The position numbers and the translations under genes were made by a program. Below, in pieces: positions 1-64,000 of a DNA stretch of 64,000 nucleotides (position 1 is the stretch's first letter; every line of letters starts with the position of its first letter). This DNA is from Branchiostoma floridae (lineage: Eukaryota; Chordata; Leptocardii; Amphioxiformes; Branchiostomatidae). The notes below the pieces were generated by a model that was not told the DNA's origin, searched no databases, and saw only the letters and a program-made list of their open reading frames with translations. Location: contig NC_049990.1 of NCBI RefSeq assembly GCF_000003815.2, positions 5,010,251 to 5,074,250 on the forward strand, written 5' to 3'.

Positions 1-210
1 TCGGGACAGGGGCGATGTCTACTGCAAACGGGCTGCCTGTTGAATGACGACAATTTAAAAGAAAAATTAACCACTGCTCACAAAAACGCTTGTAATGATT
101 TTAAGGACAATTCTATCGTTCACTTCTCGGGCCAAGCCTTTCCCACTTGCCAAACACATCAGTTACGATATACATTTAGCTAAAAATGTACACATGTACG
201 ATGTACGAAT

Positions 211-284
211 GTATGATGTCACAAGAAAGGCTGGTATACCTTGTTTTTCAGCACAGTACAAAAACTCTGTACACATGCGCATAC
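211..284 (-). pseudogene. Partial duplicate of filamin exon 1735-1845 with its donor site
   Basis: This stretch matches 1706-1778 closely, including about 25 bp of intron, the donor (CAAG then GTATACC on the minus strand) and about 45 bp of exon. The matched codons read FLYCAEKQ against ALYCAEKQ in the real exon. No good acceptor or filamin frame was found on its 5' side, and a TAA lies in frame upstream, so it looks like a truncated copy. It sits on the 3' side of the last visible exon. Confidence 0.6.
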
Positions 285-350
285 AATCGGTTTGTTAGAG
301 ACTTTGATTATCATGTTATTGTCCAGGTTTATGATCAAAGTAGTTTTTAC

Positions 351-3300
351 CTGTAATTTTCTCTCCATTATATTTGATGTCAAGTTCATGTTTCCCAGCT
401 TCCTTTGCCCGAATCTTCATCAGGTAGACGCCATCTTCCTTCTCTGTCAGCTGAACATCTGCCTTTCCGTTCGGTCCTAAACAACGCGCCTGAAGCAGGC
501 CTGGAAAGTACAATTAACGTTATATTACACATTAAAACTGACATATCTTGAAACGACTTACTATATGTCGTCATAGTCACACCACCATGTTAGAAATAGT
601 TGGTAAACATTTGGTTCAGTTAGTTTCTTTGCACCCGATCAAATGTGCAACGTTAACAGAGTGTCGGAGAAAAAACGTGATGGTTTTTGATGGGGATGTT
701 GCGTGAGGTTAGGTTTAGATTGAGCGAGCTGTGGGACACATCCATCATACTGATAGGGGTGTACCATGTGTCAGCATTGCTAAATGCTCAAGATCTCCAG
801 GGAGTGGGGCTGACCCAATATACCAAATGGCAAACAACACAGATATCTATGAACATCTATGGCTTGATTCTCAATCTGTAAAATTGAATGCTGTTTTATT
901 CTTCTCATAACTCTTATTCCATTTTTAGGTGATACTCCTGTTCTATGATGTTCTTTTTCACTGAGGGAAAGACATCGGATGGTGTCTGAAACGCCTGATC
1001 GTTTCCAAACCATACCCAGTTTCTTAAGTAACTGCTTTTTGGCGCACTCCTGTTTCTTAGAAAGCTTGTGCTCTATATATTATGTTCCTTAGAACTCATG
1101 TTCCATGTTTCTTAGAAAGCATGTGTTCTATATTCCTTAGAACCTCTGTTATATGTTTATTAGAACTCCTGTTCTACTGTTCCTAGAACTCCCGTTTTTT
1201 CATGCTTAGAACGTTTTGCAATGACATTTCACTGTAAACATGCAACATTTCATCCTAATAGTATGTTTTTGCTGTAAAAACTCTTGTCCTTACCCCCTGC
1301 CCCAGCGTCCCGTGGGTCTATGGTAGCGCGGATGGTGCTGCCCAGCACGGCTCCTGTGATGCCTGAGAACCGGACTCTGCTCACGTCTATCGTCTTCTTC
1401 ACGTTGATCTTGAAGGGAGAACCGCGGACCTCAGCTTCGTCCCAGGTAACGTGGAGTCGGTAAGACCCTAGTAATAGGAATGGGAAGCCATTCTTAGACC
1501 ATATGACGATTTACACTTTTTTAAAGCTTGCATAGATACATAGACTCTGGTAGTAAAAATGCGTAATTAAACGTTTCCCTCATTAATGAAATTAATAGAA
1601 TAGAAATGATTACAGTATCGGATGGACAACAATGCCCACAGGTAAACCTTTACCTATAAGTTATCATTACTAGTACTACGGCCTAGGCTGTCATAATCAG
1701 ATATTGTATGATGTGGCAAGAACGAGTGGTATACCTTGTTTTTCAGCACAGTACAAGGCCCTGTACTTGTCCCTTTTCTGAGGGAAGGGCATGAGGGTGA
1801 CTTCCACCTCCTCTTCCCGTCCTCTCAACACACACATTGGTTCACCTGGCATAGAAACAATGGATTTATTATATCTATTCGTTAACTATAAAATAAAAAC
1901 TGTCATCAGTCTTATTGTGTAGATGTAGGTACATCACTCAATCTATCCAAACCAAAGATTACAAGTATTTTTCACAAGACTATGAACATATCGTAATTTA
2001 AGCGGTAGTATCAGGACAATTCAATGATGATATTATACAAGCTCTGATTGTTTTCTGTACTTGGTTAGATACGAAAATAATAACGTAGACGTGTTATCAA
2101 CACACGTATGTACCTGATCCAGCGTCGCTTCCATCAACCACAAATTCCGCCACTTCGTTCACGAAGGCTTCCCGAATACCCGAACCACTCACGACCACCT
2201 TGCTCGGGTCGGATCGGTACCCCCTGGCGTCACCGTAGATTGGACTGCAGGGGAGCTCGAAGTCCAGCCATCGAAGTTGTATAACATGTTCACCTACACA
2301 AAACCACAAAAGTCATTGTCAGTTTTACATCGATGACTCAACTTGAATAAGATTCTATTTATTTCTAACAGGTAAGCAGAGCTACTATTTCTGGTCATGA
2401 AGTCAATTTAATACACCATTCTCACCCGGCGGCCATTATAGATCGAAGACGAGGAGTGTATTGACTTATGGACCTCAATGTGTTATTTTGCATCATTTTG
2501 TTTGCCCATAGACCATACAAAGAATAGCTTCTTATAACCTATGAACCTACTCCTGAATCGCTACATAACTCAATAGAACTGAGCAGAATATATCGTTTAT
2601 ACATCAAAATATGAAAACAATCGATCCTTAAGTGAATAATGATTACACGTGGTTCAACTTTAAGTACCTTCTTCTTTTGGAATGAACGTGACGTATTGTC
2701 TCCCGTTGTTTTTCTGAACCGTTTTGGCTCTGACTTCTCGGGAAGGTCCTTGGACTACAGCGTCTAGAACACCTGCAAGTGAACAGGTAGCAAAAGGGTA
2801 AAATATCAATCCAAATATATTACCCTAAAACAGCAGCGACAAGATATTAGAAAAGGGCTTAGATAGAAGTAATTTGAGTCTTACATATAACATATGAGTA
2901 CTGATTAAGATACATCAGTTACGGATGATGTGTCTTATAATTTAAGCATTCATTAATAATTTCTTGGGGCAAAATTGACAATCAAGTGATGATACAGCAA
3001 ATTTATTCTTGTCACCTCTTAGTGACTAAAACACAACACTCCGTTCAACTTCAAGAACAATGAAATTGATCTTAATAGTTTTTAATAAAGGAGATTTAAC
3101 CCTCTTTTAAGGAAAAGTTCTTGTAAGGACCCTTACCACCAGGACCGGCGTCTTGCACGTTGAAGGGAAAGGTGAACTGCTCGTCTACAGTTAGAGACAG
3201 ACGGTTGGTGTTCCCCATCAGCGCTCGCCAGTCACCTAGAAGCTCCACTTTCTTAGGGTTCACCACGGTCACTTGGAAAGGGCTTCCTGTAGTTGGCAAA

Positions 3301-4456
3301 GTCCGAAAGTTATAGTAAACCAGGAGCGTCGTTTTATCTTTATTGCCCGTCTAAAGAGGTTATATTTACTGTCTTTAATATGATTGTACACCGTTATCAA
3401 TTGTTGTTCACTTGTTATCATACGGATACGAATTTGCCATAAACTTTCACTTAGCAGCATTTGCTTGGTAAAGAAGAAGGCAAATAAGACGTTCACACAA
3501 AATATGACAACGGTTAGGACTGAATTCTTCCAAATTAGTTATTAGGATATAGTTAGCTAGGTATGTAGAATCCTGAAAAAACAAACATTAGAATTAAGAT
3601 GTATTTCAGTATTAGACTTACTGCGGAACGAGATATCTACACTTCAGTGTTTATTGGGTATCAAAAGTCCGTGCAAGAATGTCAGTTTACTTTGGAATTT
3701 TTGGAGGACAAAATGTCTCCTGCTGCAAAGTTCAACTGTCTTGGTACACAAAATGCTGTTTTGGATCCATGTCGGTGGTTGATTCTGCCACAGCCTGCTT
3801 GAAAATCCTATGGCATCAAAATCGTACGACGATCGAACGACCTATATGTAACAGTACCCTTACCGTCTATTTCCTGCCCGCCATACTTGGCGTGTATCTT
3901 GTAGGCTCCGACCTGCCGTGGAGTGTAGGAGGCGTAGTGCTTGTCGCCGCGTCGGTCTACTGTGCACGGGATCATCGTGCTGGGACCTGGTAAAAAGTAC
4001 AACGATTAGGATGAATAAATAAATGAAGGGTTGGTTGGATGAATGAATGAATACGTGAGTTTTTGTTTGTTTCATTTGGATCTCTGTTAGTAATAACGTA
4101 ATATATCGTTCCACTATTCTTCCTGGAGTCCGTAACAATACAGGTGCAATGAAATGAAATGTAAGTGATTGAGTGATGGGATTAATTAATAAGGCAATAA
4201 AAGGGAATGTCCACCCTATGCCGATTGAGTAAAATGTGTGTTTGTTAGTTAAAAGTCTGCAAGGTTTAGATACAGAGAGCTCCGCGGACAGGGTAAAGAA
4301 GGAGTAGACGAAAAGCCGTACCGAACACTTGGATCTCTAGAGACGACCTCGGATGGCCAGTCGTGTCCACAACAAACTCTGATATCTTTCCCTCCACCGC
4401 CCTCTTCAGCCCTTGTCCGTAGGCGGCGATCTTCTCTTTGGGTTGAATGTCTTGGT
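351..4456 (-). other. Post-hinge filamin repeats I-L (exons of 135, 123, 150, 105, 180, 111, 174, 150 nt)
   Basis: Eight exons encode four further filamin repeats. Repeat I begins IAAYGQGLKRAV with EFVVDTTG and YTPRQVGAYKI. Repeat J begins GSPFQVTVVNP and VELLGDWRALMG. Repeat K begins SKVVVSGSGIREAF with FVVDGSDAGSG. Repeat L begins VSRVRFSGITGAV with DPRDAGAGG and ends at NGEKITG at the last visible donor. Exon sizes do not follow the pre-hinge cassette rhythm, so this block has a separate duplication history. All exons are still phase 1-1. Confidence 0.85.
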
Positions 4457-7400
4457 CTAGAAAGTACATGGAAAATGTCAGCTTAAAAAGTTTTGATACA
4501 ATTCCTTATACCCGCCTCACATTAGGCGCGATTCGATCGGAAGACTAGTTTACGAGCTCTAAATGACATTTTCGTGAGTAAGACGTCCGGTGTTCTCACG
4601 ATCATCTTGCGACTTTTAGGGATCGCCGGCAATTTTCAGGAGTCTTACGACGGTTGCGGTGCAGCGAAACATGTTCTTAACATAAGCGACAAGTCGCAGG
4701 AGATCTCCAAGATCGCAGAGCTCGTTACCGAGTCGCAGATCGTGCGTGCAAATCGTGCGTACCTCGCAAGGGTATCGGTCAATAGTCTTGCGTCAATCCA
4801 ACGATTGAAGACCGATAGGCGATCATCGAACGCAAATCGGATGGCGAACGCCCGTCAGTCGGGCGACGTTCGGGCGACGTTCACCCGACTTCCGATTGTT
4901 TACAAATATTGAATTTCTGGGAATGTGAGGGTAATTCTAACATTGTGGCCCCTGTGGCAGTATGTAGGCTGGCTTTGTGACACACTTTCCTTTCTTGTGT
5001 CATTTCTATTATGCCCGCGCATTCCATTCATTGGTTAAAAAGATTCCGACAACAAACTAAGCAACATTTATTGATCTCTTGCCTTTTTTGAGGAACGTTT
5101 TGTATTCCCTTGTCCGCGTGCAAGAGGTCATGGGAGGTTCATTATCATAGATTTATTCACCGTCAATCGCACGAGGCTCGCTTATATGTGAGGGGAACAG
5201 GTTTTGGGCGAAAAATACGCAAGACCATCTTAAGATCTTAAAATCAGCCGAACTTCCTGCGATCGCGAAGTACGTCCGAAGATCGTATATAATGTGAGGC
5301 GGGTATTAGGTGAACTGTCTACGATTTCCAACCAAAGCTGACTGCAATCAATTTTGAATGTTTCATGGATGACTGAATGATAAGGGCTAGAATGAAAGCT
5401 TTATTTGTAGTTAACACAATGCATCTAGAGATTCAAACTTTCTTTATGTCAATCTAAGGACTGCTCATCTGCAACTTTTAACCAAGTCCTCCAACTATTT
5501 CAGGTATGTTGTTAACCAAAGCCACCTACCATATGTATATTGAGCCTGTATTTTTAAAAAGACAGATTAGTTGAAAATATGGTGGATTTATCACTTATAC
5601 TGGATGAAAAATTAAGATATTACGATCATATATGAAAAAGGCAGGCAGATGTTACCTCTCCAATAGTCAGGTTCTGGGATGGTAAACGCGCCCGGGCTTG
5701 TCGGCGTGTGGGCAGGAGGGTTTCTTGCCGCGTAGAGCGCCGCGATCGGTTCGGACCGTCTCGGGCTCAACGGCTGGGGTCTCCGAGGACTGTTCGGCTC
5801 CTGTCGTGTCGGGCTGTTCGGTTCGAATCGGTTCGAACTGTTCGGTTCGAATCGGTTCGAACTGTTCGGTTCGAATCGTGTTGGACTGAGGGGTTCGGAT
5901 TGTCTTCGGCCCAGAGGAGGATGTTCGGGTCTCATCTGAAGGGACTTTGGCCTGCTGGGAATGACTGCGTCGTCTTGCGGGTATATCGTCGGACTCTGGA
6001 CTTCTATGGTGGTGTTGTAGCTCTGGCCTGGTCTGACTTCGAACGCAAATGGGCTTCCTGCAAGTAAGGAATCGAAACAGGTGTCTTATAATATACGAAG
6101 ATGAGATGTTGCAATACTATGAATCGTCTTTACCAACCATCATTAGTTCACTGTGCGTTGATACGTAGACTTAGCATCTTTAATATGCTTGCTTGCTGGT
6201 TCAATCTTAAGTTCTTATCAACGTATAACGCCCTACGTTGGATGGAAGTATTCTCAATGTATGTGTCCGTATGATTACATGAAATGTGTCACTCTTCAGG
6301 AAGGGCCTTAAGGCTGGTGATGATTGGAGTCCATATGTTTCCAATTTGTGACAGAAATGCTTGTATCATTACCTTCAACTTCGAAGCCATTGAATCTGAC
6401 CACAGCTTCGTGCGACCCCGCGACTTTGGGCTGGAAGTGGCAGGTGTGTTTGGTGCCGCCAGGGGGCGTCTTCACGTGACACGGGAACGACCTTCCCGCA
6501 CAGGTGATCTCAACGGTGGGGGCGCCCTTACCCACAGCGGCCGTCTGGACTGTGGAATCGGGAAATAGACAAGTGTCTTTATATTCAGCTAGTTATTTTC
6601 ACAAAAATACAAATTACGACGGGGAAAGATATGCGACTGACACTGTACAGTCAGGCTTAGTGTAGTCTGTGAACACTCATGAAGCTTTTTTTTCTATCAG
6701 AACAATAACAGTTGTGATAGACAGTTGAAGATTCAATGTATTGTGGAAAAATTGCCTTTGCTCTTTTCGATAAGTCGCAGCAAGCAGAAGACCACAGCCT
6801 TGTCAGGTATACGTAGCTGCATCTTAGTAAAGCGAAAACAGTTGGGAATCGAACTCCATCTTGCTAGACTCTGGACTACGCACAGAACCGTCAGGACTGA
6901 TAAGTTTCTGTGCAGTGACATATTTCACCCTCATTAAATGACTAGAGGAATGGCTCGCTGGATGTAACCCTACATAGCGTATAATTATACCATCCCCATT
7001 GGAGTGGGTAATGAAGCGTCCCTTACCCCAGAAGCTCATCTCCTGCCCCGCGGTTGTATCCTGGATGGGCCCCACCTTGACCTTGCTGAGGTCGAAGGTC
7101 TGGCAGGTGAAGGGGCTGCCGTCAATGCTCTCTCTCAGTACCGTGACGACGATGATGTGTGGACCTGTAGGATACAAGATAAACACCCACAATCGAGGTA
7201 AGATGAATGTTTAACATGTAATATGTTATCTGCAATGAAATTAAGTCAGCGATACTGTATGACAAGAAAATCCGGTACATAATCTGGAAGTTTTACTTAT
7301 TCTTACTACTTGACTATTGGGGCACCGCAGAAGATCTAAAACCCAGTTTTCTCCACCCTTTCAGTTTTCTTCTTAGTGTTTGGCTTAGAGTCATGCTTGT

Positions 7401-10400
7401 CCATTTGCAAATGCTATCTTTCCGTCTTATCCGCTGGCTATCTCTGTCTTTTTCATGGACGTTTCCTTGCAGGCGGTTCCTTGGAAGTAGAAGCATCGAT
7501 ACTTAATTTCTTACCTATTTCTGTGGGCGTGAAATGGCACGTGAAGTCCCCCACACCGCTGTCACGTACTTTACATGGCACTGTAGCTCGGCTCGGACCT
7601 GAGGAACAAATAGTGTTGATTAAAAGCAAACAAGCTAGAAGAAACCAAGTTTATGATGAAGCAGTAGCCAGTGCTTCCTGACAATCCGTAACCAGGGGAA
7701 CTAGAAGTCGGTACCTTACCTGAACACTTGGACAGGGATGCAAATAATGTTTTGTAAAGGACTATGAGAAATTTCCGAGCAGCCTTAGTAACCCCTGCTT
7801 CGCCTATTGAGCCAGTTTGTTGAACTTGCCGAAGCTCGATGTTTCTGACGTCGGGGGAAGAGATGCTGCTACAGGGAGTGTAGTTTAGCCTAGAAGTGGT
7901 CAATGGCATTGCGCTGAGCAGAATCCTTAAAAAATGATGATCACTTACTGGTAACCCTGGCCTCTATGTCCTTAGCGCTGGCCCCTCCTGCACGAGCCGT
8001 GTCCACCACGAACACTGCCTCGTTGTTGATGGGTGCCAACTGTAGTCCGTCTCCTGAAGCTGTCGCTCTCCGGGCATCAACCACCTGGATCTTGAAGGGA
8101 CTCCCTGTGTTAAACATTTAGATTAAAATGAGAATCTTGTTTCATACACGGGCTCATATTTGTATCTAAACAAAAAAGATGAAATGTTACGTATGATGCA
8201 GCATCTTGTCTGAAGACATTGACACAAGTGTCTTTGATTTCGACCTCTTCAACAATCAACTAACGAAGATGTTTTGGACTTTCTATTAAGGCAAAGACAG
8301 ATTTAAGACATATGAACTGAAATGGCCCGAAAGCATTAAACGTTTATTACCTGGAACCACAACCCTGTTGAAGCTGAGGGTGACACCGTGTGGCTGAGGC
8401 GTCACAGGTAAGAAGGACACCAGATACCGTCCCAGGCCCCTGTCCATCATCTGAGTCTCTGTGGGCGGGTCTCTGATGATGCACTCCAGCTTGCCTCCGC
8501 CTGCATGGCTGGTGTCAACTGGAAGGAGCAGGTCATAGTTTATACTTCTTGGTTTGAATGACAGAAAAGCAGTGTAATTCAACTGGACAACAGAGACTAT
8601 GGGATAGCCTCATAGGTCTAGTCCATTTTACTCCTCTTATCACTTCCCTTATACTAATATATTTAGTGGTGAAAAGCATCGAAGTGGGATAGAAACAGTA
8701 TGGACACTAAGATAGTTATGTCGACCGTACAGTCAGAACTGAAAGATTTTTGCCATTCGCAAACGACTAAAAGCTTCAAGCCTACGAGGTCTGACATTTA
8801 GAAGACATGACTGCTTATATGTATAAACTTGAATGTCCATTAGTTTGCAAGAACAGGCCATCGTTTCTGTCTTACCCAGAAATGACATCTTCTCGTTCAG
8901 TTTAGCTTTTTTATCTCCTCCTAAGAGCACATTGATTTTGCTGACGTCATACGTCCATGTCTTGAAGGGGCTTCCCTCGATCTCCTTCCCGTCGTAAGTA
9001 ATCTTGATCCGGTGTTCACCTGTGGACAGGTAAAGCAAACTTGGTATCCTTCAAAGCATTAGGATGAGTATGAAAAATTGAAGGGTGCCTGATATATAAG
9101 AGAAAAATGCAATATGTATTAGAACACGAGTGTTTTTACAGAAAGCAATGTAATTTTCTGTCATACATTTGCTTATGTTATGTACATTTATTCACTACAG
9201 AGTGACTAACTATACCTGATTCAAACATTGCAAAGTATTGGAGTTTCTCAACAAAAGGAGCAATAAGTATAATATGAACTTACCCACATCCACAGGTGTA
9301 TATTCTACGATATGATAATCGTCTTGCGGAGATACTGCTGCTTCCACGTCATCAAAACCTGGACCTGGATGAAGCACAAAAACATCATCATATGAAGTCA
9401 ATCAATCATATTTTTACATGGGATGGTGGCGATGAGCTGGTCTATTCACGTTGCTATAGTAGAGCGTTAGATAAAAAGCGTAAGCTCCAAGCACAGAATC
9501 TATATAGCGTTAAGAGGATACGCACCATTAAAAAAGGTTACAAACATACAAAAGCAAAAAAAAAGGAGATCAAAATGTAAAACCAAGAACTTCTTGGTAA
9601 AACAAGGTAATAGACAAACAAAAACAATGACGAAACTCACCTGTGACGTCCACCTGCAGCATGGCCACCCCTGCGTCATCAGTGTTGACGAAAAAGCTCG
9701 TGGGTTTTCCCACCGGAAGCGGACGGACGTCCTCGATGCCGTCACCGGAAACGGTCACCTTGCTGACGTCAACAAACGTCACGACGCAGCGGAACGGATT
9801 GCCTGTGTAGGTGAAAAATGTAGTTAAGAAAACTACCTAACAAACCAACCAACTAGCCACCCAACCAAGTGAAGTCATACATGTAATTTGGGTAACTACA
9901 CCAGAGCCCACATATAGAGACGAGAGGCGCTACAGGCTTTCTAACACAATTGACTGACTGAACGTGTTCATACAAAAGACTCTCGTGGCAGAGGTAGTCG
10001 GCTATTCTACCCGAGGAAGGCTAGAGAAAAAGACAGACCCACTTTTCAAATAGTGTTGGAGACATGTTACGCCTTTCTACAAATTTCGAATGGCACAAGG
10101 AAAACGAAGACAGCAGTTACCTGGCACAAGCGAGCCATTGAACTTGACGACGACGTCATGTGGTGACATTGACTTTGGCGTGAAGGTCACGAGGAATTTG
10201 TCTTCTCCCTGCCTGTACACGTCACAAGGCGTGGTGCCGTCCCCGCTCGAGACCTCCGCCTCTACGTCGCCTTCTCCAGCGTATGTTGTCATCACTGGGA
10301 AAGAACGATTTAATTGGTGACTAGAAGTAGAGTAAACAGTTAACGTGTCGACTGCATGCTGTCATGACTGTAAGGACTGGAAGCACACATGTGTTGCCTT

Positions 10401-13400
10401 TTTTATTTAACTTCCTTTGCTTGCATCTTGTCGTAAGGCAATAGCCTCTACCAGGCTTCGTGGATCGGTGGTCTAATTGTAGAAATTCGACAAATAGAGT
10501 CTATAGTACGCTAGGGGAGTTAGCCGGCCAGAAGAGTATGTTTCCTCACAATGATTCTACCGATCCACGGAGCCAGGTAGAGGCTAGTAAGGCAATAGTA
10601 TTGCATAAGGTACCGCACTATGAAAGAGAATAGTTTGTTTTACATCTCTACCAAATGGAATACGATTTTCATCATTAATTTTGTGAAGAGAGTAAAACAA
10701 AGGAATGTTATGCAGACTTTGTAATAATTCGATCAACACACATTGGGCTAAGAACTCAACAATATCCCAATACCCTGAATATAAGTAGGTCCTTACCCGT
10801 ACAGGTGACTTCCTGTCCAACTCTCCCGTAACTTGGAACATCCACTGTAACCCTTGTCGGGTCATAGACATTCGTGGCGAAAGGACTGCCGGGTAGGGAA
10901 ACTCCATCCGCCATAATAGCGATGCTGTGGGACCCTTCAAGATGAATACACAAGAATATCGCATCAGTGGCTCTGTTTTACACTACAAGGTAATTAATGG
11001 TTATTCACCAACTGAAGCTGAAGACAGTCATTTCAGTGACTAAAGCTTGTAATTTCTGCAAACCTTGTGTGTCATCATTATGGTGGATTGGTGGTACACA
11101 TGCAAAGTTTTTGTAATTCTTTAAGCACTTTGATATATATTATATATTTATATATTTTATATATCTTTGCCATCGTCATTGCTCATATGGCAATTGAGGG
11201 AAAGAGAGTCAGACCCACGAAGTTTAGATTCAGACATTAAGAATCTGAAAAAAGTGTAGCCACATATTCTCATCTCCTACATTATCACTGGTTGCATTCA
11301 TTTTATGTATACTGTAACTGAGCTAAGGACAAGAAGTGAATTGTGATGAACTTATCACTGAAGAAAAATAAAACAAAGTGACTTCTTACCAACTTCCTCG
11401 GGAGTGTACTGTATGACGAGCTTGTCACGTGACCCCGTGAAACCACAAGGGACGTTCAGACCAGAAGGACCTGTTGGACAACAAGATTAGGTCAAGAAAA
11501 TCACAAAGATTAAAGTAAATGAAGATGTGACTTAAACGATATTGTTGACAAAACAGTTTCTTAGAAAGGTGACCGGGCGCTACATTCTTACTAATATCCT
11601 ACGTAATTCTATCCTTACTAGTATTGCAAGTCCCTATATGTCATATGAAATACTGTAGACTGTGATTTCAAAATTGCTCTTAAGCAATTCGGCATAGAAG
11701 TCTTACAAAGAATCGATTTTTGACATTATACGAACGCCTGGCATAAAATAGATTCATATGATTTCATATTCCGATTTTTTGCATAGTACGGTTGACATGT
11801 GGCAAGTCAAATTTGCCCCCCCCCCCCCGGCCCAGCTAAATGGTATCACCATCGACAAGGGGAGGGGGGTATTGATTCAGAAGTATCATACCAGACGCTT
11901 ACAATTACAGTGACGCATAATCTTCAAAGTTCAATAATTGTACATTGTGGATGTTAGAATTTAGTATATATACGACATCCTAACATCATAGTCTGACTAA
12001 TCTGTATGCAATCTTAACCCACCAATTCAAATGCCTTTCCTTATACCTTCATTTCTACAAGCAGCTCATGTGTACCTCAAGTCAGCTGTCCAAAGTCAGC
12101 ACTTTTGATGAGGGATTGTTTCACATAAAACATTAGCTTTACAGTGTCTTTTTCTTAATATAGTACTAGTAAACAGCACACACAGTTTGTGGTAGACGCC
12201 CTATCAAATAATGGCTTCCAGTTAAATACGTGTCACTGACCTTTTTAAGGAGACATAACCGCCTGACGACAATAAGCACTGTGACGTAGGGTTGAGGAAG
12301 GCTATGTTTTTCAGTGCTCCAAAATATGTGTCAGACTACCACTGTAAAACTAAACTAATACCAAGGGAAATCTCTGAGACCATAAAGCCAGTGGTACTGA
12401 TCTGCTATGCTCTACTTCATTTCGTTTTAAGGTTTCTAATGGGGCCATGATAACAATTATCGAGCTTTGTGGAAAGTCGGGTCTGATCCAATTCAAATAA
12501 TGAGCAGATAATGTAGGATTCACGAGAACAAAAACGTGGAGTGTCAGTGTGACCTGCCAGCCATGATAACCCGTCCGACCTGGTACATTAGACTCGTGGG
12601 AAAAGCAAAGAAGGTTGAACAAGTAGTTGTCTTTCAGTTGTCTAACATGTATAATTATATAGTTAATGTACGTAAACAATCATTAAATTTCAAGTAAAAA
12701 TAGAGGACTGTTTGGTTGACAATTCTGTACAAAAAGTTTTCTATTTGAAATAAATGCTGTTGCTTTCGACTAAGCGACCTCAAGGTCACCAGACAAACGA
12801 CCTCAAGGACAGTTCTCTAAATACTATTCCATAATTTTTCTTTACCGAGGCAAGAAAATATTTCTGTCCACGGACAGCAAGAAATTATTACAAAGGTAAC
12901 TTTAAGACAGTTAGAAGTACTCTACATGCGAGTAATGCAATGTCACTACGCTCCAATAGAATACCGTTGACCTCTAACCTATGAAATGTGACCTACGACC
13001 TCTTTTCCGCTCCCACATGAGTTTAAGAATGTTAACATATGTTAACCAATGTTCCCTTTGACCTAACTATTCTCCCACAGATATAGATAAAGACCCTATA
13101 CTCACAAATGTCGACAGACTGCTTTCACAACAATCGGGAAAGGTCTAACTTTGTTTTGACAAGATAGTGTACGCCTATATCATGACGTGCTATCAGCTAT
13201 GATATCATCGAACATGTATTCGGGGGGACACTCACGAAGGATCCTAGGAATGTACCGCCTCAGGGTATGTCACTCCGGGTCTTTTGTGTGAAATATTAAG
13301 ATGATGAAGCTATTCTATTCATGGCACGAGTAGGCGAACTGGCTAATCAGTCAAACCCGGTTCGAGTCATTGACATGGTTCAAGCCATCGACCTCGAGCC

Positions 13401-16400
13401 GTACCCCAAAATATGCAAATGAACAAAAGCGATCATAATTATAGTTTTCCGCCCTCTTACCCGACAAATACCATGGGTGTAGTCACCTTGTGTAATCATG
13501 AGCCAGTGACATTACCTAGCTTAAGTTTATTTACGGCCGCGTGGCGCGTTGGTACACCCGATCCCTCTATCTCGGAAGTTAAGCAACGCGCGGTCCGGAC
13601 AGTGCTTGGATGGGGGACCAACCAAGGACGTCCGGATTGCTGTAGCCTCACGAAGCTTTCCACGAAATCGTCTTCCGGGAGGGACGTAAAACGGGGGTCC
13701 CGTGCTCGAGGAGGTGCCTCGACCACGTTAAACAGCCTCATTACTCATACTTTGGGTACCTACTGGCTGGCAAAATACACCAGATGATGATTATTATTAT
13801 TATCATTATTATTATCATTATTATTATACGCGGTCATGTTATCGTTTGGTGGTTTGTTAATAGATGTACAGTTGAATCATAAAGTAGGGTGAAGATGCTT
13901 TAAATTTGAGGTGGGGCTGATTATGTTGCTGAATATAGGATCGTAGGGATGTATATTTTAAGCAAAAGTAAAGTTAATGTAAGTTAGAATCTAAGACTGT
14001 AATATTTTCACAAACAAATCTATCTGTATAGAAAGCAGTACAGTTGTATATTAATAAACGCGTAAGGTACAGTTTCGTTGGAATATTTTAAAATTCTGTC
14101 AAATTTTTATCAAAGTCATGGATTTGAATAGTTTTTGTCCTGCCATATTGACGTAGTGGGTAAACCAGTCTGTACCAATCCCTTCCGACAGACCAATCTA
14201 GCTTCCCCGCCTAGCGGTTGTAACCAAACTGCACATCAACAGAACACCCCTAATCAATAACACGGCACCAAAGGTGGTATCTCACAACACTTGGGGCATC
14301 GGTGAGTCACTGCAAGGTTCGTAGATGATCATGACTCATCGAATTTCAGAGATAAAGACTTTTCTGACGTTTTGTCTATTTGAAAAAAAAATCATACTTT
14401 AACGTATTACGCACACGTAATAACAAAATAGTGCCGCAGTGAACGAATCCCGCAGCGTCGCACCGGTAGCCCAAGTGCAGCAAGATACCATCTTAACGAA
14501 TGGGTACGTACTGGTCACGGTGATGTCACACTTGGCCGAGCCGATATTTCCCGGGTCGACCCAGAAAGTCGTCGGCATTCCGACGGGCACCGCGCCGAGA
14601 CCGCCCGTCCGGGACGGCACCTGCCCCGCGTCCATTATTATACACTGGTGAGGGCTCCCTGGGAAGGAAGTTTTTAAAAATTTCTCGTGATTTGATACGG
14701 ACGAAAGACTTTGTACTGTACGTATAGATAAGAACATAAACTACAAACTTTGTAGTTTACGTTCTTTTTTATACGTACTAGTACTACTATGTCCTCCTTC
14801 AGTCAATATTGATCATGACAAAACCATATGTAATTCTTATTTGATGATGTTTGTGCCTACTAAAACGTTGGCCGCAAAACAGGTAGCACCAAAATCTATT
14901 CTAATCTTCCTGGTCTAGATTTGTTTTGCAACTACATCACAAACGTAAGGCAATTGCAAAGCTTCAGTTCCAAAGAAATCTATCAGGAGGCCAACATATC
15001 TATCGCTTATTCTTGTGGTGTATATAGGTAGCTTTAACATCACCCACACATGACAATAGTATGTTTCACAAATATGAGGAAAAAACAACTGCAGTTTTAA
15101 GGAAGGTCAGTAGGGCCTGAAATATACCAATTTCTTGATAAGGTCATGACCTGACGCTCATCAAATATAATGAAAAGTCTGTCTTGACTTTCAAGGTTCT
15201 ATAATCAAACAAACCAGTCACAATGAACTATGGGCCCTCAGTTCAGCGGAGAGGTAATTTTCGACATAATTGAAAAGCCCTTAGAAATGGTCTGCACACG
15301 GACTTTATGGTGATTGATGATATTGTGGTAACGATTTTTCAAGGGGCAATTTAAGGCTAACGACCTGAGCGCTAACTTCCTTGTCGGCTCTGAGCCTTAA
15401 CTGAGTTGGCGTTTCTAGTTGTTTGATAATAAAACGTATAAAACGAAAGGTTACAAGAACTTTCACTGAACATATTGATATTTTCAGACCTTGAGAGTGA
15501 GAAAGAGAAAAAGATGCAAAAGCAGCTGCAGTGGAAAAGTTTCATCTATTCATCCATTCATTTATCTAAGATTTAGAGACAAATTACAGCTGGCGTGGTG
15601 GGACATAATAATCATCATCAACATCATTGTCAATATCATTATCATTATCATCATCATCGTCATCATCATCAACGTCATCAGAGTCAAGTTATCGTCACTA
15701 ACAAAGTCGTCATTATCGCGTCATCGTAATCATCATCTTTATCGATATCGTCATCCTCCTCATCATCACTACAATTGGGTGGGGTACAAAATACCTAGTA
15801 TTGAACCTTGACCATACATGTACGAAGCGTAAGAACTCTGACCATAATTCTGTTATCTTACACATGTATAATACTATATTGTAAAACCTATCTGACCTGG
15901 TGTGAGCTCGTTGTTGTATCTGACCATGATGTCGTGGGTATCCACGGTTCCGGGGCGGAACATGAGCTGGTGCTTGCCGGCGGCGTGCTGCACCAGCCGG
16001 CTGGCCACCTCGGCTCCCCGCGCTCGGACCTCCACCTCGAGAGAACCGCTACCGGCAGAACTGGTGTCAACTAGTCAGGAAATAAAAGCTGTGTTAAACT
16101 ATGGATAATGCTAAACTTTCTTACAACACCAAGGTATACACTGATACAATTTTCAAACCTGCACAAGAGCCATTGAATTCTCCATGATAGGCTCCAGCAG
16201 ATACAAGTCACGCAAGGGAAGACACTATGTCAACCTGCTCAGCCTGCTGAAAGCAGACCTAAAGCACAGAGGGTGATCCCCTCCTACAACAGTAAAGAAA
16301 TTCGAAGAGCTAAGGAAGCTTACAGGATGCAAAGCACAGTGAAGAAAGATGACGAAAGACCGAATGCAGCTACAGATCTGATGTAGATGCACAACACAGT

Positions 16401-19400
16401 GAATGATGATGATGATGACTTTCGTTTTCTTCAGGATCAAGATTGATGACCAATCACTTCACTACGCAAACTCGCGAGAGTTACAGACACTTGATCTTAT
16501 CAACACGTGATCTTGTGGATACTTGACGTCAGAAATTGGTCAAACGTTGCCACCTTAGGATCTGCTTGAAGATTAGACTCAACCGACGGCATTGCAAGTC
16601 ACTTATGCTGAATATAGTAGTAACATGATTTATCTGCTCTTACAAATCATCACATCATCATGATAGTATACCCATAACACGAGATATGTAATCCGAAAGT
16701 TCTGCAGCAGTACCATATAAAATCGCCAGGTGGTTCATTACAGAACTTCGTTTTGCCGACACCTGCCCATTTATCAAATATGAGACGAAGCTTTTAAAGC
16801 GTTTCCTTCATGTCTTTAGAAATGTGTTGTGCACATTGTAATGACAAGCTTTAGGTCGTGCCAATTTCATGTGCATCACACAAGTGTATATCCAAACACT
16901 GCATCGCAGACATTCACTTGGTGTGTGTTTTCTTATTGATATCGAGACTCCAAAGCCCAGGAGGAGTGAAAGGGTCGGAAGTTAATGCACAGATGTCACG
17001 TAATGGGCACATTAGATGAATAAACAGGGCCTTAATGGCACCGGGAACCTATTGTAGACAGAACAACTTACATATTAGCACACAAACAAGGTCATGTACA
17101 TTCGTACCAGCTTTCGGTATTCTAGTGATTATTGCATCCATGAAAAATGTACTGTTTTGATTGTGTCTATATGTCCGTGTGCTTGTTTGTATTAAATGGT
17201 CAGAACTTACGAAGGTCTAAAAGGATTGTGATGATATTTGGTAAGACAGATGGTCCTGGAAAGACAAAGGTCAATGCCAATTAGGCCCCTGGCGGCTTTT
17301 CTTGGCCCTTCAGCTAAACGTCCGGTTTTGTCTCTTTTGTCTTGGTTTAAGCTAAAAGCTTACAAGCAAAGGCAAAAAAAATGTCAAAGTCTGATACTGA
17401 TATGACTTACAAGATGGCAAGCACAATATTCTATTGTCGTCTCTTACTATGTACATTATAAATGCGGACTTAAGTCCTTTACGAGTTGCATAAACCAAGG
17501 ACATCCTATAATGGCCCTGCATAAACCAGCATCAGTGGTCAGTCCGTCACGCAAACTTGGCTAATTCGTTCCGTAGGGGTCGGCTTCATCAAAGGGAAGT
17601 TTTGCAATTTTAACGAGGTTTCTGTTCGAGCATAACGATGTTTACCCTTAGATTGACCTTCAAAACAACTTAGAATCAGGAAAGGTCACGAGAACAATAG
17701 ATTTGGGTGGCATTGTGAATACTGAACAAAAGGCAGCAATAAAGCAAGAAGCTTAAGAAATGAAACCCGATGCTTTTGTGATGTGATGGTTTCGAAACTT
17801 GCTCAACATTAATGTCTATCCAGCCTGAGGTATCGCCAATAACGAACTTCCAATTAAGAAAGAAAAAAAGAATTTGAGGCGTTCCGAATCTGTGATGCTC
17901 ATTGTCAATGAACAGACTAGTACCCACAAGTTGCTGCAAGTTTGCAGGTATTCTACAAATTACTCTCATAACTATACAGAAAAAAAGGATCAGAATATGT
18001 TAGGAGTACCCTATGAATTCCGAGTATTATGGAATCTTTCCTTGGCACAACATGGTACACGTTAAGTACCTATAAAGTTGAAACCAGACAACTTACTTGG
18101 AACGACGACTTGCTGACCGAGTTTTCCTCTTGGGATGCTCAGTTTCACACCGCTGACGTCATAAGCGTGGCTGGTGAATGGGCTGCCGAAGATTTGCATA
18201 CCAGACAACTTGACTTCGATGTCATAGTCACCTTCAATATGGGGAGAAATGAGTTATTAATTATACTGAGGTGTGAAGGATATCTTATATTTTCTTTTTT
18301 AGTCTTGGCACGTTGAGGAAAAAAGGAGAAGAGAAGGACAAGATTGGAAAGATAGAGTGAATGAGAAATCTGAGAGAGAAAGTGAGAGAGCTGTGAAGAT
18401 ACGCATTCAACACATTGGAAAACAAGTTTGTCACAACAAAGTCTTATTCTCTGATTATATTAGGGAGACATAGAGTGATAGGTGGAGAGATAAGGAGAGA
18501 GAGAGAGAGACGGAGAGAGGGGGGGCGATACTACGGTAGCATAAAAAAGTATCAAAAGCTGGCAGAGGAGCGAATCCGGCCCAAGGAATATGGAAGAAGA
18601 GGAATAACGGATTCTCCAGACGACACAAAGAAATCAACAACCGGCGCAACTAGACAGACATAACAATAGATGGAATATTTTACTGAAAAGCAGCAGAGAC
18701 TTTTCGGCCCCAGAATTTTCTTACCCTTGTTCTTTGAAAGACGGGAATGTTATCACTCAAGTCATCGCTCTAGGCTACGAATATTTGGCATTGTGACCGT
18801 GTTTTTCAAAATGCTAAGGCACGAATCGAGTCTGTTGCCTAAACCAACGGACATATCCATTATGTCTAGCAGAATTCCCGTTCCGCAAATTCTTTCAGCA
18901 TGCTTTTGATTTTCTTTCCGAAGTATGGTATTCTTGGATAAACAGTGTAATGATACCGCGCTAAAATGAGCATGTGTAATGTATATGTACGGGGTATGTA
19001 TGGATAAAGCTAAGGACGGCTACCCTTTTAAATTTCTAGCTTCCTAGCTTTTAAATTTCTTTCCATATAATGGTATTCTTGGATAAACAGTGTATGGATA
19101 CCTCGCTAAAAGAACATGACTGATTCTGTAATGTATATGTACGGCGTATGTATAGATAAAGGGTGGCATTCTCGTTATTTCGTGCACCACATGCTTGGCT
19201 ACTCTAAACATGAGAATGTTTTTAACACGTTAGAACACAACTAGCCCAGTGTAGGATGCACCATTAGTTGCGGATACGCATGGTGCACCTCCATCACAAC
19301 GATACAAATAAACCGAATCACAAGGAGTACACTCAAGAATAACTGATTATATTCTAACCGATTACTAAGAAGGCACACTCGAGGTGTGTGCTCAGTGATT

Positions 19401-22400
19401 GTGGTCTCGCTTTTGCCACCCACCTCTATTTGATCTGAATACTTGGTGCGATTTACAAAACAACAATAAAACAATATATTTCCATAGTAACCGACGTAGT
19501 CGCTTTAGCTCGACCGACGACGGGCGCCTTTTCGTTAGCTAGCAGTAGCCTGTAGCCTCTACCAGGCTACGCAAGTCGCTGGAAAAATAGTAGAAATTAG
19601 CCAAATAAGACAGAAAACACGCCAGAGGAGTTAGATGGCCGAGGAGCACAGTTTGCGACCTAAGTGTACTCTTCAGCCATCTAACGCTGGTGTGTTTTCT
19701 GTCTTATTTGGCTACTACAATGTACTATTTTTCCAGCTTCCTTTTGAGCCTGATAGAGGTTAAGCTAGCAGTGCTTCGCTAAAGCTCGTGTATTGAAGCC
19801 AAACATACAGGGCCTGTGACCCCTACTCTTCTCGATAAGTGTGTTGGGTTCTTCTACGTGCAAAGGTTTGAAGGTATGGACACCACTGGAAAACACTTAG
19901 TATATGCTTAGTTTACAGAACACAAAACACAATCATTAACCTTCGATGCAAAATGCACCGAAAATTCCAGAAAGCCGTTGGCCTTTTGCCTACTTTATAC
20001 CAGAAGGTTTAAAATAGACGGGAACGACCTCTCTACCATTCAGTTCACGTGAACCCAAACATTCCTCTACACTTCATGCTATACAGGTGTAGCCGCCCGC
20101 CCCTTTGTAACATATCTCCGCTTCTGTGTCCGTGTGTCTGTTGCCCTTTCCCCGTATCCCCCCGTCACTTCCGAGCGGTCCTGAATGCTATTGTCTCTGA
20201 CACAGGGTATGTCTTCTTTCCAAACACATACACAAACATTTAGAGGGTTGTGCCATTTAGCGGTTTGTGGTTGTATGTGAACGGTGACCCCCAAGCAGAT
20301 GTTGCGAGGAGAGATCGCGTGATTTTTTCTGTCAGCTCATTTTTTTTTATGACGCACAAAAACTTAAAAGCTGTGTTTAAAATTTGCAAGAACTTCATAT
20401 TGTGTGTGAACTATTAGAAGCAGTGGGTAAAATGGAAAGAACATAAAGATATTAAAAACTTTACGGAGATCTTGCTCTTTTTCTGTAGAGGTTGTATTCG
20501 ACCTGTACGATACGACAAAAAGTTATGATTTGGATATGGTTTTGGAAACGGTCAGACGTTAACGTTTCAGACAACCATCCAGTGTCTTTCGTCAGTGACG
20601 CTGACGCTGTAAATTGATAAGCAAAAGAGATCATTTTTCGTCGAATTTGACACCAGCCTTAACTCATTTTGACATCTGGTGTGCCTTTCCTTTCTATCGA
20701 TTTCTTATGACAATGCTCAGATTTCTGGGACAGTGTCAAACTACATTGCGTACAACCGTGAACTCATGGTAGTCAATAGACGGACTCTAGTCGATCAATA
20801 AGCACATGTGGTTGATAGCGACTACCACAGGTGTTTAATTATGCCGTAATGAAGAGGAACTAGACCGACATCGGACCCCGCAGATCAATGCCTGGGTCTC
20901 CATTTCCCTCGTGCTTGAAGAAAGCAGATGGGATTCTTTTGTGCTCACAAGTCATATTCAGAAGAATGCTGATTGTTATACTGACACAATAATAGCTGTC
21001 ATTATCAGGTATGGTCCAAAAATCACTGGTTAGATTACAATGGATTGGGATTAGAATACTACGAACAACTTCCGGAAAATCTTCAAATCGCCCTAAAATG
21101 TAGCGACGACAGTGTCATAATGTCCCATAAAAATGTTTTTTTAATTCATTATCAAGAAAACTACTCTTCTCATAAAATCACAGAACCCACACACTAAATA
21201 AAAGTAGGGAATCCCGTCTTCCACTGTCTCAATAAAAAGTCAAATTTATGAGCCTTCGATCTGACGATCACATCGCTAAATTATTCTCCATTGTATATCA
21301 GTTTACCTGTTACTCACAATTAACCTTAGGAAAAAGTATCATAGATTTATCATCACTATTCGGTTTGAGATGTGATTAAGGAAACATATATTAGGAGAAA
21401 CTTGCTAAGTAAAGAGTTCCTCTTACAATATTCCTGACATGGAGTACTCACCCACTTCCTTGGGCGTATACTGGACCAGAAGTCGGGGTTGGTTACCGGA
21501 GTAGTGGCACGGAACGATCTCTGCAGATGGTCCTAGAAAAGAAGCAAGCGTGGAAAGTTAAAGTCACTGAAGAACAATAGTGATTATGAATGGTGTTTGA
21601 ACTTCTAGACTTGCTGGCCTGGAGTTCAGTCCGGCGCTTCCAAATATCGCTACTCCGAGAGGAACAGAATTAACCCTAAATAGTGTGATTACATAGTTTT
21701 ATTCAAATATACATTTAAACATTTCAACTTTACTGCAGGCACTTGGCTCATATGATATGAACAATTAATATGAAAACACACAATACAACAACACAAATAC
21801 AGTTTACGTACAATAAACTGTATACAAAACATATGGTTCATTTGAATATCTTGCAGCCCTGGTAAATCATTATTGAGATTTCGCAGTTACCGTGTGTATT
21901 TAAAGAAAGAGTCTTGGTAGATATTAGTTGAACTAGTCTCAGGACAGTTCCTTCATTAAGAGAAGTAACAGTATAATAATAATAATAATTATCATTGTTA
22001 TTATTATCATGATTGTTAAATATTTCAGAAGTCCATTTCTTTTGAAATCAAGAAAAAACTCTTCTGTGCTATAAACAGTAAATTCTTGCTAATTTAAGGT
22101 TGAACTATTCATAGAAGGCACCGGACCACACATAGTGACTTCGAATTCTTGTCGATTGAATGTGTCTATAGGCACCTCTAACAGTGTCTCAATGAGACAA
22201 AGACAACGCATCTTTTGAAGTGTGTACCAAACGTGTGTACGCGTGTGTATGCTCCAAGAGCGATGGGGTTTCAGCTGTCAATGTGGGATTACTCAATCCA
22301 AACAAGCACAAAACGTCGTCAAAACTACACATATTGGGCGGAATGACAATCTATGTAAACCCTTTGGGGGAAATGTTGGTTTTCAACGGTAGGTCACGTA

Positions 22401-25400
22401 GCCGCCCCTTGGATTTGCATTGATAAGTCACCAGTCTACACTAAAGATGCCAAATGTCTTGTTTACTTTGAAGATGTCCCGGATGGAGAGAAGTTGGCAA
22501 GTACCTAATTTGCATAAAGATGTCCCGGATGAAAGCCTTCGTGACGCAAACAAGACTGCGTATCTATTTATTCGACATTTCTATATTTACGGTGTCAATT
22601 TGTCGAGACCACTTCGATCTTTCCACACACGATACGGCTGAGTTGACTTTGTACGTATAACGGTAGCACACCAACACCCTTTTGTTGTCCGATAGGCAGT
22701 GCTTTATTGTCATTATAAAAGAATTATCTGGTCAATTGGGCTGCAATCCCAGAAGAGAAGATTGATGAAGAGAGAAAACGTTTTTGTGTGTGTAAGCTAA
22801 GCCAAGCTTAACGATATAATACACCAAACGACAGAGTGACACATGAGGTTTAAGTGAGAATATTGTGAGCCAAGTAGACATAACAAATAGATGTGGAAAT
22901 TTGACCACAGCTAAAAATGGGGCGTATCTTTACATCTATATTATAACGTCACATCTATGCAAGCATTCAACAAAGCATCACATGTAGTTCAGCTCTTGAT
23001 AGTACATGTCTAACGCTGAAATGCACTGACACAAAAAGTTAGGAAGCATCGGGAAGTTTTGAATTCAATTTGGGTCCAGTTTTATTTCTTTTCAAGGCAA
23101 AAAATGCGACAGGTGGTTGGAAAAATACATTTGTACTTCGGAAAATATGAAACCGACTGGTAAATAAAGGTGATTGATGTAAACGGGAGGTAAACCCTTT
23201 TTTTGTAAACCTGTCCCCCTTAAGGTACTACCTGTTGACATGGGACATGTTTTGAGATTCTTTTGTTTGTTTGTTTGTTTGTTTGTTTCGCATACCCGGT
23301 AACTGTCTCCAGGAACAACTAATTCTACGAACTGTGTAAGACCAGACTGTAGAGTTGATCCACTCACACCAGAATGGGCCCCTGCTCTTTTGATAAGTAT
23401 GACGGCTTTCAACGTGCTAAGAGGTCTTCCAAACGCGGTCTCTGGCTTTACATTCAATATGAGATGACGTCCCTATCCGAAGATAAGTACCCATTTTCAC
23501 ATCTAGGTGTAAAGTGTCCTTCCCTAGGACAGTAGCCTGTTATCCAGCCGTATCACATTTCTCGAGTCTCTTCTGTCCTCAAATTGCAAATTGTGGAGGG
23601 GACAGAAGAGACTCGGGAGCTATAATATGGCTGTTATCCAGGATAACAGGCTACTAGGACAAGACATCAAAGTCTGCTAGGGATCCGAACCCGGGACCCT
23701 TAAAATTCCAAATCAAGAACCCTAACCATAAGACCACCATGCATGCCACCTCATGCTGCACAAGGAGGTCATTTCAAGAGAAATGGAGGCGTGTGTTTAC
23801 CTAACATCTTAACTGCCCACCAGGGAACCATCGTCTTAAAGTACACTCAGAACCGTCTTGGGAGGGATCGTTTTGCTTTGATTAATCCAAATAGATTAGG
23901 AGGAACCAAGATGGCATGCGTTTATTGAAATTGCATAACAAGAGTACTATAGTAGATAACGAATTGTAGATATCTTATATTTTAGAGCTGTTTTTGTCTT
24001 AGACGTTTTTTCTAATAACTTATTGCGAATCGCATTACTTTAGCAAATTAACAGTGCAATTCAGTTAACTACATGTACACATAGTTAGCTGCTAGACATT
24101 ATTTTGAATGGTCGAATAAAAACCAAATCATCAATACTTTTTACGATATATTTGCTGTACTTTCCTCAATAGTTCAAGAATAAATTTACCAGTCTATGTC
24201 ATAATTATCCCACAGTAAAGTAGAATTGGAGAGCAGCTATGATAAGTTTTGAAGTCGTTAAGGCTATTAATGCTTACACGAGTCATTAACACTAAGCAAG
24301 TATCTTGAAGAAATCAGAGTGCGTTATTCAAGTCCACGAGAAAGTAATTACAAAGACGACATCTTCTTGTTTCCCCACATTTGACGGAAGTAAACAAAGA
24401 TGGAAACAAACATATAAACACGGACATCAGGTCGTCAAGGTGTAGTTTCCTTAAAGGTTCCGGAAAAGGTGTGTTTTGTTTTTAAGGTTCACTGAAGAAC
24501 CACTAAGTAGAAATACCTACTTCACCACGTCAAGGACAAGAACAACTACCGCCGCTTCTTCAAGTTCTTCAAAGCACGCACGGTTTGTGAAAAATCATAA
24601 AGGATGCTTGTGTTTGAAGCATCAAGAATTTTCATATTCAAAGTGCGGTTTAAGAAATAAATCTTGTTAGAAACGGCGACTTCCGACTTCGTTATCTAGT
24701 TTGTAATCTCTTTTGCGGAAGCGGAACTGTAGTCGTCCGGTTGGCATTACCTACAAAACGGCTTTTGGCTACAAAAAATACATTTCCCAACGCCACAAAG
24801 GAAAGAAGGATGAAGTACTTAGACTCTGACAAGAAAAGTTGGGAAGAGGGTAGCTTAAAGAAACTAGGTCGCTCCTAACCTCTTAGAGACCCAAGCAGGG
24901 ACTTCAATCGTCTTAAGGTTGCCGGCAGGTGCACAGAAGACACATATTTGCTTAAAGACTCTGCCGAAAGGCCACTAGCCTTAAGATGGAATAAGACGCC
25001 TTGTATACAGGGCGCTGTGCGAGAATCAGACAATGATATATGTGTAGAGCAGATTCTAAACACAACTAATGGCAACTCGCATACCCCCCGCGGTGGTCAC
25101 GCCGGATAAGCGTCATCAATAAAAGTGTGTTCAGCAATTAAACATTTAAAGGGATGGAGGTGACATGCAGGTAAGAGGGTCACCTGGGCCACCAGGTGAG
25201 AACAAAGTGGTGAAGTATGCAGGTACGAGAGGTAAACAACAGTTGTGTGGTGTTGTTGAATTGACACCTGTTTGAGAGAGACGTACCTGTGATGGTGACG
25301 TCCACCTGTCCGCCGACAGCTCGCGTCTGGTCGATGACGAAGCTGGTGCTGCGGTTGACAGGGACCTTGTGGAGCCCCGGGCCCGACGCAGTCACCCTAC

Positions 25401-25427
25401 TGGCCTGCGAGCTCGTGATGGCGGGTT
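351..25427 (-). CDS. Filamin-repeat protein, 25 internal exons (3' end beyond window)
   Basis: Exons in transcription order: 25427-25287, 21532-21452, 18231-18097, 16070-15897, 14658-14512, 11470-11390, 10934-10797, 10294-10121, 9802-9641, 9364-9284, 9019-8876, 8518-8351, 8104-7949, 7598-7515, 7164-7027, 6549-6373, 6057-5656, 4456-4322, 3986-3864, 3286-3137, 2772-2668, 2293-2114, 1845-1735, 1467-1294, 500-351. Each has AG/GT borders and phase 1 at both ends; they sum to 3,711 nt (1,237 codons). Translation gives repeated filamin/ABP280 Ig-like repeats of about 90 residues, recognised by V-x-ASGPGL type starts, (D/N)TxxAGxG, YTPxEVG, and G(S/N)PF at the repeat ends. Filamins are elongated cytoskeletal scaffolds whose repeats bind membrane receptors and signalling proteins, with actin binding normally given by N-terminal CH domains. 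Eight repeats precede a Pro/Ser hinge and four follow it. The donor after 351 is intact, so the gene continues leftwards. The family is certain. Orthology to vertebrate FLNA/B/C versus a jitterbug-like invertebrate filamin was not resolved. Confidence 0.9.
4506..5308. mobile_element. Non-autonomous PIF/Harbinger-like element, TTA target duplication
   Basis: The terminal inverted repeat is about 16 bp: tacccgcctcacatta at 4509-4524 and its complement at 5290-5305. It is flanked on both sides by TTA (4506-4508 and 5306-5308). The element is about 797 bp. The interior is GC-richer than its surroundings and full of cgatc/gatcg words. A 112-codon open frame at 4574-4912 (plus) resembles no transposase that I recognise. 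The 3-bp TTA/TAA duplication is characteristic of PIF/Harbinger elements. Confidence 0.7.
5656..6057 (-). other. Filamin hinge exon, Pro/Ser/Arg-rich linker
   Basis: This is the largest exon of the gene (402 nt, 134 codons). It starts SPFAFEVRPGQ, closing repeat H. About 105 low-complexity residues then follow, rich in Pro, Ser, Arg, Asn and Glu and with no Ig-repeat signature. It contains three tandem RFEPNS units and related REP/RSEP units, and ends PEPDYWRG at the splice site. Filamins carry calpain-sensitive flexible hinges between repeat blocks. Position between repeat blocks and composition fit that role; protease sensitivity is inference. Confidence 0.8.
5820..5878 (-). repeat. 24-bp tandem repeat coding for the hinge octapeptide
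   Basis: The 24-bp unit occurs at 5820-5843 and 5844-5867, identical by eye, followed by a partial third copy to 5878. It stays in frame and gives tandem eight-residue units RFEPNSSN. Confidence 0.9.
6373..8104 (-). other. Filamin cassette 4: repeats G and H (exons of 156, 84, 138, 177 nt)
   Basis: Repeat G has ATASGDGLQLAP and FVVDTARAGG. The 84-nt exon has CHFTPTEIG. The 138-nt exon has DGSPF followed by TFDLSKVKVG, opening repeat H. The 177-nt exon carries repeat H, including HFQPKVAGSH and FNGFEVEG. The cassette has 185 codons. It is the last copy before the hinge, whose exon starts with the closing SPF of repeat H. Confidence 0.88.
7781..7880. repeat. Dispersed repeat, copy in filamin intron
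   Basis: It shares a gtaacccctgcttc block, gatgtttctga, and gaagagatgctgctacag in the same order with 56572-56690 near the third CUB gene. No clear termini were identified. Confidence 0.55.
8351..9802 (-). other. Filamin cassette 3: repeats E and F (exons of 162, 81, 144, 168 nt)
   Basis: Repeat E begins VSKVTVSGDGIED with FFVNTDDAG, and the 81-nt exon ends IVEYTPVDVG. The 144-nt exon has GSPF followed by TYDVSKINVLLGG, opening repeat F. The 168-nt exon begins DTSHAGGG and ends RVVVPG. The cassette has 185 codons, and introns are short (about 270-360 bp). Confidence 0.88.
10433..10595. mobile_element. MITE with 28-bp inverted ends and 9-bp target duplication
   Basis: Inverted ends lie at 10442-10469 (starting tagcctctaccaggct) and 10559-10586, with two mismatches. 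The direct repeat gtaaggcaa flanks it exactly at 10433-10441 and 10587-10595. Same family as 19547-19763. A 9-bp duplication fits Mutator-like elements. It lies in the filamin intron between exons 10294-10121 and 10934-10797. Confidence 0.8.
11471..14511 (-). other. Filamin intron, 3 kb
   Basis: No filamin exon was found between the two splice sites. The stretch contains a poly-C run at about 11817-11828, the 5S-like sequence at 13530-13650 and an ATT microsatellite at about 13787-13827. Otherwise I see nothing. Confidence 0.7.
13530..13650 (+). pseudogene. Diverged 5S rRNA-like sequence
   Basis: About 120 bp line up with the animal 5S rRNA over the full expected length. Recognisable blocks are cccgat, atctcggaag, taagca (A-box region), cttggatggg and gacc (C-box region), and gctgtagcct at the 3' end. 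Spacing between blocks is kept to within about two bases. The central helices and the 5' third are strongly diverged. No T-run terminator follows. It is either a 5S pseudogene or the head of a 5S-derived retroelement. It lies inside a 3-kb filamin intron. Confidence 0.65.
15610..15765. repeat. CAT/ATC trinucleotide-rich microsatellite
   Basis: This is a degenerate run of atc/cat/gtc triplets in a filamin intron. Apparent open frames across it are low-complexity artefacts. Confidence 0.85.
16071..18096 (-). other. Filamin intron, 2 kb
   Basis: It contains a solo end of the aggatctgcttg-type inverted-repeat family at about 16556-16575. Nothing else was recognised. Confidence 0.6.
18911..19160. 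repeat. Direct duplication of about 100 bp, 147-bp period
   Basis: 18911-19012 and 19058-19161 share tggtattcttggataaacag, gctaaaa and tgtaatgtatatgtacgg in the same order. The copies are separated by about 45 bp in a filamin intron. Confidence 0.75.
19538..19772. mobile_element. MITE of the tagcctctaccaggct family, long arms, 9-bp target duplication
   Basis: This 217-bp element has inverted arms of roughly 80-90 bp that share ggaaaaatagta, ccaaataagacagaaaacac and ttagatggc. It is flanked by the direct repeat gctagcagt at 19538-19546 and 19764-19772. It lies inside the filamin intron 18232-21451. Confidence 0.8.
21533..25286 (-). other. Filamin intron, 3.75 kb
   Basis: It holds an inverted-repeat element at 23531-23653, a tttg microsatellite at about 23262-23290 and a short repeated word agatgtcccggatg near 22472 and 22518. 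No exon was recognised. Confidence 0.6.
23524..23660. mobile_element. Short inverted-repeat element with 7-bp direct flanks
   Basis: Ends agtagcctgttatcc and ggataacaggcta are inverted, and inner arms gagtctcttctgtcc and ggacagaagagactc are inverted as well. The direct repeat ctaggac occurs at 23524-23530 and 23654-23660. Confidence 0.75.
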
Positions 25428-27135
25428 CTGTAATCCAAGACAGCGGACCATTCAGTCATGTCAACTCGAGAACAGGCCGGCTTTGTTCCAAGTGAATACC
25501 GGCGGCTTAGCCCGACAACGGCGGTACACATGCTTGGGGAGGACCCGGAATGCTGGGGTCGACTTTATCCCCGCCTTTCAGCGCCGCTCTGGCATGTCCA
25601 GGGCATGTAAACAGGTAGCGAAATAGACAGACGACATGTGTACCTTATCTAGAACACACCGCCTTCTTGTGTATCACCGCAACATTAACACCTGTATGCG
25701 ACTTAAGCCAGGGAAAAGAGTACGTCTCAATCGAATAATGCACATTTTGGGGTTTCTCGTCGCACTGGATTGAGGAGAATAGATGGAACGAAGCGGCATA
25801 TTGGTCACAATCCGGTGCTCATCATTACGCCATGCGATCCCCACAAGTCTACCATGGCGTTTCGGTGATTGGGACGTTAGAACCAGCGGACCGAAACTTT
25901 CCCGGGATGCCGCAAATGGCAGGACGGGTAGGAAAGTATGCCGAGAAAGGGGGAGGGGCGCACGAATACATCTGTTCTGAAAATGAATCTTTGCATATTT
26001 CGTCTGAATGTGGAGTTAAGTTTTTATTATTCCATATTACTACTTTGAAGATAATGAAATGAAAAAAAAATATATACATTGCATACAGAGTCTACAGCGT
26101 TACTGAATAGTTGTCAAGTTATCACATATAAAACTTTAAAACATGTACCAAATATTTCGACAGTACGAATATAGCTATTATTTTCTCAGCGATATCAAAA
26201 TTGCACCAGACAATAGTTTGATTTCTCTAGATGCGTTTTTGGCTACTGGTTTTAGTCATTTTGAAATGAAAAAAAGAAATTTTTGATGATGCCGTTATAT
26301 TTATGTCATATCCATCTTATAACAGCACAATTTGGAGGCTTAAAAGTCCCAAGGTGTCAATGCGTGTCCCAGATATCTATTATTATCGATGACACCTGTG
26401 ATAGATTATGATCGATCACGTCGGGAGAAATTTTGGTACCGTTTAGATGGACGGCATCCCAAGACTCTTGACCTCTATGACCTCTAGCAAACCTCACAGG
26501 TATTACGATGTTGTGACACCTGCATTCTATCACCTGACGTACAGGTAAATAAGGTGTTAAACATTGTCTATAAGCGCACATCACGAGGAGAATGAACACA
26601 TTGTCGTATCTCTCGTTTATCTGATCTTCGTTTCCTCGCTCTGCGGTATTTGTGTGGACTTTAACATGCAGCTGGCAAAACTAAGAGTGGTATCTGAGAA
26701 CCCCATTCCACTAGACGTCGATAGCGCTAAATTGGATATTTGTAACCCTTAACTTTATGATTGGAATGCCATGCAAAATGTAATAAAAGTACGACTGAGT
26801 GAGAAGGCAACGAAACATACAAAGCGTAAAAAGATTGGTTGAGCGTTCTGTCAAATTTTTCGGTCGCAAGGCGGTTGTAGCGACGTCACAGCCCTAGTGG
26901 AATGGGTTTGTAACATAATGATTACAATCGCTGTAAATTTGTCTAAATTTTACCGTCACTAAAATCATCTTATGATTATTGTCGTAGCTCTCAAATTCGC
27001 GACGACAAAAGGAGCCCTGCCAGAAGAGAAGCGGCGTGAAGAATCGCAGAACTGTGAAATGTGACGGTCTATTTAACAAAGCACCGGGGGAACCAATTGG
27101 GATAATTATCTTTCAATCGCATCAGGGTACTTAGG

Positions 27136-27370
27136 TCTCCTTTCCACTATACGGCGATCGCGCTGCGCTCTCACTGCGACCTAGATAGGATTATCTGTAA
27201 CCTTTCACACTGGGCATATCATACAAAACGTAAAAGTGAGACTGAGAAGACAACGAAACACAGAAAGTCTAAAAAGATTCGATTCCTCTCTATACAATTC
27301 GTTGAGTGATATGCTAAATTCTAGGTCGCAGAGAGCGCGCGGCGAGAGCACCGTCCTAGTAAAAAGGGGA
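27136..27370. mobile_element. Inverted-repeat element, about 235 bp
   Basis: The left arm ends in tctcactgcgacctag and the right arm begins ctaggtcgcagagagcgcg, with inverted homology of about 45 bp out to tcctttccacta / tagtaaaaagggga. A related internal segment (gacaacgaaacac ... aaaaagatt) occurs at 26800-26840. Confidence 0.65.
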
Positions 27371-27708
27371 TATTAGATGATATGGAAGGGTAGAGCATTC
27401 CTAAAGTCGTGCGGTATAATTTTGCGGAAGATGATACCAAATAGGGCTTTTGACATCTTTGATTAATCGTCTTGCGAACGCGACAAATCTAGTAACAATC
27501 CAACAATGAAAAGTAATAAGAAATAAATATTTCATACAGACGGCCGTAACGTGATACCCTGCATAGATACCGATGGCTGGGTTGATAGGGTAATAGATCA
27601 TTTAATTACAGAGGAACAGGAGCTTGGGGAGCTAAGCAAATAAATCTCTCTCACAACCTCACGTTGGTTTATTACTATTAACGATAATTTTAGAACGTAT
27701 GACTAGAA

Positions 27709-27713
<5 letters not shown>

Positions 27714-27739
<26 letters not shown>

Positions 27740-27935
27740 TTGTGTGTGTATGTGTGTGTGTGTGTGTAATTGTGCAAACAAGTGTGTGTGTGTGTGAGTG
27801 TGTGCTTGTTTAGGTGTGTATGTATGGATGTATGTGCGTGTTTGTGTGTATGTTTGTTTCTCTCTGTGTGTGTGTGTGCACTGTATTTCTTTGTGTGCTT
27901 TGTGTGTGCGTATGTCTTTGCGTCTATATACCGTA
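27714..27935. repeat. TG/CA microsatellite
   Basis: An imperfect (TG)n run of about 220 bp, interrupted by taat and gcttgtttag-type segments. Open frames over it on both strands are artefacts. Confidence 0.9.
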
Positions 27936-28296
27936 CAAGACATCATTAACATTCCACTTTCTTGTCAAGATATCTTAATCCTAACCTAGCACATCTTTTA
28001 TCAGCTAATTTTTACTTGCAATTTCACATTCCAAGGGCCCTCACCCCACCCCCATACAAACCTCTAGCCCCGCCCCTGTGAACTATTCCAACACACCGAG
28101 TGACCTTTCTTTTTAAGGTATTAAGCCTACAGTTCAGAAAAACATCGTTCTGAACGAGTCCAGGGGATATATCCTTACAGGTGCGAGCATGGGAACCTGA
28201 GTGCAGTGGGAACGGTTCAGGACGCACTGTTTAGATTGGCGTCAAGCCCGCCTCTTTGTACGCAATACCCGGAACGGCAGAATGGCGATCAGCTAG

Positions 28297-28497
28297 CACA
28301 ACTCTCCAAGCAGAGGTCAGGCTCCGGCTGTTTGTTTTTTGAACGTTTTTATGCGTTATTATCAGGCTTTCTATTTTGTACCGTTTTCGTTATGTCTTGC
28401 TAGATGGTACAAAATAGATAGCCTGATAAAAACGCCTACAAAACGGCAAACAAAAACAGTCAGATCCTGACCTCTGCTTGGAGAGTAGATCACAACT
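28297..28497. mobile_element. Inverted-repeat element of the ctccaagcagagg family
   Basis: Arms of about 75 bp: ctccaagcagaggtcagg on the left and its complement on the right. Inner arms atcaggctttctattttgta and tacaaaatagatagcctgat also pair. cacaact is directly repeated at 28297-28303 and 28491-28497. Confidence 0.8.
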
Positions 28498-30458
28498 AGG
28501 GTCCAAACTAGGCGTCGAGCCTGGAACTGGAAATGTAGCCTCCGCCAGGCCGTCCTACGGGGGTACGGGGATCGTAGAATTCGGCAAAAAATAATCATGC
28601 AGTAAATTGGCTAGGGTAAGTCGAAGTCTAAGCTAAGGTTTATGTTCCTCCTCCTACTCGGCGGCCAACTCCTCTAGTAGCAATATTTATCCCCTGGCAA
28701 TTATTCTAGTATACTACTAGTAGCCAGCGCAGTCAGTCAGGTAGAGACTAATGAAAATGATACAACGTACTGTGTGTATGTACTTAATCTGTCTGGTGTA
28801 TCTATTTTTGTATGTATGCATGTATGTATCTGAGTGTTAGCATGCGTGTTCTTAAATAAAGAATACAGAAATAGACTTATGCTACAGGTAGCCTAATTGT
28901 CCTTCCCTGGTGAATGATCACCTCTGTTTGGTTAGTTTCTTAAAGTTTCTATTCGTTCAACAAGTCAACTTAAAAAGCAGCTTGCCCTAGCTATTGTCGT
29001 TCTTTAGCCAATCCTCTGTCAGCTTTTAGTACTATCCTATGCTACCATAGGATCTGCTTGGAGATTAGCTAGAGACTACAGTCAGACTCAGACGGCCTCC
29101 TTTTAACGACGACGGACCCGGAACAATCGATGCCAACGATACGCAATCTCTCCTCTCGTTTAACGAGAAATTGACGGGCACCTCTGGATAATGAAATTGG
29201 TGCGGATCTAATTGCCCAAACAGAATACGGCGCAAAACGTGTTATAAGGTTCACATAACCAATTCATTTAGAATTATAACACAAAGGAGCAGAAATATCT
29301 GGGTTGGTAAGCAGTACAAAGAACAAACAAACGTAGATTGTTTTTCAATTTACCATCTCTGTTTGCTTGTGTATTAACGGAATGTTTGAGTAAACAGCCA
29401 AATGACTCTGTTTTTTGTAACCTTTATTAGATCCTGAAGGGTGTTTTGGACCATTCCATCTATTTTACAGGGGTGGTTTCATACAATACTTTCAGTTTGA
29501 CCCTAAAGCTTCCGGAGAACATTTTCAGGGGAAACCCCATCGAAACAAAAATTGTTTTTTCGGTCAAATGCATTTATAGGCAAGTATAACAGACAGCATG
29601 TTAGCTTTGAGCGTAGCAGTCAACTTGGTAAGCGATACAAGGCTACTACTCTAGTGTCACTTTGTGTGCATATTGAAGCAAAGAACAAAACCCTTGTTGG
29701 CTGTGACAAAATTTCATATCAATTATTATAATTGTTACAATGTTTATGATCTCTTTTTTGAAAAAAAAAACAAAACATATCAGGCTTCTTTGTTTTACCC
29801 ATATTGTTTTTTTCGCTTTTCGCATTATATTTTGGCGATTGCAGAGGATGCATTTCATGAAATGTCTAACTTCCAATATGATTTTTTTTCTTTTTCAGAT
29901 TTTCATCCTGCATCCAAAAACCACACAGTCGATTGATATGGCCTATGGGTGATTAGCACCGTTGTGCGTAGGCCGGTATATATACAGCACAGGAGATGAC
30001 ACAGGTGTGTAACGCTATACCTGTGGGTTACCTGCACAGGTACAGGACAGGTAAACAAACTTACATGTGTGAACACGGGGGGAGGTGAATATATAACAAG
30101 ATTGTCAGCGTGTCACACACGGGAACTTTAGTAGCCCCTAGTGCCTGGGACAAAGGGTCTCTGTGTCTAAATGGTTGGGGCTGTGTTTTTCTTTGGCTTA
30201 GTATCCACAAGATGCTACATCACGCTATTTGTAGGACCATCGTTCATTATTTAGGCCCTCAGATGCCCGTCTTGACTTGGCGCTTTTCTATGCCTAATTG
30301 CTTGCACTGCCTATAAATGTAGCCGAAATCTAGCTCACTACATACGGTTCCTTAATGTATAAGGCTAACAGTATTTGAGTGCGATGATATGCCGACAAGA
30401 GATTACTAGATACTGAAATGGTTTAGCCAAAAAGCCGATGCGTGACTTCATTACGCAG

Positions 30459-31138
30459 ATAATTTATTTTGACTGGATAAGACTGTTCAAGACTTATACT
30501 TGTCAAAACACGTTTGTTCCTATTGACTGTTTTCACGCACATCAAATCCTGGGGATTTCCCCTTGTCAGAACAAAACCATTCCCTGTACATAAGAATTGA
30601 TTGGATGTGAAATACATATTGGTATCCATCTTTAGACGATCAGTTGTACTATCTAAAATCTAGCCGAAAGTCAAAGCTTAATCTCCATAAATACTAAATA
30701 CTACAGTCATGTAAGTGGTTCAGAGTCATCATTATTGAGTCTTGGACAGACATACAAGGACAAGATGAATGACAAATAGAATACCTAGGTCATCCCTTTC
30801 TGTAGAATTAGGGCATCCAGAAGATATATTGGTACAGATGTCGTTCTGCATTGTAGTATCTGTGCAAGCACAAGCTCACATACACAATTCCGTATGCAGA
30901 TAATTGAATGTGAGTGGATAAGAATCGTCTAGACTTATACTTGTCAAAGCACGTTTGTCCCTATTGACCGACGTGAACCCTTTTCACGCGCAGTAAATCC
31001 GGTGGGTTGCCCCTTGTCAGGACTTAAGTAAACCCTATAAATAACAACTGATTGGATGTGAATTATATATTGCTTTCTATCTTTAGATCAGTTGTTGTAC
31101 CTAAAATCTAGGCGAAAGTCAAAGCTTACTTTAAGCTC
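30459..31138. repeat. Direct duplication, about 230-bp units 440 bp apart
   Basis: 30459-30687 and 30900-31138 share agacttatacttgtcaaa, cacgtttgt, ttgccccttgtcag / ttccccttgtcag, attggatgtgaa, and cgaaagtcaaagctta in order. The divergence is moderate, so the duplication is not recent. Confidence 0.8.
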
Positions 31139-31303
31139 CCTAGAATTACCAGATACTACATGTGACACATACAACACGTACCCTGTAGATAGCAACCGAC
31201 GGGATATGAATTATTGAGCGGCGGTGTTTGAAAGCATAAAGCGTTATAAAAGGTTGTTTCCAGACAGCGCCCTCCCCCTATACTCACGTAGAAAGCGTGG
31301 ATG

Positions 31304-31414
31304 TAATACTATGTATTCTCCAAGCACCGAATGTGAGGGGAGCGAGCCGGTAAAAATCCCGACCACCACTAAATCTCCGCGACCCAACCTCTGCTTGGAG
31401 AATAATACTATGTA
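31304..31414. mobile_element. Small inverted-repeat element with 12-bp direct flanks
   Basis: Ends ttctccaagcacc and ctctgcttggagaa, with taatactatgta directly repeated on both sides. It shares the cttggaga terminus with the elements at 28304 and 31534. Confidence 0.6.
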
Positions 31415-31533
31415 GTCTGTCAGACTAACTACGATGGCTACAGGTATAGTATTTGCCAGGGAGGAGTTTGGTCGCCATTTGCCAGGAGCAGTGATAAACG
31501 TACCGCGGAATGACTCTCCTGGCCGATGATTTA

Positions 31534-31673
31534 TTAATCTCCAAGCAGATCCTACGATGGCAAAGGGAGTCAGACGGGCTCCGGTAGAATACACACTCCT
31601 AGTCCGGCTTCACTCCTCTATCAACTTGTGATGCTATCTTATATGCTACTATAGGATCTGCTTGGAGATTAAT
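31534..31673. mobile_element. Inverted-repeat element, taatctccaagcagatccta family, copy 1
   Basis: Inverted ends taatctccaagcagatccta and taggatctgcttggagatta. The interior contains aaagggagtcagacgg and ggcttcactcctct, shared with 41483-41650. Confidence 0.75.
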
Positions 31674-31907
31674 AATTTTTACCTTATGAGCTTATTCTAG
31701 CCAAATTCTACCACCCGACCCCCCCATAGGAAGTCCTGGTGGAGGCTAAATACTACGTAATAGTGAAAGGCGTAGAACAGGTTTCTGACTCATTAATTAT
31801 TACTCATTACGCGTTGTGTTAACTACTTGAAAAGGTTGACGCCCCGGCTTGTCTTTGCATAACCCTAAAAATGCCCAAACAACAACAACAACAACAACAA
31901 ACCTTAC

Positions 31908-31914
31908 CTTGCAT
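31908..31914 (-). CDS. Candidate start exon of the filamin-repeat gene (ATG CAA G)
   Basis: Reading the minus strand, ATGCAAG is followed by GTAAGG, a near-perfect donor. The coding part is Met, Gln and the first base of a third codon. Joined to the acceptor at 25427 (AA CCC GCC ATC) the frame continues as MQEPAITSS and then into the first filamin repeat. The start has a purine at -3 (AGA before ATG). An in-frame TAG lies 27 nt upstream in the same exon, so no earlier start is possible there. The 5' UTR would extend into the CpG-richer stretch to about 32.5 kb. The donor, phase and stop are seen in the sequence; linkage over a 6.5-kb intron is inference. Confidence 0.45.
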
Positions 31915-32560
31915 TCTCTGAGACCGCCTCTTACACGTACGCTACTCCAGGGCCACAGGTGAAATCTTTTTTTTTCCCTCTTCTGTTATTCTCAGGAGGT
32001 CAACAGACCATCTGTGCAGGTGTTCACGTCTGCGATTGTTCCGCCGCAAACATTAACTCTCCTCGAAAAACGTGACCCCTTCCTATAGCCCGAAGTAGCT
32101 CCAAGTTTGCCAGGTCCTTCACACAACAGTCCTACAGTTTATTGTAACGTCCACGGCGTGCGTAAGCTACAACTACTCTCCCGGCGTACGTGGTGTTACC
32201 CGGTTGTCCTAGAAAACGCCGGCGCTAACTCCAAAAGAAAAACCTCCCAGTGTGTGTAGGTAAATCCACGGGCGGTTTGAAATACCGAACAACCGTCTGC
32301 GTCTATTGTCCAGTGTATTCCGTGCCCGTACGTTACTATACTCCGCGAGCTACCCAGGTACAATGAGGGACTTAAGACAACACTACGCCTGTGTGAGGCT
32401 CACCTGTGTTACCTGTAGACACGAGGAAGGCTTAGCCCGCTGTGACTCCGCCCCCAGAGGTCAAAGGGCAGTGGATCATCCGAGGACGACACGCATGGCT
32501 ACAACCGTTCTCATACTTAAGAGCTCTCCTGTGCGGAAGGGCGTTGGCGTGAGACCCAAC
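31915..32560 (-). promoter_or_regulatory. Candidate promoter / 5' UTR region of the filamin-repeat gene
   Basis: Base composition changes to CpG-containing, GC-richer DNA (gccggcgc, cccggcgtacg, ctccgcccccagagg) just upstream of the candidate start exon, between AT-rich repeats. No TATA box was recognised on the minus strand. This rests on composition and position only. Confidence 0.3.
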
Positions 32561-32741
32561 CTCAGCTAAAGACACCAAGACCGTACATTTACACACCGGA
32601 AAAAGGGTCAGGCTTAGGTGTGTGTGTGTGTGTGATGGTAACACATTAGATGGTAACGGCGATTGATGAACAATTGAACAGCGACCAATACTGGATTTGA
32701 GTGACCCTTGATTTCATAATATATGATACAAGACGTAAATT

Positions 32742-32806
32742 TATGTGCTTTTTTGAGCGATCTTATGTGCTTTTTTGAGCGATCTTATGTGCTTTTTTGA
32801 GCGATC
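32742..32806. repeat. 22-bp tandem repeat, three copies
   Basis: The unit tatgtgcttttttgagcgat plus two bases is repeated three times head to tail, immediately before a gatcgg-rich stretch that leads into the MITE at 32862. Confidence 0.85.
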
Positions 32807-32861
32807 GGTCAAATCTTTGGTCGCTCTGGGATCGCTTTGCGGTCGCCACATCAAGTGTTAA

Positions 32862-33093
32862 TACCCTTGTCACATTATCCACGAGCTTCGGGCGTATCGA
32901 TGGAAGGTCGGCCATATTTAAGATCGACAGAGGGTTGCGCGTGCTTTTCACCTGAAAACCGTCCCTGTCACATATAAGCCATACTTTGTACATTGTACAA
33001 TTGTTGTGCAATAAAGTTATTATTATAAGCGAGGCTCGGGCGATTGCCGCAGAATCGTCGTCCGATCGATTTTCGCCAAATGTGACAGGGGTA
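32862..33093. mobile_element. Short Harbinger-like MITE, copy 1
   Basis: This 232-bp element is nearly collinear along its full length with 62461-62690. Ends are tacccttgtcacatt and aatgtgacaggggta. TAA sits on the left; no matching right duplication was seen. It includes cacctgaaaa, acatataagccatactttgt and ttgttgtgcaataaagtta in both copies. Confidence 0.75.
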
Positions 33094-34505
33094 TCTGTCG
33101 TATTGCATTTGGTGGATTTATAAGCTGTGTTATCGCTTTCTTTAGAGATGTGAGATAGTGAACTGGAATAAATCCACAACAGTCGCAGAGAGGACGTATT
33201 GTTGGAACACTCGTAGCCGGCTTGTCGTGGTATTTAGGTAGGAATATTGTAATGCGATTATAGCTATGAAAGCATCAAATGACTAATTAACCGCGAGCAA
33301 ATCGTAGACTTATTGAAAAAAAGTCGCAGGACGTCGTAGAACACCCCATAATGAAGCTACAAACCGTCCAAATCAAACAAAATTCGAAGGTACGAAGGTT
33401 ATGTTTGGCGCCGAAATGGGTCAAGGGCGGCTAAATTTTGTGTGGTCACGTGATACTCTGTAATCGTTGTCGTTTTACTGTTTTTAAGGCCTGTGTTTGG
33501 AATTGATGGGGTTTTGTTTTTCTAGACACATACACTTCGCGACGGTTTGTTTAAGCTTCTGGGTAAAACTAACTGCCGATACGACCGGCTGCTTTCCCGT
33601 ACAAAACAGGACCCTGATTCAGAGGGACACACATAAGCAACAGGATAGCAAAATCTACACCTTTTTAGATAATCTGAAAGGACGAAAATTAAACATTCGG
33701 TCACAATTGAACTGTATATTGTGTGAACTGTACAAAAATGTACTTAAGAATGTACATAAAAGTCATGCAATGTTAACCACGTGTATGATTTCGCAATATT
33801 TCCTCTCTGTTTCAAGAAGAAATCATATTTTTGCATTGTGAGAAATGTGATCATAAGGCCAAGTGTTTGCTTTCATCGGCAATCTGCTAAACGAAATGCA
33901 AGTATATCACTCAGGTCATTTGTGGTGATCGCCATGCATGTAGTCTGTATGCACATAGCGAGATACGTAAGAAGTGCAACCAGCTCTTGGGCGGGTGAAC
34001 GCGTTTGATATTTTCTTGTCGACTGGATCTATTCAAGGAGGTAAAAAAAAACCTCATTGATCTATTCAAAACGTGATAGTCAAGTTTCAAGAAACACAAT
34101 GCTACAAACAGATTTGAACATCTCACAAATACGCGTTGTACTAGATACATAAAAGATTGCTTTGTTATCAGAACAGATTCTGAAGCCCATGATTATAAAT
34201 ACCTGATTGTAAGAATATATTATAAATTTACTTATGTAGAGTGTTAAGATTTATTTGGAATTTCTTTATTGTAATTGACCGTAGACAAGCTGTAGTTTCT
34301 TGATATGTTCTATATGATGCTTGTAATACATAGATAGATCGCATGAGGGCTATTTCGGCTGACACATCGGGTAGGGGGACCGAGAACACGCTGCAAAAAC
34401 AAACCTGCCATGGGTATGGGATGACATCTGTTCTTTTCTCATCGAGTAATGCTACGTTCCCATTTGCGCCTGTGCCCGACCGGACTCCGAAGCCACAAAT
34501 TGTAA

Positions 34506-34661
34506 TACAGTAAATGCATTTAAGTTCGCGGGTATTTTAAGTTTACGGTAGTGCCATGGAATGCACTCTCATACTATAATGGAAAAATGTTCGCGGTGGT
34601 TTTAAGTTCGCGGTACGCGGTGGTCACCGCGAAAACCTCAAACATTTCTGCATTTACAGTA
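34506..34661. mobile_element. MITE, tacagtaaatgca / ttcgcggtgg family, copy 1
   Basis: The 13-bp inverted ends are tacagtaaatgca and tgcatttacagta. The internal words ggaaaaatgttcgcggtgg and ttaagttcgcggt are shared with copies at 37671-37882 and 49191-49386, and a fragment at about 44379-44423. Confidence 0.8.
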
Positions 34662-35702
34662 AGTTGGTAAAGGGAGGCCTTCGTATAAGCAGAAGCATAT
34701 GATTTAGCTGGAAACAACTTCACAAAGTTTGCAAAATTTGCCATCTTTTTCGTGTTGCCATGGTAACCGTTTAATTGACGAAAATCACTAATTTCAGTTG
34801 CAAAGAAAAGGCGGGTCTGAATAGGGTTTAAGTATGCTTGTTGACGACCCTACTTCGGTGAGTGAGAGTGTAGCCATCTGTGTGGGAAGCCTTTCTAGGA
34901 CACACGATAACTGTCCTTCCTATTACGACAGCGTTGGCATGGCAACTATCTTGGGCTATTCGCGCTGCAACTGTTGACGTTACGTAAACTTTTTACCTCT
35001 GATGTCACTAGCGTACTTTGGAAAGTCAAACCTGTGCGAGTAAACCCTTGAAATATATGTAAGGCCACAGCAAGTAAATTTTATGAATGACATCCGCGAG
35101 CGCATTAATTTTCGCCTGATTTCAGAAAAAAAAGAATTTTTTTCTTCTGCAGAATGGTAAACATGATAATGAAGTACCAAAATGAGCAAATATATTGTGT
35201 TGTAGCCTAATAATTGTACTTGTAGAAGTGACACTTGCGAGGTACCCAGGGCTGTAGTTGTAGAAATGAAACTTGGATAGTTGTAAGAGTGACACCAATA
35301 TGAAAGCCAAGAGTGTTGTTGGTTATGCCAGTCTACCACACTAATGTCACCTTTACCATACCAGTACATGTCTTAAATACAGGAATGAATGCCGTGTTGG
35401 CTCTGATACCATGTTTTGTCCTTTTAATTCTTTTTACAACAGTCATCACAACTTTATTTGCCTATCTTTTAAAATTTAGCCATCTTGTTTTTTTTACCCA
35501 TCTTGTTTTTTTTCATCCTATCGCACTATCTTTGCAGTCTGCAGAGGATATCATCCATAAAATTTACTTGCTGTGGCCTAAGGATAAGCAGAGCAAAAAA
35601 GTCAACCTGTGATGTTTTTCATTTCTATGACCAAATTAGATGAACACTCGACACAGCCCTCCTTCAATAAACTCAATTACATTATCTAATCAAAAGAGTA
35701 GT

Positions 35703-35708
35703 TTTATT
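35703..35708 (-). terminator. Polyadenylation signal AATAAA, CUB gene 1
   Basis: The plus strand reads tttatt, about 73 nt past the stop codon. It is the nearest canonical hexamer. Confidence 0.65.
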
Positions 35709-35780
35709 ATGGCCAACAAAAGCAAACAGTTATTTGGTAGATCCAACTGCTTCAGGTTTGCCCCTTGTTGACTGTGATGT

Positions 35781-39519
<3,739 letters not shown>

Positions 39520-39576
39520 ATTGTCTTGTCAGGGACTCAACTTCTATTTGTCACGGACTCAAGAACAATTGTGGTG

Positions 39577-39598
39577 CTTATATAGGCCCGATGTTTGG
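39577..39598 (-). promoter_or_regulatory. Core promoter of CUB gene 1: TATA box with forkhead-like site
   Basis: On the minus strand TATATAAG (39577-39584) lies 58 bp before the ATG. The sequence tgtttgg (plus strand, 39592-39598), a forkhead-type core, lies 8 bp further upstream. The same pair precedes the other two CUB genes. Confidence 0.65.
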
Positions 39599-40811
39599 TT
39601 AACGCCTAATTATATCGCTCATATTTACCTATACACGTCCGTTGACGTCCTTCAATAGTAATCCGGCGGAAGCTCCTTTACGTTTCATTTGAACGGCTTT
39701 ATTTGCCAATGGTTATAGTTATCATATTGAATGCACCGGCGGATGGCAATGGTAGACCTTAAGGTAGTTGCCCTTTTGGTGATACTTTGCAGATCATGAT
39801 GCAATACGTTCATTGCACAAAAAGACAATTTTCCACAAGTTTCCAAGTTTTGGTACGTTGACGAAACCTGACGATTCATTACCGTACAAAAGGCTTTCCA
39901 CTGCCTGTCTCCGCGCATCCAAGTTTGGAAACACGTGTCTACAATAGGACACACGGAGAGTTCAAGGTTTCCCGCTGTTGGAAACCTACGTGCCGCGAAT
40001 GATTATCGTTACTCGCAATTGTAGATGGCTGAGAAGTGCATTACGATTCATCTCGTGTGAACTTTCATGTGATGCGTACTATTAGTAGCGTACTATATAC
40101 TCGACGTTCAAGCTCTACAGTTCTGTAGTAGGGAATAATGATGCAGAAAAGGCGCACTCTCTCTCATGAAGACAACGCGGAATGGTGACCTACAACATAT
40201 TCACTGCCACATGAACCATCTAGTTTGTCTCATATCTAAACACAGCGAAGATAGTATATCAAAATGCCTGGGTGCAATCTTCATTCGCTACTGTTTTTGT
40301 ACCTTCGCGTATATGTATGAAGGGTTTTAGGCGTGTCTGTTTGTTTGTTTGTTGTGTGTCCGTAGTTATTTGAACACGATAGTGCGGCTGATTTTCACAT
40401 GCTAAGCACGTCGGGAACAGTGACGTGACAGGGCGTTAGGTCAAAGGTCCCAGAACAGGTTATCCCATTTCCTGTCTATGATTTTTGGTAAAACTGCATG
40501 TATCTTGGAAACTGCATTAGACAGAATCAGCAAGACATTCACAATAATGACTAAAATATGTTACAGACGTATGAGATCTTTTTTTTTAGATTTCTTCTGC
40601 AATCTATATTATGAAGAAATAGAAACGCTGGTGCCTCTCAGGGACTGAACAATTAGACTAAATGTCAAAACCACTAGATAACCTTGACACAGTGTTAATC
40701 ATAAAATAACTTGCTGTACTATGTATATTATTATCATACAAGAAATTTACAAGTCTATCTAAATGAAGACAAATGAAGCACGAAAAGACGCGTTCTGATA
40801 TTCAAATGCAT
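39599..40811. other. Intergenic region, CUB gene 1 to CUB gene 2
   Basis: The plus-strand tttatt at 40812 marks the far side. AT-rich; no gene, RNA or clear repeat was recognised. Confidence 0.6.
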
Positions 40812-40817
40812 TTTATT
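40812..40817 (-). terminator. Polyadenylation signal AATAAA, CUB gene 2
   Basis: The plus strand reads tttatt about 114 nt beyond the stop codon. Confidence 0.6.
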
Positions 40818-40930
40818 TTCCTCAAGGCATCTGTATAAAGTAAACACTCATGTAAAGTAAAAACTAAACGCATCCCTTGTTACAGTGATATCAGGACATC
40901 CTGTTGCTTGGCCAATGGGTAGCATAGTCT

Positions 40931-43900
40931 CTAGAATATGAAGTCATCACCGCTGCCTTCTCCGCTTCCCTCTGTGAGACAAAAAGTGATACATGTAGTT
41001 GTGTTGCAAAGTTGTGGTAAAATATAGATAGTTCGTCTGAACAACAAAACATGTATTAGCTTAATCGTTTCTGGATTTTTATTCATTGATAGTTGATAGA
41101 AATCTTTATTGACACAAAAGTACAGCGACTTACGCAAGGTCTATGGCATATGACATATAAACAAACATATATGAATATCTACGCAAGCGATTACCTCTTC
41201 AAGCCGGCCACCTTGCCATTTCGACCGCTTTTTCAAGTTCTCGAAAATTTTCCCCATAGAAGCGTGCATTTAGTAGCCTAGGTACAATCCGGATAGAAGT
41301 TAGCTCCGACGTTTATTATACGCGGTATCAGTTGCTTCTTGCTCCGACTTTTATCATGCTTTATATACAATCGCTTCTCTGCCATTCCGTCTGGGAACCT
41401 TGACATCTCTAACGTCAAGAATCGTCCAAATTTTGGGTAGCATAAGCGACCAAACTACTACCCAGATGGTACCCATGCAAAGTAATCTCCAAACAGGTCC
41501 TACGGTGCCATAAGATAATATGAAAGCTGGCAAAGGAGTATACCTGGACAAAGGGAGTCAGACGGTAGCATACACAGTCCTAGGCCGGCTTCACTCCTCT
41601 GCCAGCCTTTAATACCATATTATGCTACCGTAGGGTCTGCTTGAAGATTAAGGGTAAGTCTTAAGCGACGCCGGCCTACGTTTTTTTTTACTTTAGAAAC
41701 AAACCTGGCTTCATGGTGGTTTTCTCTGGCTCTGGTTTGAAAGTACTAGATGGTACCGCCACACGGTAGTGGAACCTGAATCCTGGACGCTGAAGACTGC
41801 TGTCAGTCACCAGTTTGATCCTAACGTCTTTGGTAGTGGTGAGGGTGGGTGGGGTATCAGTCCCACAGTATGTACCTGGAACATAAGGAGGGGAATTGTA
41901 TGAATGTACAACCATGACAAAATAATATTATTAACAGTTGTATTGAAGATATAGTAACGGAAGTCGAATCCAGGATGTCATAATTCTACCCGTGAATATT
42001 CCAGTTCATAACAACTCACAGTAAACCGACATGTAAAGTGTCCAAAAGTTCAAATTGAAACATTTTCTATAAGACTGAATATTTCGAATTTGATGACGTC
42101 GCTTTACTGACTGATCACAACATACTATAGTTAACCCATAAACTTTACAAACATTCACAAACGATTTCTTTGTTTAGTTGCTTGTTTTTACCAAATTTGA
42201 AAGTCTAAATTCTTTCTTCAAAATCGTGGGACAGTTCATTAACCACTGATGACAGTATACATGTATAATATAGTTTATTAGACTCTAGTGTTATTTATCA
42301 CACTATCTTCTACATACATTTATACACTTAGTCTTTGTCTTTGTCTTTGTACATGCAATTTGTCGTTGGGCATGATTCTGCAAATAAAACATAGTGCTTA
42401 TCCATCTAAGAAGATTTCATATATCCTCACCGACAATCTCCCTGCCATCGTAGATCTCGACATAGTCGTAGCAGCCGGAGTAGTAGCCGCCGTTCTCCAG
42501 CACGAAGTCGGTGAAAGTCAGGGTGATCTCATAGCCACCACCGTGGATGGTCCACGTGCAGTCCATGTTACTCTGGTAGCTGTCCGGGTAACTGTAGTAA
42601 GATAGTCAGAATCTGTATACAGCTAGGACTATGGATGTACAGAATTGCGATAGCCCCGAAAGATATTTGACAGTAGTATTCTACATTGGGCAGAAGATGG
42701 ATCGCGAAGATAGTAGAAGGAGGGATTTTTACTTGCTAGCTTCCGTCTAGCCAGTAGAATTTTGTGCATATTTGTGTGTGTCTTTGTGTGTGTGTTAACT
42801 TTGTGTGTGTACCTCTCTCTCTCTGCATTTGTGTGCCTTTGCATGTGTGTGAGTGTGTGTGTCTTTATGCATATGTCTCTCTCAGACTGTGAATGTGCGT
42901 GTATGTGTGTGCCTTTATGTACGTGCCGATATTCCTCCGTCATCTCGTCAACAGCTACAGACTATCTACGCTCCCCGGACACATTTATATATTATCACAT
43001 AATACTAGTACTTCAGTTTGATGCACAATACTTTTTGTGTTCATGAGGAACAATTTCAATGGTTAGTGATCGAATGGAGCTTACCCTGGCGATGTGACCA
43101 CGCCGTAACTGTCGTGCAGATGAGTTCCACAAGGACCACCGCCGGCCAGTTCATGTTGGACGATGTAAGAGAATTGGAACCCGGGTCCGCTGATGAGCTC
43201 GTCCGTCACGAAGCGGATGTGGATGTCCTGGGTAGCCGTGATGGCGGGGGGCATGTCCGTTCCGCAGAAACGACCTGTTTGGCAAACATTATTTTCAAAC
43301 AATACTTTACAATTAGGCTCGTTCCAGAAGACCGTTGCCAAAAATAGCACACCTCTAAAATCAAACATCAGGCCCGCCTCTCTTCTATTTCCAGAAACAC
43401 AGCAACCTTGGCAAACCAGTCTGCCCTATTATCTTCTTAGTTGAAACCAGCCCGGGGCTCGGTGGTGCCAAAAATTATCCCGATAGAAGCAGGGTGACCC
43501 ACGGGGCCATTCGGGCCCAAAAGTGACAAATAACAGCCGATGAACAGTCCGTTAGGCCCCTTTCTTTGACCAAAGCATAACCTTGACCAAAGAATAACTT
43601 TTGACAAAAGCATTTACTCGATATACCGGTACATATACGGCGGTTATATCTTTAGAGGATATTACGACACTACAGGTTACTCACCCCTGGACCTGTCTCC
43701 AACGAGGATCTCCACATAGTCAAAGTTGCACCTGGCGTAGAAGAGAAAACTCTCCGGCTCCTCGATTGAGAAGTTCTGAGGAACGAAACATTCATCATCA
43801 TTTTCTAAGCTTTGAGTGATTTTTTTTTTCATATCGTCTTCCAAATTACACATTTACATATAAAGATTACATTAATTCATTCAAAGTTAATAAAAATCCA

Positions 43901-45359
43901 ATTCTAGTTACAGAACAGTCTCAATTTACATGTTTCACCACCGGATTGTGGCCCCAAATGCTGATTTACTTATATTTTATTTTCAAAATTTTTGTAGTCA
44001 TTATAATACAAGAACCTTTGGATGGATTACGATGATATTTGGTATGTGGGTAGGTATTGGAAAGGTCGAGCAGCAGAACGTGCGTTTCTTGTATCTTTTG
44101 ACCCGGACATGCCGTGGTCTTGATTTTTGGTGGCTTGCTATATAAGGAAGAATTGGTGTATGTCTCTAGTTGTTCTTTCCCTACCTTGAACGCTACTGTG
44201 ATGACACCGCCCCTGGCAGGGATGGTCCACATACAGTCCAGGTTCGCATCGTACTCGTTTGGGTAGTTCGGGGAGTACACGTCACCGGCGTGTCCGACAA
44301 GGTTACCCCCACAATATTGTTGTTCTCCTGAACAAAATAACAAAATTCTGTCTGTTGATGCTAACGATTCTACTAAAGCTCGAAAAGTTCGCGGTGGTTT
44401 TATTCTCTAGGTTTTTACAGTGACCTTTCACACTTCGAATTCATGCTTCCAAAGCACTTTTAGTACTCCGGCATAGAACTTTAAACTGCGAACAAATATT
44501 GCGAAACTCTATAATTGCAAAATTCCAGCGTACATAAGCGAATTTATAAAATAGTATTGGCGCAGTTACAAAAAAGAGATAATTTGAGATATTATGGCAA
44601 TGGCTTAAAAATGTATATAGGAATTCGTCTCATATATTTCGGTATAGTTCTAGGACGTTCAATATGGCACGTGGTGGCGAGATGACCTCCAATGCAGCTG
44701 GCATGTTTCCCACATTTCACTTTTATACCTACAAGCTTGCACAAATTTTTAACCGTTGCCTAAACATATATTCCAGCCTTAAATTGATGAAAGTTACAAC
44801 TTAATGATATACACATTACAAACGTAATAATTTATAACTTAATTGCACAACAGTTGTCCAAGGTACAGATTATGGCATCTGCTGGTACATAACTTAGCAA
44901 TAGTTCCATAGATCTAATCTTAATTAAAGTTATACAAAGTGTAGCATAGGATGACACAATTATTGAAGGAATTTCTAAAGTCTAAACATTTAAAGTTACC
45001 GGGTGCGTTTTCGAAATGAGCAGTGTATCAAACTGCCACATTGAGAGACAAAAATGTATTTGAGGCCGTCTAGCTTAAACACCTGTATACGTACTTACTT
45101 TATCTGAAGTGTGCAAACCCCTGGTACAGTAGAAGTGCAATCCGTGCAATTAACAGACCTGTGCGATAATCCGTTGTGCAAAGTAACTGGCTGTTACTGT
45201 ATCACTAATGCTGTAGCAGTAGATCTCTTTAACATTATACGCCAGTTTTCTTATACGTTTGGGAATAATCTATTTCACATATGTTCTATACAGTAAAACA
45301 GATAACTCACCACTAGCGACGGCCGCAAGGCACACGACACCCAGAAAAGCGGACCACAT
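40931..45359 (-). CDS. CUB gene 2: secreted protein with two CUB domains and a GSG-type acidic tail (281 aa)
   Basis: Seven coding exons: 45359-45311, 44327-44185, 43775-43685, 43274-43085, 42591-42431, 41875-41705, 40971-40931 (846 nt, same phases as CUB gene 1). Signal peptide MWSAFLGVVCLAAVASG. CUB1 runs from YCGGNLV to FQFSYIV and CUB2 from PCGTHL to FRFHYRV. Each has four cysteines and the calcium-type acidic residues (IEE, NFDYVEI, VTDELIS; LEN, CYDYVEI, VTDSSLQ). The stalk KPEPEKTTMKP leads to EGSGEGSGDDFIF and TAG. Exon 4 is strikingly similar in DNA to exon 4 of CUB gene 1, whereas exon 6 has diverged much more. Function beyond extracellular CUB-mediated binding is not known. Confidence 0.92.
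41483..41650. mobile_element. Inverted-repeat element, taatctccaagcagatccta family, copy 2
   Basis: Arms of about 60 bp: taatctccaaacaggtccta on the left, tagggtctgcttgaagatta on the right, with matching inner gctggcaaaggag / ctcctctgccagc. It sits next to the penultimate exon of CUB gene 2 on its 3' side. Confidence 0.8.
42770..42920. repeat. TG-rich low-complexity region
   Basis: Imperfect gtgtgt runs in the intron between exons 4 and 5 of CUB gene 2. Open frames here are artefacts. Confidence 0.8.
45122..45203. mobile_element. Fragment of the tgcaattaac MITE family
   Basis: It shares tgcaatccgtgcaattaac, gtgcgataatccgttgtgca and taactggctgt with the element at 50785-50958, next to the CUB gene 2 first exon. 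Confidence 0.65.
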
Positions 45360-45411
45360 GTTGTCAGGACGTCGGTCTTCACTGCGTTGGATTCTTCATT
45401 AGATTGTGATA

Positions 45412-45435
45412 CTTATATATAAGACCAGTGTTTGG
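45412..45435 (-). promoter_or_regulatory. Core promoter of CUB gene 2: TATA box with forkhead-like site
   Basis: TATATATAAG on the minus strand (45412-45421) lies 53 bp before the ATG, with tgtttgg (plus strand) at 45429-45435, 8 bp further upstream. Confidence 0.65.
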
Positions 45436-46150
45436 TTACTAGGGTGATTATCTTTTTGTAAGGTATTTGTTGACGCCATGCGTTGCAAATAGATCTGGCG
45501 GAAGTGTTGGTGTGTGTCTAACTCACTGCTGTAACCGACTGGGTCAGCAAAAATCGAAAAAAATAGAATTAAACATCTGTAAATGTCCCTGGTCTTTCCA
45601 TGCAGGGCAGACAAGTACGCCCTAACGATTTTGACAAATTGAATGCTCAGCTTGTGGCAGACTGTGCAGGAGTGCAGAGGGTCCGGTCGCACATTGCCGA
45701 GTCCATCTGTCAGTGAACTGATCGTCCGTCAGGACAAGAAGAATATTTCTAGGATAAGAGTATGTGAACATCCACCAGAGATAGAAAGGGAATTATAAAA
45801 AAAAACCATAATCTTCAAAAGCTTTGCAAATATTCTAAAATGCAATGAATTCAGCGGAAAGAGAAATAAGTTGTCAGTTTTACCAAACTTTTACCTTACA
45901 GAAGACCCTTCAAGGCTATTCTTTCAACTTAATTCATACAGTACATTAGCCACGTTTAAACCATATATTAGTGAATGTAGAAACTTATAGTAGACTTTGC
46001 ACTTGTTTGTTCTGTGCTATACACTTATTTGTTCCCCAGCTATTAGCATTACCACAAACCGTCGAACATGCATGTAATTTACTTAATTTACTTGGTCACC
46101 TTCGGCTAAGAAAACATTTTCATACGGGCGTTCTTCACCTTCATCACCTT

Positions 46151-46390
46151 AATGGACCGATCTGGTCGAACGCCATATCGAACAAATAGAACCCTATATT
46201 CTATTTCGAACACTAGAAATGGTTATTTTTTACGCATTCTCCTATAGCAGAGTACCGTCAGTCATTTATTCCTGACAGATGGAGTCCCTCTGACGACTCT
46301 GTTTCGCCTTTGCGTAGGAGAATGTTTTTGACGGAGGTGTTCGAAATAGAACCATGATCGAACAGAACGGGGTTTGGGGATCGGTCCATT
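46151..46390. mobile_element. MITE, aatggaccgatc family, copy 1
   Basis: Inverted ends aatggaccgatc and gatcggtccatt; subterminal atcgaacaaatagaaccc and attctatttcgaacac. Same family as 53403-53551 and 52598-53332. Confidence 0.85.
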
Positions 46391-47091
46391 CGCCGAGAAG
46401 CTTTTAAAAATATGCTTTCAGTTGTGCCATGGCCAGGGAGTAGTTGTGGGTGATCACGGATGTTCTGTATGTAGGACAACAACATACGAGAAGCTTATGA
46501 TGGATCTTCATGGTATGTAGGCGGTGATTGTAAAAAAGAAGGTCAAGTTCAAAAATGAGTCACCTAGCATTTCCCGTCGGTACTGCAATCTTGCGATCAT
46601 TATCAAATTTGAGATAGCAGAAAGGAGTAAAAAGAAACCATGGACAACACCTAGGATCACGTAGGATCATTTGCACGAACAGATATAGAAAGTAAAGTAA
46701 AATATAGAAATTTTTCATAGTATACTTATGTTGTTGCACTGTATTAGTTAACATTGATGTGTATACATGTACAAATAGTTACCCCATTTCTTCATCATCC
46801 TCACTGCGTTCTGCTGCAATACTAAGGTTACATACCAGGCGGCGAAAATTGACCTTGACCTTCGTCTTTTCAGTCCAAAATTATCCACATTACAATCCAT
46901 GCAGAGGTTCTGAATTATGTTGACCACAAATATCCGAAAATACAAACACACACACAGACAGACACCCATAGACACACACACAGACAAGCTTAGAATAATA
47001 TCTACATTTTTCACTTTACGATCTCACCCGCGGACATCTACACAATCGTACTTACTAGTATGTTGCTTCGTAAACCAAGAAAGTAATACGG

Positions 47092-47447
47092 TAGGGGTGG
47101 GTATTAATTGGTACAAAAAATTCAGGTCCAGGTCCGGTTCAGGTCCAGATGATCAAGTCCCGGTTTGGACCTGAGCCTGGACCCTATTCAGTATGTGAAA
47201 ACTTGTGAATGGACAATACTCAGGAAAATGGTTCTGTGGAGTATTTGAGTCCCGTTGGCAGTTTAAAATCATAGAGCAACTGCCACTATAAGATTGACTG
47301 TAAAACTTGGCAGAAATTACAATAAACTGTACTCTACTTCGCTCTTGTTATTTTCTTCAACCTGTAATCCTCAAACGTGTGCATTTCTGCCCATATAACC
47401 TCTTTATTGTCTAATAGGTCAAACACTGGTACCGGTACCCACCCCTA
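47092..47447. mobile_element. Inverted-repeat element, taggggtgggta ends (hAT-like)
   Basis: 12-bp inverted ends taggggtgggta and tacccaccccta, 356 bp apart, with an internal imperfect caggtccaggtccgg tandem. The end sequence resembles the (c/t)aggggtg termini usual in hAT elements. No target duplication was confirmed. Confidence 0.6.
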
Positions 47448-47712
47448 GCACACGATATACAGTACATAATTATGAACACAGAGAAAGTTACTGACTTGGA
47501 GACAGTTTAGGTTACGCACGTGGATTTATTGAATACGTAATATTTTCATGACAAACGTCTCTTTACACACCGAACGGTAGGGTGAGGACTTTGAAACCAT
47601 GTACAGCTAAACGTCGTTAAATGTGTTTTATTATAAATGTATGTTTGGATAAATGAATGAATGTATGAACTTACGAAAGAATATATGAAAGAAATAATGA
47701 ATGCATGAATTT

Positions 47713-47718
47713 TTTATT
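47713..47718 (-). terminator. Polyadenylation signal AATAAA, CUB gene 3
   Basis: The plus strand reads tttatt about 141 nt beyond the stop codon. Confidence 0.55.
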
Positions 47719-47858
47719 GTGCCATGTAAAAGAATTGTCCAGCCCCCATGACTGAATGCATATGACATTGTAAGTTGATATCGTTATTTTGATTTCTTGT
47801 CAGGTTACACGTTCCCGATGTTGCTGTTGTTGCTGTAAGTCACCAGACGTTGGAAGAT

Positions 47859-50800
47859 TTAAAACAAGAAGCTGTCGTCCCCACTGCCATCTCCACTGCC
47901 GGCTGCAAGAGACAGAAAGTCGATAGGACGATAGGACGATAAACAGGTGCAATGGCAAAGTGGGTAGAGTATGAGTAGGTGTCTTGTATTTAGTAGGTTA
48001 AGTGTTCAAAATATTCTTGAGATGGCCTCGTACACACCATTTTTCAATAAGCTCGCTCACACTTATGAGTACGCATGCGCGTCGACAGGAATTAAAAGGG
48101 TATTTATCATAAGTCAAAGCCCTTGAGACAAAATAAATACATCTGGACATTGTTATGCAAATAATGAAGACAAGAATTTCAATTTTGACATGTCAAGGGT
48201 CAATCCCCTTTGACGTATTACTTATAATTACTGTCGCTGTGCCTAAGTACTCGGAATTTCAAAGTTTAAAAAATTGAATTATTCAATCTTTATAAAACAA
48301 CTTTGCACACATGAGTCTGAATTGAGTTGCTGTTACAGCGCTTCACTTGTTGTTTGCTGATCGTCTTAAATCTATCATAGAAAAAAATCTAAAATCAATG
48401 ATAGGAACAATAAAAAAATTAACCTCAATACATTTGCGTCGTTAGACTAATCTCTGTACTTATCATAACTCAGTGTGAACGATCTTATTGTGGTGGTCTC
48501 AGGATACCCAGTGGAATCGGGAGTTGACGATGTATATATCCTTTATAACATCCTTCCTTGTATATACCGACGTATATTACCTGGCTTTTCGGTTGGCTTG
48601 GTTGGCTTGATTGGGGCTTGAGTGGAGGGAACGTCCTTGCGGTACTCGAAACTGAAGCCGCGTTCGCCGACGCTGGAGTCGGACTTGAAGGTGATCCTGA
48701 CGCCGTTGGTGGTGGTGAGGGCTGCTGGGATGTCCGTGCCGCAGAATTTCCCTGTGGAACATCACAACAAAATCATAAATGAACAAGAGCACAAGATCAC
48801 ATTTCCTAGCCATCCCATCACACCACTTCATACATCACACTGATCCGTCAAATCCAAAATGGTGCCACCCTTCCCGTCATACATCGATCGCAAAACAAAA
48901 TGGCGGCGCCCAATCATGAGAACAAAAACAGAACAGGTTCTGCTATCGCAAACCTGTAATAAAATAGACAGGGAAACGTCACTCATGATAAGGTCACACT
49001 GACTTGATTTGATGAATAACATCCCCTGGAGAACCCAAGACTAATGGGCGAGGGCGAAAAAAATCAGCAAAAAAATGCTGATAAAAATCAGGGTTAAACA
49101 TTCAGATCATTCTCTTCCAGGATTGGTTTGTCGTATGTTAATAATCTCTAGTAAGACCGTAAGCGACAATCGTCGCCATTTCAATAATATTACTGTGAAT
49201 GTATGTTCATGGGGACTTAATTTCGCGGTAGTGGGAAAAAGAACTTTTCGCGGTGGTTCGCTGTAGCACCACTGTAGGCTCTTACTGCCATGGAAAAATG
49301 TTCGCATTGGTTTAAGTTCGCGGTGAAGTGTCCACCGCGAAAACCGCGAACATTAAACCACCGCGAATGTTTCTGCATTTTCAATATGTTTTAATGTTTT
49401 CTTGTTTAAAGAGGAGATCAAGAGCGCTTTGGCCCCACACTATGACCACGTGCCCCTTGCCCTAGAGAGCAGGTCCTCTAGCAAGTATAAAATTCCAATT
49501 GACAAGGGACGTTATTGGGTCACATGTGGCCACATTTTCATAGAACATGCAAAAATCAAAATCTAAGACTTGTACCCAGGCTCGTCGTGCCGTCGAAGAT
49601 CTGAACGTTGTCATAAGAACAGCCGCCGAAGAAGCTTCCGTCCTCGAGCTGGAAGTCCGTGAACATGACAGTGACGGGGTACTGGCTGCGGGCGATGGTC
49701 CACGTGCAGAACTTGTTGTTGGGGTAGTTTTCTGGGTAGCTGAGAAAGCGTGCAACTCAATGTCAGAAGTATAAAGCATACATTGTATTTTGTTTCCCTC
49801 GAGAATGTTCCTGCAATTAGCCTTCGGGCATGATTTTGCAAATAAACTTGCTTATAAAGCATACAGATTTCGTTATCTAATTGGATATGCTATACAGTTA
49901 CAACCAGTTAATTGCACAACGGAATATCGCACACTTCTGTTAATTTCACGGATCCCAAAATCCCAAACTGGTACGGTCCAGCTGGATAACTTCGCTTTGT
50001 TGCACAATTCGGGTAATTGCACGAAATAAACTGGCAAATGGTGGTGCAATTAAACGGCTTCTACTGTACAACATCTCTGCATCCCGGCCCATCCAACTTC
50101 GTTGAAGCTGACTGTCGTTGGTCGCTACAGACTACTGAGCACCTTTAACCCTTGGCTAACGTCACACGTTGAGAAGGTTAAATATGTTGATATGCTTAAC
50201 TTGAAAGTTCACCTGTGTTGGTAGAAGTCATTCTTGAAAAAGTTAAACTGTAATTTCCAACACCAAAATTGGACTACTTCCTGCAACCTATAATCCACTG
50301 CTTATTGAGTCACGTGTTCTATTTGCATAACGTGACGTCACGACAGCAGTGGATTGTTCATTCCTTGACAAAAACTAATGCTGTGCAGTCGAAATTTTGG
50401 TGTTGGAAATTACAGTTCAACTATTTCAATAATGTTGATATGCTATTTTTCATGTAGCACCTTTCATTGGTCATAGTCTTCTTTCGAATGTTACCATTGA
50501 CTTTTCAACACCTCTTCCATTCTAGAGTTTTCGTTTCCATGGAAGCTTCAATGTATCAAGTTTTGTCTGCATTCTTGAGATGTAAGTCGGACTGAAATGG
50601 GCAAAGAATTCTACTCATAAATATCATAGAATTCGAACTCAACAAGTTACAGTTTAGGGTTAGCTTTCAGACTAGAGTAGACATACTGTATACCGTTCTA
50701 CACTGTTTGTTTGTTTGTCCCCTTTTATGTCCCCTCCCAACTACAAGTAGCTCTCGGGCAGGAATTTGCAATAAACTATCATTATACAGAAGAAGTCGTT

Positions 50801-53800
50801 TAATTGCACCCCCATTTGCCACTTTATTTTGTGCAATTACCTAAATGGTGCAACAAAGCGAAGTTATCCAGCTGGACCGTACCAGTTTGGGATTTTGGAA
50901 TCCGTGCAATTAACGTGTGTGCGATAATCCGTTGTGCAATTAACTGGCTGTAACTGTACTTACTTGGGTGAAGTAACTGTGCCAAAGTTATCGTCGAGAT
51001 GAGCTCCACAAGGTGTGTTTCCTCCGTGATCGACCTTGAACTGGAACTTGAAGCCCTTGGCGTTGGTGGTGGCGTCGGAGACGAAGCGGATTTGGATGTC
51101 ATTATTAGCCGTGATGGTGCCAGGGCCACTGGTGCCGCAGTAAGTTCCTAGCGGGAAAGGAAGAAAAACTTAATTTTTTTAGCCCTAGTCCTATTCACGA
51201 CAAGTTTCGATTTGCAAATGCCTGTATGTGGGTCTCATATCTCTCTGTTTTTTTTTGGGGGGGGGTGTATTTCTCATCTAAATGTGGAATTCCATAACAA
51301 AGCACACCTGTTGGGAGAGTAAGGCTTAGCTCACAATTGGAAAAAGGGGCCCTGCCGGGCAGTTCGCGGGCTGTTTTTGGCACTTTCGGGCGTGATCCCT
51401 GCGTTGCACTGTGGGACACCTCGCGGCTGCCGGGGTATTTTGAGGCCCGGCCGGGACCCTGGTTCAATTTAAGTCTGAGTTAAAATGAACCAGGGACCCG
51501 CTCGTACAACCACCTCGCGACCTAATCGTGACAACACCGAGAGGGACCCCTCCGGTTGCCGGCAGTCTGTCGGAATAAATTCGTTACGTCAAAGACCAGG
51601 TTTACAGAATAAAAGTGTGTAATTCGTAACACCGGGCCAAATATGTGACGTCACAGATCACGTGAAAGGACAAAAGCCGTGAATTTACACGTATCGCAGT
51701 GCCGTTCTTACGCGTATTACAGTGGAGTTAAGTGCATAATTGTAAATACTGTGCATCTAAAGCAGTGGAAGATGAAACATTTCATAATTATTTCCAAGTG
51801 TTCATTTAACCACACAATAGGCTGCATTACTGAGAAGCAGGACGAACGGATAGCCTGCTTCATAGAAAGCTACTCTGCTTTTTACGATATTACAACCCCA
51901 GACTACCGAAACAAGCTGAAAAAAGATGTTTGGCTGAAGAAGGACGTTTCCTCTGCAATTGGCCGACGGAATGCCAAACTTGCAGTCATTCGGACCCAAT
52001 AGCCATTTTTTTCCGTTTTACAAATATAAAAATATAGGCATCAACAGTTTGGCAAGTCATCCGCCGACATTGGAAATTCCAATAACATGTTCATTTAGTT
52101 TAGAAATGTAACAGTGCCGCACGTCAGTGCGAGTGCGATGAAAAGTTGGCGAAAACAACCGTGCCGCAGTGAACGGACCCCGACGTACCGCACCAGTACT
52201 CCAAGTTCAGTGATGTACTACCTAAAGTGAATGCAGGCAATGCTTGTTTGTATATCCCTTAAATATGATGAGTGTCCACCAGTAGCCTGCCTGGTTCCCT
52301 GCCGTTGTTCGCAGGGCATGCGGCAGGGACCCTACAACTGCCCTACCGGGCTGTGAGAGACAAACGTTACCCTGTCGGAGCCCGCAGGGGTGACCACAGG
52401 ACACCGTCAGAACATCTGACGGGTGTCTGCCGTAGACGAACCTAGGAAGGTGGAAATTTTTTAAAGAAAAATGACGGGGTGCCCGCCGGAACACTCCGGG
52501 ACCCCCATGAGGGAGCGTGAAGGCAACGTTTGATTGTGACCACGACAGCCGGTAAACAGAGCCCGGCCGGGGCTACATCCCTGACGGGTACCGGGCCAAT
52601 GGACCCTTCCAGCCGAACGCGATATCGAACAAATAGAACCCCCTATTCTATTTCGAATACTCGGTCAAAAACAGCCCTAGTGGGACAGGAATGGGCAAAG
52701 AAAAATGCTATGCCTTTTTTGTTGATGACTATACCGACCGAGTTTTGTTGTTTTGGGAAGAGTAGGCGCTACATAGCATTACTTTGTTCCTGGGCAGGGT
52801 GCACATGTAAAGCAATGTACGTAGAAGAGACGGGACTCCCTCTCCGTGAGTGACCGAGCTGCTTTCTTCTTAATTTTTTTTTTCTCCAAAGCATGTATGT
52901 ACATGCCATACATGCAACAAACGCGGTAGAAACCCTGTCACAGATATACGTACCCAGCTTTACACCTGCATCGACCGCATGTCAGAAACCAGGCACTCCT
53001 GCCCACCAACAAGGTAATATTATGGAGCACCTCCCGCTTACGCTTTGACTGAAATTATATCACCCTTACCGCAACTATATGCTCCCCCTCCTCAAATGAC
53101 TGTACTTAGTGGGTGTAGCATTACACAAAGAATGCATAGCATTTTTCTGCCGCCTGTTCTGAGAGGATTTTAAGGCCCCAAAAGCTAAACTGAAGTCAGC
53201 CGGTATCCTCAGCTTAGATATCGGCGGCGGCCATGTTTTTGCAACTCGCGCCGTTTTTGACCGAGGTTTTGAAATAGAACCCGAGATCGAACAGGGGGCG
53301 AGGCTTATGGTGTTCGGCTGGAAGGGTCTATTGTGACCCTAGCCTAAGTCTGCAGCAGCCAGCAGCATAGATAGACTAAGTCAAATACTGATATGACTTC
53401 TTAATGGACCGATCCCCTGTTCGAGTATGGTTCTATTTCGAACACCTCCGTCAAAAATAGCCATTTCTGTCCTACTGCAGCACGGAGGTGTTCGGTATAG
53501 AATAGGGGGGTTCTATTTGTTCGATATGCCGTTCGACAGGATCGGTCCATTAGATCCGGGTCAGCTGACGTGCTCCAACGTTTTGCATGCCCTTCTTCGT
53601 TACACACTCACTCTCACTCCGTCGATCTGGCTCTTTAATCCTTCAGTGAACGTTACGACGACCATCTGTCGCTTTCATCAGTATGAAATAAAACGAATAC
53701 TATCGGTGCTATATGAATTAAGACAGAAACGTTTACTGAAGAATCAAATATGCCTGGGTAACGAAGAATCCTTTTTTCAAAGGAAATAGCCTCCGAAACA

Positions 53801-56090
53801 TGAAAAAGAGAACTCACCTTGGGTTCTGTCTCCAATAACTACCTCCACATAGTCATAATCGCAGCTACCGCCGAACAACCCAAGGAAGCCGCTAGTTCCT
53901 TCCTGTAGTTCAAAGTCCTGGAAAAAGAAGTGGTAAATTTCAAGCTCACGCCATGACCAATCGGCCAGTCCTTCCCAAATCCTTAGTATGTATTCGATAC
54001 TTCTGCTATCCTTGGTGCGTATAAGGGCCAATTAGGCTGTTCCACTGATATCAATTGTAAAATACGTATCTTTGTTGGTTGTATATCGAATAAACAGTTT
54101 TGCTTTCTTTGCACATTTGCAAGGACACTTCTTTTTTAGGCAATAAAATTTCCCACAAAGCTTCACCGAAGAACGGTATTTATGCCAACTATAAAAGTGA
54201 AATTGGCTATACTGGAAAGGCTTGCAGCCCTTTTACAAATCAAGAATTTAGCTCGGCCGAGTTGTCAGCGAGCTCTAAATTACGAGGAGGTATGACCCTG
54301 ATGCCGACGAAGAAACTCTGCCATTTGTTCGTAGGCATCAGGTTCATGCCTCCTCGTTATTTAGAGCTCGCTGACAACTCTGCCGAGCTAAATTCTTGAT
54401 TTGTAAACGGGGCTTTAGGACGGGACTTTAAGCCATGGTCCATTGTAAAGAACTACAGAAACTTAAGACGGATGAACCAAAAGATACTGTACATTGTTAT
54501 ACAGTACATAAAGGTAACGCATGTCTTCTCTTTAGCTATTCTTCCACTGTTGCACTGTGTTTTTGAACTGCATTGTAAGAATCAATGTTATTCTGAGAAA
54601 CACTTGTCTGTCAATTTATCTCTGCCATGTTGATTGGCCGGTGCAATGGCCTAGTGGGTAGAGTGTTCGCCTTGCATTCGGTAGGTCGTGAGTTCGATCC
54701 CCGGCCGAGTCATACCAAAGACTCTAAAAATGGTACATGCTGCTTTCTCTGCTTAGCACTCAGCACGAATGAGGAAGAGTATGGAAGTTAAACACACATC
54801 ACTACCAGCGGACCAGCCCCCTGCTGTAGTGGCTTGCACATGTGTGGCCCAAGGGCTTCGAAGTGGGGATGGGCGCCACCCTACGCGTCTGTAGATGCAT
54901 GGGCAAACTTTAACTTTTTCTTTTTTTATGTTGATTGCATTTGATTAAAGACAGAAAAAGAATGAAAGTTAAAGAAACAATAGCTCTTCGGTGAAATTAA
55001 ATAGTTTGAGATCGATCTTTGTGTACGACAAGCGTACCGCTCGCCCCCAATTTGATGACGTATATTGTCCCCATGGTAACGCCTTATATTACCTTCGTCA
55101 AATGCATCTATTTTTTTTCTCGAGGTTTCAGTGTCATTATACGAATAGCATGGAGGTTTCCGGGAGACCGATTATCACCGAACAAATACCGCCATTTTTA
55201 TGACGTATGTTGTTTCCATGAAGGTTACCTTGAAGGTGACCGTGATGCTCCCCCCACGGCTTGGGATGGTCCATACGCAGTCCTCGTTGGGTCCATACGC
55301 ATCCGGGTAGTTGGGGGAAGTCACCGTGCCGTTGTGTTGATGTAGAATGTTGCCACATCTCTGGGCTGGAAGAAATTCACCCTGATATCATCTTCTAACA
55401 TTTCATTGATAAAGCTTCTAAATTTGAGGCTATATATCATCATTATCACGGGCAAGTTGCCTGGACCAGGTCCACTCTCTAAGAAGGTTCACTCAGTTCA
55501 TATATAATTCTGTTTTATAGATCCTCTGCGCATTCTAAAAGTGTTGTCGCCAAAAAATTATTTTTTTACGGATAAATATTTATGCGTACGCAGATGCCAC
55601 CAATATAATCAATTCTTTGTGACCTTAGGTAAGATTACACAACCGCATTAACAGAAACGGGCCACATTCTCTCTGAACCTTGAAAACTTACACATTTTGG
55701 ATCTTCCGACGACTTTGCTATTCTGGTCGCTTCCAAGCCAAAGATACAGTAACTTTCCCGACTTGTCCACATTAATAGCAGGCTGACGCATATAACTTGT
55801 AGGCAACTTCGCTGACCAACGAAGCAGCAACTGGTTATGTTACACTGCACGACCTGTCACCTCTAACTACAAGCTATAAAGCTATCTGGTGAGGATATGC
55901 CCCTCCAGTATTTGATTGCAACGTGTTCCTCTCTACTATACCTTACTTTAGAGCTTAGATCCTCCCGCAACTCGGTGAGTAAACTTTTTGAGCAGCTACT
56001 ATACTTAAAGAAAAATGCAAATGATAACGCATGAAGATACTTACCATTGGCGATGGCCGCCAGGCAAAAGACACCGACAATAAAGATCAT
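47859..56090 (-). CDS. CUB gene 3: secreted protein with two CUB domains and a GSG-type acidic tail (281 aa)
   Basis: Seven coding exons: 56090-56045, 55365-55229, 53917-53818, 51147-50964, 49739-49576, 48751-48581, 47902-47859 (846 nt, same phases as the other two). Signal peptide [16 protein letters not shown]; the ATG nearest the TATA box was taken, because an upstream in-frame ATG lies before the promoter. CUB1 runs from RCGNILH to KFQFKVD, with a longer exon-3 loop ([12 protein letters not shown]). CUB2 runs from PCGAHLD to SFEYRKD. Four cysteines and the calcium-type acidic set are present in both. A Pro/Lys stalk ([14 protein letters not shown]) leads to [14 protein letters not shown] and TAA. 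It is the most diverged of the three and has the longest introns, filled by MITEs. The product is probably secreted; ligand unknown. Confidence 0.92.
47945..47975 (+). repeat. Possible SINE head fragment
   Basis: aggtgcaatggcaaagtggg followed by tagagtatgag resembles the first 30 bp of the SINE at 54636. Short and isolated. Confidence 0.35.
49191..49386. mobile_element. MITE, ttcgcggtgg family, copy 3
   Basis: It starts tactgtgaatg and contains aacttttcgcggtgg and gaaaaccgcgaacatt. It lies in the intron between exons 5 and 6 of CUB gene 3. Confidence 0.75.
49893..50068 (+). mobile_element. MITE, tgcaattaac family, forward copy
   Basis: It starts tacagttacaaccagttaat and ends cggcttctactgta. 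It matches the reverse complement of 50785-50958 nearly end to end (atcccaaaatcccaaactgg, cagctggataacttcgcttt). Confidence 0.85.
50238..50430. mobile_element. Inverted-repeat element, about 190 bp
   Basis: Arms gtaatttccaacaccaaaatt and its complement, and inner arms atccactgct / agcagtggat. It lies between the two copies of the tgcaattaac MITE. Confidence 0.7.
50785..50958 (-). mobile_element. MITE, tgcaattaac family, inverted copy abutting a splice donor
   Basis: It starts tacagaagaagtcgtttaat and ends taactggctgtaactgta. Its end lies within 5 nt of the GT donor (50962-50963) of CUB gene 3 exon 4, so the intron reads GTAAG and then the element. Confidence 0.85.
51334..51470. mobile_element. 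GC-rich inverted-repeat element
   Basis: Ends aattggaaaaaggggccctg and the partly complementary gaccctggttcaattt. The internal ggctgtttttggcactttc also occurs in similar form at about 62287-62310. Confidence 0.55.
52598..53332. mobile_element. aatggaccc-type element, 735 bp, copy 2
   Basis: Inverted ends aatggacccttccagccgaa and ttcggctggaagggtctatt, with subterminal atcgaacaaatagaacccc and attctatttcgaa as in the smaller family members. The interior is unrelated to them and has no recognisable transposase. Confidence 0.8.
53403..53551. mobile_element. MITE, aatggaccgatc family, copy 3
   Basis: 149 bp with inverted ends aatggaccgatcc and ggatcggtccatt. Arms extend through tctatttcgaacacctccg and cggaggtgttcgg. 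It lies in the same CUB gene 3 intron as copy 2, 70 bp away. Confidence 0.85.
54226..54414. repeat. Near-perfect 189-bp palindrome
   Basis: Two arms of about 80 bp (starting agcccttttacaaatcaaga) are complementary with only a handful of mismatches around a loop of about 30 bp. The inner arm repeats are gctcggc, ttgtcagcgagctctaaat and acgaggagg. It could fold into a long hairpin. It is probably a young MITE-like insertion in CUB gene 3 intron 2. Confidence 0.9.
54626..54936 (+). mobile_element. tRNA-derived SINE, copy 1, with 9-bp target duplication
   Basis: The head (54636-54710) folds like a tRNA: acceptor-stem ggccgg pairs with ccggcc. It has a perfect A box tggcctagtggg (54647-54658) and a B box gttcgatcc (54692-54700). 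The body runs to a tttaactttttcttttttt tail. atgttgatt is directly repeated at 54627-54635 and 54928-54936. A 292-bp SINE rather than a tRNA gene, because the tail and the target duplication enclose it. Confidence 0.85.
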
Positions 56091-56141
56091 CTTGACAGCT
56101 CCGGGAGTCGTAACTGGGACGAATTGGATGCCGATTGGGCC

Positions 56142-56165
56142 TTTATATGAAGAACTGATGTTTAC
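56142..56165 (-). promoter_or_regulatory. Core promoter of CUB gene 3: TATA box with forkhead-like site
   Basis: ATATAAA on the minus strand (56142-56148) lies 52 bp before the ATG. The plus-strand tgtttac at 56159-56165 gives GTAAACA, a perfect forkhead core, 11 bp further upstream. Confidence 0.65.
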
Positions 56166-58457
56166 TAACTGCAAGGTTGTGTTGCTTTTACAAATATCAA
56201 GCAGATAGACATGTGTAGCTACCGGTTAAGGGAAGTTTACTATCTGTGTCATCATTTATAATTGTTGTCAATAAGTGCTGTCAAACATCTGAGCATATAT
56301 AGCACAGTTTTATCATTACGTACATTGGAAATAGCAGCAAAGGCTATAAGACCACAAGACTCAGATACTTTCATGTATAGAGTTTTTGTTTTCGTCAACA
56401 GAGACGACAAATTCTATTATTTTTCTCGCCAACGATTGAAAACAGAAGGTCCCCTCCAAATAGCCATGCATGTTTTTGACAAGAGGAACACAACAATGTG
56501 CACTTATAGAAAGGAATCTGACCCTTCACAATTGGACTGGATCACAAATATTCAAGTCTAAAGTTTCCAGAGCAACCTTTGTAACCCCTGCTTCTCCGAT
56601 ATGGTCAGTTATTCCTCATTTTCAGTGAGGCAGAGCTTGTCTATAATATGATGTTTCTGAAAGGAGAAGAGATGCTGCTACAGTCATTTTCCGTGACGTT
56701 ACCGTAGCCTTCGGGTGACCATCAAGTAAGAAAATAATAAAAGATAGATACTAATAATACATTATCAGTTCCTCGTGCTAATAAGCTTAACCCACCTGTT
56801 TATATAGTTGTCCATCTCAGGCATTTGATGACGTACGCCTGTTTGTCTTGATAAGACGAGTGTTCCATCTCCTCATCTAACAGTAACACACCTTATGGGC
56901 TGGGAAAGTGGATTGACCTCAACAGCTGACACAATCGTACTTACGTAATGTATATAACCACATCATTGGCACATTTTGCAGAAAAAAAAACCTAAAACGT
57001 AATGTGTTTGGTCAACATTGCATCAGAATTACGGGCTTTGCATACGGGTGACCACGATGATGTAATGGTGACGCAGTGAGCAAAAAGCATGCAGGTGTTT
57101 GGCAAAAGATTGATTTACACATTAACCAGTAATTTGATCTGATAATCTAAGTATCAATTTTTGATCCAATATGCTGACGTGTTGGTAGGCACCAGCCGCC
57201 GAATATCCCGGACATAAACAACAACAGCGACCGCTCGTATACAATCTCTACTTTATACTACAGCATTTATCGTACAGGTTGTTAGAGGTCGCTTCTAAGT
57301 CTCAAATGTATAATCGTATGGGAAATAGCACCGTTGTGTGAATATTCCACTTCATGACGAACGAACTTGGTACGTGCAGAAAAACGTATTTGCAGTATTG
57401 GGGCCTAATTAGTAGTTTTTAATGGCCTAGCGAAGAGAATTGATTCTATCTGTGATTCAACATTGATAAACTTCAAAGTTGCTGGTAAATCTAAGTTGCA
57501 ACGGAACTGTAAGCGAAGTTACAAAATGGAAATGTTTGAAATTTTTTTATGATTTTGAAGCCTCTGGGATAATACAAATATATTTTTGACGAGAAGACGA
57601 TATGAAAACACATTTTATTTTTGCGTTTTACAATTTTCACAACACGTTTCCGCAGCACAACGACTTCGCATTTAAAATTTTCACTCTGTGAATATTCGAA
57701 TATCAAATGTGATAAATATATTATATACTTTTTGAAGGTTTTACTCCTATAGTAGGGGCTCCAAACATTCTAGGAGCTACGACAGAGGTATGTATACCGG
57801 AACAGTTTACTACTATAATACTACTATTCTGAGACTTTTTATCCAACCGGCCTTTCTAACCAAGTCCGTACAAAACATCCCCGGAGTGTGGTAATTAATT
57901 GGGCGGGTGGGCAACACTCCTTGCACCGCAGAGATGCCAGCGAGCTCACGATGGCATGGTCACCAGGCTAACACTGACGCAACACCCATGCGTCCTTGCA
58001 ACAGGTGGGCAATACCTTTTAATGTTTAACTTCCTCGGCCCTACCACTATACAGATCAATGAGCAATATAAGTACGAAAAACTAATGTATTAGGGTCACT
58101 TTTCTGGTTTTCGGTCTCATTATTTGTCCCAAATGTATTGATATATCATCATCCGAAAAGGTTACAGAAAATTCACACAAAATTGTGATTTTCAGTAAAA
58201 ATCTCACGTCGTTGCGTCAGGTGCAACACATGTGTACTTTGCTCCGTTAGAGCCGTCCCGCCCTCTGTTTTATTGACCCTCCCTTTGTGTTCGCCCGCAG
58301 CGATAAACATTAGCCGACTAGAGTGCGCGCCATTGCGGTAATTTGGGCGGGTGCAGACCACACTGTGCTGGAAAAACGTTGCTCTTACCACAAATTTCCT
58401 TTCGTTTAAAACCATTTTTACGCTTGACGACATCAACAGTAGCGATCAGACAACAAC
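56166..58457. other. Divergent intergenic region, CUB gene 3 / SLC3A1-like gene
   Basis: About 2.3 kb between opposite-strand first exons. It contains the dispersed repeat at 56572-56690. Near the right end there is a GC box, gggcggg, at 58345-58351 next to cgccattg, about 110 bp before the SLC3A1-like ATG. No TATA box was seen on the plus strand. Confidence 0.55.
56572..56690. repeat. Dispersed repeat, copy upstream of CUB gene 3
   Basis: It is homologous in order and spacing to 7781-7880. No coding frame or inverted termini were seen. Confidence 0.55.
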
Positions 58458-63752
<5,295 letters not shown>

Positions 63753-64000
63753 GTAAGCATTGACTATTTTCATGACTGTATTTACAATTTCATTTCAGCC
63801 TTATTTCAGGCACAAAGACCACATCAATGTACGAAAATGAATATAAAAACATACAAAACAAGAACACAAAGTAAGTGCAAATGTAATAAAATTTGCAATA
63901 AAACATGGTTTTACGCTTTTCTCTCATGAGCGTTCAAAAAACTTTAAAGGTAACTCCCATGATCAAGTATAGTTCAGCGTTCATTTTCAAGACTGCGGCA

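Follow-up and report, generated by a model that had tools for sequence, protein, structure and literature searches.

We found in the Branchiostoma floridae genome a filamin-repeat gene, gene A, which we read, with a probability of about 0.72, as an independent filamin gene of the jitterbug/FLN-2 type that encodes a rod only; it would have arisen by duplication of a rod, would start from a new short first exon and would code for a scaffold protein. The analysed stretch of 64,000 nucleotides, called the window below, is C12:5,010,251-5,074,250 in a genome of 513 Mb, and positions given without a prefix are those of the window. Gene A occupies the minus strand, with 26 exons in the window, from 25427-25287 through 36-1. 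All exon lengths in the window are multiples of three, all introns are in phase 1, and the 1,249 codons present contain no stop and no frameshift. A Pfam search of this coding sequence gave 12 filamin repeats (PF00630, E 4.6e-175) and no CH domain. The gene is far beyond chance.

Exon borders were taken from open frames and splice sites, and the exons were then joined; unless stated otherwise, each exon was found both in the exon scan and in the joined model. The first rod exon, E1 (25287-25427), begins EPAITSSQASRVTASGPGL. Its acceptor is AG, and its donor, CAG followed by gtacgt, is strong; it opens in phase 1, as the sequence-only reading had claimed, and codes for the first half of filamin repeat R1. 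It is followed by E2 (21452-21532, middle of R1), E3 (18097-18231, end of R1 and start of R2), E4 (15897-16070, 174 nt, R2) and E5 (14512-14658, end of R2 and start of R3). R3 and R4 continue in E6 (11390-11470, middle of R3), E7 (10797-10934, end of R3 and start of R4), E8 (10121-10294, R4) and E9 (9641-9802), in which R4 ends and R5 starts; R5 and R6 continue in E10 (9284-9364, middle of R5), E11 (8876-9019, end of R5 and start of R6), E12 (8351-8518, R6) and E13 (7949-8104), in which R6 ends and R7 starts. R7 and R8 are carried on by E14 (7515-7598, middle of R7), E15 (7027-7164, end of R7 and start of R8) and E16 (6373-6549, R8). The R1-R8 part thus consists of four two-repeat units of four exons each, with exon lengths of 141-81-135-174, 147-81-138-174, 162-81-144-168 and 156-84-138-177 nt. 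When R1-R8 were compared with solved structures, the best matches were repeats of FLNA, FLNB and FLNC.

The end of R8 is joined in E17 (5656-6057) to a 126-aa linker that is rich in Pro, Ser and Arg and contains tandem RFEPNSSN units; against the repeat HMM this exon scored 1.3 bits only. Past the linker, R9 starts in E18 (4322-4456, from the joined model) and ends in E19 (3864-3986); R10 occupies E20 (3137-3286) and E21 (2668-2772) and ends in E22 (2114-2293), where R11 starts; R11 continues in E23 (1735-1845) and ends in E24 (1294-1467), where R12 starts; and R12 continues in E25 (351-500) and ends in E26, of which positions 1-36 are in the window. According to the joined model and the flanking sequence, E26 runs past the window edge to C12:5,010,098, and a terminal exon carries the stop codon at C12:5,007,991-5,007,989, past which AATAAA is present near C12:5,007,775. 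The last repeat, R13, was found outside the window, which brings the total to 13 repeats in the order R1-R8, linker, R9-R13; the gene ends in a short basic tail, and its product should have ~1,379 aa, counting a Met-Gln start.

Within the genome, gene A is related to the canonical filamin at C5:3.06 Mb and to four genes on C12. Gene J (C12:21.55-21.65 Mb) is headed and of the jitterbug/FLN-2 type; CH1 and CH2 were identified by Pfam, CH3 by reading. The other three are gene B (C12:4,998,119-4,984,995, minus strand) and gene C (about C12:4,963,144-4,979,750, plus strand), both next to gene A, and gene D (about C12:11,838-11,804 kb, minus strand). As far as it was read, the J rod is built of four-exon units of ~147-81-138-174 nt in phase 1, so that a four-exon, phase-1, two-repeat module is common to A and J. 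For the C-terminal block R9-R13 of gene A, counterparts are present in each of B, C, D and J, in a comparison where R10 of J falls partly in a run of N and the second half of R9 of C was not found. In the canonical filamin, the four exons found in C5:3.058-3.070 Mb differ from those of gene A in lengths and cuts. Gene A, which has both the rod module and the C-terminal block in common with J, is not a headless version of the canonical filamin. A linker exon is apparently also present in gene D between R8 and R9, with none visible in genes B and C.

The start of the gene A rod is probably a true start, as judged from the exon that opens it. In genes A, B, C and J, the internal exons opening odd-numbered repeats have x-P-[FYH] after the split codon in 15 of 15 cases (exons found by scan and checked on the DNA, covering part of the J exons), and the split codon is G in 14 of the 15, one of these G being assumed. 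This motif belongs to the previous repeat, as its last strand. At this position, gene A has PAI in E1 and gene C has TIL in the first of its exons found, with the same border and phase, as expected if no repeat precedes. An HMM made from the gene A repeats detected no further filamin-like exon upstream of E1 (best score 0.1 bits, with a plus-strand null of 1.4).

Since neither E1 nor E2 contains an in-frame ATG, the start codon must be spliced on. The sequence-only reading had proposed for this role ATGCAAG at 31914-31908 on the minus strand, directly before the donor GTAAGG, with an in-frame stop 27 nt earlier and an in-frame Met-Gln-Glu junction; all of these features are seen in the sequence, the stop being TAG, the coding end being in phase 1 and the junction to E1 reading Met-Gln-Glu-Pro. 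A scan of ATG-to-donor paths within 25428-35702 returned it as the sole path of at least 4 bits ending in phase 1, and its donor, at 7.2 bits by an approximate matrix, exceeds 24 of the 25 gene A donors. Comparable paths were often produced by dinucleotide shuffles of the region, at least one path of at least 6.5 bits being present in 10 of 60 shuffles (17%) and at least one path in 57% at 5 bits and 77% at 4 bits; thus, the start exon is not beyond chance. Just upstream, at 32001-32500, G+C is 0.53 and CpG o/e is 1.01; CpG o/e is 0.89-1.04 in 31751-32750, with a peak of 1.50 at 33001-33500, while across the window it has a median of 0.84 and a 95th percentile of 1.25. The CpG content weakly supports a promoter. 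The 5′ flanking sequences of genes A, B and C showed no blastn similarity at E 0.01, and no Met-Gln-like start exon was found before gene C or gene B among the candidates of at least 3 bits (six and four, respectively).

The Met-Gln exon at 31914-31908 is the best of the candidates and a plausible first exon of gene A; we would put it at somewhat better than an even chance. The path is by far the best and is in frame; 17% of shuffles have one of equal strength, and no counterpart was found in front of B or C. There is a sizeable minority chance that gene A is rod-only with another first exon, either some other short exon in phase 1 or an untranslated leader combined with a start elsewhere. The yield of the shuffles at 6.5 bits agrees with this, as do the weaker candidates present in the region and the fact that gene A donors are often weak themselves; yet any such exon would have to supply the ATG that E1 and E2 lack where no path comes near ATGCAAG in strength, and where the base composition just upstream (G+C 0.53, CpG o/e 1.01) sides with the Met-Gln exon.

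For the head, we searched both near the rod and far from it. In the interval of 25.4-35.7 kb, where the sequence-only reading had seen no CH coding, Pfam confirmed the lack of it on both strands: no CH was found with stops read as X in the three minus-strand frames of 25428-35400, nor on the plus strand of 25.9-35.7 kb, and none was found on the minus strand onward up to 64 kb. As a positive control, the CH1 and CH2 exons of gene J, treated in the same way, were recovered by Pfam with E-values of 4.7e-11, 4.2e-7 and 0.013. A genome-wide CH search gave 55 matches at E up to 1, six of them at filamin loci: C5:3,014,267 and 3,045,138, where the first filamin repeat found is at 3,061,302; C12:21,552,639, 21,564,097 and 21,564,471, upstream of the J rod; and C3:11,019,275, with a filamin repeat at 11,020,154. 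No match was present on C12 between 4.9 and 5.2 Mb, and none within the gene A locus or 6 Mb upstream of it, which would tell against gene A being a rod-only isoform that has exons in common with a longer, CH-bearing transcript; the next one upstream on C12, at 11.37 Mb, is weak. We also used seven CH peptides from the same genome as tblastn queries. They recovered their counterparts (CH1 with E 4e-24, the CH1-CH2 border with 1e-15 and CH2 with 6e-9) as well as the C3 CH (E 6e-9), and their best E-values were 0.66 in the window and 0.08 in the loci around B, C and D. Gene A therefore appears to be rod-only, with no detectable CH, a reading supported by every search made; the earlier proposal of a rod-only filamin is extended by the negative results on the minus strand to 64 kb and with tblastn.

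It is improbable that gene A is headed after all, either through exons situated far upstream across CUB genes or through a head too divergent to be recognised. Distance deserves attention, because about 47 kb separate CH1 from the first repeat found in the case of the canonical filamin on C5, and about 25 kb in that of J, and a search range of 10 kb, such as the one used earlier, alone proves little. The proposed beginning of the gene between 25.4 and 35.7 kb survives in that the CUB gene upstream is closed, as had been claimed (stop near 35781 and AATAAA at 35703-35708, minus strand, read from the sequence); the signal is the likely upper limit of gene A, but the range by itself is too short to dispose of a head. 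The wider searches address this shortness: along the minus strand to 64 kb there are CUB domains of same-strand genes, the nearest of which carries a polyadenylation signal of its own, and no CH, and the next match on C12 is the weak one at 11.37 Mb. As for divergence, the controls cover CH1 and CH2; CH3 of gene J was not detected by Pfam, and for a CH3-like domain there was no second CH3 to serve as a tblastn control, so a very divergent CH could escape here too.

Headlessness seems to be common to gene A and its relatives B, C and D. Between the end of gene A and the first repeat seen in gene B, no domain was detected on the minus strand, apart from one chance-level row of E 0.037; the first A-type repeat of gene B was not found. 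Upstream of gene C, the genome CH search and tblastn, which were the only searches applied there, gave no CH; the first exon of gene C holds an in-frame ATG near its 5′-end, at which the gene may start. Upstream of gene D, no CH was found in 11,838.3-11,848.0 kb, a Myb-like match at about 11,845.6 kb (E 1.4e-4) being under the Pfam cut-off; stretches of N in two of the loci read make the headlessness of D less sure. The C3 locus (C3:11,019,245-11,020,900) has one CH and, after it, an open frame that contains a single filamin repeat together with low-complexity sequence; in the 2 kb read it resembles a protein of a different kind.

Several further observations were made at these loci. The tail in which gene C ends is long and rich in Pro and Tyr (C12:4,979,112-4,979,750), and a Pro-rich open frame is present past the last repeat of gene B (about C12:4,984,461). 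More filamin exons, probably of another gene beside D, are located at C12:11,742,047-11,797,781 on the minus strand. A match at C12:22,827,112-22,830,196 (minus strand) equals the 3′ part of J in score and represents a further copy or an assembly duplicate.

Identity in R11-R13 between gene A and B, C, D and J is 43-46%, and between D and J it is 57%. In an unrooted tree of the five R11-R13 sequences (the middle of R11 in gene C being a tblastn reading with unchecked exon borders), B and C form one pair (96/95), D and J form another (91/90), and A stands between the two; the sequences at C12:11.742-11.798 Mb, the copy at C12:22.83 Mb and the 3′ part of the canonical filamin stood outside this tree. 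With A in that position and no root, the tree leaves room for more than one origin of the cluster. That gene A is a decaying pseudogene copy of a headed gene would agree with the missing head but is very improbable, since 1,249 codons in 26 exons have stayed intact although identity to the relatives in R11-R13 is down to 43-46%.

Judged by its similarity to gene J, gene A appears to be of the jitterbug/FLN-2 type, the fly and worm sequences being likened by description only. The mark of a canonical filamin, an N-terminal actin-binding domain of two CH domains, was not found in gene A, and FLNA/B/C, whose repeats are the best structure matches of R1-R8, differ from it in the same CH1-CH2 head. 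Three CH domains are the mark of jitterbug and FLN-2 in the available text of PMC3143143. This three-CH actin-binding domain was likewise not found in gene A; it is present in J, with CH3 by reading, and J is thus like Jitterbug of Drosophila and FLN-2 of Caenorhabditis elegans while it has the rod module and the C-terminal block of gene A. The headless form seen here differs from the Jitterbug/FLN-2 case in apparently being a separate gene, not an isoform.

Filamins that consist of the rod only have been described in fly and worm, as isoforms. FLN90, a short isoform of Drosophila filamin/cheerio, consists of repeats only, without the actin-binding domain, according to the part of PMC5173320 available; gene A resembles it in being headless and made of repeats only, but FLN90 is the C-terminal part of the product of a canonical filamin gene, whereas gene A would be a separate gene of the other filamin type. 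Similarly, FLN-1C of C. elegans is described, in the available text of PMC3143143, as having nine repeats, no head and an alternative transcription start, and the worm FLN-2C and FLN-2D are likewise given there as lacking the head; FLN-1C shares headlessness with gene A but is an isoform of a canonical filamin. Separate rod-only genes look new in the papers searched. Among titles and abstract openings, with subscription papers mostly outside the search, there was nothing on lancelet jitterbug-type or rod-only filamin genes, and the portion of PMC12046049 available names Branchiostoma only for HSPB7.

The reading we prefer, that of a stand-alone rod-only gene, would imply the following course. 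A headed filamin gene may have had its rod part duplicated without the 5′-end encoding the actin-binding head, and the duplicate may have taken a new short first exon, probably the Met-Gln exon at 31914-31908. By analogy with FLN90, the product could not grip F-actin itself and might act as an elongated scaffold gathering partners at membranes or junctions; it possibly competes with full-length filamins for partners. This function of an F-actin-free scaffold is wholly inferred.

The presence of several apparently headless copies (A, B, C and D) points to a small gene family, not to one odd gene, and the headed relative J is on the same chromosome, C12, as gene A. We lean slightly towards the view that a chordate lineage has made a headless isoform into a small gene family derived from a jitterbug-type rod, with own starts and differing C-terminal tails; the family would then have at least three members at C12:4.96-5.04 Mb and at least one at 11.80-11.84 Mb. 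Filamins are regarded as cross-linkers of actin, and it is hard to separate the actin-free role of FLN90 from that of the full-length product of the same gene. Rod-only genes would allow this role to be studied separately and would provide an example, in a chordate, of an isoform that became a gene. Vertebrates are not known to retain a jitterbug-type filamin; the headed gene J suggests that this type was present in the chordate ancestor.

Some other features of the window were noted. The sequence CTCCAAGCAGA occurs 7 times in the window (0.03 expected), at 28304-28314, 28473-28483, 29053-29063, 31390-31400, 31539-31549, 31657-31667 and 63458-63468, with six of the copies in the first intron of gene A and on both strands; they look like ends of small inverted-repeat transposons. 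A run of 100 N is located near 63.3-63.4 kb. Plus-strand open frames at 60017-63000 resemble, by eye, the heavy chain of an SLC3A-type amino-acid transporter.
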